Origin: an uncultured Pelagibacteraceae bacterium
GTDB lineage: Bacteria > Pseudomonadota > Alphaproteobacteria > Pelagibacterales > Pelagibacteraceae
NCBI GenBank assembly: GCA_902598485.1
Contig: CACKBU010000004.1
Span: 1 to 64,000, forward strand
Reading direction: 5' to 3'
DNA length: 64,000 nt
This document shows positions 1-64,000 of this stretch, one piece after another (position 1 is the stretch's first letter; every line of letters begins with the position of its first letter). The notes beneath the pieces are model-generated. The model ran no database searches. It was not told the DNA's origin and was given only the letters and a program-made list of their open reading frames with translations. A program made the translations under genes and the position numbers.

Positions 1-447
1 CCAAAATTCATTAGTATAGATTTTGTTTGACGATGCTGTGAGCCATAATCCTTCATGAAACATATCGATTTCAGATATAAAATTTTTAAAATCTAAACTT
101 AAAAATTCAACAATTAAAAAAATAAAAAATATAAAACTTATTTTAGATAAATCTTTGTTTGTGTAAAAATTGTTGCTATTTTTTTCTAAAATTAAAAAAT
201 TATTTTTAAAAAAGATGAAAAATTTTGTTTGATTGATAATAAAATTATAAATTAAATATCCAAAGAGAGGTATGAAAACAAACATTATAAACCTAATTGA
301 GTCATTGAGTGGATTATGTAGCTGTGGTAAATAATGTTCTCCTTTGATAGTTATTGAGGTATCAAATGGAATTTTGATAAATTCCCAAAAATAAGACATT
401 AGGAACACTAAAATTATAAAAAAAAAGTAGGAGAATATTTTTTGCAA
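1..447 (-). CDS. Partial membrane protein, truncated by window edge (probable polysaccharide-region integral membrane protein)
   Basis: Not in ORF track. Manual minus-strand translation from TTG at 447 is open to the window edge: LQKIFSYFFFIILVFLMSYFWEFIKIPFDTSITIKGEHYLPQLHNPLNDSIRFIMFVFIPLFGYLIYNF...; hydrophobic segments. Confidence 0.6.
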   Translation of the reverse strand, partial: MQKIFSYFFFIILVFLMSYFWEFIKIPFDTSITIKGEHYLPQLHNPLNDSIRFIMFVFIPLFGYLIYNFIINQTKFFIFFKNNFLILEKNSNNFYTNKDLSKISFIFFIFLIVEFLSLDFKNFISEIDMFHEGLWLTASSNKIYTNEFW

Positions 448-483
448 AGTAATAATCTAACAAATTAATATATAAATGAAATA

Positions 484-1206
484 ATGACTTTATCACTTAT
501 AATTCCTGTGCACAATGAAATAGATCAGTTGGACTACACATTAAAAAAACTTATAAAATTAAAAACAAAAATAAATCAGTTAGAATTTGTCTTTATTGAT
601 GATTTCAGTACTGATGGTACGTTTAAGTTTTTAAAAAAATATTCAAAAAATAAAAAGTTTATTAAACTTATTAGAAATAAAAAAAAAGGGCTTGGATCAG
701 CTATACAGGAAGGGATAAAAAAATCTAAATTTGATTATGTGTGTATTTTTATGTGCGATATGTCTGATGATATTAAGGACGTAATTAAATATTATAAATT
801 AATTAGTAAACAAAAAATAGATGCAGTATTAGGATCAAGATTTGTTTATAAATCAAAAGTTAAAAATTATCCTTTAATTAAATTATTGATTAATAGAATA
901 GCTAATAATCTAATTAAAATTATATTTCTTTCAAAATATAATGATTTCACAAATGCTTTTAAAATTTATGATAGGAAAGTATTGTTAAAATTCTTACCAA
1001 TTGTATCTGAAAGTTTTAATGTTTTTTTGGAACTTCCATTAAAAATAATTACTAGAGGTTACAAATATGAAATTATACCAATATCTTGGAGCGGGAGAAT
1101 GCATGGAAACTCAAAATTTAACATGCATGAAACAGGTTCTATGTATATTTTTACTTTACTTTATTGTCTTTTTGAAAAAATATTATTAAACAAAAAAGTT
1201 AGATGA
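484..1206 (+). CDS. Family 2 glycosyltransferase (dolichyl-phosphate mannosyltransferase-like)
   Basis: SLIIPVHNEIDQLDYTLKKL, FIDDFSTDGTF and LGSRFV motifs of GT2 enzymes. Confidence 0.85.
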   Translation: MTLSLIIPVHNEIDQLDYTLKKLIKLKTKINQLEFVFIDDFSTDGTFKFLKKYSKNKKFIKLIRNKKKGLGSAIQEGIKKSKFDYVCIFMCDMSDDIKDVIKYYKLISKQKIDAVLGSRFVYKSKVKNYPLIKLLINRIANNLIKIIFLSKYNDFTNAFKIYDRKVLLKFLPIVSESFNVFLELPLKIITRGYKYEIIPISWSGRMHGNSKFNMHETGSMYIFTLLYCLFEKILLNKKVR

Positions 1207-2228
1207 AAATATTAGTTACTGGTGGATGTGGATTTGTGGGTGCAAATATTTGCCTCGCTTTAAAAAAAAAATCTAACAAAGTATTTTCACTTGATAATCT
1301 CTCAAGGAAAAGCTCAGTTTTAAACTTTGAAATATTAAAAAAAAAAAGAATAAAAAATTATAAAATTGATATTTTTAACGAAAAAAAAATTCAAAAACTA
1401 ACAAAATTCGATCTTATAATAGATTGTTGTGCTGAAGCAGCCGTAGAGGTTTCAAAAAAAGACATTGATAGAGTTTTTAATACTAACTTAATTGGAACAT
1501 TTAATTTATTAAAAAAAGCAAAAAAAGATAATTCAAAAATTATTTTTATTTCATCTAGCAGAGTAAATTCTATAAGTGAAATAAATAATATTATTGGAAA
1601 AAAAAATTTAAGAAAAAAAATTAAAATTAATAAAAGAATAAATGAAAATTTTGACACTTTAAAGCCTAAATCCTTATACGGTTTTACAAAGCTAGCTTCA
1701 GAATTATTAATTGAGGAATTTTCTTATGCGTTTGGATTAAAATATATAATCAATCGATGTGGTGTAATTTCTGGTCCCATGCAATTTGGAAAACAAGACC
1801 AAGGCTTTGTAAGTTTGTGGGTATGGAAACATATTTTAAATAAAAATCTTAAATATATTGGTTTTGGAGGTCATGGAAACCAAGTGAGAGATGTGCTGCA
1901 CATAGATGACTTGGTTAGTTTAATTAATTTACAAATAAAAAAATTAAACAATATTTATAATAAAAAAATCTGTGTTGGAGGTTCAAAAAAAAGTAACACC
2001 TCACTGAAAAACTTATCATCTATTTGTCAAAAAATAACTGGGAACAAATTAAAATATACTAAAATTAAAAAAACAAGTATATATGATATTCCTTATTTTA
2101 TAACAGATAACACTCTTGCAAATAAAATTTATAAATGGAGACCAAAGAAGAATATTATTGATATTGTGAAAGATAACTATAAATGGTTGATGAAAAATAA
2201 AACAAAATTAATAAAAATTAATAAATAA
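1203..2228 (+). CDS. NAD-dependent epimerase/dehydratase (extended SDR)
   Basis: MKILVTGGCGFVGANI Rossmann motif, SLYGFTKLASE YxxxK motif; 4-bp overlap with upstream GT. Confidence 0.85.
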   Translation: MKILVTGGCGFVGANICLALKKKSNKVFSLDNLSRKSSVLNFEILKKKRIKNYKIDIFNEKKIQKLTKFDLIIDCCAEAAVEVSKKDIDRVFNTNLIGTFNLLKKAKKDNSKIIFISSSRVNSISEINNIIGKKNLRKKIKINKRINENFDTLKPKSLYGFTKLASELLIEEFSYAFGLKYIINRCGVISGPMQFGKQDQGFVSLWVWKHILNKNLKYIGFGGHGNQVRDVLHIDDLVSLINLQIKKLNNIYNKKICVGGSKKSNTSLKNLSSICQKITGNKLKYTKIKKTSIYDIPYFITDNTLANKIYKWRPKKNIIDIVKDNYKWLMKNKTKLIKINK

Positions 2229-2235
2229 TTAAATA

Positions 2236-3281
2236 ATGTCGATAGCATTGATTACTGGCTCAAATGGTCTTGTTGGATCTGAATCTGTAAAGTTTTTTTC
2301 CAAGAAGGGCTTTGATATATTGGGTATTGATAACAATCTTAGAGAATTTTTTTTGGAAAAGATGGTTCCACTCAGTGGATAAAAAATAAAATAAAAAAAC
2401 AAATTAAGAATTATTCTCATTATAATACTGATATTAGAAGTTATAAAAATTTAGAAAAAATATTTAAAAAATATAAAAAAAATATTTCTATAATTATTCA
2501 TTGTGCAGCGCAACCTTCGCATGATTATGGAAAAAATTTTCCAATATTAGACTTTAATGTAAATGCAACAGGTACTTTAAATCTTCTAGAGTTAACAAAA
2601 CTTTACTGTCCTGACTCTCCTTTCATTTTTATGTCAACTAACAAAGTATATGGTGATAATCCTAATAAACTAAAAATAAATGAAAAAAAAACCCGTTTTG
2701 AGCTAAGTTTATCAAATCACTATTACAAAGGTATTGATGAAAATTTTTCTATAGATAATTGTACTCATAGCTTCTTTGGTGTTTCAAAAACATATGCAGA
2801 TTTGATTGTTCAAGAATATGGAAAAAATGTTGGTCTAAAAACAGTAAGCTTTAGAGGCGGTTGTATTACAGGACCTAACCATAGTGGTGCAAAACTACAT
2901 GGTTTTCTATCATATTTGGTAAAGTTAACTTCCACTAAAAAAAAATATACAATAATTGGATACAAAGGAAAACAAGTAAGAGACAACCTTCATAGCTCAG
3001 ACTTAGTTAATTGCTTTTGGGAATTTTATAAAAAACCAAAAAGAGGTGAAGTTTATAATATTGGTGGAGGTAGATTTTCTAGCTGCTCAATTATTGAAGC
3101 ATTAAATGAAGTTGAAACTCAGTTAAAAATAAATATTAAAAAAAAATTTATAAAACAAAATAGAGTTGGTGATCATATTTGGTACATTACAAACAATAAT
3201 AAATTTAAAAAAGATTATCCAAATTGGAAACAAGTGTATAATACTAAAAAAATCATAACTGAACTTATTGATAATAATTAA
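2236..3281 (+). pseudogene. NAD-dependent epimerase/dehydratase (CDP-tyvelose epimerase-like) interrupted by one frameshift in a T8 run
   Basis: ATG 2236 gives [39 protein letters not shown]; the -1 frame resumes at 2355 with [12 protein letters not shown]...IIHCAAQPSHDYGKNFPILDFNVNATGTLNLLE and joins the listed 2631..3281 ORF. Confidence 0.7.
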
Positions 3282-3283
3282 TT

Positions 3284-4195
3284 ATGCTTTCAAATAAAGA
3301 AATTGTCTGTCCAAATAACTTATTAGATTTAGCTCATAAAAAAAAAGGAGTTAAAGTTGCAGTTGTAAATGCTGGAAAACCTCTACCCATGTTATCTGTT
3401 CAAGACGCAGTTAATGAAAATTTAATTGAGCCAATATTTATAGGACATGAAGTTGAAATTCAAAAATGTGCTGAAGATATCAAATGGGATATTTCTGAAT
3501 ATGAACTTATCCACGTACCTATAGAAAATGATACTGCAAAAATTGCAGCTAAATTAGCAAGTGAAGGCAAAGTACAAATAATAGTTAAAGGCCATATTCA
3601 TACAGATGTTTTGATGAAAGAAATTTTAAAAAGAGAATACAATTTGCTTGGAAAAACAAGGTTAAGTCACATCTGGCATATGACGATTGATAAAGATGAT
3701 AAACCTTTAATTATTACTGATGGAGCATTAAATGTTTTACCAAATGTTAAAACAAAAATGCATATTCTTAAAAATGTTGTTAATTTTTCAAACCGAATAG
3801 GTATAGAAAGGCCAAAAATATCTGTATTATCTGCAACCGAAGAAGTTTTAGAAAGTGTACCAAGTTCCATTGAAGCAGCAGAAATAACAAAATTAGCAAA
3901 AGATGAAAATTTAAGTGCTGATGTTTTTGGTCCTTTAGCTTTTGACAATAGTATTTCAAAAAAATCAGCGATAATAAAAGGAATTAAAAATTTAGTTGCT
4001 GGAGAAGCAGATGTTTTATTGGTGCCAAGTGTAGAGACTGGTAATGCTTTGGTTAAAATGCTTATCTATTTTAGTGGAGCATGTGCCGCAGGAGTTGTGG
4101 TTGGTGGAAAAGTACCAGTTGTTATAACAAGTAGATCTGATGAAGCTCAAGCACGTTTAGCTTCTATTGCAGCTGCAGTGGTTGCATTGGACTAA
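3284..4195 (+). CDS. Phosphate acetyl/butyryltransferase family protein
   Basis: VKVAVVNAGKPLPMLSVQDAV...IIVKGHIHTDVLMKEIL...VLSATEEV...GPLAFDNSIS...VLLVPSVETGNALVKMLIYFSGACAAGVVVGGKVPVVITSRSD, typical of PTA/PTB. Confidence 0.85.
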   Translation: MLSNKEIVCPNNLLDLAHKKKGVKVAVVNAGKPLPMLSVQDAVNENLIEPIFIGHEVEIQKCAEDIKWDISEYELIHVPIENDTAKIAAKLASEGKVQIIVKGHIHTDVLMKEILKREYNLLGKTRLSHIWHMTIDKDDKPLIITDGALNVLPNVKTKMHILKNVVNFSNRIGIERPKISVLSATEEVLESVPSSIEAAEITKLAKDENLSADVFGPLAFDNSISKKSAIIKGIKNLVAGEADVLLVPSVETGNALVKMLIYFSGACAAGVVVGGKVPVVITSRSDEAQARLASIAAAVVALD

Positions 4196-4204
4196 ATGAT
4201 TCAT

Positions 4205-4224
4205 TGAATTTCAAAAGAAATTCA
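4205..4224 (+). other. Perfect 8-bp hairpin between the Pta-like and HpsN-like genes
   Basis: TGAATTTC-AAAA-GAAATTCA, no U-tract. Confidence 0.45.
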
Positions 4225-4255
4225 TTTAAATAAATTGAAATTTTAAAGGAGAGAA

Positions 4256-5542
4256 ATGGCAATTACATACTTAAAAAAATCACCAAAAACATCATCAACT
4301 GACGACACAAAAACAAGAGAAATAGTAGAAAATATACTAAAAGATATTGAGACTAGTAAAGAAGAAGGTTGTAAAGAGCTTTCGAAAAAGTTTGATAAAT
4401 ATGAAGGTGATGTAATTGTTTCAAAAGAAAAAATTGAAGAAATAAAAAAAAATTTAGATCAAAAAACTAAAGATGATATTCAGTTCTCTCATGAAAGAGT
4501 GAGAAAATTTGCTGAAGCACAACTAAAAAATTATGGTCAGGACTTTGAGGTTGAATTATCTGATGGTTTATTTGCTGGACAAAAACTTATCCCTGTAAAT
4601 ACAGCAGGTTGCTACGTACCAGCAGGGAGATATGCTCATATAGCTTCAGCTGTAATGAGTGTAACAACAGCAAAAGTTGCTGGTGTAAAAAATATTTTAG
4701 TTTGTAGTTCACCAAAACCAGGAGTTGGAGTGCATCCATCAATTGTTTATACAGCTGACTTATGTGGTGCTGACGTGATAATGAATTTAGGTGGTGTACA
4801 AGCTATTGCAGCAATGACAAACGGTTTATTTGGAAATGCCCCTGCGGATATTTTAGTTGGGCCTGGAAACCAATTTGTTGCTGAAGCAAAAAGAATTTTA
4901 TTTGGAAAAGTTGGTATAGATTTATTTGCAGGACCTACAGAAATTGCAGTAATTGCAGACGAGACAGCTGATCCTGAAATGGTTGCATATGATTTAGTTG
5001 GCCAAGCAGAACATGGTTATAATTCTCCAGCCTGGTTGTTTACTAAAAGTAAAAAAGTTGCAGATTATGTAATGGAAAGAGTTCCAGAATTAATTGCAGA
5101 TTTACCAGATCTTCCAAGAGAAAATTCAGGTGCTGCATGGAGAGATTATGGTGAAGTAATTCTTTGTGACACTGATGAAGAGATTGCTAAAGTTAGTGAT
5201 GAATACGCTCCGGAACATTTAGAAGTCCAAACTAAAAATTTACAATGGTACCACGATAGATTAAAAAATTATGGATCTTTATTCATTGGTGAAGAAACAA
5301 CTGTTGCTTATGGAGATAAATGTTCAGGTACAAATCACATTTTGCCAACAAAAGGTGCGGGAAGATACACAGGGGGTTTATTTGTTGGTAAATTTATTAA
5401 AACGTTAAGTTTCCAAAGAATGAGTAAGGCCGCAACAAAAGAAGTTGGTGCTGCTTGTGCAAGAATTTCTAGATACGAGGGAATGGAAGCGCATGCTAGA
5501 ACGGGTGATGTAAGATTAAGAAAATATGGTTTTCAAAACTAA
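4256..5542 (+). CDS. Histidinol dehydrogenase family protein, probably sulfopropanediol 3-dehydrogenase (HpsN)-like
   Basis: PVNTAGCYVPAGRYAHIASAVMSVTTAKVAGV, GPGNQFVAEAKR, ARTGDVRLRKYG C-terminus; SD AGGAGAG. Confidence 0.75.
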   Translation: MAITYLKKSPKTSSTDDTKTREIVENILKDIETSKEEGCKELSKKFDKYEGDVIVSKEKIEEIKKNLDQKTKDDIQFSHERVRKFAEAQLKNYGQDFEVELSDGLFAGQKLIPVNTAGCYVPAGRYAHIASAVMSVTTAKVAGVKNILVCSSPKPGVGVHPSIVYTADLCGADVIMNLGGVQAIAAMTNGLFGNAPADILVGPGNQFVAEAKRILFGKVGIDLFAGPTEIAVIADETADPEMVAYDLVGQAEHGYNSPAWLFTKSKKVADYVMERVPELIADLPDLPRENSGAAWRDYGEVILCDTDEEIAKVSDEYAPEHLEVQTKNLQWYHDRLKNYGSLFIGEETTVAYGDKCSGTNHILPTKGAGRYTGGLFVGKFIKTLSFQRMSKAATKEVGAACARISRYEGMEAHARTGDVRLRKYGFQN

Positions 5543-5559
5543 TAATTTAAGAATTTTAA

Positions 5560-5925
5560 ATGAAAAAATTTGATGAACTTATGAGTGTAGGCAGTGAAAT
5601 TGAAAACATTACTGCTGAAGATGCAAAGAAAAAATTAAATGATCCTAATGTTCAATTTATTGATGTAAGAGATAAAGATAGTTTTTCTAAAGGTACAATA
5701 GGAAATGCTATACACATGGACAGAGGATTGCTTGAATTTTATTTAGCAGAGGGAAGTCCTTTGGAAAATGGTATTTTTAAAAATAATCCAGATAAAGAGT
5801 TTGTGGTTTTTTGTGGTTTAGGCGGTCAAGGCACTCTTGCCACAAAAACAATGAAAGACATGGGTGTTAAAAATGTTAAAAACATTACTGGTGGAATGTC
5901 TGAGTGGGATAAAATAAAAGATTAA
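5560..5925 (+). CDS. Rhodanese-like sulfurtransferase domain protein
   Basis: NVQFIDVRDKDSFSKGTIGNAIHM and VVFCGLGGQGTLATKTMKDMGVKNVKNITGGMSEW. Confidence 0.85.
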   Translation: MKKFDELMSVGSEIENITAEDAKKKLNDPNVQFIDVRDKDSFSKGTIGNAIHMDRGLLEFYLAEGSPLENGIFKNNPDKEFVVFCGLGGQGTLATKTMKDMGVKNVKNITGGMSEWDKIKD

Positions 5926-7184
5926 TCTTTATTTAATTTTAAATCCAAATATAGAGCTGCAGACCAAGAAAAATTATTTGCACCCATTGGTTTGCCATTT
6001 TTGCAACTGTAATATTCGTGAAATCCTTTTTTTTCTACTAATCTAATAGTGCTTTGTTTTATTTTTTTTAAATATTTTTCGTCCTTATTAATTAGACCCT
6101 TGCAAATAAACCAATTACAATTAACCCATACAGGTCCTCTCCAATAACGTTTTTCTTCAAAGCTATTGTGAGTAGGTTTTATTGAAGAAAAGAAATATTT
6201 TTCTTTTACGTTATGTTTTTTTAAGTTTTTGATTAAAACATCATTTATCTTATGATTATTAATATCGGCAAACAGTACTAAGTAATTTGTTATAGATGGG
6301 ACTGATATTTTTTTTTTATTTCTTAAATCAAATGAAAAGAAAGTACCCTTTTTCTCGTCAAAAAATCTTAAAATATTTCTCTCAGTGAGTTTTGTATAAT
6401 TAATTATTTTAGAGCTATCTAGATTAAATTTTTTTAAAAGTATGATTAAATCTTTATTAGCTTTAAGAAATATAGAATTAAATCCAATATCAACGACATT
6501 GAACAATGCAGTATTGAATATTTTTTTTGGATTATACTTCTTTTTTCTTAGATCGTTTTTAATTGTTACATACCTATCATAGTCAATATTTAAAGGTCTA
6601 TGTTCTGGATTAATGACTTTATTATCAGCTCTTTTGTATTGTATATTTTTTTCAATTTTAACTTTACTCATTGGTCCATCCCAAAGCGAAGAGTTATCAT
6701 AACCACTTTCCCAAGGATGAAGTATTGAAACTAAACCAGTTTTCTTAGGATCTCTATTTTTAATAAACCACTCATGAGATTTTTTAATTTTAATTATAAA
6801 TTTTTTAATTTGTTTTTTTTGTTTTTGAGAAATTTTGTTTTTATCTATTATTTGTTTTAAAATACTTGCAAGCACTGGTGGCTGAGTTATCCCAGACGAA
6901 CGAACTTTGTTTCCACAATTCCAAGCAGTATGATTAGGATAATAATTTGTGTTTGTATTATGAAACAATATATGTGGAACCATTCCATCTTTCCATTGCC
7001 CATCTAAAAGTGTCTTTATTTCTTTCAAAGCAAAATTGAAATTAAAATAAGAATATCCTAATGCAATAAATGCTGAATCCCAGTTCCATTGAGCGGGATA
7101 TAATTTATTATTTGTCGGTAAGGTGTATCCTCTTTTTCTATTTCCAAGTAAAATTTTTTGAGCATTTTTTATAAATCTATTCAT
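5922..7184 (-). CDS. GH63/MGH1-type glycoside hydrolase (glucosylglycerate hydrolase-like)
   Basis: YPAQWNWDSAFIALGY, DGMVPHILFH, SGITQPPVLASIL, HPWESGYDNSSLWD, YWRGPVWVNCNWF, NNFSWSAALYLDL. Confidence 0.7.
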   Translation of the reverse strand: MNRFIKNAQKILLGNRKRGYTLPTNNKLYPAQWNWDSAFIALGYSYFNFNFALKEIKTLLDGQWKDGMVPHILFHNTNTNYYPNHTAWNCGNKVRSSGITQPPVLASILKQIIDKNKISQKQKKQIKKFIIKIKKSHEWFIKNRDPKKTGLVSILHPWESGYDNSSLWDGPMSKVKIEKNIQYKRADNKVINPEHRPLNIDYDRYVTIKNDLRKKKYNPKKIFNTALFNVVDIGFNSIFLKANKDLIILLKKFNLDSSKIINYTKLTERNILRFFDEKKGTFFSFDLRNKKKISVPSITNYLVLFADINNHKINDVLIKNLKKHNVKEKYFFSSIKPTHNSFEEKRYWRGPVWVNCNWFICKGLINKDEKYLKKIKQSTIRLVEKKGFHEYYSCKNGKPMGANNFSWSAALYLDLKLNKD

Positions 7185-8377
7185 TATCCTTTAACGCTTC
7201 CTGCTGTCAAACCGCTAACTAGATATTTTTCAAAATAAACAAATATAAATAATACTGGTAATGTAACAACAACTGACCCTGCCATTAAATATTGTCTTGG
7301 CGTTTCTGCATCTCCACTTAAGTATTGAATAGCTCTTGATAATGTAAATGAATTTGGATTATCTAAGAACATTAAAGAAAATAAAAATTCATTCCAAGCA
7401 ATCATAAAAACATACAAAGCGACAGATGAAATAGCTGGAATACTTAGTGGAATTATAATTTTTGAAATAATTCCAAACCAACTTAATTTATCTAATATTG
7501 CAGCTTCCTCTAATTCTTTTGGTATGCTTTTGAAGTATCCTTGTAACATATAAATAGCTACTGGGAGTGTTGTTGCCGTATACACAATTAATAAACCCTC
7601 TATTGAATTACGTAAACCTAATTGACTAAATATTGTATACAACGGAATAACAAGAACGATTGCAGGAAACATATATATTATAAGTATAGATGTAGATAAA
7701 AATGTTTTTCCAAAGAAATTTAATCTTGCGACTGCATAAGCAGCGGGTATCGCAAAAAGCAGAGTGATAATAACAGTGCCGACAGAAACAATTGTACTAA
7801 TCACAATATATTTTCCAAATTTATAAGATTTAAAAATTACAAAATAAGATTTAAATAGATCTTTTATATCTTGTCCAAAATTAATACTAAAATCTAAAGG
7901 ATTCACTAATAATGCTATTTGCGTTTTAAAACTTGTTACTAACATCATGTAAAATGGAAAAAGTATTACAAATGAAAAAAATAATATTCCAAATAAAGTT
8001 AAAAAATCAAATAAAATTACTTGAGTAGAGTGCTCTTCTTTTAAACCTAGAAAAGTATATTTACTAATTTTATTGGTAAAAAAATATAATATTAAAAATA
8101 CACCCACATTATACCAAATTGGTAATTTTTGTATTAAGTAACCATCACAAAAAACGAATATGGAAGAAAAAATTATTGATTTATAAATTGATTTAACTCT
8201 ATCACCTATTCCCAAGTGAGCTAATGATATTAAAAAACCAAATATAAAAATTATTTCTATATTAAAGCTATTAATACTTAAACCTTGCAATGTTGCTAAT
8301 ATCTTCCAAATCGAAATTAAAAAAATTAAAAAAAAAGTAGATATCAACGAAAATAGTATTGTATTTTTAGTTCTCAT
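7184..8377 (-). CDS. Sugar ABC transporter permease, MalG-like
   Basis: EAAILDKLSWFGIISKIIIPLSIPAISSVALYVFMIAWNEFLFSL EAA motif; C-terminal YLVSGLTAGSVKG. Confidence 0.9.
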   Translation of the reverse strand: MRTKNTILFSLISTFFLIFLISIWKILATLQGLSINSFNIEIIFIFGFLISLAHLGIGDRVKSIYKSIIFSSIFVFCDGYLIQKLPIWYNVGVFLILYFFTNKISKYTFLGLKEEHSTQVILFDFLTLFGILFFSFVILFPFYMMLVTSFKTQIALLVNPLDFSINFGQDIKDLFKSYFVIFKSYKFGKYIVISTIVSVGTVIITLLFAIPAAYAVARLNFFGKTFLSTSILIIYMFPAIVLVIPLYTIFSQLGLRNSIEGLLIVYTATTLPVAIYMLQGYFKSIPKELEEAAILDKLSWFGIISKIIIPLSIPAISSVALYVFMIAWNEFLFSLMFLDNPNSFTLSRAIQYLSGDAETPRQYLMAGSVVVTLPVLFIFVYFEKYLVSGLTAGSVKG

Positions 8378-9626
8378 CTACTCTTTTTCCTAAAAGTTTA
8401 AAATAAAAAAACATAAACATTAAAAGCAATACAACGATTACTATTGAAACAGCTGAGCCCATTCCTATGTCTGATATTGCAAAACCTTGTTGATAAACAT
8501 TTATTGGTAAAGTTCTGGTTCCTGATGCACCTCCAGTTAATAAAAAGACATCCTCGAATTTATTAAAATTCCATATAAACCTAATCATGAATAAAATAGA
8601 AATCACTGCAGTAATTTGAGGAAGCGTAATATTAAAAAATTTTTGAAAAGGACTTGCTCCGTCAACATCAGCAGCCTCATATAATTCTTTTGGAATTGCT
8701 TGAAGTCTTGCAAGAATAAATAAAAAGGCTAGAGGGAAATATCTCCAAATTTCAAACATTATAACTGTTGTAAGTGCTAACCTTAATTTAAATTCAAAAC
8801 CCAAAATACTAATTTCAATATATTTTTGTCCAAGGAGATTTATTGGAGTTTCAATAATTTGATAGTTTAATAGTAAACTATTTAGCGTACCGCTATTTGG
8901 ATCTAGTAAAAGTTCCCAAGTATAAGCTAATGCAACAACTGGGGCAACATAAGGGAAAAGTAGAACACTTCTCATGAATGTTCTTCCATAAAATTTTTGA
9001 TTAACCATCTGAGCAGTTAAAATACCGAATACTATTGAGCCAACAGTTCCAAAAAATGTGTAATAAAAAGTTGTAAGTAATAAGTCTACAAATTCATTTT
9101 CGAATAAAACCTTTTTAAAGTTTTTGAGAGTAAAGTTAGTATTAAGTAATATATTATCAGATTTTCCCTTTAATTTTGGCTTAATTGACTTAAGATTTTT
9201 TTTGTCTATTTTTGATCCATCATTTGTTACAAATATTACTTGGAAATTTTCCCTATATTTAGCTGGCCAATTTCCAAATTCACATTTTAGGTTTTGCTTT
9301 TTATAAGAGCATCTTGGATCTAAATTTTCTATTTCAAAAGTTTTTGGAAAATTATCTTGAAATGAAACATCTCTTATCTCTTGAATTAATGAACTGTTTC
9401 TTAATTTATATAATATTTTTATTTTAGAGGGCTCATCAGAAATAGACTTTACAATTTTTTTTGCTCTAGGTTCTGGAATTCTAATATCTTTTAACTCAAC
9501 CTCTTTAAAGCTAATCCAAACATTTGCAAAAATTGGAAATAAAATTATTGAAAAAACTAATAGGACTGCAGGTAAAGTTAGGATGTATGCAGTTTTTTTT
9601 TCTGTATTTGCTAGAGTGTCATTCAT
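8367..9626 (-). CDS. Sugar ABC transporter permease, MalF-like with large periplasmic insertion
   Basis: EAADVDGASPFQKFFNITLPQITAVISILFMIRFIWNFNKFEDVFLLTGG. Confidence 0.9.
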   Translation of the reverse strand: MNDTLANTEKKTAYILTLPAVLLVFSIILFPIFANVWISFKEVELKDIRIPEPRAKKIVKSISDEPSKIKILYKLRNSSLIQEIRDVSFQDNFPKTFEIENLDPRCSYKKQNLKCEFGNWPAKYRENFQVIFVTNDGSKIDKKNLKSIKPKLKGKSDNILLNTNFTLKNFKKVLFENEFVDLLLTTFYYTFFGTVGSIVFGILTAQMVNQKFYGRTFMRSVLLFPYVAPVVALAYTWELLLDPNSGTLNSLLLNYQIIETPINLLGQKYIEISILGFEFKLRLALTTVIMFEIWRYFPLAFLFILARLQAIPKELYEAADVDGASPFQKFFNITLPQITAVISILFMIRFIWNFNKFEDVFLLTGGASGTRTLPINVYQQGFAISDIGMGSAVSIVIVVLLLMFMFFYFKLLGKRVDEN

Positions 9627-9627
9627 A

Positions 9628-9661
9628 AAAAAAGCGGATAATTTATATTATCCGCTTTTTT
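9628..9661 (-). terminator. Perfect 15-bp hairpin with U-tract between SBP gene and MalF-like permease; abuts permease ATG
   Basis: AAAAAAGCGGATAAT-TTAT-ATTATCCGCTTTTTT; on the minus strand the T-run runs directly into ATG at 9626. Confidence 0.85.
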
Positions 9662-9673
9662 ATAAAATTAAAA

Positions 9674-11005
9674 TTATTTGAATTTAGCTAATGATTTGTT
9701 AATCATATCAACAGCTTCATCGACATCAATTTGATCATCAATATAAAGTCTAGTAATTCTATTAATAAACTGAGAATTTATGACTTTTGATGCTCTTGAT
9801 AGTTCACCTTCTTTAACACCCCATCTATTTGCAGTATCCAAACCAGCTACAATATTATTAATTACATCTGGGTCGTATAGATCTGACAAAGGAGCTTTTC
9901 TATCAACTCCAACAGGTAGTTTACTCCAAGCTTTTGTGAAAGCTTCAGGGTCACTTGAATTTCCTCTTCTTACTGGAAATTTACCTTCTGGAGCTATAGA
10001 TAATGTGCTTGTATAACCTTCATCCATTGAGTACATGATAAATTGTTTAGCTTCATCTGTATCAGCGTCAGCAGTTATACCAAAATATCTAACATCTGCC
10101 CATGCAGCACCTTTTTTATTACTAGGTCCACTAAAATTAGTTATGAAACCAGTTTTAGAAGCTAATTCAGGTGATGTTGGATCACTGTTAATTGTTGGTG
10201 GAGCTGAGTCTCTTAAACCTGCAAGCTCATCCATAATGAACGGAGACCAAATAATCATTGGAGTTTTACCTGCAAAGTAAAGTGCTCTAGATTGTTTCCA
10301 GTACAATTCTCCTGGAGGACTAGCTTTAGCAATTACTTTATAAAACTCTAATGCTTCTTTTAATTTCTTACCTTGTTTCTTTATACCGCCTTTTTTAACA
10401 ATATTAACTCCATTTGCTAAAAGAACGTGCTCTAAAACTTGGCTCATGAAATTTTCATCAGTCTTGGTAGCAGCTACAAACCCAAACATACCGTTTTGTT
10501 TTGATAGCTTCTCAACAGCAGCTACGATATTTGCATAGCTTGTTGGTGGTGCTAAATCTGCATTTTCAAAAAGGTCTTTTCTATAAACAACCATTTGTGT
10601 CCATCCATCAACTGGAACGGCTGCAATTTTTGAACCTTTTTTTGCCATGTTAAGTGCACCTGGCGCAAATGTATCTTTACCAAGTTCTTTAACAACATCG
10701 TTATTGGCATCAACATCTAAAATTCCTGCTTCAGCCCATGGTAATACATATTGTAGAGTATGGTAGATCACATCCGGCAAATCACCTGCTGCAGCAGCAG
10801 CTGTAGCTCTAGTTCCCAAATCTTTTTCTTCTACCGGGATGACCTCTACTTTAATTCCTGTTTTAGCCTCAAAAGCTTTTGCCATTTCCTCTTGCTTAGC
10901 CATTCGGGCAGGCTGAACTTCTGTAGTCCAAAACTTTATATCTGCGTAAACTATACTTGAAATAAAAAAAGATATTACACAGAACAATCTTATAATATTC
11001 TTCAT
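9674..11005 (-). CDS. Sugar ABC transporter solute-binding protein
   Basis: Signal peptide MKNIIRLFCVISFFISSIVYA; IKFWTTEVQPARMAKQEEMAKAFEAKTGIKVEVIPV; SD AGGAGGGG. Confidence 0.9.
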   Translation of the reverse strand: MKNIIRLFCVISFFISSIVYADIKFWTTEVQPARMAKQEEMAKAFEAKTGIKVEVIPVEEKDLGTRATAAAAAGDLPDVIYHTLQYVLPWAEAGILDVDANNDVVKELGKDTFAPGALNMAKKGSKIAAVPVDGWTQMVVYRKDLFENADLAPPTSYANIVAAVEKLSKQNGMFGFVAATKTDENFMSQVLEHVLLANGVNIVKKGGIKKQGKKLKEALEFYKVIAKASPPGELYWKQSRALYFAGKTPMIIWSPFIMDELAGLRDSAPPTINSDPTSPELASKTGFITNFSGPSNKKGAAWADVRYFGITADADTDEAKQFIMYSMDEGYTSTLSIAPEGKFPVRRGNSSDPEAFTKAWSKLPVGVDRKAPLSDLYDPDVINNIVAGLDTANRWGVKEGELSRASKVINSQFINRITRLYIDDQIDVDEAVDMINKSLAKFK

Positions 11006-11068
11006 TTCCCCTCCTATTTAATATTAAAACTATATTAATTTGAGAATGTTTCGCAAACTACTCACTGT

Positions 11069-11085
11069 CACATATCAGATATGTG
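11069..11085. promoter_or_regulatory. Palindrome upstream of SBP gene; candidate operator
   Basis: CACATAT-CAG-ATATGTG perfect dyad in the 143-bp gap between ATPase and SBP genes. Confidence 0.4.
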
Positions 11086-11148
11086 CTAGTCTCATAGCTA
11101 ATATAAAAAAAATGGGGAAAAATTGAAATTTGTCAATTGTAAGTTGTG

Positions 11149-12204
11149 CTAAGATTTTAGTCTTTTTCCATTTTCATCAAAAATAAAAATATTATTCAGA
11201 TCAAATCCAATTTTATTTCCGATTTCTATGTTGCTTGGGATTTTGGCACTTAATTGATGTTCCTCTTTTTTCATGTAAGCAATTTTTTCGTTGCCTAAGT
11301 TTTCAATTAATTCAATCTCAGGATTAAAAGAATATTGATTTTCTTGATTTGCTTTTAAGTGTTCAGGTCTTATACCTACAAAGTGTTTTGATTTATTTAG
11401 TTTTAAGTTATCAAACATAATATCATTACCTAATAACTTAATTTTATTGTCAGAAATTACATTTTTTTCATCAATTTCCAAAATATTCATTTTGGGTGTA
11501 CCAATGAATTGAGCCACAAAAATATTTGCAGGGTCATTATAAATTTCTTCAGGAGTCCCGACCTGTTCAATGTTACCTTGATTTAAAATAACTATTCTAT
11601 CTGCTAAAGTCATAGCTTCAACCTGATCATGAGTAACATATATCATGTTTGTTTTTATTTGATTGTGCAATTTTGAAATTTCCACTCTCATTTCAGCCCT
11701 TAAAGCAGCATCCAAATTTGATAACGGTTCATCGAATAAGAATATTTTTGGATTTCTTGTGATAGCTCTTCCTATTGCTACCCTTTGTCTTTGACCGCCT
11801 GATAATTGTTTTGGTTTCCTTTCAAGAAGTTCTTCAATTTTTAGAATTTTTGCTGCTTGCATAACTTTTGTATTAATTTCTTCTTTTGGTCTTTTTTCTA
11901 TTTTTAAACCGAAGGACATATTTTCATAAACATTCATATGAGGGTATAGTGCGTAAGATTGAAAAACCATTGCAGTTTGACGCTTTGATGGATGAAGTTC
12001 ATTAATTTTTTGATCGTTAATAAAAATTTCACCTTCATCAATTTTTTCCAATCCAGCAATCATTCTTAATAATGTTGATTTTCCACATCCTGATGGTCCA
12101 ACAAGAACAAGAAACTCATCCTCTTTACCTAAAAGGTTAAAATCAGTAATAATTTTATTTGAACCAAAGGATTTATGTACACCGGTAAATTTTATATTTG
12201 CCAT
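11149..12204 (-). CDS. ABC transporter ATP-binding protein, MalK/UgpC family
   Basis: Walker A GPSGCGKSTLL, LSGGQRQRVAIGRAI, FLFDEPLSNLD, C-terminal VGIRPEHL regulatory domain. Confidence 0.95.
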   Translation of the reverse strand: MANIKFTGVHKSFGSNKIITDFNLLGKEDEFLVLVGPSGCGKSTLLRMIAGLEKIDEGEIFINDQKINELHPSKRQTAMVFQSYALYPHMNVYENMSFGLKIEKRPKEEINTKVMQAAKILKIEELLERKPKQLSGGQRQRVAIGRAITRNPKIFLFDEPLSNLDAALRAEMRVEISKLHNQIKTNMIYVTHDQVEAMTLADRIVILNQGNIEQVGTPEEIYNDPANIFVAQFIGTPKMNILEIDEKNVISDNKIKLLGNDIMFDNLKLNKSKHFVGIRPEHLKANQENQYSFNPEIELIENLGNEKIAYMKKEEHQLSAKIPSNIEIGNKIGFDLNNIFIFDENGKRLKS

Positions 12205-12211
12205 TTTAATT

Positions 12212-13288
12212 TTAGGTTTTTAAAATATCTACTCCAATTTGTTTTAATATGTGGACTATATCAATTGGAACCCAATTTTCACGAATTTTTCCTTCATCAT
12301 GATGATAAAAATCCATAACTCTCATAGTTACTTTTTGATTTTCAGATTTATAACCTAGCCAATCATTAGATCCATATATAGCTTGAATACTATTCCATCC
12401 AGCAGTTAAAGAAAATTTTCCATCCCCTAATTCACAATAATGACCAAGTTCCCAATAATTTCTTTCTTTAAAAGTTTTTCTAAACGGTAATTGATGATTA
12501 TCTACAAATCCCTCTAAAGTTCTTGCAGTACCAATGCCACTTGGTCCATACCAAATCATTTTTTCATGCCAATAATCACTTTGTGGATGATTGATTAATC
12601 TTTCTTTAAGATCTTTGTCAGAAGAAACTTCTAATTCAGGTTTTATATTTAAGCTTCTCTGCATAGTAAGTGATTGTTCCAAATTATTTTTCGAAATTTG
12701 CATATCCTTTTCAAAAAAATTAGCACCATCAGTATTAATTGGGTTCAGCCAATTACCTTCAGAGCCTCTTGAATTATTTAATGGATTTGTTCCAGTTTGA
12801 ATTAATAGATCTATTAAATCAATTAAAATATAACTCTCAATAATCTTGTTATCCTTTAGTTCGTGAATTTCACAACATTTTAGATTTATCATTTTATTGT
12901 TTGGTTTGATACCTAACCATGTTTTTTTAAATACACCTGATAAAGTAGAAATTGTTCCGACCTGAATTTTGTCCCTAAAAGCCCCACTAATTACTAACTG
13001 TTCTCTTCTTTCAAGATCAGGAAATGAGTTAAACAATGGTTTCCAGAATTTTTCCTTAAAATCATGAATTCCAATAAATTCATTTAATGGATAAAAACAA
13101 TTAATACTAACATCTTTAGAGAACATATTTTGAAGGTTTTGATCGAGCCTAGAGATGCCCTCTTTTACTATTGTACCTAAATATTTTCTAACAACCTGTT
13201 TGTAATTATAGTTTTCCTCGGGAGTAATAACTATTTTTTCTACGTTCTCCTGACCCTTAAGACCTGTATCAAATTGTTCTATTTGCAT
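12212..13288 (-). CDS. Tandem SnoaL-like (NTF2-like) domain protein
   Basis: ORF track begins at GTG 13318; ATG at 13288 (MQIEQFDTGLKGQ) preferred. Two SnoaL-like repeats with ELKDNKIIESYILIDLIDLL and DEGKIRENWVPIDIVHIL. Confidence 0.7.
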   Translation of the reverse strand: MQIEQFDTGLKGQENVEKIVITPEENYNYKQVVRKYLGTIVKEGISRLDQNLQNMFSKDVSINCFYPLNEFIGIHDFKEKFWKPLFNSFPDLERREQLVISGAFRDKIQVGTISTLSGVFKKTWLGIKPNNKMINLKCCEIHELKDNKIIESYILIDLIDLLIQTGTNPLNNSRGSEGNWLNPINTDGANFFEKDMQISKNNLEQSLTMQRSLNIKPELEVSSDKDLKERLINHPQSDYWHEKMIWYGPSGIGTARTLEGFVDNHQLPFRKTFKERNYWELGHYCELGDGKFSLTAGWNSIQAIYGSNDWLGYKSENQKVTMRVMDFYHHDEGKIRENWVPIDIVHILKQIGVDILKT

Positions 13289-13338
13289 ATATTTTTTGTT
13301 AGATAAATTTAGTATCACAAAATATAGTTTAAAAAAAT

Positions 13339-14283
13339 ATGAATAATCGATTAGCTAAATTTGAAGATCTTATACCAAGTACTTTGCCATTTGTTGAGGG
13401 GAAACTTGAAGGACACAAAGAAAGAAAAAATTATTCTATTGTAGGTCCTGGAGTAGCAGAAGACAGTAAACAATTTGTTAAAATAGCAATGCCCCACAGC
13501 TTTAATCTAGGTGCAGTTTCAGCATTGCCAAAAAATGGCTCAGGCCTTCACAGTCATACAACCGCTGAAGTTTTTATTATCTATTCTGGTAAGTGGAGGT
13601 TCTATTGGGGTGCTGAAGGTAAAGATGAAACACTTTTAAGTGCAGGAGATATAATTTCTATGCCAACAAATATGTTTAGAGGATTTGAGAATGCAGGAAA
13701 TAAAGAAGGATTAATTTTTGTTGTATTAGGTGGAGACGATCCTGGAATAATAACTTGGGTTCCAAGTGTTTTAGAAAAAGCAAAAAAAACAGGTATGGCA
13801 CTTTTAAATGATAATTCATTAATTGATTTATCTTTAAATGAAATTCCAAAAGGGAAAAGTATTCTTGAACCAATTTCTGAAGAAGAAATAAAAAAATTTG
13901 ATAATTACAAACTAGATCAGCTAGAAAAATTCATATGTAAAAATAATGAAAATTCTAAACAAGTTAATAAAATAAACGACAATTTTGATTTAATTCAAAT
14001 TCTTGGAAATAAATTTGAAAATAAAGAATACGCTCCAATAATAAATCAAGATACTGGATTTAACCTTTCAATTTTAAAATGTAACAAAGGACAAATAACT
14101 AATTTAAAGTTTGAAAAACCTACAATATTGTTTTCAAGAACTGGTAAGTGGGAAATTATGATTGATGATTTTCAATGTATTTTAAATCCCAAAGATACAA
14201 TTTCTATCCCAATCAATTCAAATGTTAATTTAAAGATAAATGAACAAGAGGATTGTTACTTAAATTGTGTAACTCAAATCTAA
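13339..14283 (+). CDS. Two-domain cupin protein
   Basis: GSGLHSHTTAEVFIIYSGKWRFYWGAEGKDETLLSAGDIISMPTNMFRGFENAG; second degenerate cupin near C-terminus. Confidence 0.8.
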   Translation: MNNRLAKFEDLIPSTLPFVEGKLEGHKERKNYSIVGPGVAEDSKQFVKIAMPHSFNLGAVSALPKNGSGLHSHTTAEVFIIYSGKWRFYWGAEGKDETLLSAGDIISMPTNMFRGFENAGNKEGLIFVVLGGDDPGIITWVPSVLEKAKKTGMALLNDNSLIDLSLNEIPKGKSILEPISEEEIKKFDNYKLDQLEKFICKNNENSKQVNKINDNFDLIQILGNKFENKEYAPIINQDTGFNLSILKCNKGQITNLKFEKPTILFSRTGKWEIMIDDFQCILNPKDTISIPINSNVNLKINEQEDCYLNCVTQI

Positions 14284-15245
14284 TGAAAGGATTTGATCAA
14301 AAATATAAAAACTTTCCTGATTATATTCTTAAAATAACTAAACAAATTTGGGAAAACAAAGATGTTGAGTCTATTGCTCAATTTTACACTGATACTATTC
14401 CTGTTAGATCTCCATTTGGAGTTACTTATGGAAACAAACCTGTAATTGATGCAACTTATGCAACCTTAAAAGAATTTCCTAACAGACAGTTGCTTGGTGA
14501 AGATGTGATCTGGAATGGAAATGATGATGTGGGTTATCATTCATCTCATAGAATTTTAAGTAAAGGAACACATCTTGGTGATGGCTTATATGGTAAACCA
14601 ACCGGTAAAAATATTTATTATAGAGTAATTGCTGATTGTGCTTGCAAAAATAATCAAGTCTATGATGAATGGATTGTCCGTGATCAAGGTGCAATGGTAA
14701 GACAAATAGGATTTACGCCAAAAGAATTTGCCCAAATGATTATTGATAAAGAAGGAGGCACCGACAAAGCACAACAATTATTCAATTCAAGCTCTGAGAT
14801 GAAATCAGATTATAAACAAAGCGTTGTGCCTGATGAGTCTGCTGGGGGTAAATACTCAAAAATATTGAAAAATATCTTTAAAAATAAGTATGACTTTTCT
14901 GATTATGCAAGGGCTGCAACTATCTATTGGCCTGGAAATAAAATTGGACATGGAAGAGAGGATATTGAAAAATTTTGGAATAATTTAAAAAATACTTTGA
15001 GTGATATAAAGTTTTCAATAGAGCATGTTGGTTATTTGGAAGAACCAGATAAAAATCCCAAAGCGTCAATAAGATGGTTTTTAGAAGGTAATCATTCTGA
15101 AGACACTTTAGATTTTGGACAAAAATCAGATAAAAATATTTTTATAATGGGGATAAACCATGCAGAAATAGTTGATGGAAATGTTATAAGAGAGTGGGTT
15201 TTGTTTGATGAAGTTGCAATTTGGAAACAAATTTTAATTAAATAA
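14283..15245 (+). CDS. Tandem SnoaL-like domain protein
   Basis: ORF track starts at 14253, but ATG 14283 (MKGFDQKYKNF) forms a TAATG junction with the cupin; SnoaL-like repeats ending DGNVIREWVLFDEVAIWKQI. Confidence 0.7.
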   Translation: MKGFDQKYKNFPDYILKITKQIWENKDVESIAQFYTDTIPVRSPFGVTYGNKPVIDATYATLKEFPNRQLLGEDVIWNGNDDVGYHSSHRILSKGTHLGDGLYGKPTGKNIYYRVIADCACKNNQVYDEWIVRDQGAMVRQIGFTPKEFAQMIIDKEGGTDKAQQLFNSSSEMKSDYKQSVVPDESAGGKYSKILKNIFKNKYDFSDYARAATIYWPGNKIGHGREDIEKFWNNLKNTLSDIKFSIEHVGYLEEPDKNPKASIRWFLEGNHSEDTLDFGQKSDKNIFIMGINHAEIVDGNVIREWVLFDEVAIWKQILIK

Positions 15246-15247
15246 TT

Positions 15248-16375
15248 ATGACTAAAATTAAAACAACACATGTAGGAAGTTTGCCTAGATCAAATGAATT
15301 ATCTGAACTCTTGTTTAAGAAAGATCAAAAAGAACAAATAGATTTTAATCAATTTGATAAGGTTGTTCAAAAAGATGTTAACAAGATTGTTAAAAAACAA
15401 ATCGAGGTTGGAATTGATTGTATTAGCGATGGTGAGATGTCTAAGATTAGTTATGCTACTTATGTTAAGGATAGAATTGATGGATTTTCTGGAGAGAGTG
15501 AGAGAAAAGCGCCTAAAGATTTAGATGACTTTCCTTCTTTTAAAGAAAGAATTGCAAGAACAGGTGGTACTCCAACTTATACAAGACCATGTTGTACTAG
15601 TGAATTAAAAATTAAAGATAAAACTTCCCTAACAAAAGATATTGATAATTTTAAGCAAGCGTTAGAAAAAAATAATCATAAAGATGGTTTCATGAACGCC
15701 GCCTCTCCTGGAGTTATTTCAGCTTTTTTACCAAATAAATTTTATAAAAATGATGATGAGTATTTAGAAAACTTATCTAACCTTATGAAAGATGAGTATG
15801 AAGAAATTACCTCAAATGGATTAAAACTTCAGTTAGATTGTCCAGATTTAGCTCTTGCTAGACACATGACTTTTAAAGATTTATCAGAGTCAGAATTTTT
15901 AATTAGAGCTGAAAAACAAATAGAATGTCTAAATAATGCTATTAAAAATATCGACAGCTCTTGTATAAGACTACATATCTGTTGGGGAAATTATGAAGGA
16001 CCTCATCTACATGATATTCCGTTAGAAAAGATAATGCCAATTGCATTGAAAGCTAATGTACAGACTTATCTAATTGAGTCATCTAATCCAAGACATTCTC
16101 ATGAGTGGCAAATTTTTCAAAATTTAAAAATTCCAAAAGACAAAATAATTGCCCCAGGTGTAATAGATTCTACAACAAATTTTGTAGAACATCCCGAAGT
16201 TGTAAAGAATAGAATTTTAACCTTTTCTAAGGTCATTGATGCTGAACAATTATTAGCTGGGACTGACTGTGGATTTAGCACCTTTGCTGGCTTTGGCAAT
16301 GTAGATGAAAATATTGTTTATAAAAAGCTTGAGTCGTTAGTGAGTGGAGCGGAACTTGCGTCAAAAGTGATTTAA
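15248..16375 (+). CDS. MetE C-terminal-like zinc-dependent methyltransferase family protein
   Basis: TTHVGSLPRS N-terminus; RLHICWGN (HxC), LIESSNPRHSHEW, LAGTDCGFSTF match Zn-ligand motifs of cobalamin-independent methionine synthase. Confidence 0.8.
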   Translation: MTKIKTTHVGSLPRSNELSELLFKKDQKEQIDFNQFDKVVQKDVNKIVKKQIEVGIDCISDGEMSKISYATYVKDRIDGFSGESERKAPKDLDDFPSFKERIARTGGTPTYTRPCCTSELKIKDKTSLTKDIDNFKQALEKNNHKDGFMNAASPGVISAFLPNKFYKNDDEYLENLSNLMKDEYEEITSNGLKLQLDCPDLALARHMTFKDLSESEFLIRAEKQIECLNNAIKNIDSSCIRLHICWGNYEGPHLHDIPLEKIMPIALKANVQTYLIESSNPRHSHEWQIFQNLKIPKDKIIAPGVIDSTTNFVEHPEVVKNRILTFSKVIDAEQLLAGTDCGFSTFAGFGNVDENIVYKKLESLVSGAELASKVI

Positions 16376-16389
16376 ATTATCACTTTTAT
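16365..16389 (+). terminator. Hairpin overlapping the stop codon of the MetE-like gene, followed by T-rich sequence
   Basis: AAAAGTGAT-TTAAATT-ATCACTTTT then ATTCATCTT. Confidence 0.65.
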
Positions 16390-16460
16390 TCATCTTCTAG
16401 AATAGATATAATTTTTATACTTAAGTAATAGTTTAACAAATAAATATAGAGAGAAAAAAT

Positions 16461-17681
16461 ATGAGAAAAATACTAGTTACTTTATTGTTTCTACTTTTTG
16501 GAACTTCTGCATTTGCAGATTGTAACATAAAAAGTGGTTCGATAAATATTTTGGCTAATGATTTTCCTGCATTAAGAACTTTCGTTGAAACTTCTAAACA
16601 ATGTAAAGGAAGTGCTGATTTTAAAGTGACTCACTCATCTGAGCATAATAAAATCGCTGTGCCAGCTTTGACTGCAAATCCATCTGAGTTTTCAGCAAGA
16701 ATTGCAGCTAATAGTTCAATTGTTCCTTTGATGAATCAAGATTTAATTAGACCATTAGATGATCTTGTTAAAAAATATGGAAAAGGAATTCAAGATTCTC
16801 AATTAATTACAATCGATGGAAAAGTAATGGCTGTAGCGTTTATGGCTAATACTCAACATTTGTATTACAGAGAAGATGTTTTGAAAGACCTTGGTATAGC
16901 TATTCCAAAAACTTATGAGGAAGTAGTTGCAGCATCTGAAAAAATTAGAGCTTCAGGTAAAATGCAATATCCTTACGCAGCTGCATATAAAGCTGGTTGG
17001 AATTTAGCAGAAGAATTTGTGAACATGTTTATTGGTCACGGTGGTGAGTTCTTTAAATCTGGAAGCGCAGAGCCTAATATTAATAATGCTAAAGGCGTTG
17101 CTACTTTAAATATGTTAAAAAAATTGTCTGAATTGAGTAACCCTGATTACTTAACTCATGATAGTGAAGCAATTAAAGTGGAATGGGAATCTGGTAATGT
17201 TGCATTGATGACATTATGGGCATCTAGATCAGGAACGCTTTTAGATGATGAAGGCGATCCTAACATTACTAAGGCAACTAAATTAACTGGACCTGCTACT
17301 GTAGGTGGAGGAAATATTCCAGCTGCTACATTATGGTGGGATGGCTTCACACTTGCAAAAAATAGATCTGATGCAGATGCTGAAGCAACATTTAGAGCTT
17401 TAGCTCACGCAGCATCAAATAAAAAGATGGTTGCTGACGCTGCTGATCAAGCTGTTTGGTTAGTAGAGGGGTTTGTACCAGGACCAAAATCTATTGGTGT
17501 TATCGAAGCTGTAAAAATGGGAGCAAAACCATATCCAATGTTACCACAAATGGGTTTAATGCATGGTGCATTAGGAAGTGAGATTGTTGAGTTTTTACAA
17601 GGTAAAGAGTCAGCTGAACAAGCATTAAAAGATGTTGAAGCTGCTTACATTAGTAAAGCTAAAGAACAAGGCTTTCTATAA
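16461..17681 (+). CDS. Sugar-type ABC transporter solute-binding protein
   Basis: Signal peptide MRKILVTLLFLLFGTSAFA; MALTLWASRSG-like motif MTLWASRSGTL; upstream of two permeases. Confidence 0.85.
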   Translation: MRKILVTLLFLLFGTSAFADCNIKSGSINILANDFPALRTFVETSKQCKGSADFKVTHSSEHNKIAVPALTANPSEFSARIAANSSIVPLMNQDLIRPLDDLVKKYGKGIQDSQLITIDGKVMAVAFMANTQHLYYREDVLKDLGIAIPKTYEEVVAASEKIRASGKMQYPYAAAYKAGWNLAEEFVNMFIGHGGEFFKSGSAEPNINNAKGVATLNMLKKLSELSNPDYLTHDSEAIKVEWESGNVALMTLWASRSGTLLDDEGDPNITKATKLTGPATVGGGNIPAATLWWDGFTLAKNRSDADAEATFRALAHAASNKKMVADAADQAVWLVEGFVPGPKSIGVIEAVKMGAKPYPMLPQMGLMHGALGSEIVEFLQGKESAEQALKDVEAAYISKAKEQGFL

Positions 17682-17694
17682 AATCTAAAACTTA

Positions 17695-17719
17695 TAAGTG
17701 GGGATTTACTCCCCACTTA
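17695..17719 (+). other. Perfect 10-bp hairpin between SBP and permease genes
   Basis: TAAGTGGGGA-TTTAC-TCCCCACTTA, 13 nt before ATG 17732. Confidence 0.8.
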
Positions 17720-17731
17720 ATCAATATTTAA

Positions 17732-18760
17732 ATGCCTAATAAAACTTTTTTTTGGTTTTTCTTACCAACAGGCTTAGCAATGATCCTGTTTATTGGGTTA
17801 CCAATTATATCTACCGGCATTCAATCCTTTTATGCACAACATGATCAAGTAGTAAAAGAAGTTAAAAAATGTGATCCTTTTGGATGTACTGTTTCAATTG
17901 TAGTTGATAACGAAGAAACCTCAAAAATTAGGGAAGCAAAGCCTCTTGGAAAATTTAATGGTTTTGGCACTTATACTGATCGAAATCATTTAGCAGTTGA
18001 TGAAATAAAAAAATTTTGGAATGAAACTGAAAGTTTTGGTGCCTTTATAGACCAAGTAACTAATCTTCCCTTTTATAAAGCTCTAATATTTACGTTAACT
18101 TATTGTTTGTTTGTTACACCAAATGTACTCCTCTTAGGATTTATTATTGCATTAAGCTTAAATGCAGTTGCTAGAAAAATTAGGGGACCTTTAATCTTTG
18201 GTACAATTTTACCGATGATTGTTACACCGTTGGTTGGATCATTAGTATTATTTTGGATGATAGATTCTCAGGGTATAATTGGAGCAAATATTCAAAATTT
18301 AATGAATGATCCTTATTTATCACTTAAATCATCAAAAACATTAACATGGATAACAATAATTATTTACGGAATATGGCATCACTCCCCTTTTGCCTTTGTG
18401 GTTTTTTATGCGGCACTTCAAACAGTTCCTCAAGAACCAATTGAAGCAGCAATTATAGATGGTGCCTCAAGATTTCAAAGAATTAAACATATAGTTTTAC
18501 CGCATATTTATCCTGTAGTTACATTTGTAGCTTTGATCTCTTTAATGGACAACTTTAGAGTATTTGAACCCATTATAGGGTTTAGTGCTGAGGGAAGTGC
18601 ACAATCTTTATCTTGGTTAATCTATGACAATTTAGTTAATGAGGAAGTGATATTGTTTGGTTCTGCTGCAGCTACTTCAATGATGACTATTATTGGTATA
18701 GCTATCCTGCTAGCACCAGTGTTAATTAGAACTTGGAAAGAATTTAAAACGGCGAGATAA
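17732..18760 (+). CDS. Sugar ABC transporter permease, MalF-like
   Basis: EAAIIDGASRFQRIKHIVLPHIYPVVTFVALISLMDNFRVFEPI. Confidence 0.9.
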   Translation: MPNKTFFWFFLPTGLAMILFIGLPIISTGIQSFYAQHDQVVKEVKKCDPFGCTVSIVVDNEETSKIREAKPLGKFNGFGTYTDRNHLAVDEIKKFWNETESFGAFIDQVTNLPFYKALIFTLTYCLFVTPNVLLLGFIIALSLNAVARKIRGPLIFGTILPMIVTPLVGSLVLFWMIDSQGIIGANIQNLMNDPYLSLKSSKTLTWITIIIYGIWHHSPFAFVVFYAALQTVPQEPIEAAIIDGASRFQRIKHIVLPHIYPVVTFVALISLMDNFRVFEPIIGFSAEGSAQSLSWLIYDNLVNEEVILFGSAAATSMMTIIGIAILLAPVLIRTWKEFKTAR

Positions 18761-18762
18761 TT

Positions 18763-19644
18763 ATGGATTATGGACTAGATACAAAATCAACTCGTTTAAA
18801 AACTTTTAACACTATTTTTATAATAACCTGGTTGTTGATTGCTTGTTTTCCTTTTATTTGGACTTTTTGGGGATCATTTAAAGTAAGAGCTGATTTCTTT
18901 TCAAGATCTGATTGGTGGTATGCAATATCAGCATTTAATACCTTAATTGAAACAGGCGGACAATTTACAACCAATGCTTATACACAAGCTTGGACTGAAG
19001 GTGAATTTTGGAAAGCATCAAAAAATACAATTATAGTTACAGTATTTGTTGTAAGTATTTCTTTGTTTTTAGGAACTTTAGGAGCATATGCTCTTTCAAG
19101 ATCAACTGAGAAATATGCTTTTTGGATTTTAATGGCAGCTTTAATTTTTAGAGCTATGCCACACATAACTTTAGTATCAGGATATCTTTTTCCTTTCTTT
19201 GAATTACAAATTTGGGGAATTCTTCCAACTACTATTGTTGTTTTGGTTGCTATAAATCAACCTTTTACTTTGTGGCTGCTTTATTCATTTTTCAAAACTG
19301 TTCCTAAAGAACTTGATGAAAGTGCTTTAATAGATGGTTGTTCTTATTTTCAAGCTTTTAGGCATATTATTATGCCTGTGATGTGGCCTGGAGTAATTAC
19401 AGCAGGTTTATTTAGTTTAATGTTAGCCTATAATGATTTTACCGTAACAGCATTACTTCTCAATCAAGAAAATCATACCATGGTTCCAAAAATACAAAGT
19501 TATTTAGGTACTAATCAACATGAAGGAAATTTAATGTGGGCAGTTTCTGCAGTTGTATCTGCTACTGCGCCTTTATTTATGCTTGTTATGTTTTTCCAAA
19601 GACAGGTTATTAGTGGTTTAACTGCTGGAGCTGTGAAAGGTTGA
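18763..19644 (+). CDS. Sugar ABC transporter permease, MalG-like
   Basis: ESALIDGCSYFQAFRHIIMPVMWPGVITAGLFSLMLAYNDFTVT; VISGLTAGAVKG C-terminus. Confidence 0.9.
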   Translation: MDYGLDTKSTRLKTFNTIFIITWLLIACFPFIWTFWGSFKVRADFFSRSDWWYAISAFNTLIETGGQFTTNAYTQAWTEGEFWKASKNTIIVTVFVVSISLFLGTLGAYALSRSTEKYAFWILMAALIFRAMPHITLVSGYLFPFFELQIWGILPTTIVVLVAINQPFTLWLLYSFFKTVPKELDESALIDGCSYFQAFRHIIMPVMWPGVITAGLFSLMLAYNDFTVTALLLNQENHTMVPKIQSYLGTNQHEGNLMWAVSAVVSATAPLFMLVMFFQRQVISGLTAGAVKG

Positions 19645-20303
19645 AATATTATAAAGCATTACTTTTTGGTTCTATTGGATCTATTGTTGAAACTTCAGAA
19701 ATTCAGAGAAAGTCATTCAATAAAGCATTCGAACAATATGGACTCGATTGGAATTGGACCAAACGTGAGTATCAAAATTTATTGAGCAAATCAGGTGGCA
19801 AAGATAGAATATCAAGATATGCCAAAAAGAAAAAAATTGAAGTTAATTCAGTATATTTAAGAAATTTAAAGACTAAATTCTTTAATAATTATCTTAACAA
19901 ATATCATCTTAAATTAAGGCCAGGTGTTAAAAATTTAATTTCTTTTTGCAAAAAAGAAAATATAAAAATTGCATTTGTTTCATCTACTTCTACAAATAAT
20001 ATAAATGCAATCTTATATTGTTTAAGAAATTCAATTAATAAAAGAGATTTTAACTTTATAGGGAATGCAAAATTAGTAAAAAAATACAAACCCAACCCAG
20101 ATATATACTTATTAGCACTTAAAAAACTTAAGCTTAAAGCTAATGATTGTGTAGCAATTGAAGATTCTCAAGAAAGTTTAAATTCAGCTAGGCGAGCTAA
20201 AATAAAATGTATAATTTTTCCTGGAAAATTTCATTCTTCAAAAAAATTTATTGGAGCTTATAAAAAAGTTTATCAGCTTAATAAAAATATTATTTTGAGA
20301 TAA
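19641..20303 (+). CDS. HAD-superfamily protein (beta-phosphoglucomutase/CbbY-like) lacking catalytic motif I aspartates
   Basis: KPNPDIYLLALKKLKL and CVAIEDSQESLNSARRAKIKCIIFPG are HAD motifs, but motif I reads LLFGSIGSIVETS; TTG start overlapping previous stop. Confidence 0.75.
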   Translation: MKYYKALLFGSIGSIVETSEIQRKSFNKAFEQYGLDWNWTKREYQNLLSKSGGKDRISRYAKKKKIEVNSVYLRNLKTKFFNNYLNKYHLKLRPGVKNLISFCKKENIKIAFVSSTSTNNINAILYCLRNSINKRDFNFIGNAKLVKKYKPNPDIYLLALKKLKLKANDCVAIEDSQESLNSARRAKIKCIIFPGKFHSSKKFIGAYKKVYQLNKNIILR

Positions 20304-21045
20304 ATTCTTTTACCAAATTATTAAACTGATCAGGCTGTTCTAAGTGAACATTATGAGCACAATCTTTAAATATTTCTAAACGACTTTTTTTAATGTTTTT
20401 ATTAAGTGTATCAACTTGATCAAAATTATATGAAGTATCTTTATCGCCCCATATTATAAGGGTATCATTTTTTATATTTTTTAAATTTTCTTTACCTCTC
20501 CAATTTTTCATTGCTAGTAATGCATTATCAGCAGCTTCTAATGAAACATTTTTAACAGCATTTTCACAAAGGAAATAATTTTTGTCCTTATCACCTTTTA
20601 CAAACCACTTAAGAGGTACTCTAGAAAAAGAGAGTTGTGTACCTTCTTTTTTAAGTTTTTCCCTTGTTTCATCCATAGTCTCAAATCTTCCCGGGATATC
20701 TCCAATGGATCCTGTTGCAAAACAAATTAATTTATTAACTCTATCCCCAATCAATTTTGTAATTTCTTGAACAATCATTCCTCCCATTGAATGACCAATT
20801 AAATTGAATTTATCGATCTTTTTTTTATCTAATACATTTATAATTTCTTTAGCCATTTTATTAATAGAATCTAAAGATTTTACATTATGACTTTCTCCAA
20901 ATCCTGGGAGAGCTGGGGTAATCACACGATAATCTTTTGAAAAAAATTCTTTTTGAAAAGTCCACATTTCAGATGAGCCTAGATAGCCATGAACTAAAAC
21001 AAAAGGAAACCCTTCGCCTAAATCATCTACGTAAATATTGCTCAT
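20290..21045 (-). CDS. Alpha/beta hydrolase
   Basis: PFVLVHGYLGSSEMW, LIGHSMGGMIVQE nucleophile elbow, DCAHNVHLEQP catalytic His. Confidence 0.9.
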   Translation of the reverse strand: MSNIYVDDLGEGFPFVLVHGYLGSSEMWTFQKEFFSKDYRVITPALPGFGESHNVKSLDSINKMAKEIINVLDKKKIDKFNLIGHSMGGMIVQEITKLIGDRVNKLICFATGSIGDIPGRFETMDETREKLKKEGTQLSFSRVPLKWFVKGDKDKNYFLCENAVKNVSLEAADNALLAMKNWRGKENLKNIKNDTLIIWGDKDTSYNFDQVDTLNKNIKKSRLEIFKDCAHNVHLEQPDQFNNLVKEFISK

Positions 21046-21647
21046 AATATTTCCTTAATAATGAATAAAGTTAAAATAAACATAAAACATATAATAAAAA
21101 TATTAATTACTTTCCAAATTTTTTTACTATTAGCATACTTCGATAAATAATTAGATAAATATCCTAATATAAAAAAAAATAAAAACGATGCTATAGACGC
21201 ACCTATCCCAAATAAAATTTTTTGGTTAGGTAAATAATTTTTTGAAAAATTTCCAAGAAAAAAAACTGTATCAGAATAAACATGTGGATTTAAATATGTA
21301 AATCCTAAAGTTTTAAATACAATACTCAATTTTGAAATATTATTTGGCTCAGTGCTAAAATTAATATCAGAATAATGAGATCTTATTTTTTTAAAAATAA
21401 AGTGAAGTAAAAATAAAATTAAAAATAAATTTAAAATTAATTCAATTAAAGAGTTTAAATATTGATTAAAATAATGGAAAAGAAAAATACCCAAAAAAAT
21501 TAATATCAAATCTGATATTGAGCATATTAAGCAAACAATAAATATGTGTTGTTTTTTTAAACCTTGTTCTATTACAAATATATTTTGGGCACCTATAGCT
21601 AAAATTAAGCTTATCCCAGTAAAGAAGCCTAATACTAGGTATTCCAT
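21042..21647 (-). CDS. LysE-family amino acid exporter
   Basis: GFFTGISLILAIGAQNIFVIEQGLKKQHIF, YLNPHVYSDTVFFLG. Confidence 0.85.
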   Translation of the reverse strand: MEYLVLGFFTGISLILAIGAQNIFVIEQGLKKQHIFIVCLICSISDLILIFLGIFLFHYFNQYLNSLIELILNLFLILFLLHFIFKKIRSHYSDINFSTEPNNISKLSIVFKTLGFTYLNPHVYSDTVFFLGNFSKNYLPNQKILFGIGASIASFLFFFILGYLSNYLSKYANSKKIWKVINIFIICFMFILTLFIIKEIL

Positions 21648-21659
21648 TAAAGTTTTAGA

Positions 21660-22070
21660 CTATTCTGGATTTGCGGTTAAAGTTTTAATTTCTAAAATAT
21701 TTTCGTTTGGATCTTTAACAAAGAAAGTTTCTTGCTCGTATTTTGTTCCTTTAAATCTCAAGTAAGGTTCATCGTAATACTTGGTTCCACTATCTTTTAA
21801 TCTTTGTTTTAATGCATCAAAGTCTTTTCTGGATAAATGAACACCAAAATGAGGAACTGAAACATTTCCCATATCTACATCATGTCTCTCATTGTCCAAT
21901 TTATGTTCACTCTTATGCAAAGTTAATTCATTGCCCCAAAAATCTACATCTGCCCACTCTTGTGCTGAGTTATCTAATCTACATCCTAAAGTTTCGCTGT
22001 AAAATTTCTTTGCAACCTCTAGGTCTCCGCAAGGGATAGCTAAATGAAAACAATTAGTATTTTTATACAT
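21660..22070 (-). CDS. VOC (glyoxalase/bleomycin-resistance) family protein
   Basis: HLAIPCGDLEVAKKFYSETLGCRLDNS...ETFFVKDPNENILEIK. Confidence 0.9.
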   Translation of the reverse strand: MYKNTNCFHLAIPCGDLEVAKKFYSETLGCRLDNSAQEWADVDFWGNELTLHKSEHKLDNERHDVDMGNVSVPHFGVHLSRKDFDALKQRLKDSGTKYYDEPYLRFKGTKYEQETFFVKDPNENILEIKTLTANPE

Positions 22071-22150
22071 ATAAACCTCTTTAAATTGGGCAATTAAGTA
22101 CTATATAAGGCATATTATTTTTTAATCAACAGCAACTAAACTAACAAAAT

Positions 22151-22735
22151 ATGAGTGATTTTTTACAATCCATAATTGATAGAGATCCTGCTGCAAGGTC
22201 TAAGTTAAGTTTAATATTAACTTATCCTGGTGTTAAAGCAGTGTTTTTTCATCGAATAGCAAATTTTTTTAGTACTGCAAAATTTCATTTGATAGCAAGA
22301 ATCATTTCTCAATTTTCAAGATTCTTAACCGGAATAGAAATTCATCCTAATGCAAAAATTGGAAAAAATTTATTTATAGATCATGGAATGGGTGTTGTGA
22401 TTGGTGAAACTTCAGACATTGGAGATAATGTAACTATCTATCACATGGTTACGTTAGGTGGAATTGCTCCGAGTATTAATTCAAATGACCAACGAAATAT
22501 GAAAAGGCATCCTACTATAAAAGAAGATGTGGTTATTGGGTCAGGTGCACAAGTATTAGGTCCTGTTGTCGTTGGCAAAGGTGCTAGAATTGGAGCAAAT
22601 GCGGTTATTACGAAAGATGTTTCAGAAAATGCTGTAATGGTTGGAATTCCTGCAAGAAGTGTTGGCATAGCAGATAGTGAATTTAAACCTTATGGAATTA
22701 CATCTGATAGTGATAAAAAATCAGATAATGAATAA
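22151..22735 (+). CDS. cysE: Serine O-acetyltransferase
   Basis: [42 protein letters not shown] left-handed beta-helix hexapeptide repeats. Confidence 0.9.
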
Positions 22736-23729
22736 TACCCAAAACGATTTTATTTCTGGAATAGGAAATACACCATTAATTAAACTCAGAGCAGCCTCTG
22801 AAATTACTGGGTGTAACATTTATGGAAAAGCAGAATTTTTAAATCCTGGAGGATCTGTAAAAGATAGAGCTGCACTTGCATTAATAAAAGACGCTCAAGA
22901 AAAAAAATTAATCTCTAAAGGTGGAACTGTTGTTGAGGGAACAGCAGGAAATACAGGAATAGGTTTGGGTCTTTTAGGAAACTCTCTTGGTTATAAAACA
23001 ATTATTGTAATGAATGACAATCAGACTCAAGAGAAAAAAGATTTACTTAGAAACCTTGGAGCTGAATTAAGATTAGTTCCACCAAAGCCTTATAAAGATG
23101 ACAACAACTTTGTAAAAGTAGCAGCAAGACTTGCAGATGAACTAAGACCTACAAATAATAATGGAGTGATTTGGGCTAACCAATTCGATAATACTGCAAA
23201 TGCTAAAGGACATTATGAAGGCACAGGTCAAGAAATCTGGGAACAAACCGATGGTAAAGTTGATGGTTTTGTTTGTTCTTCAGGGACTGGAGGTACAATT
23301 TCAGGTGTTAGCAATGCTCTCAAAGAAAAGAACAAAGATATAAAAATTTATTTATCAGATCCAAAAGGTTCTGCTCTTTATAATTACATTAAAAATGGTG
23401 AACTTAAATCAGAGGGTGGTTCAATTACTGAAGGCATTGGCTCAAGTAGAGTGACTGCTAATTTTGGTGAGGCCAAAATTGATGACGCATATTCAATTGA
23501 TGACCATGAGGCTCTGCCTATTCTATATGATTTAATTCAAAACGAAGGTTTAAGCCTAGGTACAAGCTGTGGGATAAATATTGCAGGAGCAATTAGAATG
23601 GGAAAAGAGTTAGGGCCAGGAAAAACTATTGTAACTATTCTTTGTGATAGAAGTGATAAATACGCAACTAAAATGTTTAATAAAAAATTTTTAGAAGATA
23701 AAGGTTTGCCTATACCTAATTGGTTTTAA
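22728..23729 (+). CDS. cysK: Cysteine synthase A
   Basis: ORF-track start 22677 is too early; ATG 22728 gives [59 protein letters not shown]. Confidence 0.9.
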
Positions 23730-24142
23730 ATATAAATTTTATCAGCTAATCCGTAAGTAAGAATAGCACTTAAAATCGTAAGTACTCCAGCAGCTATTAC
23801 ACCTTCACTGTTAGTCTTTTCAGTGTGTCCAAGTTTATTTATGTAAATGGTATAAATACCAAATATTAAGTACATTAAATTTTGAACAAATACTAAATTA
23901 AAGAACGCCCAAGTTCCATTTACTCCACCATCTCTAACAAACATAATATAAAGAGCCATTAAGAAAGACCCAACAAAAGGAGCTCCAAAAAATCTAGTGA
24001 TCACAGCTGCCGAATGATCGATGTTATATTGATCCATAAAACTCTTTGTTCCAACTATAGCTCTAAAAGCATAAACAGCGTAAACAAGGAAATGAACAAT
24101 AAAAATTATTAGATAAACAATTCCGTTGAATTTTTCGATCAT
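23726..24142 (-). CDS. Small integral membrane protein of unknown function
   Basis: 138 aa with several hydrophobic helices. Confidence 0.65.
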   Translation of the reverse strand: MIEKFNGIVYLIIFIVHFLVYAVYAFRAIVGTKSFMDQYNIDHSAAVITRFFGAPFVGSFLMALYIMFVRDGGVNGTWAFFNLVFVQNLMYLIFGIYTIYINKLGHTEKTNSEGVIAAGVLTILSAILTYGLADKIYI

Positions 24143-24245
24143 AAATAATTATTATCAAATATTTAAATTAAATAAAACAGCATAATCAACATTTTTATGC
24201 TCTGAAATTGCATAACTGTCGCGCGCTATAAACACGAGTGACTCC

Positions 24246-24274
24246 TTAACAATAATGTAACAATGTTATGTTAA
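24246..24274. promoter_or_regulatory. Repeated TAACA/TGTTA half-sites; candidate operator upstream of small-gene run
   Basis: TTAACAATAATGTAACAATGTTATGTTAA contains core TAACA-A-TGTTA dyad and flanking TTAACA...TGTTAA. Confidence 0.35.
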
Positions 24275-24294
24275 ACAACTTTAAGGAGGTAAAA

Positions 24295-24771
24295 ATGAAA
24301 AAAATTTTATTTTTAATAATATTTTTAACGATCTCAAATTACTCATTAGCAGAATCAGGAAAATTTAATGCTGCTGGAGCAGGATCATGGTCATTAAATG
24401 CAATGGATGCTGGAAATGGAAATATGAGTATTACGTATGATGGTAATGCTGGACTAATGGATAAAGAACCTGGAAGTATTTTTGATAAATCTACTATGCA
24501 TTGCATTGGTGGGTTAACATTGGTAGCTGGAAAGTTTGATGATGAAACGGGTATGTGTACTTTTTATCTAATGGATGGAGAAAAGGTTTACATAAATTAC
24601 AAAGGTAAAGGAACTGGCGGCCAAGGTGGAACTGGTACTTTTGTTATTGTTGGTGGAACTGGAAAATATGAAAATATTTCTGGAAGTGGTAATTCAAGTC
24701 GACAGAATATTAGAGGTAAATCTGGTATGGCACACTCAATGAATCAAATGAGTGGTGAATATACTTATTAG
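24295..24771 (+). CDS. Small secreted protein of unknown function
   Basis: SD AAGGAGG; signal peptide MKKILFLIIFLTISNYSLA; Gly-rich allene-oxide-cyclase/DUF-like beta protein. Confidence 0.65.
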   Translation: MKKILFLIIFLTISNYSLAESGKFNAAGAGSWSLNAMDAGNGNMSITYDGNAGLMDKEPGSIFDKSTMHCIGGLTLVAGKFDDETGMCTFYLMDGEKVYINYKGKGTGGQGGTGTFVIVGGTGKYENISGSGNSSRQNIRGKSGMAHSMNQMSGEYTY

Positions 24772-24782
24772 AAAGGCGATAT

Positions 24783-25184
24783 ATGAAAAAATTAATAGTC
24801 ACATTACTTGCAGTATTTTTTGTAAACAATTCAGTTTTAGCTGATGGACATGTGAAGAGAATTATATCTACAAGTCAAACTGGAATGGGTAACGAAATAG
24901 TATATCCCTCTGGAAAAGCAAAGATAACAGCTTTTGAGTTTACTGTCCCTGTTGGAGGTCCAGTTGTTCCTCATACTCACACTTTTCCTGTTTTAATAAT
25001 GATCCAACAAGGAGAGATTGAACTTACCCAAAGCGGTAAAAGCTATATCTATAAAGCCGGAGATGCATTTGTAGAAGATGTAGGTGTAGTCCATGAATCT
25101 AAAAATATTGGCGATGTCCCAGTTAAAGCAATTGTTGTCGCTATAGGAGTTGAAGGTCAAAAAATTATGACACCAGTAAAATAG
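24783..25184 (+). CDS. Secreted cupin-domain protein
   Basis: Signal peptide MKKLIVTLLAVFFVNNSVLA; VPHTHTFPVLIMIQQGEIELTQSGKSYIYKAGDAFVED. Confidence 0.8.
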   Translation: MKKLIVTLLAVFFVNNSVLADGHVKRIISTSQTGMGNEIVYPSGKAKITAFEFTVPVGGPVVPHTHTFPVLIMIQQGEIELTQSGKSYIYKAGDAFVEDVGVVHESKNIGDVPVKAIVVAIGVEGQKIMTPVK

Positions 25185-25195
25185 AAAGAGAAAAA

Positions 25196-25582
25196 ATGAA
25201 AAAAATAATTTTTACATTTTTATTGATTTTGCTAACAGCAACTTCACATGCAGAAATAAGTAATAAAGAAATATCCGAATCTTTAAAATGTGCAGGAATT
25301 TTTACATCTACTCAATTTATTAAACAAGGTGAGCTTCCAAATGGAGATTTGGCTTACAAAGAAAATAGTTTGGCTGCAGCAAAAGTTACTAGAGAATTTC
25401 TTACAAATGAGGGTGTTTTAGAGGATAAAATAAATTCAAGTATAAATTCTACTGTTGATGAAATGTTTGGTAAACCTTATCAAAAAACTTTAATGGATAA
25501 TTGCTATGCGTTTATTTTCAAATTAATACCAAATGGTAAAGAAAAAGTAGAGGAGACTTCGAAAACAATTTATGGAGGATAA
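25196..25582 (+). CDS. Small secreted protein of unknown function
   Basis: Signal peptide MKKIIFTFLLILLTATSHA; 128 aa. Confidence 0.6.
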   Translation: MKKIIFTFLLILLTATSHAEISNKEISESLKCAGIFTSTQFIKQGELPNGDLAYKENSLAAAKVTREFLTNEGVLEDKINSSINSTVDEMFGKPYQKTLMDNCYAFIFKLIPNGKEKVEETSKTIYGG

Positions 25583-25585
25583 AAT

Positions 25586-25876
25586 ATGATTATAAAAATA
25601 GAGGAAAATATAAAATCGTTTTCAACATGGAGGGATATGGTTAAAGATAATGCTGAAAAAATTAAAGGATTTGGTGCAACCATTATTTTTGCTGGTGTAT
25701 CAAAAGAAGATGCCTCAAAATTTACTGTAATTGTAAAATATGCAACTATGGAGGGGTTTGAGGCATTTAAAAATGATAAAGAACTTCACGCTGCAAGAGC
25801 TGCAGCTGGAGTTGATTTAGATTCTGCAAAAATTACTCCAATGGATGGGGATTTTATGGAAAATTTTTCAGGATAA
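25586..25876 (+). CDS. Small ferredoxin-fold-like protein (dimeric alpha-beta-barrel type), unknown function
   Basis: 96 aa; FAGVSKEDASKFTVIVKYATMEGFEAFKND pattern. Confidence 0.55.
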   Translation: MIIKIEENIKSFSTWRDMVKDNAEKIKGFGATIIFAGVSKEDASKFTVIVKYATMEGFEAFKNDKELHAARAAAGVDLDSAKITPMDGDFMENFSG

Positions 25877-25893
25877 TAAAATAGGAGGTTAAA

Positions 25894-26175
25894 ATGAAAG
25901 ATATATTGGTAGTAGGAAAACTAAAAGAAGGAGCCTTTGAAAAGTTTATGGGCTTTATGCAATCAGATGAGGGTATGGCTGAAAGAAAAAAAGTTGCGGA
26001 TGTTTCAAAAACAATAGCTAGTGTCTCACCTGATAAATCAACAATAATGTTTAAAATTGCAGTTCATGACATGGCAGCACTTCATTCATTTTTAGATGGA
26101 TCAAATCCAGTCTCAAAACCTGTGTTTGATGAGGTAATGACTGGTTATGAAATTTACGAATTAGCTAAAGTATAG
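25894..26175 (+). CDS. Small ferredoxin-fold-like protein, unknown function
   Basis: 93 aa; SD AGGAGG; VGKLKEGAFEKFMGFMQSDEGMAERKK. Confidence 0.55.
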   Translation: MKDILVVGKLKEGAFEKFMGFMQSDEGMAERKKVADVSKTIASVSPDKSTIMFKIAVHDMAALHSFLDGSNPVSKPVFDEVMTGYEIYELAKV

Positions 26176-26251
26176 TAGAAGACTGAGTCTACACATACTA
26201 GCTAATCTCTGCTAGACTGGGTTATTAAATTGTTGGTAACAAGGAGGAATA

Positions 26252-26575
26252 ATGTCTAAATTTTATGTAATTGGAAAGGCGAGTCCTGAGTTATTAAAAA
26301 AGATGCATGCTGACCCTAACGCAGATAGAGGTGCAGTAATGAAATCAATGTGTGATAGCTTAGGAGTAAAAGCCATTAGTTATGAATGGTTACGAGGACG
26401 TTTTGATGTTCTTTTCTGTGTTGAAGGAGACTATGAAAGTATTCTTGCTATGAAAGTAACTGTTTTAAATAGTGGAATGATGTCGGATCTAATGGTTCAT
26501 GAAGTATTTGATTACAACAGTGCATTTAAAAAGGCATCTGATGTTTCAAAAAGTTATAAAAAACCAGGCGAGTAA
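26252..26575 (+). CDS. GYD/DUF3303-like small protein
   Basis: SD AAGGAGG; SKFYVIGKASPELLKKMHAD...YEWLRGRFDVLFCVEGDYESILAMKVTV. Confidence 0.55.
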   Translation: MSKFYVIGKASPELLKKMHADPNADRGAVMKSMCDSLGVKAISYEWLRGRFDVLFCVEGDYESILAMKVTVLNSGMMSDLMVHEVFDYNSAFKKASDVSKSYKKPGE

Positions 26576-26590
26576 AAAGAAAGGAATAAT

Positions 26591-26911
26591 ATGTCTATAT
26601 TAGAAAAATATAGTGCTGCAATTAAAAATAAAGATGAAGCAACGATGAATGATCTTTTGCACGATGATTTTAAATTCACAATGCATAAGTCAGGAAATGT
26701 TTTAGGCAAAGCTGATGTTGTCAAATGGGCAATGAGCGGTGACATAAATCAAGATAAAGTAAGAGTTGTTTATGAAAATGATGAAGTTGGTGTTCATCAT
26801 TCATTTGTTACATTTGATGATGGAAATGTAGAGGCTGTTATGGCAGTTTATAAATATGATAATGGAAAAATTATTAGTTTAGAAACTGGTGCTACACCTA
26901 TGCCAAAGTAA
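26591..26911 (+). CDS. SnoaL-like (NTF2 fold) protein
   Basis: YSAAIKNKDEATMNDLLHDDFKFTMHKSGNVLGKADVVKWAMSG. Confidence 0.75.
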   Translation: MSILEKYSAAIKNKDEATMNDLLHDDFKFTMHKSGNVLGKADVVKWAMSGDINQDKVRVVYENDEVGVHHSFVTFDDGNVEAVMAVYKYDNGKIISLETGATPMPK

Positions 26912-27502
26912 GTGAGTGATATTGATTTTTATTTTTCGATAGGGAGTACTTACACCTATCTTTCTGTAACTAGAATACTTGATGTTGAAAAACAGCATCA
27001 AGTAAAATTTATTTGGAAACCCTTTTCAGTTAGAGCAATTATGAAGGAAATGAATAATATCCCATTTCCAAAAGACAAAATTAATAAAGTCAATTACATG
27101 TGGAGAGATATTGAGAGGCGTGCAGAGGGATATGGTTTTTTTGCTAAGACACCAGTTCCCTACCCTTTGTCTGAATTCGATTTAGCAAATCAAATAGCAG
27201 TCTTAGGTTTTGAAAGAGGTTGGGGAGAAAAATTTGTGATGCTGACTTATAAAAAATGGTTCCAAGAAGGCAAAGAACCTGCAATTGAACCTAGTATTAA
27301 TGAGGTTTGTAATGAATTAAATTTAAATAGGGATGAAATAATATCAGAGGCAAAATCAGAAAATATAGAGATAAAATATAACAAAAACACAAATTCAGCT
27401 CGTGAAAATAATATTTTTGGTAGTCCATCTTTTATAGTGAAAAATGAAATCTTCTGGGGAGATGATAGAATGGAAGATGCTATTAAATGGTCTCTTAAAT
27501 AA
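26912..27502 (+). CDS. DsbA-family / 2-hydroxychromene-2-carboxylate isomerase-like protein
   Basis: IDFYFSIGSTYTYLSVTRI...FKWKPFSVR-like VKFIWKPFSVRAIM...NIFGSPSFIVKNEIFWGDDRMEDAI; GTG start. Confidence 0.85.
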   Translation: MSDIDFYFSIGSTYTYLSVTRILDVEKQHQVKFIWKPFSVRAIMKEMNNIPFPKDKINKVNYMWRDIERRAEGYGFFAKTPVPYPLSEFDLANQIAVLGFERGWGEKFVMLTYKKWFQEGKEPAIEPSINEVCNELNLNRDEIISEAKSENIEIKYNKNTNSARENNIFGSPSFIVKNEIFWGDDRMEDAIKWSLK

Positions 27503-27540
27503 CTCTATATATTCTCTTAAAATTCATTTAAAGTCATTTT

Positions 27541-27873
27541 ATGAGTCTTGCTAGTTCATATTTATTTTTAGGTATTGCAGTATTTTTGGGTGTTACTTCA
27601 AACAGTTTTGCAAAAAGTGCTGAGGGTTTTACACTATTTGTTCCAAGTATAATTACAGCATTTACAATTGTATTGTGTATGTATGCACTTTCATTAGTAA
27701 TGAAAAATATTCCTATGGGAATTACCTACGCTTCTTTCGCTGGACTAACAATTATTGCAACCGTCATTGTTGGTGTAATTAAATATAATCAAGTTCCCAA
27801 TTTATATTCTATGATAGGACTATCATTTATTATAGTTGGCGTATTAATGGTAAATTTATTAGGAAATCAATAA
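27541..27873 (+). CDS. SMR/EmrE-family membrane protein, subunit 1
   Basis: SNSFAKSAEGFTLFVPS and PMGITYASFAGLTIIATVIVG...VPNLYSMIGLSFIIVGVLMVNLLG align with EmrE. Confidence 0.85.
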   Translation: MSLASSYLFLGIAVFLGVTSNSFAKSAEGFTLFVPSIITAFTIVLCMYALSLVMKNIPMGITYASFAGLTIIATVIVGVIKYNQVPNLYSMIGLSFIIVGVLMVNLLGNQ

Positions 27874-27874
27874 T

Positions 27875-28210
27875 ATGAAACCTTTGTTGGGTTATTTATT
27901 TTTAGCTTTAGGTATTTCGTTTGGAATTGCATCTAATAGCTTAGCCAAAATTTCTGAAGGATTTACCAAACTAACACCATCGGTTTTATGTATCTTATTT
28001 ATGTGTATTACGATGTTTTCAATAGCAAAAGCTATGCACGCTCTTCCAGTTGGTTTTGCTTATGCAACATATAGCGGGCTAACAGTAACGGGAGTTGTTC
28101 TGTTTGCAGTGTTAAAACTTAATCAGGTCCCAAATATTTATGGAATTGTAGGAATAATATTAATTATTGTTGGTGTGATTATGGTTAATTATCTTGGACG
28201 GCTAAACTGA
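27875..28210 (+). CDS. SMR/EmrE-family membrane protein, subunit 2
   Basis: SNSLAKISEGFTKLTPS and PVGFAYATYSGLTVTGVVLF...VPNIYGIVGIILIIVGVIMVNYLG. Confidence 0.85.
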   Translation: MKPLLGYLFLALGISFGIASNSLAKISEGFTKLTPSVLCILFMCITMFSIAKAMHALPVGFAYATYSGLTVTGVVLFAVLKLNQVPNIYGIVGIILIIVGVIMVNYLGRLN

Positions 28211-28560
28211 TATTTTTTTAAAATCTCTGGAAGTATATGATTTCCATCATCATTTAATGGCAACTCAAACACTTCCTCAATATTTGGAATGTCTAAAGGT
28301 GAATATAAATGAGGATACATATCTCCATTCGAAGCTTGTTCCCATAGTAAGTGCTCAAGTTTAAATGCATTCACTTTTAATAAAAGTAAATTATCTTTTT
28401 TTGGATAATGTCTTCTTAGGGTTTCCTCTACTTGATCTTCCTCTGAAAAATGTATGTAACCGTCTTCAATATCTTTTTTTGATCCTCCATAAGTTCCAGT
28501 TTGTTTGGCTTTTTGCCATTCATCTTTATCAATAATTTTAAAAATAAACTCTAAATTCAT
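28189..28560 (-). CDS. DUF952 family protein
   Basis: FKIIDKDEWQKAKQTGTYGGSKKDIEDGYIHFSEEDQVEETLRRHY. Confidence 0.85.
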   Translation of the reverse strand: MNLEFIFKIIDKDEWQKAKQTGTYGGSKKDIEDGYIHFSEEDQVEETLRRHYPKKDNLLLLKVNAFKLEHLLWEQASNGDMYPHLYSPLDIPNIEEVFELPLNDDGNHILPEILKKYQFSRPR

Positions 28561-28561
28561 T

Positions 28562-29125
28562 TTACCATGAAGAGTTTGGACCTTTTAAGAATTCTTTTTC
28601 TTCTTCAGTAGATTCTCGACCTAATATTTCATTTCTATGTGGATATCTATGAAATAGTCTAATAGCCTTTGTGTGATCCTGCCAAAACTTTTTAATTTTG
28701 TTATATTCTTCGTGCTCTCTTAAATATTTGTTTAATAAATAATATGCCATTTCATGATCACTAATTTCCTCACTATGAATTAAAGGTAATAACATAAAAA
28801 ATCTTTGATCAACATTCATTGCTTCTAAATAGCCAGAGTAAACTGCATCATTTACAATTAATCTTGTTTTTTGATCTTGAGCAAAAGCTTTTTTGTTGTT
28901 TCTAAATAAATTACGAGAAAACTGATCAAACAAAATTACAAGCGCTAGGCAGCTCATTGGGTTATCTTGCCAGTCATCATACTCATTATTACACGCAAGC
29001 TCATAATCTTTTAGAAAATTATCTCTGATTTTTTTATCAAAGATTTCATCTTTTTTGAAACGCGTTTCAAAAGGAGTTTCTTTAAACCAAAAATCTAAAA
29101 TAACTTGTGCTCTTTCTGGTATCAT
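28562..29125 (-). CDS. DUF924 family protein
   Basis: VILDFWFKETP...CLALVILFDQFSRNLFRNNKKAFAQD...FFMLLPLIHSE...HRYPHRNEILGRESTEEEKEFL. Confidence 0.9.
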   Translation of the reverse strand: MIPERAQVILDFWFKETPFETRFKKDEIFDKKIRDNFLKDYELACNNEYDDWQDNPMSCLALVILFDQFSRNLFRNNKKAFAQDQKTRLIVNDAVYSGYLEAMNVDQRFFMLLPLIHSEEISDHEMAYYLLNKYLREHEEYNKIKKFWQDHTKAIRLFHRYPHRNEILGRESTEEEKEFLKGPNSSW

Positions 29126-29928
29126 TTAGAGACTGGTTTTAATAATTTTAGAAAATTATTATGAATTTTTTTATTTGAAGAGACTAAAATATTTCCAGCA
29201 TTAGCGGCATCTCTATTATCCCAAGTACTAATAATACCACCTGCTGCCTTAATAATTGGTATAAGTGGGTGAATATCCCAAATTTTATTTGAGCACTGCA
29301 TTACAATGTCAACTCTTCCTTCCGCTAAATGAGAATAACTTAAAGCATCACTGCATGGAAATTGCATTAATTTCAAAATTTTTGGAATTTTTTTTTGTTT
29401 GTTTAATGATAACCACCCATGAAATGCTGCAGAAACCTTTACATTTTTAAATGTAGCTTTTTTATTTACTGATAATTTTTTCTTTTTTCCTTGAGAAACA
29501 ACATAAGCAAGTTTGTCCGAATAATTTAAATAATATTTTTTAAGAACTGGAAAGTTTGCTAATCCTAAAATTGGCATTCCTTTAAAATTTAATGAAATTA
29601 AGTTACTCCAAGTTGGGTTTCCTATAACATAGGATCTTGTTCCATCTATAGGGTCAATTACCCAAGTATAATCACTTTTTGAATTTGTTGAACCATATTC
29701 TTCACCAATAACTTGGTGTGTAGGAAATTTTTTTTTAATCCTTGAACGTATAAATTTTTCAAAAGCTCTGTCTGAAGTAGTTACTGGATCATAACCTTTA
29801 CCTTTGAGCTTGTTAGATACTTTAAAGGTTCTGTTCAATTTTGAATTATAGAACTTAGTTAAATCCTTTGCTAATTGATTTAAAAAACTAGCATATATAG
29901 GGTATTTTTTTCTATCAAAATTAATCAC
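29122..29928 (-). CDS. hisN: Inositol monophosphatase family, histidinol-phosphatase-like
   Basis: VTTSDRAFEKFIRSRIKKKFPTHQVIGEEYG, WVIDPIDGTRSYVIG, WDIHPLIPIIKAAGG. Confidence 0.8.
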   Translation of the reverse strand: MINFDRKKYPIYASFLNQLAKDLTKFYNSKLNRTFKVSNKLKGKGYDPVTTSDRAFEKFIRSRIKKKFPTHQVIGEEYGSTNSKSDYTWVIDPIDGTRSYVIGNPTWSNLISLNFKGMPILGLANFPVLKKYYLNYSDKLAYVVSQGKKKKLSVNKKATFKNVKVSAAFHGWLSLNKQKKIPKILKLMQFPCSDALSYSHLAEGRVDIVMQCSNKIWDIHPLIPIIKAAGGIISTWDNRDAANAGNILVSSNKKIHNNFLKLLKPVSK

Positions 29929-29995
29929 ACAGAACTCTTACTATTTAATTTATGTTGATTAAAGTTAAATTTTAAATAATCCTCAGGTGATAATT

Positions 29996-31099
29996 ATGAA
30001 AATTGAGCTAAATCAAAATAAGGTTTTTTACAATAATGGATCTGAAAAAAAAGAAATTCACCCATTCTGGTTACGCGAAAGAGTAAATGGCGAAGAATAC
30101 CTAGATAAAGGAACTCAACAGAGACTTTTTGATCCTACCTCCTTAAGTAGTGATATTTCAATAAATAAGGCAAATATTAATGAAAAATATTTGGAAATTG
30201 ATTTTAATGATGGTGTAACTTCAAAACTAGAAATTGATAAAATTGCTTTAGAATTTACTAAAGAAGATATTGTTATTAAATCAATAGAAAAAACTAAATG
30301 GGACTCGCGACTTAAAAATATCAAAAATTTTCAGTATCAAAAAGATTTTTATGAAAGTAAGGAAATGCATGATTTGCTTGTTTCTTTTTATCAATATGGA
30401 TTTGTTATTATAAAAAATATTCCAACATCAAAAAACTATATTGTAGAATTTGCAAATTCCATAGGAAGTGTACGAAGAACAAATTTTGGAGAATACTTTA
30501 ATGTTAAATCTAAACCAGACCCTAATGATCTTGCTTACACATCTTTAGCCTTAGCTCCTCATACTGATAATCCTTACAGAAATCCTGTGCCGTGTATTCA
30601 GTTATTACATTGTATTGAAAGTAAAGTATCAGGTGGACTCTCATCTTTAGTTGACGGTTATACTGTTACAGAAGAATTAAGAAGTAAATTTCCAGAATTT
30701 TATGAAATTTTAACAGAAATAAAAGTTAGATTTAGATTTATAGATAAAGAAGTAATATTAGAAACTATCTCTCCATTAATTGAGCTTAACGATGATAAAA
30801 GTTTTAAACAAGTTAGATTTAGTCCTAGACTAGACTATGTTCCAATTTTAGATAAAGAAAAATTAGATCTTTATTATCAAGCAAGAAAGAAACTATCTGA
30901 AATGTATAATTCTGAGAAATATAGAATTGAATTTAAACTTGAGCCTAAAGACTTAATAATGATGGATAATCATCGATTACTACACGGTAGAACATCTTAT
31001 GAAACTAAAGAAGGTGAAAGATTTTTACAAGGTTGTTATATTGATTTTGATAGCACCGAGGGTAAACTTAGACATTTAAAAAGAAAGTTTAATCTTTAA
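29996..31099 (+). CDS. TauD/gamma-butyrobetaine-type 2-oxoglutarate-dependent dioxygenase
   Basis: HTDNPYRNPVPCIQLLHC HxD motif and NHRLLHGRTSY distal His; ATG 29996 preferred over GTG 29987. Confidence 0.85.
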   Translation: MKIELNQNKVFYNNGSEKKEIHPFWLRERVNGEEYLDKGTQQRLFDPTSLSSDISINKANINEKYLEIDFNDGVTSKLEIDKIALEFTKEDIVIKSIEKTKWDSRLKNIKNFQYQKDFYESKEMHDLLVSFYQYGFVIIKNIPTSKNYIVEFANSIGSVRRTNFGEYFNVKSKPDPNDLAYTSLALAPHTDNPYRNPVPCIQLLHCIESKVSGGLSSLVDGYTVTEELRSKFPEFYEILTEIKVRFRFIDKEVILETISPLIELNDDKSFKQVRFSPRLDYVPILDKEKLDLYYQARKKLSEMYNSEKYRIEFKLEPKDLIMMDNHRLLHGRTSYETKEGERFLQGCYIDFDSTEGKLRHLKRKFNL

Positions 31100-31676
31100 A
31101 TAATTTTTCAATTTGTGCCTCTGCATCACTTATTGATTTTTCATAATCTAATGCCATTTGATCTGCACTAATAATATCTACTTTTTCAATCCCAAAAAAA
31201 TTAAGAATAAATTTTAACCAAGGAGTTAGAAAATCCTCAGAGCTATTTAATTTTGTTCCTCCAGAGGTTATTACTAAATAAGCATGTTTATTTTTTAATA
31301 ACCCTTCCCGTCTCCCATTAGGTTTAAATCTAAATGTTTCCCCTATTCTAGCTGCTAAATCTGACCAGGCTTTAAGTGTTGCAGGAGGACCATAATTGTA
31401 AATAGGAGCTGAAATTATTATCACATCACTTTCTTTTAACTCCTTTACTAATTTATCAGAAAGTTCGAACATTTTTTTGTGGTGCTCTGTCTGATCTTTT
31501 TCGTCAATTTTCATACCCGACTCTGTAAGTCCACTAACAAAAAACATCTCATCGTCTAAATCACGATAAATCACCTCATCTCCAGGTTTTTTAATTTTCT
31601 CTAAAAGTTTTTTAGCGAGTGCGCGCGAGGTGGATCCTTTTTTTCTAGCGCTTGAGTCTATTTGATAAATCTTCAT
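31089..31676 (-). CDS. FMN-dependent NADH-azoreductase / flavodoxin-fold oxidoreductase
   Basis: KIYQIDSSARKKGSTSRALAKKL, SAPIYNYGPPATLKAWSDLAARIGETF. Confidence 0.85.
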   Translation of the reverse strand: MKIYQIDSSARKKGSTSRALAKKLLEKIKKPGDEVIYRDLDDEMFFVSGLTESGMKIDEKDQTEHHKKMFELSDKLVKELKESDVIIISAPIYNYGPPATLKAWSDLAARIGETFRFKPNGRREGLLKNKHAYLVITSGGTKLNSSEDFLTPWLKFILNFFGIEKVDIISADQMALDYEKSISDAEAQIEKLFKD

Positions 31677-31685
31677 TAATACCTT

Positions 31686-32393
31686 TTATCCGAATTTTTG
31701 CATAAAAGGAAAGATTTCAATTATATAAAATCCAATTGCTTGTAATTGATTGGTTAATATTAAAATACCTGTAATTAAAAGAATTATTCCACCAATTTTT
31801 GAAATTAAATTAATATTTTTCCTAAAGTTCTTTGAAAATAATAAAAATTTTTGAATTAAATACCCTGATAAAACAAAAGGAATTGCAAGACCTAATGAAT
31901 ATAAAATTAATAATATTACTGCTCTTGATAAGGTTTCTTCAATAGATGCTAAAGCTAAAATTGAACCTAAAATTGGACCAATACAAGGTGTCCATCCAAA
32001 ACCAAAAGCAACACCGATTACATATGGAAAAAGAATATTTCTTGATTCTTTAGCATCAAACCTTTTTTCAAAATTTAGGTAGGGGATATTAATTATTCCA
32101 ATTAATTGAAGAGAAAAAATTATAATAATTATTCCAGCTGCAATTCTTAAAATTTCTGAATTTTGTAAAAGTGTCTGACCTAAAAATGATGCGGATGCTC
32201 CTAAAATAACAAAAACAGTTGAGAACCCAAGACAAAATAAAATTAACGGAAAAAAGTTTATTTCTTTTTTATTTAGTATTTCTTGTAAGGATTGACCAGA
32301 GATATAAGAAATATATCCGGGTATTAAAGGTAGAACACATGGAGATAAAAAACTTATAAGTCCTGCTCCAAAAGCAATTAAATATTCAAACAT
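31686..32393 (-). CDS. ccdA: Cytochrome c biogenesis protein CcdA-like (DsbD transmembrane)
   Basis: GLISFLSPCVLPLIPGYISYISG and GVAFGFGWTPCIGPILGSIL. Confidence 0.9.
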   Translation of the reverse strand: MFEYLIAFGAGLISFLSPCVLPLIPGYISYISGQSLQEILNKKEINFFPLILFCLGFSTVFVILGASASFLGQTLLQNSEILRIAAGIIIIIFSLQLIGIINIPYLNFEKRFDAKESRNILFPYVIGVAFGFGWTPCIGPILGSILALASIEETLSRAVILLILYSLGLAIPFVLSGYLIQKFLLFSKNFRKNINLISKIGGIILLITGILILTNQLQAIGFYIIEIFPFMQKFG

Positions 32394-35084
32394 TTATCCA
32401 GTATTTTTCATTGCAGCAGATATGCCTGCGATAGATGTCATTAAAGCGTCATCAAGAAATTTTTTATCTAATTTTTTGTATTTTTTATTTGATAATTTAT
32501 TCATTATATTTGCCTGTAAAATATTTAACATCTCTGTATAATTACTTCTAATAAACAGTGCTTTTCTAAATTTTTTTCTTTCTTGTATCACTTCCCTTGG
32601 AGTTATTTTATTATGCAATTTGACCAATGCATCAAATTGATATCTTAATTTTCTACCAATTCTCCTCAATGAAGCATCAGCCAAATTATTTTCGTATATA
32701 ACTGAGATTTCTGGATCAACCTTTGAAATTACCATATCTAAAATATCCATAGTCGAAATAAAATATGGCCAGTTCTTTTCCATATCCATCATAGTTTTTT
32801 TAAACTTTTTAATTGATCCATATCTCAAAGCCTCAGTTGTTCCTAACCAAGCTGGTAACATTAATCTAATTTGTGTCCAAGCAAATACCCAGGGTATCGC
32901 TCTTAGACCTTGGATGTTATCAACATTTTTTCTTTTTGTTGGTCTTGAACCTATAGCTAGCTTTCCTAGAGACTTGTGAGGTGTAACAGTTTTAAAGTAT
33001 CTGATAAAGTCTTCGCTTTGATTTAAATATTTCCTATAAGCAGATGTAGAAATTTCAGACATATTCTGAATTAAATCTCGCCAATTAGGTTTTGATTTTG
33101 GTGGTGGATTTAAAGAAGCATCCATAACCGCTCCGATATAACTACAAAGATTATATTCAGCTAAAGGTTTATATCCATATTTCTGTTGAATTACTTCACC
33201 CTGATCAGTAATTCTGATTTTCCCATTTACAGTTCCAGATGGTTGAGATTTTAATGTTGCTTGAATTGGTCCACCTCCTCTTCCTGGAGATCCTCCTCTT
33301 CCATGAAAAAATACTAAGTCAATTTTGTATTTTTTTGACAATGCTCTTAACTCTTCTTGAAGTTTGTATTGATGCCAACTTGCTGATAATTTTCCTGCAT
33401 CTTTACTTGAGTCTGAGTATCCAATCATTACTTCCTGTTTAGAATTAATCAATTTTCTAAACCAAGAAAGTTTGAATAAATTTTTCATAACATCTTTGGC
33501 TTTTATTAAATCATCTAAAGTTTCAAACAGTGGAACAACCCTTAATAAATTTTTAATTTTTGCTTGTTTTTGTAAAAAATATACAGACAAAATGTCAGAA
33601 GCATTAGATGTCATTGATATTACATATGCACCTAAACACTCATTTGGGGTAGATGAAATCACCTTAAAAGTATTCCACACCTCTCTATTTTCTTTATTTT
33701 GTATTTTTATTTTATCTACAAAAAATTTCTTATCTTTAATTGATTTATTCAATAATTTAATTTTATCTATCTCACTTAAATTAGAATATTTAATTTTACT
33801 TTTCTTTTTGAAAATTTCATTTAAGAGTTTTTCATGTCTATCAGCTTCTTGTCTGATATCTAATCTTGCAAGATTAATGCCAAAACACCTAACTCTCCTC
33901 ATTAAATCTAATAGATCTGCATTGGCAATATGATCTCCTTTATTTAGTTTTAATGAGTTTCTTACTTCTCTTAATGGAATAGTAATTTCATGTTTGTTTT
34001 GAATTAACTTTTTTTCATTTAAGTTTGAATTATTATTTAAATGGTTTTCAATTAATTGATGGGTTAGTCTTACTTTATCTCTTATTGGCCTTAAATACAC
34101 TCTATACGGTTCAAAACTATTTCCAGTCGCTTTTTTAATTTTTGCAGAACATTCTTCCATGGATAAATCTTGAATTAACTTAGTAAGTTCTTTTTCATAT
34201 AATTTTGCAGCTTGCCACCTAGAAAATAATATTACTTTCTTAGTTACTTCAGCTGTCACATTAGGATTTCCATCTCTATCACCGCCCATCCATGATCCAA
34301 ACTGAATAGGGTTAAAATCTCTTGGTAAATCTTTTTTTAAATTTTTTCTAAATATATCGTTTAGTCTTTTGTAAACTTTAGGAATTGTGTCCCACAAACT
34401 ATCCTCAATAACGGCCAAACCCCATCTAGCCTCATCTAATGGAGAGGGCTTAGTTCGTTTTAACTCATCGGTTTTCCATATAATTGCTATTTCTGAATAT
34501 AATTGTCTATCTAGCTCGATAATCTTTGATGGATATTTTTTATATAGATGTCTCTGCTCCATAATATAAATCAAATTTGCATATTTTTGTATTAAAGTTC
34601 TTCTTTTTACCTCTGTTGGATGAGCAGTAAGAACAATCCCAATATCAAGTTTTTTTGCCTGCTCATAAATATTTTTGTCAGAAATTTTTTTGTTTTTAAA
34701 TAAGCCCTCAATTATATCTTCTATAAATAAATTTTGATTTTTACTTTTAAAATATGGATTTTCGTACTCATTTAACTTTCTTGATGCATCAAGGGACTCT
34801 ACTAGATTCAGTAAATTTAAAATGTGTGAAAATGCTCTACTTAATTTAAATGTGTTCTCCGGAGTTAGTTTTTTAACTTCTTTTGAAATTCTTGATAGTA
34901 CTTTTCTTTTATTTTTATCAGAGAGAGTATTTTTTGATAGCACTCTAAATTTTTCGACAATTTTAAAAAATGTTAGACCTTCTTGATCTTTAATAACTCT
35001 ACCTAGAAAAGTACCTAATAATCTAAAATCCTCTCTTAAAAGCTTAGTAGGTATTCTCTCATAGTAAAGATCTCTTTTCTTCAT
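32394..35084 (-). CDS. ppc: Phosphoenolpyruvate carboxylase
   Basis: VLTAHPTEVKRRT, MGGDRDGNPNVT, MIGYSDSSKDAG, FHGRGGSPGRGGGPI; ends MKNTG. Confidence 0.95.
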   Translation of the reverse strand: MKKRDLYYERIPTKLLREDFRLLGTFLGRVIKDQEGLTFFKIVEKFRVLSKNTLSDKNKRKVLSRISKEVKKLTPENTFKLSRAFSHILNLLNLVESLDASRKLNEYENPYFKSKNQNLFIEDIIEGLFKNKKISDKNIYEQAKKLDIGIVLTAHPTEVKRRTLIQKYANLIYIMEQRHLYKKYPSKIIELDRQLYSEIAIIWKTDELKRTKPSPLDEARWGLAVIEDSLWDTIPKVYKRLNDIFRKNLKKDLPRDFNPIQFGSWMGGDRDGNPNVTAEVTKKVILFSRWQAAKLYEKELTKLIQDLSMEECSAKIKKATGNSFEPYRVYLRPIRDKVRLTHQLIENHLNNNSNLNEKKLIQNKHEITIPLREVRNSLKLNKGDHIANADLLDLMRRVRCFGINLARLDIRQEADRHEKLLNEIFKKKSKIKYSNLSEIDKIKLLNKSIKDKKFFVDKIKIQNKENREVWNTFKVISSTPNECLGAYVISMTSNASDILSVYFLQKQAKIKNLLRVVPLFETLDDLIKAKDVMKNLFKLSWFRKLINSKQEVMIGYSDSSKDAGKLSASWHQYKLQEELRALSKKYKIDLVFFHGRGGSPGRGGGPIQATLKSQPSGTVNGKIRITDQGEVIQQKYGYKPLAEYNLCSYIGAVMDASLNPPPKSKPNWRDLIQNMSEISTSAYRKYLNQSEDFIRYFKTVTPHKSLGKLAIGSRPTKRKNVDNIQGLRAIPWVFAWTQIRLMLPAWLGTTEALRYGSIKKFKKTMMDMEKNWPYFISTMDILDMVISKVDPEISVIYENNLADASLRRIGRKLRYQFDALVKLHNKITPREVIQERKKFRKALFIRSNYTEMLNILQANIMNKLSNKKYKKLDKKFLDDALMTSIAGISAAMKNTG

Positions 35085-35970
35085 TATTTATAACAAATTT
35101 TTTTTGTAAAATTCCTTTTACATTTGTTTTTACACTAAAAAAGAACCCAGAATATCTAAATTTTTGCAAATCTGCTTTGTTCATGCCTTTAGTTGCTGTT
35201 GAAACATAAAGTTCTTTTGTATTTTTACCTCCAAATGCACAATTAGTTATATTTTTTGCAGGAAACTGAATTCTATGAATTAATTTTGCTTTTTTATTAA
35301 AAACAGAAATACAAGCACCATGGAAATGAGCTACCCATAAATTTTTATTTTTATCTAATGTCATTCCATCTGGCGAACCTTCATCAGAAGATAATTTTTT
35401 AAATATTTTTTTGCTAACTATTTTATTCTTTTTATTTATTTTAATTTTATAGATAGTTTTTTTTGGACTATCTGTATGATAAAAATTATATTGATCAATA
35501 AAAGCTGGTCCATTAGTAATTCTATAATTTTTATCAACTTTTATTAATTTAAGATTTTTATCTAATTTATACAAAGAACCTTTTTCAATTTTTCTTTCCA
35601 AGTTGTCCATGGTGCCAAACCAAAGATTTCCAGCAGGATCTGTTTTACCATCATTAATTCTATTTAGTTTCAAGTTTGGTTCTATCTTTATTGACTTTAA
35701 AATTTTTTTTGATTTTAAATTTTGAATTCTCAATTCTCCCTGGAGACCTAAAATAAAAATATAATCTTTGATATGAGCAATAAAGCCAATTTCTTTATTT
35801 ACTTTAAAGATTTTCTTTTTTTTATTTTTAATATTAAAAGAGCAAATTTTCTTTTTTTTAATATCTACAAAATAAATTGAGTTATGTTCTTCAACCCATA
35901 ATGTTCCCTCACCTAAGGTACATCTTAATTTCCAAAGAGGTTTTGCTTCTGATGTTTTTATTTTATTCAT
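35059..35970 (-). CDS. SMP-30/gluconolactonase/regucalcin family lactonase
   Basis: LGEGTLWVEEHNSIYFVDI, RINDGKTDPAGNLWFGTMD, SPDGMTLDKNKNLWVAHF. Confidence 0.85.
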   Translation of the reverse strand: MNKIKTSEAKPLWKLRCTLGEGTLWVEEHNSIYFVDIKKKKICSFNIKNKKKKIFKVNKEIGFIAHIKDYIFILGLQGELRIQNLKSKKILKSIKIEPNLKLNRINDGKTDPAGNLWFGTMDNLERKIEKGSLYKLDKNLKLIKVDKNYRITNGPAFIDQYNFYHTDSPKKTIYKIKINKKNKIVSKKIFKKLSSDEGSPDGMTLDKNKNLWVAHFHGACISVFNKKAKLIHRIQFPAKNITNCAFGGKNTKELYVSTATKGMNKADLQKFRYSGFFFSVKTNVKGILQKKFVINNEEKRSLL

Positions 35971-37135
35971 TTACTTCAAACTCTTTAATGAAGTCTTCAT
36001 TTGGGTTTATACCAATACCTATATTGTCTGTTACTGATGCATAACCGTTATTGTTTTTAACTTGGTCTAAAATAGAAAATTCTTCTTTTGGCAAATCTGT
36101 GATAAAAATATTTTTTTCTGTTGTATCAAATTCAAGCATTGATTTTGATGGAAATAGTCCCCCTGGCATATCTGGTTGTGCTGTCAACAAATGAAGGTTG
36201 ACCGCAATACTAACTGCAGAACCCCAAACATGATTAATAACTGGTATAAAATTTGCTTGCGCTAATGCTGCAACTTTTAAATACTCCGTAATTCCCCCAA
36301 GTCCACAAACCTCTGGTTGAGCTATATCAATACATTTGTTTGATATCAATTTATTCCAGCCATATTTGGTAAATTCAGCTTCTCCTCCTGCAATGCTAGT
36401 AGAGATTTTTTGTTTTAATTCTCGGTAACCCTCATAATCTTCAGGTGCCACAGGTTCCTCAAACCAATAAATATCTAGTTCATCTAAACCTTTTCCAACA
36501 TAGAGAGCATCTTTCAAATTATAAGCGTGGTTGGCATCAACCATTAATTTAAAATCTTTTCCAACAGAGTCTCTTACAGCTTGAATTAACTTTAAATCTT
36601 CTTTTGGACCTAATCCAACTTTCATTTTCATAGCTTTAAAATTTTTTGATTTTATTTGCTTAGACTCTTCTTTGAACAAGGTGATCAATTCATCAACTGT
36701 TTTTTTTTGTAACATCATTCCATATCCATATACTGGAACTTCATTATTACATTTACCACCTACAAGTTGATAAAGAGGGGAGTTTGTTTTCTTTCCAAGA
36801 ATATCCCATAAAGCAATATCTACACCTGATAATGCTTGAATTGGCATACCTTTTTGACCACTATCTCTTAAAAGATTGTATACTTTTTGCCAGATATATT
36901 CTTTATTTAAAGGGTCTTCACCAATTAATAAAGGCTGTATAACCTTTTCAACAATAAACTTGTTTGCTAAAGCTATATTTCCAGGACCAAAACATTCACC
37001 CCAACCCGTTATTCCTTCGTCTGTTTGAACTTCAACAAGATGAGCTGTACGATGTTTATAATACTGTTGTGAGTAACCAAGCTCTTTTTCTAACTCATAT
37101 CTAAGTACATGACTTTTTATAGAAGTTATTTTCAC
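35963..37135 (-). CDS. Mandelate racemase/muconate lactonizing enzyme (enolase superfamily) sugar-acid dehydratase/cycloisomerase
   Basis: MKMKVGLG (KxK), MVDANHAY, WFEEPVAPED, AGGEAEFTKYG, PVINHVWGSAV. Confidence 0.9.
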   Translation of the reverse strand: MKITSIKSHVLRYELEKELGYSQQYYKHRTAHLVEVQTDEGITGWGECFGPGNIALANKFIVEKVIQPLLIGEDPLNKEYIWQKVYNLLRDSGQKGMPIQALSGVDIALWDILGKKTNSPLYQLVGGKCNNEVPVYGYGMMLQKKTVDELITLFKEESKQIKSKNFKAMKMKVGLGPKEDLKLIQAVRDSVGKDFKLMVDANHAYNLKDALYVGKGLDELDIYWFEEPVAPEDYEGYRELKQKISTSIAGGEAEFTKYGWNKLISNKCIDIAQPEVCGLGGITEYLKVAALAQANFIPVINHVWGSAVSIAVNLHLLTAQPDMPGGLFPSKSMLEFDTTEKNIFITDLPKEEFSILDQVKNNNGYASVTDNIGIGINPNEDFIKEFEVNE

Positions 37136-37141
37136 AATTAA

Positions 37142-37984
37142 TTATATAGCAACTACCTTGGAGTTTTGCTCTCCTAGATTTTCTATTGATAATTTCATTG
37201 TATCACCCACTTTTAAAAATTGCTGAGGTTTCATTCCCATACCAACTCCTGGAGGTGTTCCAGTTGTAATTATATCACCTGCTTGAAGAGACATATATTT
37301 ACTTAAATAAGAAACAATAACATCAACATTAAATATCATTGTACTTGTATTACCTGTTTGCATTCTTTTTCCATTAACATCTAAACTCATCTTTAAATTG
37401 TTAACGTCTGCAATCTCATCTTTAGTAACAAAGTAAGGTCCGATTGGTCCATAAGTATCGTGGGATTTTCCTTTAACCCATTGACCCATTTTTTCAATTT
37501 GCCATTCCCTTTCACTCACATCATTAACCAAACAATAACCTAATATATGATCTTGAGCTTGGCTTTCAGAAATATGTTTTGTTTCTTTTCCTATAATAAT
37601 CCCAAGTTCAACTTCCCAGTCTAATTTTTTAGATCCTGAAACTATTTCAACGTCATCATTAGGTCCAACTATACAACTAGTAGCTTTCATAAAAACTATT
37701 GGTTCAGAAGGAACATCAGCTCCAGTTTCAGCAGCATGATCAGAATAATTTAATCCAATTGCAACAAACTTTCCTGGCTTAGTGATACAAGATCCAATAC
37801 GATCACTTGCTGATAATTCTGGTAAAGAAGTTAAATCAGCACTTTGTAATTTAGAAATAGTTTCAAAATTTAAATGATCAGGATTTAAATCTTTAACATG
37901 AGAACTTATGTCTCTGATTTTGCCATCTTTATCTAAAACAGCTGGCTTTTCGCTTCCTTTTTGTCCTACTCTTAATAATTTCAT
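37142..37984 (-). CDS. Fumarylacetoacetate hydrolase family protein (2,4-diketo-3-deoxy-L-fuconate hydrolase-like)
   Basis: CITKPGKFVAIGLNYSDHAAETG, PIVFMKATSCIVGPND, DWEVELGIIIGK, GDIITTGTPPGVGMGMKP. Confidence 0.85.
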   Translation of the reverse strand: MKLLRVGQKGSEKPAVLDKDGKIRDISSHVKDLNPDHLNFETISKLQSADLTSLPELSASDRIGSCITKPGKFVAIGLNYSDHAAETGADVPSEPIVFMKATSCIVGPNDDVEIVSGSKKLDWEVELGIIIGKETKHISESQAQDHILGYCLVNDVSEREWQIEKMGQWVKGKSHDTYGPIGPYFVTKDEIADVNNLKMSLDVNGKRMQTGNTSTMIFNVDVIVSYLSKYMSLQAGDIITTGTPPGVGMGMKPQQFLKVGDTMKLSIENLGEQNSKVVAI

Positions 37985-38005
37985 ATTTATCCTTTTGTTG
38001 TTTAA

Positions 38006-38749
38006 TTATATTGAAATTCCACCATCGACATGAATTGTACTTCCTGTTGTAAATGTTGAATCATCGCTAGCTAAATAAACAGCCACAGCTGCTATTTCTT
38101 CTGCCGTACCTAATCTCCCCATAGGTTGTCTTGCTATAAAATCTTTTTTTGCTTGAACGGGATCTGGGCTTTGATTTACCCTATCTTGCCAAGAAGGTGA
38201 ATAAACTGTGCCTGGCGCAATTGAATTACATCTAATATTCTGTTTAACAAAATCTGCAGCAATCGCTTTTGTTAAACCAATTACCGCACCCTTTGTTGTT
38301 CCGTAAACAAATCTATTTGGAAAACCTTTAAAGCTAGATGCGCATGAAGATATATTAATAATACTTCCACCATTTTGTTTTATCATTAAAGGTAAAATAG
38401 CTTTACACATAAAGTACATTGACTTGACGTTTACATTAGAAGAAAAATCCCAATCTTTTTCATCACATTCTAATATTGTTCCATGATGAACAAATCCAAC
38501 AGCATTAAATAAAACATCAACTTTATCTAAAGTTTTAGTAAATTCTAAAATTGCGTTGTTGTCTGTTGAGTCTAACTTTTGCACTTCAATATCAGGATAT
38601 TCTTTGTTTAAATCGGCTAAAGTTTTATCATTTAAATCAGTAGCAATTACATGAGCGCCCTCTTTATGAAATGCTATAGCTGTTGCTTTTCCAATTCCTT
38701 GTCCTGCTGCTGTTACGAGAATTTTTTTACCTTCTAATCTTGCGCTCAT
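38006..38749 (-). CDS. Short-chain dehydrogenase, 2-keto-3-deoxy-L-fuconate dehydrogenase-like
   Basis: KILVTAAGQGIGKATAIAF, VDVLFNAVGFVHHGTILECDEKDWDFSSNVNVKSMY, NRFVYGTTKGAVIGLTKAIAADFV. Confidence 0.85.
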   Translation of the reverse strand: MSARLEGKKILVTAAGQGIGKATAIAFHKEGAHVIATDLNDKTLADLNKEYPDIEVQKLDSTDNNAILEFTKTLDKVDVLFNAVGFVHHGTILECDEKDWDFSSNVNVKSMYFMCKAILPLMIKQNGGSIINISSCASSFKGFPNRFVYGTTKGAVIGLTKAIAADFVKQNIRCNSIAPGTVYSPSWQDRVNQSPDPVQAKKDFIARQPMGRLGTAEEIAAVAVYLASDDSTFTTGSTIHVDGGISI

Positions 38750-39615
38750 TTTTTATTTATCCTTTCGATTTCATTGTAAAGTGAACTATGATCAGTGTTT
38801 CCATGACCATTATCGACAAGGGTTTTATACATTTCTTTCACTAAATTTGAAATAGGTAAATGTGTATTATATGAGTTTGCACACTCTAAAATGTTATTCA
38901 TATCTTTTAAATGAGTAAAAGTTTTACCTTTTGGAGTAAAATCTTTATCTATCATTCTTTTTCCATGAGTTTGTAAAATTTTACTATCCGCCCAACCTCC
39001 AGAAAGAGCTTTAATTAATTTTACTGGGTCAGCTCCAGCTTTTTCGCATAAAGTTATTGCCTCCGCAACCGCTCCTATGGTAACCCCTACCACAATTTGA
39101 TTTGCTAACTTTGAAACTTGTCCACTACCAATTGGTCCAACTAAAGTTGGATTTCCCATAGCTTTTAAAATATTTATAGAATTATCAAAGACTCTTTGTT
39201 CTCCTCCAACCATTATAGCTAATGAAGCTTCCTCAGCTCCAATTGTTCCTCCTGAAACCGGTGCATCTAAATAATTTACATTTTTTGATTTTAGACTATT
39301 TCCATATTTTGTTGCTGTCGTTGGTTTAACCGAACTCATATCAATAACAGTCGATCCAGGTTTTAAATTTTCTAATAAATCTGAATCACTCATTATTGCA
39401 TCAACAGCGCTATCATCTGTTAACATTGTAATAATAAAGTCATTATCTTCAACAACTTCACCTAATGTTTTTGATATTTCAGCGCCAAACTCTTTCAAAG
39501 GTTCTGTTTTATTTATCGAACGGTTGAAGACTTTTAATTTAAAACCTGATTTTAATAAATTTTTAGCCATTGGCAGGCCCATAAGACCTGTTCCAATAAA
39601 GCCTATTTTCATCAT
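38746..39615 (-). CDS. 3-hydroxyisobutyrate dehydrogenase/tartronate semialdehyde reductase family
   Basis: IGFIGTGLMGLPMAKNLLKSGF, DAPVSGGTIGAEEASLAIMVGG, GSGQVSKLANQIVVG. Confidence 0.9.
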   Translation of the reverse strand: MMKIGFIGTGLMGLPMAKNLLKSGFKLKVFNRSINKTEPLKEFGAEISKTLGEVVEDNDFIITMLTDDSAVDAIMSDSDLLENLKPGSTVIDMSSVKPTTATKYGNSLKSKNVNYLDAPVSGGTIGAEEASLAIMVGGEQRVFDNSINILKAMGNPTLVGPIGSGQVSKLANQIVVGVTIGAVAEAITLCEKAGADPVKLIKALSGGWADSKILQTHGKRMIDKDFTPKGKTFTHLKDMNNILECANSYNTHLPISNLVKEMYKTLVDNGHGNTDHSSLYNEIERINKK

Positions 39616-40928
39616 GGTTTCGGTTTAAACTCGTGGAAATTTTGTGTCATCGCTTCTGGGAAAAACATAACACATGCTAACACAATTAATTGAATTACTA
39701 TAAATGGAGCAAAACCTCTAAATATATCTGTTAATGAAATGTGTGGAGGTGCAACGGACTTTAAATAAAACGCGGCGGGTCCAAATGGTGGACTTAAAAA
39801 TGAAACTTGCATGTTTACACAAAATAATATTCCAAACCAAATTGGATCAAAACCAAGAGCAATAACTATTGGTAAAAATACCGGCATTGCTAACAATACA
39901 ATTCCAACCCAATCCATAAATGCTCCCATAATTAAAAACATAATCTGCATCATGAAAATTAAGTACATTGGTTTTAAATCATAGGCCAAAATAGTTTCTG
40001 CTACATATTTTGGACCTCCTGCAAGAGAATAAGCGCCTGCTAAAACTGTGGCACCAAAAGTAATAGTTAAAATAGTTCCTGATGCTTTGAAAGTTCTTGT
40101 TAATGCATCTTTAAATAAAAACCACGTAAGTTCTTTTCTTGCAAAAATTATAATCAATGTAGCAACTACTCCCATACCAGCTGCTTCAGTAATTCCTGTC
40201 ATTCCAGAATAAATTGAACCTAATACAATTATTACAATACCAATAGGTGGTAAAAGACCGGGAAGGTATGACATTTTTTCTTTTAAAGTTAAAGCTGGTT
40301 CATCACTCAAAGGTGCTAAATGTGGCTGTAATCTTGTTCGAATTAAAATATATGTAATAATTAAACCTGAAATCATTAAACCAGGAACAATGGCTTCTTG
40401 GAATAACATCGTAATAGAAGTCTCTGTTGTTAATCCATAAATAATTAAAACAATTGAAGGTGGTATCATTGTTCCCAAAGATCCTGATGCACAAATAATA
40501 CCGATCGACATATCCTGATCGTATTTTAATCTCAACATTTGAGGTAGTGCTATCAAGCCTAATAAAACTATTTCTCCACCAATAATTCCACTCATCGCGG
40601 CCATAATTGTTGCCATGATGGCAGTAACGACTCCTACTCCACCTCTAGTCTTTCTTAACCACGCATTTAAAGCGTCATAAAGATCTCTTGCGATATTCGA
40701 ACGTTCGAGCAAGGAGGCCATAAATATAAATAATGGAACAGATAAAAAGGAATAAGTGACAACAAGAGAATAGTATCTTGAAAGTAATATGCCTAATGCA
40801 TGTTCACCAATGTATAAAAATACTAGTACTGCACCCATAAAACCAGATGCAAAACCCATTGGAACACCTATAGATATAAGTAATAACAATCCAACTATAA
40901 GTATTATTGAAAGTGATCCAATATCCAT
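39612..40928 (-). CDS. dctM: TRAP transporter large permease, DctM
   Basis: GVPMGFASGFMGAVLVFLY, GEIVLLGLIALPQML, MIPPSIVLIIYG. Confidence 0.9.
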   Translation of the reverse strand: MDIGSLSIILIVGLLLLISIGVPMGFASGFMGAVLVFLYIGEHALGILLSRYYSLVVTYSFLSVPLFIFMASLLERSNIARDLYDALNAWLRKTRGGVGVVTAIMATIMAAMSGIIGGEIVLLGLIALPQMLRLKYDQDMSIGIICASGSLGTMIPPSIVLIIYGLTTETSITMLFQEAIVPGLMISGLIITYILIRTRLQPHLAPLSDEPALTLKEKMSYLPGLLPPIGIVIIVLGSIYSGMTGITEAAGMGVVATLIIIFARKELTWFLFKDALTRTFKASGTILTITFGATVLAGAYSLAGGPKYVAETILAYDLKPMYLIFMMQIMFLIMGAFMDWVGIVLLAMPVFLPIVIALGFDPIWFGILFCVNMQVSFLSPPFGPAAFYLKSVAPPHISLTDIFRGFAPFIVIQLIVLACVMFFPEAMTQNFHEFKPKP

Positions 40929-40929
40929 A

Positions 40930-41499
40930 TTATTTTAATTCTTTAGAAGGGTCGTATTGTTTTTCCTTAGGATTTCTCCAATCAATAATTAAATTATTTA
41001 CAGATTGAACAGCAATAAGAAAAACACATAAAAGTGTTAGAGGCTTCATGGTAGCAGGAATTGGTGGATCCCAATAAGTTGCAAATCTCTCCCAATTTAT
41101 AAATGATCTGTATGCATCTTCCATACCCCCATAAATTACAGCTGTTGCAAAAAGAACAATAATTATAGTACTGATTAGATCAAAAATTCTCTGTGTTGGT
41201 CTACTAACCCAATCATACAACAATACTATTCTAATATGGCTTCTTAATCTTGTTGCATATATACCGCCAACTAAATAACAAACACCGGCAAGCCAGAGAC
41301 AAAGTTCGTTTGCCCACAAAGTTGGTTTAAACAATACATATCTCATAAAAATTTCATACATCATCACAATTACAATTACAGGAATTAAATATTTAATTGT
41401 GTGACTTAAAAATAAGGAAACTCTATCAATCCAATTTATTGGAAAATCATCTTTACTCGCAACTTTTTCATTTTGTTCTTGTAATTCTTTATCGATCAT
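40930..41499 (-). CDS. dctQ: TRAP transporter small permease, DctQ
   Basis: Four-TM protein, YEIFMRYVLFKPTLWANELCLWLAGVCYLVGGIYATRLRSHIRI. Confidence 0.9.
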   Translation of the reverse strand: MIDKELQEQNEKVASKDDFPINWIDRVSLFLSHTIKYLIPVIVIVMMYEIFMRYVLFKPTLWANELCLWLAGVCYLVGGIYATRLRSHIRIVLLYDWVSRPTQRIFDLISTIIIVLFATAVIYGGMEDAYRSFINWERFATYWDPPIPATMKPLTLLCVFLIAVQSVNNLIIDWRNPKEKQYDPSKELK

Positions 41500-41521
41500 T
41501 GAGTAAAAATTTAAATAATTC

Positions 41522-41543
41522 GAAGGGCCTTTGCAGGCCCTTC
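41522..41543 (-). other. Perfect 9-bp GC-rich hairpin between dctP and dctQ
   Basis: GAAGGGCCT-TTGC-AGGCCCTTC; on plus strand followed by AAGATTTTTTTT, on minus strand (operon direction) by GAATTATTTAAATTTTT. Confidence 0.85.
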
Positions 41544-41556
41544 AAGATTTTTTTTA

Positions 41557-42573
41557 TTACATGATACCGTTAGCTTTCATATAAGCTTTGTGTATCTCAA
41601 TAAGTGCCGCAGCTTCTGGAGATTTAGTCTTCCATTCTTCCCAAGCTGCTAGAGCAGCTTGTCTGAATTTAAGTCTATCTTCTCTAGACCAGTCGTGAAG
41701 AGTAACGCCCATTTCATTTAAAGCTTTAACAGCTTCGGCGTTTTTTCTTTCAACTAAGCTAGTGATAGTTCTTCCGGCAATTTCTATTGCAGCTAACATA
41801 GCACCTTGCTCATGTTTCTTTAACTTCTTCCATACTTTCGTATTACAAGCTAAGTGGTCAGCTGGCATAGAGTGGAAACCTGGGTATGTAGCATATTTAT
41901 TTTGCTCATAGTGGCCACCTGCATAGTTTGTAGCTAAAGATGAATAGTCAGCACCATCGATTAGACCAGTTTGTAAAGCAGTCGGAACTTCACCAAAGTC
42001 CATTACGATTGGCTTAGCACCTAATGCTGTAAAGATCATACTTTCCATTCCTGGAGGTGATCTAAATTTGAAGTCTTTCAATGAAGCAACATCTGGGATT
42101 GGTCTGCTAGATATTAAAGACTCATGTCCTGGTATCCACCATCCAATTAATGTCATTCCATATTTATTATAAAGTGCATCAACAGCTTCTTGAGCTCCTG
42201 GGAAATTCAAGAATTCATATTGTTGATATGGGTTATCGTATCCACCCATTACATCACCTGCGAATTGGAACGCTGCATTTTTACCAGTTTGGTAACCAGC
42301 ACCAGTCATATCACAATCGATAATTCCAGTTTGTGCAGAGTTAAACACCTCAGCAGATTTACCTGTTACTGATGATGAGTAGAACATTTCTACTTTTAAG
42401 CTTCCGCCAGAAAACTTCTCTACGTTTTTAGCGAATTGAGCAGCAACTTCACCATTTGGTGAACTAGCTGTAAAGTGTGTTTCAATCTTTAAAGTCTTTG
42501 CATTTGCAGAGCCAAATAAAGCAACTGAAACAATAGCTGCAGCTGCTATAGTTTTAGATATAAGTTTAAACAT
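41557..42573 (-). CDS. dctP: TRAP transporter solute-binding protein, DctP
   Basis: ORF track begins 42612; ATG 42573 (MFKLISKTIAAAAIVSVALFGSANA) has SD GAGAGGAAG; TSLVERKNAEAVKALNEMGV. Confidence 0.9.
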   Translation of the reverse strand: MFKLISKTIAAAAIVSVALFGSANAKTLKIETHFTASSPNGEVAAQFAKNVEKFSGGSLKVEMFYSSSVTGKSAEVFNSAQTGIIDCDMTGAGYQTGKNAAFQFAGDVMGGYDNPYQQYEFLNFPGAQEAVDALYNKYGMTLIGWWIPGHESLISSRPIPDVASLKDFKFRSPPGMESMIFTALGAKPIVMDFGEVPTALQTGLIDGADYSSLATNYAGGHYEQNKYATYPGFHSMPADHLACNTKVWKKLKKHEQGAMLAAIEIAGRTITSLVERKNAEAVKALNEMGVTLHDWSREDRLKFRQAALAAWEEWKTKSPEAAALIEIHKAYMKANGIM

Positions 42574-42697
42574 TATCTTCCTCTCGTTTATGTTTTTTTT
42601 AAAGTTAACCATAAATGATTTTTGAGATCAATAATTTCGTTTAACTTTTATATATAGAAATTATATATATTCATTGAACAGACAACTTATAGTTGTT

Positions 42698-43666
42698 CTA
42701 AACTACTTCTGAAATAAGAGGTTTTTTATTGAAATAACAATAAATATTATCCACCGCCATCATACTCATTGCTAATCTGGTTTCATGTGTTGCACTTCCA
42801 ATATGTGGTAAAACGAAACAGTTATCTAATTTTAAATACCTTTTATCTAAATTTGGTTCATTATTGAAAACATCTAATCCTGCAGCATAAATTTTTTTAT
42901 TTTCTAATGCATCTATCAATGCATCATCATCAATTGTTGACCCTCTTGAAGTATTAATAACTACAGCATGTTTTGGTAACAAACTTATTGTTGATGAATT
43001 AAGAATATGTTTGGTCTCAGCTGTTGCAGGTGTGTGAATACTTAAAAAATCACACTCTGGTAGCATAGTTTTAATGTCAGAATAATACTTTGCACCATCT
43101 TCCAGATCATCAGAAAGTTTGTTTCTATTATAATAAATAATCTTCATACCAAATGCCCTAGCAGATTTTGCTGCCATTCTTCCAATGCGACCCATTCCAA
43201 TGATACCTAAAGTTTTACCTGTAACAGAATTTCCAATCATAAATTTAGTTAAATCGGGTTTTTGATTTTTCCAGTTATCGGTTCTCACAAGATTGTAAGC
43301 TTCACCAATTCTTCTAGATGCAGCTAATATCAAAAGTATTGTAGTTTCTGCAACAGCCTCGTTTAACACGTTAGGAGTATTTGTTACTTTAATTTTTTTT
43401 TCTTCCGCAGATTTAATTGAAATATTGTCATAGCCAACGCCAACTTGAGCTATGATTTTTAATTTCCCATTTAAATTATTAAAAAAATTTTCACTAATTT
43501 TATCAAAACCTGTTGAAATCATTCCGTCATAATCATTAACAATTTTCATTAATTCACCTTCTGAAAAGGGCTCGTCTTTTGGATTAAGGGTTACTTCAAA
43601 TTCTTTTTGAAGTTTTTCTTCTGCTAAATCTGAAATTTTTCTAGAAACTAATATTTTTGGCCTCAT
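42698..43666 (-). CDS. D-isomer-specific 2-hydroxyacid dehydrogenase (glyoxylate/hydroxypyruvate reductase-like)
   Basis: TNTPNVLNEAVAETTILLILAASRR, GKTLGIIGMGRIGRMAAKSARAFGMKIIYYNR, LPHIGSATHETR. Confidence 0.9.
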   Translation of the reverse strand: MRPKILVSRKISDLAEEKLQKEFEVTLNPKDEPFSEGELMKIVNDYDGMISTGFDKISENFFNNLNGKLKIIAQVGVGYDNISIKSAEEKKIKVTNTPNVLNEAVAETTILLILAASRRIGEAYNLVRTDNWKNQKPDLTKFMIGNSVTGKTLGIIGMGRIGRMAAKSARAFGMKIIYYNRNKLSDDLEDGAKYYSDIKTMLPECDFLSIHTPATAETKHILNSSTISLLPKHAVVINTSRGSTIDDDALIDALENKKIYAAGLDVFNNEPNLDKRYLKLDNCFVLPHIGSATHETRLAMSMMAVDNIYCYFNKKPLISEVV

Positions 43667-43667
43667 A

Positions 43668-45452
43668 TTAGTGAGAATCTCTTGGTAAACCTTTGGTGTG
43701 AGATACGTCTAAATATTTGCCTCGAGAATTAATGCATGCACCATCATCCAATTGACCAACTGTGTTTCTAAATATTTCCTGCCAAGGAGTTTGATTGTTT
43801 GGTTTAAATACTTTTTTATTTTTTCTTCGTTTTTTAAATTCAGCTTGAGAAATTAATAAATCAACTCTTCTTTTGTTTAAATCTATTTTGATTTTATCGT
43901 AAGTTTTAACAATTCCTAGATCTCCACCTACTGCAGACTCTGGTGATACATGTAATATTGATGGACTCTCTGATGTTCCACTTTGTCTTCCATCACCCAA
44001 AGTTGGCAAATGTCTTATTCCTTTTTTTAATAATCTGTCTGGTGGTTGCATGTTAACTACTTCAGCTGATCCAGGATAACCAACAGGTCCACAGCCTCTA
44101 ATAATTAATAGAGAGTTTTCATCTATTTTTAACTTCTTATCATTAAGTCTTTTGTGATAATCCTCAGGACCTTCAAAAACTATTGCTTTACATTCAAAAA
44201 CATTTGGATGTTTAGGATTTGATAAATATTGATCTCTAAATTCTTTACTGATTACAGATGTTTTCATAATAGCAGATGAGAAAAAGTTGCTTTTCATAAC
44301 TAAAAAACCAGCTTTTTCAGTCAATGCATTCTTAAATGATTTAATTACTTTGTTATCTACATCAACTTTCTTTCTTAAATTTTCTCCTACAGTCTTTCCT
44401 GTAACAGTCTTAATTTTAGTATGAATTTTTTTGTTTTTAATTAATTCTTTCATTACCGCAGGTATTGCTCCAGCTCTGTGAAAACTTTCCATTAAGTATT
44501 CGCCTGCAGGTTGGCAATTTACTAATAAAGGAATATTGTGCCCAAGTTTTTGCCAATCGGAAAGATCAAATTTAATTCCCATATGTTTTGCAATAGCACT
44601 TAGATGAGCTGTGCAATTACTAGATCCACCAATAGCACTTGCAACTACTACTGCGTTTTCAAAAGCTTTACGTGTCATAATTTTTGATGGGGTTAAATCT
44701 TCATAAACCATCCCAACGATTCTTTTTCCTGTTTCATAAGAAATTTGTTCTCTTTCTCTATAAGGGGCTGGAATAACTGCACCCCCTGGTAAAGACATTC
44801 CTAATGCTTCAGCAACAGAGTTCATTGAAGAAGCTGTTCCCATCGTATTACAATGTCCAGCACTTGGCGCAGAAGATGCAACCATATCCATAAATTCCTC
44901 GTATTTAATTTCTCCTTTAGCTAACATTTTTCTCGCTTCCCAAACTACCAATCCTGAACCAGCTAATTTTCCTTTATAAACTCCATCCAACATTGGACCA
45001 CCTGATAAAACTATTGCTGGAATATTTACTGTTGCAGCTGCCATTAAAGCTGCTGGAGTAGTTTTATCACATCCTGTTGTTAGGATAACTCCATCAATTG
45101 GGTACCCATATAAAACTTCTACTAGTGACAAATAAGAAAGATTTCTATCCAACATTGCTGTTGGTCTTTTTCCAGTTTCTTGAATCGGATGAGTAGGAAA
45201 TTCCATTGGAATACCGCCTGCTCTTCTAATTCCATCTTTAATTCTTTTGCTCAAAGACATAAAATGCCTGTTGCATGGAGATAGATCACTGCCAGATTGT
45301 GCTATTCCTATAATTGGATTACCAGATTGTAACTCTTTTCTTGTAAGACCATAATTTAAATACCTTTCTAGATATAAGGCCGTCATGTCAGGGTTTTTTG
45401 GATTATTGAACCACTGTTGACTTCGGAAACTCTTTTTTCTTTTTTTAGGCAT
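43668..45452 (-). CDS. IlvD/Edd family dehydratase (pentonate/arabinonate dehydratase-like)
   Basis: VILTTGCDKTTPAALMAAATVNIPAIVLSGGPML, GHCNTMGTASSMNSVAEALGMSLPG, SSNCTAHLSAIA. Confidence 0.9.
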   Translation of the reverse strand: MPKKRKKSFRSQQWFNNPKNPDMTALYLERYLNYGLTRKELQSGNPIIGIAQSGSDLSPCNRHFMSLSKRIKDGIRRAGGIPMEFPTHPIQETGKRPTAMLDRNLSYLSLVEVLYGYPIDGVILTTGCDKTTPAALMAAATVNIPAIVLSGGPMLDGVYKGKLAGSGLVVWEARKMLAKGEIKYEEFMDMVASSAPSAGHCNTMGTASSMNSVAEALGMSLPGGAVIPAPYREREQISYETGKRIVGMVYEDLTPSKIMTRKAFENAVVVASAIGGSSNCTAHLSAIAKHMGIKFDLSDWQKLGHNIPLLVNCQPAGEYLMESFHRAGAIPAVMKELIKNKKIHTKIKTVTGKTVGENLRKKVDVDNKVIKSFKNALTEKAGFLVMKSNFFSSAIMKTSVISKEFRDQYLSNPKHPNVFECKAIVFEGPEDYHKRLNDKKLKIDENSLLIIRGCGPVGYPGSAEVVNMQPPDRLLKKGIRHLPTLGDGRQSGTSESPSILHVSPESAVGGDLGIVKTYDKIKIDLNKRRVDLLISQAEFKKRRKNKKVFKPNNQTPWQEIFRNTVGQLDDGACINSRGKYLDVSHTKGLPRDSH

Positions 45453-45498
45453 AATTTAAATAATGGTTTGTTTAAGTTATTGGTTATATAATAAATTT

Positions 45499-47004
45499 AT
45501 GAATAATCTAATAGTTTTAAACAAGAATGACAATGTGGGCGTTAGCCAATTTATTATTCCTGAAAAAACTAAAATTGAAGGTCATGAGATCAGCACTATT
45601 GATCCAATCCCTTTTGGACACAAAGTTTGTTTAAAAACTATTAAAAAAGGTGATCCAATCATAAAATATGATCAAATTATTGGATTTGCTTTAGATGATA
45701 TTAAACCAGGACAACATGTTCATTCTCATAATTTAGAATTTAGAGAATTTAAAAGAGATTTTAAAGTTACAGACAAAAAACATGTTATTGATGAAAAAGC
45801 AGATACGTTCTTTAATGGAATTTTAAGAGATAATGGACAGGTTGCTACCAGAAATTACATTGGAATAGTAAGCACTGTAAATTGCTCAGCAACTGTCACT
45901 AAAATGATAGTTGAGAGGATTAAATATTCTGACATTTTAAAAGATTACCCAAATATTGATGGCATTGTTCCAATTACTCACTCAACAGGATGTGGAATGA
46001 ATACTGAAAGTGAAGGAATGCAAATTTTTCAAAGAACTATAGATGGATTTAAAAATCACCCCAATTTTTCTCATGTTTTTGTTATTGGTTTAGGATGCGA
46101 GTGTGCTCAAGTCAGTTTGTTTGATGAATCATTAAAAAAACATAACCGAATTCATTTTCTAACAATCCAAGATGAAGGTGGAACTAAAAAAATAGTCGAA
46201 AAAGTGTTATCTCAAATTAAAAATTTGCTTTCAGAAGCAAATAATGTTCAAAGAACTTCACAACCAGTAAGTCATCTAACTTTAGCTCTTCAATGTGGTG
46301 GTTCAGATGGATATTCAGGAATAACTGCAAATCCTGCACTAGGAGTAGCAGCAGATCTCTTGGTTAAAAAAGGTGGAAGTTCAATTTTATCTGAAACCCC
46401 AGAGATTTATGGAGCCGAACATTTATTAATTAATAGAGCGAGTTCACAAGAGACTGCTGATAAGCTTATAAAACGAATTGAATGGTGGAAGCATTATACT
46501 TCAATCAATAACAGTTCGATGGACAACAATCCTGCACCAGGAAATAAAAAAGGTGGTCTTACAACTATATTAGAAAAATCCTTGGGTGCTGTGGCAAAAG
46601 GAGGAAACTCAATCCTTCAAGATGTATTGCATTATGCTGAACCTTTAAAAAATAAAGGTTTTAATTTTATGGACTCTCCTGGTTATGATCCCGTATCTGT
46701 AACTGGTCAAGTCGCATCAGGTGCTAATGTTATTTGTTTTACAACAGGACGTGGATCTTGCTTTGGCTGTAAACCGGTTCCAAGTTTAAAACTTTCAACA
46801 AACTCAGCGATGTTTGAAAGAATGTCAGAAGATATGGATATTAATTGTGGGACAATTGCTGAAGGAAAAGAAAAAGTTGAAGAAGTTGGTCAAAAAATAT
46901 TTGAATTAGTTGTAAATACTGCTTCAGGGAATAAATCAAAAAGTGAAATCAACGGCTACGGTGACGAGGAGTTTAATCCTTGGCAAGTTGGCGTTGTAAT
47001 GTAA
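45499..47004 (+). CDS. uxaA: Altronate/galactarate dehydratase family (UxaA)
   Basis: ATG 45499 (MNNLIVLNKNDNVGVS) preferred over 45463; SAF domain plus RNYIGIVSTVNCSATV, THSTGCGMNTESEGMQ, LQCGGSDGYSGITANPALG, FTTGRGSCFGCKPVPSLKLSTN. Confidence 0.9.
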   Translation: MNNLIVLNKNDNVGVSQFIIPEKTKIEGHEISTIDPIPFGHKVCLKTIKKGDPIIKYDQIIGFALDDIKPGQHVHSHNLEFREFKRDFKVTDKKHVIDEKADTFFNGILRDNGQVATRNYIGIVSTVNCSATVTKMIVERIKYSDILKDYPNIDGIVPITHSTGCGMNTESEGMQIFQRTIDGFKNHPNFSHVFVIGLGCECAQVSLFDESLKKHNRIHFLTIQDEGGTKKIVEKVLSQIKNLLSEANNVQRTSQPVSHLTLALQCGGSDGYSGITANPALGVAADLLVKKGGSSILSETPEIYGAEHLLINRASSQETADKLIKRIEWWKHYTSINNSSMDNNPAPGNKKGGLTTILEKSLGAVAKGGNSILQDVLHYAEPLKNKGFNFMDSPGYDPVSVTGQVASGANVICFTTGRGSCFGCKPVPSLKLSTNSAMFERMSEDMDINCGTIAEGKEKVEEVGQKIFELVVNTASGNKSKSEINGYGDEEFNPWQVGVVM

Positions 47005-47016
47005 TTTATTTTTCCT

Positions 47017-47880
47017 GTGCCTCAACAAACATCCTTAATTAACGTAATTTTATTAGCCGCTGGTGGTTTTTTTATGTTTGTTTGTATGGACTCTACAGCA
47101 AAATATCTTGGAACGGTAATGCCGGTTACTCAGGCAATTTGGGGAAGGTTTTTTTTTCACTTGGTATCTTTAATTATATTTTTTTTAATTTTTAAGCCAA
47201 AAGTAAATTTAAAAAAAAATTTTAAAGTCCAAATAATTAGATCGATATTAATGGTTACTGCAACCTCTTTTATGTTTTATTCTTTACAGAAATTTGACTT
47301 GGTAGATATTTATGTTGTTTTCTTTACAGCTCCTTTAATCGTTTCACTACTTTCAGCATACTTCCTAAAAGATATATTGAGTACAAAAGGTATACTTTTA
47401 ATGTTATTGAGCTTTGGCTCGATTGTTTATTCACTAGGTCCAAGTATGAGAATATTTAGTTTAGATTTAATATTCCCTATTGTTCCTCCAATTTGTTGGG
47501 CTCTTTATCAATTTTTTACCAAAGTTGTATCAGGCGATAACGATCCATTTGCTGCTATATTTTATACTTCAATTTTAGGTGCAATAATTTTTAGTATTTT
47601 TATATTTTTTAATTGGGTACCATTAGAGAAGAATATCTTTTGGCTTTATTTGGTAATTCTAGGTGTGGCAGGTTTTGTAAGTCATTCTTTAATTATATAT
47701 GCAATACAACTTTCTAACTTGTCATTTGTAACTAATTTTCAATATTCTCAATTAGTTTGGTCTACAATTATTAATTTCTTAATTTTCGGCGTACCGTTTG
47801 ATTATAATAAAATTGTTGGGGTGATAGGAATTATTGTTTTTGGTATTATGTTTATAAGAACAGAAGGTAAAGAAAGTTAA
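47017..47880 (+). CDS. EamA/DMT family transporter
   Basis: Ten hydrophobic helices; FFMFVCMDSTAKYLGTVMPVTQAIWGRFFFH. Confidence 0.85.
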   Translation: MPQQTSLINVILLAAGGFFMFVCMDSTAKYLGTVMPVTQAIWGRFFFHLVSLIIFFLIFKPKVNLKKNFKVQIIRSILMVTATSFMFYSLQKFDLVDIYVVFFTAPLIVSLLSAYFLKDILSTKGILLMLLSFGSIVYSLGPSMRIFSLDLIFPIVPPICWALYQFFTKVVSGDNDPFAAIFYTSILGAIIFSIFIFFNWVPLEKNIFWLYLVILGVAGFVSHSLIIYAIQLSNLSFVTNFQYSQLVWSTIINFLIFGVPFDYNKIVGVIGIIVFGIMFIRTEGKES

Positions 47881-47894
47881 ATAGTGAGGTTTAA

Positions 47895-48752
47895 ATGAAA
47901 AATATAGGTTTTATTGGTGTTGGATATATGGGCTATGGAATAGCTAAAAATATTTTAAAACACAAAAATAAACTCTTTGTAATTGCTAATAAAAATAGAA
48001 AACCAATTGAGAAAATTGTTAGCGATGGAGCTGAAGAAGTAAAATCTTTTGAAGATTTTTCTAGTAAAAATTTAGATGCAATGTTTATGTGTGTTACCAA
48101 TACTCCTATAGCAAAATTAATTTCTGAAAAAATATCTGATATTTTAGATAGTAAAACTTTAATTATTGATATCACTACTCACAACAAAACTGGTTCAATG
48201 GAAACTGAGGCAATATTCAAACAAAAAAAAATAAATTATGTTGAGTGCCCTGTAATGGGAGGACCTGTTCAAGCAGAGGAAGGTATATTGGGAGGAATTG
48301 TTGGAGCGTCAGATGAAAATTTTAAAATCGCTGAACCATATTTTAATTTTTTCTGTAAAGAATATTTTCATTTTGGATCTGTTGGAATGGGAGCAAAATC
48401 TAAGCTTTTAAATAATTTTTTATCCCTTGGAAATGCTGCATTAGTTAATCATTTGGCTAAAAGTGCTACAGAAATGGGTTTAGATTTAAAAAAAGTATTT
48501 GATGTTGCAAAACTTGGTTCTGGAAATTCTGCAGCACTTAATAGAGTTTTTGACAATCTTTTAAAAGGCGATTTTACCGGATTTAAATTTACGGCAAGTA
48601 ATTCTGTAAAAGATTTAACTTATATTCAAGATTTATTAAAAGATTTTCCTGAAGCTGAAAAAGTTGCTGAAGTAAATAAAAATTATTTTCAAAAAGCTGT
48701 TGATGATGGTTATGGTGAAAATTTTATTAGCGAATTAATAAATAAAAAATAA
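47895..48752 (+). CDS. NAD(P)-dependent oxidoreductase, 3-hydroxyisobutyrate dehydrogenase family
   Basis: IGFIGVGYMGYGIAKNILKHK, ECPVMGGPVQAEEGILGGIVG, GMGAKSKLLNNFLSLG. Confidence 0.85.
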   Translation: MKNIGFIGVGYMGYGIAKNILKHKNKLFVIANKNRKPIEKIVSDGAEEVKSFEDFSSKNLDAMFMCVTNTPIAKLISEKISDILDSKTLIIDITTHNKTGSMETEAIFKQKKINYVECPVMGGPVQAEEGILGGIVGASDENFKIAEPYFNFFCKEYFHFGSVGMGAKSKLLNNFLSLGNAALVNHLAKSATEMGLDLKKVFDVAKLGSGNSAALNRVFDNLLKGDFTGFKFTASNSVKDLTYIQDLLKDFPEAEKVAEVNKNYFQKAVDDGYGENFISELINKK

Positions 48753-48826
48753 TTTTCGAAGTAACTTAAGTTAGCGGGAATCTACTAAAGCACTAGGTTG
48801 TATTCAATAAATATATTTGCTCAAAA

Positions 48827-49030
48827 TTAAAATAAATTAATTGAAATTGTATAATTTATAATTACCTTTTTTATAGAAGGAGGTTTATGTTAATACTTTC
48901 ACCACCTGATACTTAGCTGAACAGCTCATATTTCAAAAATGTAACAAAAAATAAATTCCTCTCGGAATTATAATGCCAAAGAGGCGATACAAGGGAGCTC
49001 TTTAGGTATACACTTAAAGAGCGAACCCTT
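48827..49030. ncRNA. Candidate structured/regulatory RNA between convergent genes (strand uncertain)
   Basis: Plus-strand -35-like TTAAAA, 17-nt spacer, TATAAT (48850-48855); SD-preceded mini-ORF MLILSPPDT; hairpins 48954-48969 and 48991-49030. Confidence 0.4.
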
Positions 49031-49036
49031 TAAAAA

Positions 49037-49564
49037 CTAATTTATAGATTTTAATATTTCTAGTGGAAGTGGAGCTTCTGGGTATTTTTTTTGACACAAT
49101 TTTTCATAGTTTTCACAAAAACTCATGATAGTTTTTTTAACCTCTTTTTTATTTTTATTTGAAAGATTAAGGTCTTTAATTAATTCACTGCAATTTTTTT
49201 CTAATTCTTTTATTTGCTCTCCTGAAAAAAATTCTCCTGTTTCTATTTCCCAATAAGTGTCTTCAAGCTCATCATCAGTTAAATGATTTAATTTTTTCTG
49301 TAATAATTTAATAGTTTCGTCCTCTGTTGCTTTATCTCTCATAGGAGAATTTTTAAGTTTTCCAAGGCATTTATCTCTTAATCCATCAATAAAATGAAAA
49401 TAAGGTTTACCCTCTGAAAAATCTCTAAAATGATTTGTGTTAAAATATTTATCAATGGCTGTTTCTGTTGAAACCTTTTCCTTACCCTTAATTATGGCTA
49501 TTTGAACGTACACTTCTTGGCTAATATATTCTTCAATATGGTCTTTAACTTTTTGAGGTATCAT
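49037..49564 (-). CDS. Conserved hypothetical protein
   Basis: 175 aa soluble ORF; no family recognised. Confidence 0.6.
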   Translation of the reverse strand: MIPQKVKDHIEEYISQEVYVQIAIIKGKEKVSTETAIDKYFNTNHFRDFSEGKPYFHFIDGLRDKCLGKLKNSPMRDKATEDETIKLLQKKLNHLTDDELEDTYWEIETGEFFSGEQIKELEKNCSELIKDLNLSNKNKKEVKKTIMSFCENYEKLCQKKYPEAPLPLEILKSIN

Positions 49565-49577
49565 TCTAACTTAGTAA

Positions 49578-50045
49578 TTAATGTTCTTCTCTGTACCTGC
49601 TGTGACAAGCCTTACAATTACTCCACATAAATTGTTTCAGAGTACCTCTTATATCTTCAGCATCTTCAATTACAGATGTAAGCTTTATCATATCATCAGA
49701 GGCTTTTTGCATTAATGCATTGAAGTCTTCTTTTTCATCCCAAATTGTCAGTAAAGCTTCAGTATCAAAACCTTCTTGAGTATTTTCAGGAAATAGATCT
49801 ATTAAAACTTTATAATTTTCACTCATTTCAATCATAAGTTTTTTTGCTTTTTCAAAGTCTCCTTTTGAAGAGAAAGCCTGAACCCTTTTAGCTGTACTAT
49901 AGTTTTTACTAAATAATGCTTGTCTACTTTTAATAATATCTTCAACTGTCAACTCAGCATTGGAAGATGAGACGAAAAATACGCTTAAAATTGAGAATAA
50001 AATTATTTTAATATATTTTTTTATGTGATTAAATAAATTATGCAT
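49578..50045 (-). CDS. Cytochrome c-prime-like periplasmic c-type cytochrome
   Basis: Signal peptide ...IILFSILSVFFVSSSNA; C-terminal NCKACHSRYREEH (CxxCH). Confidence 0.85.
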   Translation of the reverse strand: MHNLFNHIKKYIKIILFSILSVFFVSSSNAELTVEDIIKSRQALFSKNYSTAKRVQAFSSKGDFEKAKKLMIEMSENYKVLIDLFPENTQEGFDTEALLTIWDEKEDFNALMQKASDDMIKLTSVIEDAEDIRGTLKQFMWSNCKACHSRYREEH

Positions 50046-50567
50046 GCAACAAATACCCTAACAGAGTATGGCATTATCTCAAAGGTGTTACATTGGCTCA
50101 GCGCAGCTATTCTATTCATACAAATACCTTTGGGTTTTTATCTAGTTGATTTAGATTTTGGTGATCAAAGAATAACTATTGAAGATATACACGTTACGTT
50201 AGGTTTAACTGTGTTTTATATAATAATAATTAGATTAATAAATAATATACTTAATCCAACTCCAAAATTAGATCCAAGTATTTTTAAAGGACAGAGGTTT
50301 TTGGCAAAAATGAACCATGTGCTTTTATATATTGCTATTTTAGCAATAACAATTTCAGGAATTTTAAAAAAATTATTTAACGGGGAAACATTAACAATAT
50401 TGTTTAGAGAAATTCAAATTAATGAAAATTTTGATTTAGCAGATCAATTTTATGAAATTCATATTCTTTCGAATTATACTCTTATCGGTTTAATAGTACT
50501 TCATATATCTGCTGTTATTGTACACAAACTATTTTTTGGGGACAATTTATTAAAGAGAATTCTTTAA
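50040..50567 (+). CDS. Cytochrome b561
   Basis: YGIISKVLHWLSAAILFIQIPLGFYLVD, MNHVLLYIAILAITISG, IHILSNYTLIGLIVLHISAVIVHKLF. Confidence 0.9.
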   Translation: MHATNTLTEYGIISKVLHWLSAAILFIQIPLGFYLVDLDFGDQRITIEDIHVTLGLTVFYIIIIRLINNILNPTPKLDPSIFKGQRFLAKMNHVLLYIAILAITISGILKKLFNGETLTILFREIQINENFDLADQFYEIHILSNYTLIGLIVLHISAVIVHKLFFGDNLLKRIL

Positions 50568-50569
50568 TC

Positions 50570-51007
50570 TTAATGACAAGCAATTCCAAATTTTTTTAAT
50601 CTCCAATAGTTATAAGGCCAAGGAGTTAAAAAACCTACAATCAGCATTATTGGTACCACCCACCATGTTAAAATTGCGCCTCCAGTTAAAACATAGTCAG
50701 TTAAATTCATCATGATTTCCATGCTAATCATTGAAATTAAACTCATACCACAAGCTGTTTTGAATGCATTAACAAAATTAAAATTTTGTGTCATTAAAAT
50801 TATTGTTTCTAAAATAATACTTGTGATCAATCCGTTAATGATTGCTAAAATCATTATTCCTAAAACTGGAAAAGGAATTTGAGTTAATTGAAAAAATAAT
50901 ATTGTTCCAAAATCTCCAATTGCACAACCAAGCACACACCAAGCTGTATTTTTTGCGCTTCTTTTCCAGGTATGTCTACAAGACCAATGAAATGTAGAGG
51001 TATTCAT
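50570..51007 (-). CDS. DUF4396-like membrane protein
   Basis: WKRSAKNTAWCVLGCAIGDFGTILFFQ, PMLIVGFLTPWPYNYWRLKKFGIACH-like C-terminus. Confidence 0.75.
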   Translation of the reverse strand: MNTSTFHWSCRHTWKRSAKNTAWCVLGCAIGDFGTILFFQLTQIPFPVLGIMILAIINGLITSIILETIILMTQNFNFVNAFKTACGMSLISMISMEIMMNLTDYVLTGGAILTWWVVPIMLIVGFLTPWPYNYWRLKKFGIACH

Positions 51008-51029
51008 TATAATTTGATATTAATAATAA

Positions 51030-51713
51030 ATGATTTTTAGGCAAGTATTCGATAATAAATCGTCGACATACACTTATTTAATTGCATCGGCAAAAGGTCG
51101 CGAGGCAGTCATAATTGATCCAGTAATTGAGAATGTTGAAAGCTACATTAAGTTACTTCAAGAATTAGATTTAAAACTAGTTAAGGTAATAGATACTCAT
51201 ATCCATGCTGACCATGTAACTGGTGCAAGTAAACTCAAGCAAGCAACAAATTGCTCTACACTTATGGGGGAACACACCCCTGCTGATACTGTTGAAATTA
51301 AAGTAAAAGATGATGAAATAATAAAAATTGATCAAATAGAAATCAAAGCGATGTATACTCCTGGTCATACTTCTGACAGTTATAGTTTCTTAATGAATAA
51401 CTATTTGTTTTCAGGAGATACTCTTTTAATTAATGGCACTGGTCGAACAGATTTTCAAAATGGTAGCTCAAAAGATGCTTATAATTCAATCTTTAATAGA
51501 TTGTTAAAATTACCTGAGGATACCATTTTGTATCCTGGTCATGATTATAACGGCAAAGAATCTAGTACCATTGGTAATGAAAAGAAATTTAATCCAAGAT
51601 TGCAGGTTAAAAATGTTGATGAATATGTTGATCTTATGTCAAATCTTAATTTAGCAAAACCAAAATTAATAGATATTAATGTAAGTAGAAATATTAAGTT
51701 AGGTGCTAACTAA
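51030..51713 (+). CDS. MBL-fold hydrolase, ETHE1/persulfide dioxygenase-like
   Basis: FRQVFDNKSSTYTYLIASAKGREAVIIDPV, THIHADHVTGASKLK, TPGHTSDSYSF, FSGDTLLINGTGRTDFQNG, YPGHDYNG. Confidence 0.9.
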   Translation: MIFRQVFDNKSSTYTYLIASAKGREAVIIDPVIENVESYIKLLQELDLKLVKVIDTHIHADHVTGASKLKQATNCSTLMGEHTPADTVEIKVKDDEIIKIDQIEIKAMYTPGHTSDSYSFLMNNYLFSGDTLLINGTGRTDFQNGSSKDAYNSIFNRLLKLPEDTILYPGHDYNGKESSTIGNEKKFNPRLQVKNVDEYVDLMSNLNLAKPKLIDINVSRNIKLGAN

Positions 51714-52023
51714 AGACAACAAATATTAAAAACCAATAAGAAACTAATCCAGCTGAAATTGTTGCAATAATATTTTTTGAAAAATAACCTACAATTACAG
51801 CAACTAATGCTCCAAAAATTTTGGGATCATTCATTTCTATAAAAGTTCCAAAATCATTTATAAATATTCCTGGAAATATTATTGCTGGGAATACTGCGGA
51901 AGGAACATATGCCAACACTGCTTTAATTTTATCTCCCAACATATCTCTACTTATTAAAGCGATCATAGTCATTCTAGTAAAGTAAGTTAATATTCCAGCA
52001 AAAATTATTGCAGTAAGAGTCAT
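51706..52023 (-). CDS. azlD: AzlD family branched-chain amino acid transport protein
   Basis: 105-aa hydrophobic protein with TRMTMIALISRDMLGDKIKAVLAYVPSAVFPAIIFP. Confidence 0.85.
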   Translation of the reverse strand: MTLTAIIFAGILTYFTRMTMIALISRDMLGDKIKAVLAYVPSAVFPAIIFPGIFINDFGTFIEMNDPKIFGALVAVIVGYFSKNIIATISAGLVSYWFLIFVVFS

Positions 52024-52706
52024 TTTTTTAACCTCAATAATAGTGCAGCTACAAATAAAGCAATTATTGGTGAAATAATTATGTAAGATTTAAATGGAGC
52101 CTCAAAAAATAACAGTGAACTTAAACCACAAGTAATCATTACAATTACATGATCTAATTTTTTTAAATCCTGAACAACAATAGCTATAAAAGTTAAAGGT
52201 ATTGCAAATTTTAACCCAAGTTCTTCTGGAACAAATGAACCTAAAACAATACCTGATAAGGTTGCAATTTGCCAACAAACCCACATTGTGCAACCTGTGC
52301 CAATTAAATGATAATGTAAAAATTCTTCACTTCTATTTTTTTTGAAAAATTTATTAGACTCAGCAAATCCTTGATCTACAACAACATAAGAAATTAATAA
52401 CTTTTTTATAAAAGATAATTTTTCTAAATATTCAGATAAAACTGCTCCATATAATAAATGTCTGGAATTTATAATTCCAACAGAGGCAACGGCAACTAAA
52501 CTAGATGCACCTCCTGATAATAACTGCAGAAAAACTATTTGTGAAGCTCCACCAAAAATTATGAAGGACATTGCATAAACTAAATATGGATGAAATCCAA
52601 GTTCAACACCGATTGCTCCACAAATTATTCCAAATGGAATAACAGAGAGCATGTGTGGAGAAATATCCAACATCCCTCGAGTAAATAATTGTTTTTTGGT
52701 AAGCAT
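52020..52706 (-). CDS. azlC: AzlC family branched-chain amino acid permease
   Basis: PFGIICGAIGVELGFHPYLVYAMSFIIFGGASQIVFLQLL, NSRHLLYGAVLSEYL, VDQGFAES. Confidence 0.9.
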   Translation of the reverse strand: MLTKKQLFTRGMLDISPHMLSVIPFGIICGAIGVELGFHPYLVYAMSFIIFGGASQIVFLQLLSGGASSLVAVASVGIINSRHLLYGAVLSEYLEKLSFIKKLLISYVVVDQGFAESNKFFKKNRSEEFLHYHLIGTGCTMWVCWQIATLSGIVLGSFVPEELGLKFAIPLTFIAIVVQDLKKLDHVIVMITCGLSSLLFFEAPFKSYIIISPIIALFVAALLLRLKK

Positions 52707-52718
52707 TTGCTTGTTTTA

Positions 52719-53780
52719 TTAAAAACAAACTATGTGATCAATATTAATCGGTCTTTTAATTCCAAACTTTTCGTCAGCTTCATGTTGGTGTTCATGATGA
52801 GAATGAACAAAAACTGGTATTAATAAATCGCTATTAGTTTTTAAAGTATAGATAAAATTTGTTCCTCTAAATTTTCTATCAACTACCTCTAATTTTAGAT
52901 TGCTTTTATCGTCATGCTCAAGGTCCTCTGGTTGTAATAATAATTGTACATTTGAACCTTTTGGATAATGCTTAATAAAATTACCTTTAATTGTTCCAAG
53001 ATCGTCATTTTCTAATGAATTTTCTCCTGTTACTTTTGCTGGAATTAAAATTCCACGATTTAAAAAATTTACTACTTCGACTGAATTTGGAAAATGATAA
53101 ACATTATAAGGATCATCAAACTGTTTAATTTGACCATCTAATATAATTGCACATTTAGTACCAAGATAAAAAGCTTCATAGGAGTCATGAGTAACAATTA
53201 TTGTTGTAATTTTTAATTTACTTAATATTTTTTTTAATCTTACTTGAATTTCTTCTTTAAAACTTTGATCTACATTAGATAGGGGTTCATCTAAAAGCAA
53301 AAGATCAGGTTGAGTTAATAGCGATCTTGCAAGCGAAGCTCTTTGTGCTTCCCCTGCGCTAATTTCATGTGGAAATTTTGGTAATATTTTTTCTATATCA
53401 AGAAAATCTACAATCTCTTTAAAACTAAGCTTTTTCTTTCTTTTTCCTTTATTTCTCTCTGCGCCTAATAAAATATTTTTTTCAACTGTGTAATGAGGAA
53501 ATAAACTGTTGTCCTGAAAAGCTAAAGATACGTTTCTATCTTCAGGTTCTACATTTTTATCTTTAGACGATAATAATTTTCCGTTCAATTTTATTGAACC
53601 TTTATCAATTTTTTCTAAACCAGCTATAGTTCTAAGTATTGTAGTTTTTCCAATTCCTGAAGGACCAAGAATACACAAAGTATCCCCTTCATTTTCAATC
53701 GCAAAAGATGCATTCTTAACTTTGATCTTTCCACCTATAGTGAAATCAACATTTTTAATCTCTAAATAACTATCGCTCAT
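52719..53780 (-). CDS. Iron(III) ABC transporter ATP-binding protein (FbpC-like)
   Basis: GPSGIGKTTILRTIAGLE, ISAGEAQRASLARSLLTQPDLLLLDEPLSNVD; follows permease. Confidence 0.9.
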   Translation of the reverse strand: MSDSYLEIKNVDFTIGGKIKVKNASFAIENEGDTLCILGPSGIGKTTILRTIAGLEKIDKGSIKLNGKLLSSKDKNVEPEDRNVSLAFQDNSLFPHYTVEKNILLGAERNKGKRKKKLSFKEIVDFLDIEKILPKFPHEISAGEAQRASLARSLLTQPDLLLLDEPLSNVDQSFKEEIQVRLKKILSKLKITTIIVTHDSYEAFYLGTKCAIILDGQIKQFDDPYNVYHFPNSVEVVNFLNRGILIPAKVTGENSLENDDLGTIKGNFIKHYPKGSNVQLLLQPEDLEHDDKSNLKLEVVDRKFRGTNFIYTLKTNSDLLIPVFVHSHHEHQHEADEKFGIKRPINIDHIVCF

Positions 53781-55398
53781 TTTCCCTCAGTATATATTTA
53801 GATGTAAGCATTATAAATAGAGTTGCAATCAAAATTAAAAATAATGAAGGAACAGCTGCGGCTTCTAATAAGTCTTCTGAAGCAGATATATAAGCAGTAG
53901 TTGCAAATGTTTCAAAATTAAAAGGTCTTAAAATCAAAGTGATTGGCAATTCTCTTATTATTTCTAAAGAAATTAATATTCCAACAAATAAAAGAGAATT
54001 TCTTAAGAAAGGTACATGAATATTCATAAAAGTTTTCTTTTTAGAGTAACCAAGTAAATATGAACTTTCATCAACAGAAATATTTATTTTCTCATAACCA
54101 GATTTTATTCCATTAAAAGCTAAAGAATAGAATCTTACAAAATAAACCAAGACAAGTCCTAGAATGGAACCAATAAACATTTTTTTAATAGATAAAAAAC
54201 CTAGTGCTTTTACAACATTGTCATCAAACCATGCAATAAAAGTTATAAATGCTACTGCTAAAATTACTCCTGGAATTGCATAACCAGAAATAGATAAAGT
54301 AGATAAAACGTTTAAAGTTTTATTTTTAGAAACTCTATTTCCATAATTAGAAATTAAAGAAAAAATTATTAAAACTAAGCTTGATAATAACACAAGGTAC
54401 AAAGTATTTAATGTTAAAGTTAATACTGGAATATCAAAAAGATTTTCAGGAAATTTTAATGTCCAATAAAGCATTTGACTTAGTGGAAATAAAAAACTTA
54501 GGAAAAAAACTAAGAAGCAAATTGAGAACGCAAAAAATGCTTTACTTCCTGATAGTTGGATTTTTTCTTTTTGTTTAAATCCTCCTTTAGTATTTGCGTG
54601 GTATCTTGCCTTCTTTCTAGATAAATTTTCTAAAATGAATATTGCAAAAATGAATAAAAGAAGAAAAAAAGATATCCTGTTTGAGAAAGCTAGGTCATCA
54701 AATGTAATCCAAGAATTGTAAATACCTGTTGTTAAAGTATTTATAGAAAAGAAATCAACTGCCCCAAATTCAGCTAAAGTTTCCATCGCAACTAGAGAAA
54801 GGCCTGCAACAATTGCTGGTCTAGCGGCAGGTAAAATTAAGGAATAAAAGGATTTTGCTTTTGAAAATCCTAAATTTCTACCTAAATCAATTAAATTTTG
54901 AGATTGATACTGGAATGATGCTCTTGAGAGAATATAAACATAAGCAAATAGTGAGAAAGATAGTGAAAGTACAGCCCCTATTAGCCCATCAAACTTTGGA
55001 ATACTTTGATTATAATTTGCTTCTCCAAACAGATTTTTCAATATTGAATATAAAGTTCCATAATTTTCAAAGAAAGCTGTCAATGAATATGCGTAAATAT
55101 AAGGAGGTACAGCAAAAGATAATATAAGTGCCCATTTAAAAAAATTACTAAAAGGAAATTTATAAAAAGAAACTAAATAAGCCGTACTGGTTCCAATTAA
55201 AAAAGTTAAAACTAAAACACCAATCAGCAAAGCTAGTGAATTAAAAATATATTCAAATAAAAAGGTATCTTTTAGAATTTGATAATAATTTGATGTATCC
55301 TCAAAAAAACTAGTAAATACAGTAACAATTGGTATAGCAACAAAAATTGATACCAACAAAGAACTTAAAAACCAAAAATTAATTTTTTTTAAATACAT
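53770..55398 (-). CDS. Iron(III) ABC transporter permease (FbpB-like, double domain)
   Basis: LGRNLGFSKAKSFYSLILPAARPAIVAGLSLVAMETLAEFGAVDFF and second EAA domain DESSYLLGYSKKKTFMNIHVPFLRNS; ATG 55398 (SD AAGGG) preferred over TTG 55416. Confidence 0.9.
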   Translation of the reverse strand: MYLKKINFWFLSSLLVSIFVAIPIVTVFTSFFEDTSNYYQILKDTFLFEYIFNSLALLIGVLVLTFLIGTSTAYLVSFYKFPFSNFFKWALILSFAVPPYIYAYSLTAFFENYGTLYSILKNLFGEANYNQSIPKFDGLIGAVLSLSFSLFAYVYILSRASFQYQSQNLIDLGRNLGFSKAKSFYSLILPAARPAIVAGLSLVAMETLAEFGAVDFFSINTLTTGIYNSWITFDDLAFSNRISFFLLLFIFAIFILENLSRKKARYHANTKGGFKQKEKIQLSGSKAFFAFSICFLVFFLSFLFPLSQMLYWTLKFPENLFDIPVLTLTLNTLYLVLLSSLVLIIFSLISNYGNRVSKNKTLNVLSTLSISGYAIPGVILAVAFITFIAWFDDNVVKALGFLSIKKMFIGSILGLVLVYFVRFYSLAFNGIKSGYEKINISVDESSYLLGYSKKKTFMNIHVPFLRNSLLFVGILISLEIIRELPITLILRPFNFETFATTAYISASEDLLEAAAVPSLFLILIATLFIMLTSKYILRENER

Positions 55399-55414
55399 TT
55401 TTACCCTTTTATTC

Positions 55415-55465
55415 AAGTGAACATAATCAATAGTAGGGTAAATAACTATTGAGTTATGTTCACTT
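55415..55465 (-). other. 20-bp long stem hairpin (one 1-nt bulge) between small ORF and iron permease gene
   Basis: AAGTGAACATAATCAATAGT-AGGGTAAATA-ACTATTGA-G-TTATGTTCACTT. Confidence 0.85.
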
Positions 55466-55473
55466 TTTGAAAA

Positions 55474-55668
55474 TTAACTTTTTAGATCAAAAACATTAAT
55501 GACACGATCAATATCATCATTTTCGATCTCAGATAATTTTCTATTATTTATTTTTTTTTTAATTTTTTCACATTGTGACAAGCATGGCTCACAAGTTATC
55601 TGACCCTCTGAAGAACCATTATTGCCCGGAGAAATGTCTAAATTAAAATTAAATAAATTTTTTCTCAT
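55474..55668 (-). CDS. Small Cys-containing protein of unknown function within iron ABC operon
   Basis: 64 aa, MRKNLFNFNLDISPGNNGSSEGQITCEPCLSQCEKIKKK; ATG 6 nt after SBP stop. Confidence 0.55.
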   Translation of the reverse strand: MRKNLFNFNLDISPGNNGSSEGQITCEPCLSQCEKIKKKINNRKLSEIENDDIDRVINVFDLKS

Positions 55669-55674
55669 TTGCCC

Positions 55675-56703
55675 TTACTTCCATCCAGCAGCTGTCATTA
55701 CCTCTAATGCAGCAGCTTGATTTTTTCCATAGCTTGAAACTTTAGTCGTTAAATCTTGTTTAAAATCTAATCCTAAATTATTTACTACTAATGGATTTGG
55801 AGATACCCCAGCTATCATTGGAAACTCAAAAGTATTATTTGTAAAATGTTCCTGAGCCTCTGGTGATAATAAAAAGTCAACAAGAGCGATAGCATTTGCC
55901 TTATTAGGAGCTCCTTTTACTAAAGCTGCACAACTAATATTCATGTGTGTTCCTCTATCATTTTGATTAGGAAAAAATGCCTTAACTTTTTTAGCAGCTT
56001 CTTTTTGTTCTGCTCCTTTATTACCAGATAGCATAAGTGCCAAGTAATAAGTATTTGCTACAGCAATATCAGCTTCTCCAGCTGCAACTGCCATAATTTG
56101 AGCTCTGTCATTTCCTTTTGGTGTTCTTGCCATGTTAGAAACAACTCCTTTAGACCATTCAGCAGCAGCTTTCTTTCCATTATTTTCAATTAATGAAGCT
56201 ACAAGTGACTTGTTATAAATGTTACTTGATTTTCTAATTACTAATCTACCTTTCCATTTTGGATCAGCTAGACCTTCATATGTTAATCCTGATAATTCAG
56301 CACCACTAACTCTTTCTGGTGAGTAGTAAATTATTCTTGCTCTTTTTGCTACTCCTACCCAGTGTGTAGTTCTAAAATTTTTTGGAACAGAGGATTTAAT
56401 TGTTGGAGACACCAAACCACTTTGGGTCATTCCTTTAGCCTTGAAAGCTCCACATCTTCCAGCATCAGCGGTAATATAAAGATCGGCTGAAGAATCTGTG
56501 CCTTCTTCAATCATTCTTTTTTCTAATGCACTGGCCTTTCCGTTAATCAGGTTTACTTTAATTCCAGTTTTATTGGTAAATTTGCTATAAAGCTCATTAT
56601 CTGCTTTGTAGTGTCTTGCATTGAAGATATTTACTTCATTTGCAATCGCAAAAGACGAGACTATTAAAGAAACAAATAAACTTATTATTGTTACTTTTTT
56701 CAT
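55675..56703 (-). CDS. Iron(III) ABC transporter solute-binding protein (FbpA/FutA-like)
   Basis: Signal peptide MKKVTIISLFVSLIVSSFAIA; NIFNARHYKADNELYSKFTNKTGIKVNLI; NDRGTHMNISCAALVKGAPN. Confidence 0.9.
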   Translation of the reverse strand: MKKVTIISLFVSLIVSSFAIANEVNIFNARHYKADNELYSKFTNKTGIKVNLINGKASALEKRMIEEGTDSSADLYITADAGRCGAFKAKGMTQSGLVSPTIKSSVPKNFRTTHWVGVAKRARIIYYSPERVSGAELSGLTYEGLADPKWKGRLVIRKSSNIYNKSLVASLIENNGKKAAAEWSKGVVSNMARTPKGNDRAQIMAVAAGEADIAVANTYYLALMLSGNKGAEQKEAAKKVKAFFPNQNDRGTHMNISCAALVKGAPNKANAIALVDFLLSPEAQEHFTNNTFEFPMIAGVSPNPLVVNNLGLDFKQDLTTKVSSYGKNQAAALEVMTAAGWK

Positions 56704-56731
56704 TGTATCCTTTTCTTTACCCTAATTTATT

Positions 56732-56773
56732 TGCGAATGAGAACTATTCTCAATGCGAATGATAATCAATCGC
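56732..56773. promoter_or_regulatory. Candidate iron-responsive (Fur-type) operator
   Basis: TGAGAActaTTCTCA dyad (56738-56752) and near-perfect 19-bp dyad GCGAATGATAATCAATCGC (56755-56773), upstream of the iron SBP gene. Confidence 0.7.
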
Positions 56774-56826
56774 ATATTTTGTCGCAGAATGCAAGGTTTA
56801 TTTGATATTATTTGAAAGGGGTATTT

Positions 56827-57714
56827 TTATTTCCAATCGCCAATTTTACTGAATAAGAAATTTCTAAAAGCTTGAACTCTAGCTGTGTTTTTTAATGATT
56901 GCGGGTACACAAAGTGAGCTTCTGTTATTGGTCCTTCTACTTTTGGAAGCACTTTAATTATATTACTAGTATTTGATACTAAATATTCTGGAAGTGCAGC
57001 CAATCCTACCCCAGACTCAACACCATACAAAAGACCACTAACACTATTAACCTTCATAATAGATTTTCTTTTTTTCCCATCATGCATTCCTATTTTTAAT
57101 GCCCAATCAGGATTATAAACTGGTGAAGGAGCACCTTTTCCAAAAGAAATAAATTTATGTTTATTTAAATCATTTACTGTTTTTGGCATTCCATTTTTTT
57201 CTAAATATTTATTTGATCCATAAATATAATACTTAATATCTACTAATTTTTTTTGAATATAATTAAGCTGTTTTGGTCTTCTCATAAAAATTCCAATATC
57301 AGCTTGACGAGTACTTAAATCTAATTCTTTATCATCAAAAACAAGCTCAATCTCAATCTCTGGATTTAGGATCATAAATTCTTGAATCCTTGGCGTTAAC
57401 CAATGGGTTCCAAAACTTCTTACAGTTGTGATAGTTAATTTTCCTGATGGTTTGCTCTTTTGATCACCTAATGATGTTTCAACTTCTTTAAGTTTGCTAA
57501 TCACCTCATGAGCAGTTTTAAAAACATATTCTCCATTTTGTGTGAGAGTTAAACCTCTTGCATGTCTTTCAAACAACTGCACTTTTAAATCTTGTTCTAA
57601 TGATTGTATTTGTCTACTTATAGCTGATTGACTAAGATTTAAATTAACAGTAGCATTTGTAAAGCTTCCAGCTTCAGCCACAGCATGAAAAATTTTTAAT
57701 TTATCCCAATCCAT
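56827..57714 (-). CDS. LysR-family transcriptional regulator
   Basis: LKIFHAVAEAGSFTNATVNLNLSQSAISRQIQSLEQDLKVQLFERHARGLTLT wHTH domain. Confidence 0.95.
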   Translation of the reverse strand: MDWDKLKIFHAVAEAGSFTNATVNLNLSQSAISRQIQSLEQDLKVQLFERHARGLTLTQNGEYVFKTAHEVISKLKEVETSLGDQKSKPSGKLTITTVRSFGTHWLTPRIQEFMILNPEIEIELVFDDKELDLSTRQADIGIFMRRPKQLNYIQKKLVDIKYYIYGSNKYLEKNGMPKTVNDLNKHKFISFGKGAPSPVYNPDWALKIGMHDGKKRKSIMKVNSVSGLLYGVESGVGLAALPEYLVSNTSNIIKVLPKVEGPITEAHFVYPQSLKNTARVQAFRNFLFSKIGDWK

Positions 57715-58715
57715 TATTTATTTAAATCAACTAATACTCTTCCAGAAATTTCACCTTTTAAAATTTTAGGATAAGTCTCAATCAATTCCTCTAAACTTAC
57801 TGTTAAAACTGATTTTTCCAATAAATCAAAATCAATTAAATTTGTTGCTTCTCCCCAAATGAAACCTCTTCTTTTTATGCTACAATTAGCAGAGTCCATG
57901 CCCCAAACTTTAATACCTCTCAACATAAATGGTAATAAATTCGTATTAAGTTCATTACTGTTTGCATTTCCACAAACTGAGATTATCCCATTTGATTTTG
58001 TTTGAGCAATTGCATTTGCTAAAATTTTTCCACCAACCGTATCTACCACTCCATCCCATAGACCTTTGTCTATTGGACGTGGATCTTTGTCAAATTCAGC
58101 CCTATTTATAATGTTTTTTGCACCTAATGATTTTAAATAATCCGATTTTGAATCTTTTCCGGTAACAGCAGAAACATTATATCCCATTTTGGTTAATGCC
58201 ATGATTGCTACACTACCAACTCCTCCTGTAGCACCTGTAACTAGAACGTCATTAACTTTTTCACCTAATAAAATACTTTCCCTTGCTTGAATTGCAAAAG
58301 CACTCATTAAGGAGGTAAAACCTGCAGTACCTAAAATCATAGCTTGTTTAGTTGTTAAGCTAGCGGGTTTTTTTACTAAAAAATCTGCATTTACTTTTGC
58401 AATTTGTGAATATCCGCCAAAGAATATTTCTCCAACTCTAAATCCAGTTAAAATTACCTCATCTCCTTCTTTAAATTTTGAATTTTCACTTTCAATTACT
58501 TTTCCTGAAAAATCTATTCCTGGAATATGTGGGAATTCTTTTACTAATCGTCCACCGTTTTTTAAAATCATTCCATCTTTAAAATTAAGATCAGAATAAT
58601 CTACTTTTACAGTTACATCTCCATGCTTTAGAAAACTTTTATCAATAGATTTAACTTCACGTGAGAAGTTTTCACCTTCTTGATTAAGAATTAGTGCTTT
58701 AAATTGGTCAGACAC
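57714..58715 (-). CDS. acuI: Acryloyl-CoA reductase / YhdH family quinone oxidoreductase
   Basis: YSDLNFKDGMIL, PHIPGIDFSGKVIES, VLVTGATGGVGSVAIMAL, GFIWGEATNLIDFDLL. Confidence 0.8.
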   Translation of the reverse strand: MSDQFKALILNQEGENFSREVKSIDKSFLKHGDVTVKVDYSDLNFKDGMILKNGGRLVKEFPHIPGIDFSGKVIESENSKFKEGDEVILTGFRVGEIFFGGYSQIAKVNADFLVKKPASLTTKQAMILGTAGFTSLMSAFAIQARESILLGEKVNDVLVTGATGGVGSVAIMALTKMGYNVSAVTGKDSKSDYLKSLGAKNIINRAEFDKDPRPIDKGLWDGVVDTVGGKILANAIAQTKSNGIISVCGNANSNELNTNLLPFMLRGIKVWGMDSANCSIKRRGFIWGEATNLIDFDLLEKSVLTVSLEELIETYPKILKGEISGRVLVDLNK

Positions 58716-58716
58716 A

Positions 58717-59337
58717 CTAGTCTTTTAACTCAGTGCTGATAAATCGTAAATATCTATTTTGATAACTCAGATCTTCTTTAAATTGACCTAAGTAAAAATT
58801 AGTTACAGTCGTTGCTTGTTCCTTTTTAATACCTCTCATCGTCATACACTGATGGGTTGAATCTATTGTAACAGCTACACCTTTTGCATCTAGCGCTTCC
58901 ATTAAGCTGTTTGCTATCTGTACTGTTAATCTCTCTTGTGTTTGTAATCTTTTTGAAAATATTTCAACTACTCTTGCAATTTTACTCAATCCCACAACTC
59001 TCTCATTTGGTATATAGGCAACATGTGCTTTTCCAATAATTGGAGCCATATGATGTTCGCAGTGACTTTGTACTGAGATATTTTTTTGAACCACCATATC
59101 GCTATAACCTTCAACATCACCAAAAGTTTTATCTAATATTTTTTTTGCATCCTCATTGTAACCTTGAAAATATTCTTTGAATGCTTTTACAACTCTTTTA
59201 GGAGTTTCTAACAAGCCTTCTCTTTTCGGATCTTCACCCATCCAAGATAAAATGGTTCTAATAGCTTCTTCAGCCTCTTTATCCGAAACCTTTTTTATAT
59301 CTAAATTTTTGTCGTCTGTGTCTTTTACTAATTTCAT
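58717..59337 (-). CDS. folE: GTP cyclohydrolase I
   Basis: GEDPKREGLLETPKRVVKAFKEYFQGY, SHCEHHMAPIIGKAHVAYIPNERVVGLSKIARVVEIFSKRLQTQERLTVQIA. Confidence 0.95.
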   Translation of the reverse strand: MKLVKDTDDKNLDIKKVSDKEAEEAIRTILSWMGEDPKREGLLETPKRVVKAFKEYFQGYNEDAKKILDKTFGDVEGYSDMVVQKNISVQSHCEHHMAPIIGKAHVAYIPNERVVGLSKIARVVEIFSKRLQTQERLTVQIANSLMEALDAKGVAVTIDSTHQCMTMRGIKKEQATTVTNFYLGQFKEDLSYQNRYLRFISTELKD

Positions 59338-59414
59338 AGCGTCTTTTTATACAGTAAATACCTCAATTTAAAAATATTTAATATATTTAGATATGTGCTA
59401 CATAATCACCCCGT

Positions 59415-59882
59415 ATGTTCAAAAAAAGAGAAAATATCTATGATATTGAAGAAGGAAATCTTCTTTCGCCTAAGTTTGATAATGATGGGTTAATCCCGGT
59501 TATTACTATGTGCTCAAAGACAAAAGATATTTTAATGCATGGATACATGAATGTAGAAGCTTTGAAAAAGACAATTGAAACTAAAGAAGCACATTATTAT
59601 AGCAGATCAAGAAAAGCTATTTGGCACAAAGGTAAAACAAGTGGTTTTACTCAAAAGGTTACTGAAATAAGAATTGATGATGATCAAGACTCAATATGGT
59701 TAACAGTTGATATCGGTGATGGAGCTAGTTGTCATGTTGGTTATAGATCATGTTTTTATAGATCTATACCTACGGGACCAATAGAAAACGGAAGAAAAGT
59801 TGAAATGAAATTTCTTGAGAAAGAAAAAAAATTCGACCCTGAAGAAGTATATAAAGGTCAACCAAATCCAACTAAAATTTAA
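59415..59882 (+). CDS. hisI: Phosphoribosyl-AMP cyclohydrolase
   Basis: GLIPVITMCSKTKDILMHGYMNVEALKKTIETKEAHYYSRSRKAIWHKGKTSGFTQ; DIGDGASCHVGYRSCFYR. Confidence 0.9.
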   Translation: MFKKRENIYDIEEGNLLSPKFDNDGLIPVITMCSKTKDILMHGYMNVEALKKTIETKEAHYYSRSRKAIWHKGKTSGFTQKVTEIRIDDDQDSIWLTVDIGDGASCHVGYRSCFYRSIPTGPIENGRKVEMKFLEKEKKFDPEEVYKGQPNPTKI

Positions 59883-59885
59883 ATA

Positions 59886-60521
59886 ATGAAAGATAAAGAA
59901 GTTATTAAAGTTATCAGACCATTTAGCCCATCGATAGCTAGAGTTAAAATACCAAATGAACTTGTTGATACATTAAATGATTACACAGATAAGGTTGTTA
60001 AAGATGAAGAAAAATTAAAAAATTTAGATCATGGAAAAACACTTGAGGGAAGTGTTACACAAGAATTGAAGTTAGAAAAAGATTTTATAGTCTCTTCTGG
60101 ATTTAGTAAGTTTTTATCTGACTCTGTTTTTACTTGGATTAAATTGTCTGAAAGTAAAGAAATAAAAAGTTTTAATTTAATGAGTACTTGGATTGTAAGA
60201 CAATTTGAGAATGAATATAATCCAGTTCATTATCATTCTGGACATGTATCAGGGGTTGGTTATTTAAAAGTTCCTAAATCTTTTGGAGAAAATCCTCAAA
60301 AAAAAAATAATAATTATAATGGAAAAATCGATTTAGTTCATGGTACTAGACAATTTTTATCTGAGTCATCTTTCGTTATAACGCCTGAAGTTGGATACTT
60401 CTATTTTTTTCCACATTATATGATGCATACAGTTTATCCATTTAATGGAACTAAAGAAGAGAGAAGATCAATTTCTTTTAATGCAAAAATTGATGATGAA
60501 ACTTTTAATGTTTATGGATAG
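59886..60521 (+). CDS. Putative 2OG-Fe(II) oxygenase family protein
   Basis: WIVRQFENEYNPVHYHSGHVSGVGYLKVP and FPHYMMHTVYPFNGTKEERRSISFNAKID. Confidence 0.8.
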   Translation: MKDKEVIKVIRPFSPSIARVKIPNELVDTLNDYTDKVVKDEEKLKNLDHGKTLEGSVTQELKLEKDFIVSSGFSKFLSDSVFTWIKLSESKEIKSFNLMSTWIVRQFENEYNPVHYHSGHVSGVGYLKVPKSFGENPQKKNNNYNGKIDLVHGTRQFLSESSFVITPEVGYFYFFPHYMMHTVYPFNGTKEERRSISFNAKIDDETFNVYG

Positions 60522-60891
60522 AAATAAACAAAAAAACGTTTTAGGAGAAGAGTTAGAAGAATGCTCTAATGAACCTTTAACAGGCTGGTTTCGTGATGGT
60601 TGTTGTAACACTGATGAGAATGATCATGGCGTTCATACAGTTTGTGCAAAAGTAACAACTGAGTTTTTGGAATGGTTAAAAGAAGCAGGAAATGATTTAA
60701 TTACTCCACATCCTGAATTTGGTTTTCCAGGATTAAAAGATGGTGATGGTTGGTGCGTGTGCGCTAGTTGGTACGCTAAGGCTGTTGAAGCAGGTGTAGG
60801 ATGTCCAATATTTCTAAAAAGAACTCATAAAAATACTCTAAAACATCTTCCTATCGAAACATTAAAGAAGTTTGCGATAGACTTATCTTAA
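60514..60891 (+). CDS. DUF2237 family protein
   Basis: ATG 60514 (MDRNKQKNVLGEELEECSNEPLTGWFRDGCCNTDENDHGVHTVCAKVT) preferred over 60445; 8-bp overlap with previous CDS. Confidence 0.85.
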   Translation: MDRNKQKNVLGEELEECSNEPLTGWFRDGCCNTDENDHGVHTVCAKVTTEFLEWLKEAGNDLITPHPEFGFPGLKDGDGWCVCASWYAKAVEAGVGCPIFLKRTHKNTLKHLPIETLKKFAIDLS

Positions 60892-62511
60892 TTACATATT
60901 TCCATATCTTGGACCACCACTACCTTCAGGTGTGACCCAAGTTATATTTTGAGATGGTTCTTTAATATCACAAGTTTTACAATGGATACAATTTTGAGAA
61001 TTAATTACAAATTTATTTACATCATTTTCTCTTTGAACTTCATAAACCCCTGCAGGACAATATCTTTGAGCGGGTTCATCAAATTTTTCTAAAGTATAAT
61101 TGATTGGTAAATTAGGGTCTTGAAGCTTTAAATGCACTGGCTGATTATCGGCATGATTTGTTCCTGTTAAATATACAGAGCTCGTTTTATCAAAAGTGAT
61201 AACATTATCATACTTTGGATAGTCTATTTTAGGCATTTGATTTGCTGGTTTTAATGTTTCATGATCAGCGTGTTTATGTTTTAGGGTAAAAGGAAGTTTT
61301 CCTCTAAATAAGATTTGATCTATCCCTGTAAATATAATTCCTAAAATTAACCCCCAACTAAAACTAGGTTTTACATTTCGGGCCTCATAAAGCTCTTTAT
61401 ATAACCAGCTATTTTTAAATTTGTTTTCATAAATTGATAAATCTTTATTTTCTTTTAGATGTTCATTAATAGTTTCAGCTGCAATTATCCCACTTTTCAT
61501 AGCTGTGTGAGAGCCTTTAATTTTTGGCATATTCAAAGTTCCAGCATCACAACCAACTAATAAAGCTCCAGGCATAAACATTTTTGGTAAACTTTGAAAT
61601 CCACCTTCAATTAAAGCTCTTGCACCGTAAGAAATTCTTTTACCTCCTTCAATAATTTTTTTAATTGATGGATGAGTTTTAAATCTTTGAAATTCATCAT
61701 AAGGAGATAGGTGAGGATTTTTGTAATCTAAACCAATTACATAACCAAGAAAAACTTGTTTATTTTCTGCGTGATACATAAAACTACCACCATAAGTACT
61801 GTTATCTAATGGCCAACCAGCTGTATGCATAACTAAGCCTTCTTCGTGATTTTTATTCTCTATTTCCCATATTTCTTTAAAGCCAATTCCGTATTGTTGA
61901 GGATCTTTACCTTTATTTAATTCAAATTTTTTAATCAATTGTTTTCCTAAATGACCTCTACACCCTTCTGCAAAAACAGTTACTTTACCTAAAAGCTCAA
62001 TACCTGGTTCAAAACTATCTTTTTTATTACCATCTTTATCTATACCCATATCTTGAGTTGCAACACCTTTAACAGATCCATCGTCGTTATATAAAATTTC
62101 ACTTGCTGGAAATCCTGGAAAGATTTCTACACCTAAATTTTCAGCTTGTTCAGCAAGCCATCTACACAGATTTGCTAAACTGATAATATAATTTTTATGA
62201 TTTTGTTGTACGGCAGGTAGTAGCCAAGTTGGCCAACTTAAAGATTTAGTTTTTCCTAAAAATAAAAATTTTTCTTTAGTTACTTTTGTTTTAATTGGAG
62301 AATTTAATTCTCTCCAATTTGGTAATAATTCATCTAAAGCACGTGTTTCAAACACATTTCCACTTAAAATATGAGCTCCAATCTCTGATGCTTTTTCTAA
62401 TAAACAAACATTTAGATTTGGATCTAATTGTTTTAACTTTATTGCAGTTGATAATCCTGATGGTCCTCCACCTATGATTACAACATCATATTCCATCGAT
62501 TCTCTAGACAT
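60892..62511 (-). CDS. Electron transfer flavoprotein-ubiquinone oxidoreductase
   Basis: YDVVIIGGGPSGLSTAIKLKQL, LVGCDAGTLNMPKIKGSHTAMKSGIIAAE, NCIHCKTCDIKEPSQNITWVTPEGSGGPRYGNM. Confidence 0.95.
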   Translation of the reverse strand: MSRESMEYDVVIIGGGPSGLSTAIKLKQLDPNLNVCLLEKASEIGAHILSGNVFETRALDELLPNWRELNSPIKTKVTKEKFLFLGKTKSLSWPTWLLPAVQQNHKNYIISLANLCRWLAEQAENLGVEIFPGFPASEILYNDDGSVKGVATQDMGIDKDGNKKDSFEPGIELLGKVTVFAEGCRGHLGKQLIKKFELNKGKDPQQYGIGFKEIWEIENKNHEEGLVMHTAGWPLDNSTYGGSFMYHAENKQVFLGYVIGLDYKNPHLSPYDEFQRFKTHPSIKKIIEGGKRISYGARALIEGGFQSLPKMFMPGALLVGCDAGTLNMPKIKGSHTAMKSGIIAAETINEHLKENKDLSIYENKFKNSWLYKELYEARNVKPSFSWGLILGIIFTGIDQILFRGKLPFTLKHKHADHETLKPANQMPKIDYPKYDNVITFDKTSSVYLTGTNHADNQPVHLKLQDPNLPINYTLEKFDEPAQRYCPAGVYEVQRENDVNKFVINSQNCIHCKTCDIKEPSQNITWVTPEGSGGPRYGNM

Positions 62512-62534
62512 ACTTTAGTTTTTAACTGTAAGGA

Positions 62535-63488
62535 TTATTTTTGTATAGTGTTTAATTTGTTCAACTCTTCCATGAACTGAGGTAGTGCCTCAAATAAATC
62601 AGCCTCAAGTCCATAATCTGCAACACTAAAAATTGGTGCTTCACCATCTTTATTAATTGCAACTATAACTTTACTTTCCTTCATTCCTGCTAAATGCTGA
62701 ATAGCGCCTGAAATTCCAACAGCGATATATAGATCTGGTACTACCACTTTTCCTGTTTGACCTACTTGATGATCATTACTTATGTATCCGGCATCTACTG
62801 CTGCTCTTGATGCTCCAATTGCTGCACCTAGTTTGTCAGCAATTTCTGTAATTAATTTAAAATTGTCCCCACTTTGCATTCCTCTACCACCTGATACAAC
62901 AATTCTTGCTGTTCCAAGTTCAGGTCGATCAGATTTAATTTCTTCTCTTTTGATAAATTTTGTATTTGAAAACTCTTCACTAGCATCCACTTTTTCAATT
63001 GAGGCTGATCCACCTGTACTCTCACATGGATCGAAAGAAGTGGGTCTGATTGTAACACACTTTTTAGCATCATTACTCTTAATTGTTGCAAAAGCGTTAC
63101 CGGCATAAATTGGTCTTAAAAAAGTATCTGGTGATATTACTTTAATGATGTCACTTACTTGCGATGTGTCAAGATTAGCTGCAATTCGTGGCATTAAATT
63201 TTTTCCAAATGTATTTGCTGAACAAACAATATGAGAATAATTTTCTGCTAGTTTAACAATCACTGGAGCAAAATTTTCTGCTGTGAAGTTTTCATAGTGA
63301 GCTCCTTCTACACTAAATACTTTTTTTACTACTGGAAGTTCAGATAATTGTTTTGCAGCATCTTCAGAATTTTGACCAATAATTACAGCATGAACATCTG
63401 AATCGATTTGAGATGCTGCTGTAGCTGCATTAAGAGTAAATGGTCTTAATTCTTTATTATTGTGTTCTGCTATAAGTAAAACTGCCAT
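62535..63488 (-). CDS. etfA: Electron transfer flavoprotein alpha subunit
   Basis: [73 protein letters not shown]. Confidence 0.95.
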
Positions 63489-64000
63489 TAAATTACCTTT
63501 GCCTCATTTTTTAACTTTTGAACTAATTCAGCAACATTTGCTACTTTTATACCTGCTTTTCTTTTTGGAGGTTCTTCTACTTTTAATTGTTCTAATCTTG
63601 GTGATACATCTACGCCTAAATCAGAAGCAGCAATTTCCTCTATGGGTTTTTTCTTAGCCTTCATTATATTTGGTAGTGATGCATATCTTGGTTCATTCAG
63701 CCTAAGATCACAAGTTACAATAGCTGGAACATTTATTTCAATTGTTTCTAAACCTTCGTCTATTTCTCTAGTTACTTCTAATTTATTATCTTTAACATCA
63801 ATCTTTGAAGCAAATGTTGCTTGTGGCCAATTTAATAAAGCACTCAACATTTGGCCTGTTTGATTACAATCATCGTCTATTGCTTGTTTACCCATAAATA
63901 CTAAATCTGGTTTTTCTTTATCTACTATTTTTTGTAAAATTTTTGAAACAGCGAGTGGTTCTAAAATTCCATCAACTTTCACATGAATACCTCTGTCCGC
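63488..64000 (-). CDS. etfB: Electron transfer flavoprotein beta subunit, truncated by window edge
   Basis: Frame open to 64000 ([22 protein letters not shown]...[33 protein letters not shown]). Confidence 0.95.

Follow-up and report, generated by a model that had tools for sequence, protein, structure and literature searches.

Gene content and organization of the locus

The window, that is, the whole 64,000-nucleotide stretch of Pelagibacteraceae DNA that we analyzed, contains a compact gene set composed of the following features:

11149..12204, minus strand: malK/UgpC-type ATPase (NF008653, 462 bits, over the cut-off)
12212..13318, minus strand: snoA, double-SnoaL (NTF2-fold) protein (PF07366, E=4.8e-18; PF12680, E=5e-8)
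13289..13338, no strand: short intergenic region between the divergent snoA and cupin genes, read from the sequence
13339..14283, plus strand: cupin, probable bicupin (PF07883, E=2.5e-9)
14283..15245, plus strand: snoB, second double-SnoaL protein (PF07366, E=1.9e-19)
15248..16375, plus strand: predicted MetE-like zinc methyltransferase, catalytic half only (PF01717, E=5e-16)
16461..17681, plus strand: sbp2, solute-binding protein (PF01547, E=2e-16)
17695..17719, no strand: hairpin between sbp2 and malF2, perfect 10-bp stem found by a scan
17732..18760, plus strand: malF2, permease with UgpA/MalF-type matches, conserved with the module
18763..19644, plus strand: malG2, permease with GlcU/MalG-type matches, conserved with the module
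19641..20303, plus strand: HAD hydrolase of the beta-phosphoglucomutase/hexitol-phosphatase type (PF13419, E=1e-23; TIGR02009, E=9e-27)

The snoA, cupin, snoB, and MetE-like genes are intact open reading frames, and their dN/dS values of 0.05 to 0.21 in SAR11 indicate purifying selection; the values for sbp2 were 0.009 to 0.017. The first-pass annotation had described the two SnoaL genes as facing each other; however, snoA diverges from the cupin gene, which sits between snoA and snoB. The divergent gap measures 20 bp; an snoA start at the ATG at 13288 would widen it to about 50 bp, and this ATG is probably the true start because Met11 is invariant in the SAR11 alignment. A promoter scan that included this gap returned no more than shuffled sequence gives, the terminator count was no higher than in shuffles, and an Rfam search found no match. 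The hairpin at 17695..17719 is a possible transcript-processing or attenuation signal. Translational coupling through TAATG, proposed earlier for the whole set, was found between the cupin gene and snoB, where the stop codon overlaps the start (14281-14285), while the MetE-like gene instead starts 2 bases after the end of snoB.

Each SnoaL protein consists of two SnoaL-type domains in Pfam profiles (PF07366 plus PF12680), as had been proposed, and with PF07366 scores of 65.6 and 70.2 bits against a curated cut-off of 28.4, both belong to this family. In sequence alignments, the aspartate of the ID/FD motif is retained in both domains of the two proteins and in most homologues; two snoB-type rows of the related cluster L147, read from the wrong strand, were left out of one of these alignments. 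The structural model of snoA was usable in its N-terminal half only, as the C-terminal half lies mostly below a pLDDT of 50. The N-terminal domain matched the SnoaL-like polyketide cyclases 2gey, 3kkg, and 6hnn, and limonene-epoxide hydrolase was among the NTF2-fold relatives. Homologues of snoA are found in Ruegeria, Vibrio, and Halobellus, while snoB shares 38-45% identity with the module snoB of Ruegeria, Vibrio, and Ensifer.

The cupin retains the N-terminal motif 1 (H71-x-H73-x3-E77), while the motif 2 histidine is replaced by Arg114, and arginine occupies this position in every module cupin aligned, including those from other taxa. Its assignment as a metal-binding cupin (for example, of the DddK type), which calls for HxHx3E together with the motif 2 histidine, was thus rejected. 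The protein had been described as a twin cupin. Pfam matches the first domain only; the second barrel comes from a model of medium confidence (mean pLDDT 61), which Foldseek aligned end to end with bicupins, making a bicupin probable. These matches are generic bicupins, from which no function could be read.

The module was previously placed between two sugar-type transport systems. Transport genes do flank it, but the two systems are not equal neighbors: sbp2-malF2-malG2 and the HAD gene on the plus strand are members of the module, whereas sbp1-malFG1 on the minus strand goes with a separable glucosylglycerate-hydrolase-like system. The hydrolase-like gene of the latter (5922-7184) scored 299.7 bits with NF047898 against a curated cut-off of 550 and is thus related but not certified. 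It is also the one glycosidase near the module, which itself has none, and it travels with the minus-strand transporter. Because no glycosidase belongs to the module, the earlier reading of a methylated or otherwise modified glycoside as the substrate stays unproven. The sbp2 product is 50% identical to the solute-binding protein of the Ruegeria cluster; among solved solute-binding proteins its nearest match was 5iai (E=1e-10), too distant to name a ligand. A homologue of the HAD hydrolase, 51% identical, lies within a related cluster (L147). The malK/UgpC-type ATPase probably energizes the sbp2-malFG2 importer; its gene adjoins snoA in many SAR11 loci, some of which lack the minus-strand transporter, and is missing from others. 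The HisD-type gene at 4256-5542 encodes HpsN (8v35, E=2e-160) and was rejected as part of the SAR11 module, since it also occurs in module-free strains.

Distribution of the module in SAR11 and beyond

We then considered the occurrence of the module across 297 SAR11 genomes. The MetE-like protein was present in 53 and SBP2 in 52 of them, with 51 genomes common to both; in the three exceptions, the match was truncated by a contig end or was a short fragment. About one in five sampled Pelagibacter genomes carries the cassette, and the order snoA|cup-snoB-metE-sbp2-malFG2 is retained in every SAR11 locus that is long enough. In module-free strains, the empty site from hpsN to lysE spans 6-8 bp (L183 and L184) or about 0.5 kb (L182). 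Together, these data demonstrate that in SAR11 the cassette is co-inherited and has entered the chromosome as one block, at a single site. The first-pass annotation had proposed gene-neighborhood co-occurrence as the check on its proposal, and the module survived it, with strict co-occurrence in SAR11 and a matching set in other Alphaproteobacteria.

This distribution also bears on whether the module has an accessory role for the neighboring glucosylglycerate-type transporter and hydrolase. The direct adjacency and the possibly shared MalK in the window genome would fit such a role, but the complete module occurs in many SAR11 genomes whose locus lacks the hydrolase, sbp1, and malFG1 (many of L054-L110). 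The link was rejected on these grounds, and we regard it as hardly credible.

Marine and soil bacteria share the cassette, with related clusters found in roseobacters, rhizobia, and Paracoccus. They retain the transporter, the SnoaL proteins, and the cupin, and most also retain MetE; in addition, they carry an HpsN/HisD-like dehydrogenase, a short-chain dehydrogenase (SDR), a LacI regulator, an alpha/beta hydrolase, and a pyruvate-aldolase-type enzyme, either RraA or HpaI/CitE. Of 20 regions around snoB homologues from other Alphaproteobacteria, all 20 contained the cupin gene, 17 metE, and 19 a HisD-like gene. Partial cassettes occur in Vibrio, Deinococcus, Priestia, and one haloarchaeon. Neither a close RraA nor the module's own HisD was found in SAR11; thus, the SAR11 version may act differently. 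Several related clusters, in Paracoccus, Roseibium, Ensifer, and Vibrio, lack MetE, so the pathway can do without methyl transfer.

The best-known role of SnoaL proteins is that of polyketide cyclases, which would suit a small biosynthetic cluster with an uptake or recycling transporter. However, none of the homologous clusters contains a polyketide synthase or other assembly enzyme, and they hold instead importer solute-binding proteins, LacI regulators, dehydrogenases, and aldolase-type enzymes, which makes a biosynthetic role very unlikely. The genomic evidence supports the earlier proposal that the set is catabolic and linked to sugar-type transport, and the enzymes added in the related clusters are those of a complete breakdown route. 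It is well supported that the cassette is a real, mobile module that imports and apparently degrades a small molecule. We found no published account of the cluster in the literature on combinations of SnoaL, cupin, HisD, LacI, SAR11, and roseobacters, and the cassette looks like an undescribed nutrient pathway.

The MetE-like protein and the proposed pathway

The MetE-like protein has 375 amino acids, with PF01717 as its sole domain and with the HxC and DCG motifs noted previously; it is 53% identical to the Ruegeria module protein. The N-terminal folate-binding domain (PF08267) was absent from the window genome and from the other SAR11 genomes tested, while control genomes were positive. A full-length, cobalamin-independent methionine synthase (MetE) was thus ruled out, as no PF08267 is fused to the catalytic domain. 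Core methionine synthases are recognized by zinc ligands at positions 641, 643, 665, and 726 and homocysteine residues at 433, 484, and 599 of Escherichia coli MetE. All six alignable positions (S433, E484, D599, H641, C643, and C726) were identical in 14 of 14 homologues examined. The counterpart of E665 falls in a 9-residue length difference, where a glutamate is found in all and is aligned in the 1ypx match. The window protein thus carries the residue set of a core methionine synthase.

Distant homologues adjoin LigM/DesA-like O-demethylases in sphingomonads and Halobellus, and the sphingomonad neighborhoods also hold methylene-THF reductase and folD; in one genome, a homologue adjoins a MetY-like gene. 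Because of this context and the retained zinc and homocysteine residues, a role as demethylase or methyl transferase is plausible. Stand-alone homologues occur frequently, and MetE may therefore play an accessory role in the pathway.

We infer the methyl chemistry and the substrate class of the cassette as follows. SBP2 would bind a small polyol- or sugar-acid-like compound, whose skeleton the SnoaL proteins (NTF2 barrels with the retained aspartate) and the cupin may isomerize, dehydrate, or open. In the fuller clusters, the HpsN/HisD-like enzyme and the SDR would oxidize alcohols, the alpha/beta hydrolase would open a lactone, and RraA or HpaI/CitE would release pyruvate. If the substrate has a transferable methyl group, zinc-activated homocysteine on the MetE-like protein would take it, directly or via a carrier, yielding methionine. 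SAR11 would retain the uptake, skeleton, and methyl steps, with the fragments finished by enzymes encoded elsewhere. Such a transporter-fed catabolic cassette, with MetE passing a methyl group to homocysteine, is the reading that we tentatively put forward, at slightly less than an even chance.

Alternatively, the cassette could be catabolic while the MetE-like protein acts as a core methionine synthase with an ordinary methyl donor, such as a methylated corrinoid or folate carrier, rather than on the substrate. The fully retained zinc and homocysteine residues agree with this, as do the stand-alone homologues, one of which lies near a MetY-like gene for a homocysteine-forming enzyme, and the existence of core methionine synthases free of the folate domain (PMC7857596). 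However, in SAR11 the MetE-like protein always occurs with the cassette even though PF02574 homocysteine methyltransferases are already present in all SAR11 genomes tested, and in the tree the module MetE proteins, including those of SAR11, form one specific clade (94/85) separate from most stand-alone homologues. We therefore consider this alternative unlikely.

The zinc-activated thiol might also open an epoxide or another electrophile produced by a SnoaL enzyme, as in epoxyalkane:CoM transferase, which is MetE-related; MetE-fold enzymes with thiol-epoxide chemistry exist. The presence of limonene-epoxide hydrolase among the structural matches is consistent with such a reaction, but the retained residues binding the homocysteine carboxylate and amine suggest an amino-acid thiol and methionine-type chemistry, and the cassette has no monooxygenase to make the epoxide. 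A non-methyl reaction thus appears quite improbable.

Returning to catabolism with methyl transfer, a bolder version would be an undescribed pathway that extends from SAR11 and roseobacters to rhizobia, reduced in haloarchaea, in which an abundant methylated metabolite is taken apart by tandem-SnoaL pairs together with a cupin, while the MetE-type zinc enzyme moves its methyl group directly to homocysteine. We hold this version to be doubtful. If correct, one dissolved compound would supply both carbon and methionine to the most abundant bacteria in the ocean. A tandem-SnoaL pathway would broaden the known roles of the fold, and methyl-group recycling in SAR11 would gain a new entry if an imported compound feeds a MetE-type enzyme. 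Because the cassette occurs in about one-fifth of sampled Pelagibacter genomes under strong purifying selection, its substrate is probably a real component of the dissolved organic matter in the ocean. Ordinary experiments could identify it, helped by the conserved solute-binding protein and by the larger clusters that culturable roseobacters carry.

Comparison with known systems

The MetE-like protein resembles the core methionine synthases MesA-MesD, especially MesD/MesX (PMC7857596), in being a single MetE catalytic half that lacks the folate domain and keeps the zinc and homocysteine residues, and it differs from them in its linkage to transporter, SnoaL, and cupin genes. Close similarity to MesD was not found: a phmmer comparison with the solved structure 3rpd gave only 30 bits (E=2.7e-6), while the published limit is at least 390 bits to ACIAD3523, a different reference (PMC7857596). 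MesX (PF08908) had no match in eight genomes, and control genomes likewise gave none. A Phaeobacter "mes-like" gene, which was not required for DMSP-driven shortening of the lag phase in that study (PMC12366255), may be a relative.

The SnoaL proteins share the fold and the Pfam family with AclR, SnoaL2, IdmH, and limonene-epoxide hydrolase, and they retain an aspartate in the C-terminal helix region that is a candidate for the catalytic aspartate of the cyclases. In contrast to SnoaL-like polyketide cyclases, they consist of two fused domains, occur as several paralogues per cluster, and are accompanied by no polyketide genes. The importer has the architecture of MalEFGK/UgpABCE systems in LacI-controlled operons, and the relatives of the module include LacI, SDR, and aldolase-type partners. 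To our knowledge, tandem SnoaL proteins, the module cupin, and the MetE-like protein are part of no known sugar pathway.

In the tetrahydrofolate-dependent LigM/DesA O-demethylation clusters of sphingomonads, MetE-like homologues of about 45% identity have LigM-like, methylene-THF reductase, and folD genes as neighbors, whereas no LigM/DesA-like gene was seen inside the SAR11 or roseobacter cassettes. Last, the HisD-like proteins of the roseobacter clusters are about 47% identical to SAR11 HpsN, a sulfopropanediol dehydrogenase present with or without the module, and form a separate subfamily.

Gene content and inheritance of the module in SAR11

The source of the window is a single-cell or draft Pelagibacter (SAR11) genome of 1.12 Mb. 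The first-pass annotation had proposed four genes at 12212-16375, and we found that all four are real and intact. The module is larger than this set, as an importer and a HAD gene on the + strand go with it.

Genes of the module
12212-13318, - strand: snoA, intact gene for a double-SnoaL protein
13339-14283, + strand: cupin gene, intact, overlapping snoB
14283-15245, + strand: snoB, intact gene for a double-SnoaL protein
15248-16375, + strand: MetE-like gene, intact
16461-20303, + strand: sbp2, malF2, malG2 and the HAD gene, inherited with the module

Pfam confirmed the tandem architecture claimed for the SnoaL proteins, with two SnoaL-type domains in each, and detected one cupin domain in the cupin and the MetE catalytic domain in the MetE-like protein. 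Curated NCBIfam models matched the latter only far under their cut-offs. The arrangement differed in part from that first described. The two SnoaL genes do not face each other, as snoA diverges from the cupin gene; the short divergent gap is real and lies between these two genes, measuring 20-50 bp. The cupin gene and snoB overlap as TAATG, and the MetE-like gene begins 2 bases past snoB. The genes are under clear purifying selection, with dN/dS of 0.05-0.21 for the four genes and ~0.01 for SBP2, the solute-binding protein of the importer.

Conserved co-occurrence with a transporter, which had been suggested as a check of the module, was borne out across Pelagibacterales. Among 297 genomes, 53 carry the MetE-like gene, 52 carry SBP2, and 51 carry both (Fisher p 8e-54, a value that ignores the relatedness of the genomes); the exceptions were short fragments or hits truncated where a contig ends. 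Furthermore, in the 80 named SAR11 loci, the block consisting of snoA, divergent from cupin-snoB-metE-sbp2-malFG2, was retained at every sufficiently long contig. The - strand transporter and its glucosylglycerate-hydrolase-like gene were absent from many of these loci. Thus, of the two transporters said to enclose the module, the + strand importer is part of it and the other is often missing. In module-free strains, hpsN adjoins lysE, with a gap of 6-8 bp in two genomes and ~0.5 kb in a third, and therefore the module represents a cassette at a fixed site.

A perfect 10-bp hairpin was also observed between sbp2 and malF2 (17695-17719). Such hairpins are typical of signals that keep the mRNA of a binding protein above that of the permease in abundance.

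Neighboring genes in the window

The gene annotated as 'hisD' (4256-5542, + strand) corresponds to HpsN, sulfopropanediol 3-dehydrogenase (PDB 8v35, E=2e-160), and adjoins a phosphotransacetylase-like gene (3284-4195, + strand) and a rhodanese gene (5560-5925, + strand). This neighborhood likely provides a C3-sulfonate (DHPS) step, which module-free SAR11 has as well. The glucosylglycerate-hydrolase-like gene scored 300 bits against NF047898, which is under the cut-off, and lies with its own SBP, MalF, and MalG at 5922-11005 (- strand), a set that some SAR11 loci carry and others lack. Further upstream, an epimerase/dehydratase ORF (2631-3281, + strand) lacks the N-terminal part of the fold, with the dTDP-glucose dehydratase model matched from position 148. 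It adjoins a glycosyltransferase gene and an intact epimerase gene and may represent a degenerate copy on the margin of a variable surface-sugar region.

Related clusters in other taxa

In Ruegeria, Octadecabacter, and Marinovum, plasmid-borne clusters comprise malK, SBP, malF, malG, and several double-SnoaL genes, together with an HpsN-like 'histidinol dehydrogenase' (HisD-like), LacI, snoB, cupin, the MetE-like protein, an alpha/beta hydrolase, and an RraA-family protein; the Ruegeria and Octadecabacter clusters also include an SDR. In Paracoccus, this set was present without MetE. The versions from Ensifer, Deinococcus, Priestia, Roseibium, and Novosphingobium contain either an aldolase/citrate-lyase of the HpaI/CitE type or an RraA enzyme, in some cases together with an amidase. 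In Marinovum (region L142, 20890-28972), the cassette adjoins genes annotated for DMSP breakdown, among them that for the demethylase DmdA; this proximity may be coincidental or may reflect a connection with methyl metabolism.

Next to snoB homologues in alphaproteobacterial genomes, we found the cupin in all 20 regions fetched, the HisD-like protein in 19, and the MetE-like protein in 17. Three of these regions (L147-L149) share the SAR11 layout, in which cup-snoB-metE diverges from snoA; hisD comes next, then in two of them an SDR gene, and L147 also has the HAD gene. In the tree, the MetE proteins of the three regions are sister to the SAR11 MetE-like protein. In the haloarchaeon Halobellus limi, the genes for four snoA-type proteins are consecutive with those for a single-domain SnoaL and a MetE-like protein. 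An ABC importer, an aldolase/citrate-lyase, and a DesA-like O-demethylase are encoded nearby.

The MetE-like protein and the proposed function

The E. coli MetE residues S433, E484, D599, H641, C643, and C726 are kept in all aligned MetE-like homologues, and a Glu is present in the E665 region. A domain search found no folate domain in the MetE-like protein. On sequence grounds, it is not a MesD protein. Because SAR11 genomes both with and without the module contain other homocysteine methyltransferases, the MetE-like protein is not required as the sole methionine synthase. Members of the broader family are frequent across Alphaproteobacteria, occurring in 70 of 385 genomes, often without SnoaL neighbors; those that belong to modules form one main clade in the tree. 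In two genomes of sphingomonad type and on two plasmids of sphingomonads, the homologues are neighbored by genes for LigM-like O-demethylases and methylene-THF reductase, which points to, without proving, methyl-group metabolism.

The importer and a fixed set of enzymes are inherited together, and fuller clusters add a regulator, dehydrogenases, a hydrolase, and aldolase-family partners. The module is very probably a catabolic cassette. The importer would take up a polyol- or sugar-acid-like compound, a substrate class that we propose tentatively, and the SnoaL enzymes and the cupin would carry out chemistry on its skeleton; fuller versions could add oxidation, lactone opening, and pyruvate release. 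If the substrate is methylated, the MetE-like protein may pass the methyl group to homocysteine, a role that we propose equally tentatively.

To our knowledge, no characterized pathway has this combination of proteins, although the families themselves are known. We found no description of the combination in the open-access literature, and an earlier report in a subscription journal is possible. On plasmids of Dietzia and Rhodococcus (L175, 8989-13338; L176, 8989-13351), the gene for a MetE-like homologue shares its operon with those for a 2OG-Fe oxygenase, a YaaH transporter, a PhyH-type dioxygenase, and an HD-domain protein, an arrangement that resembles PhnY/PhnZ phosphonate oxidation.
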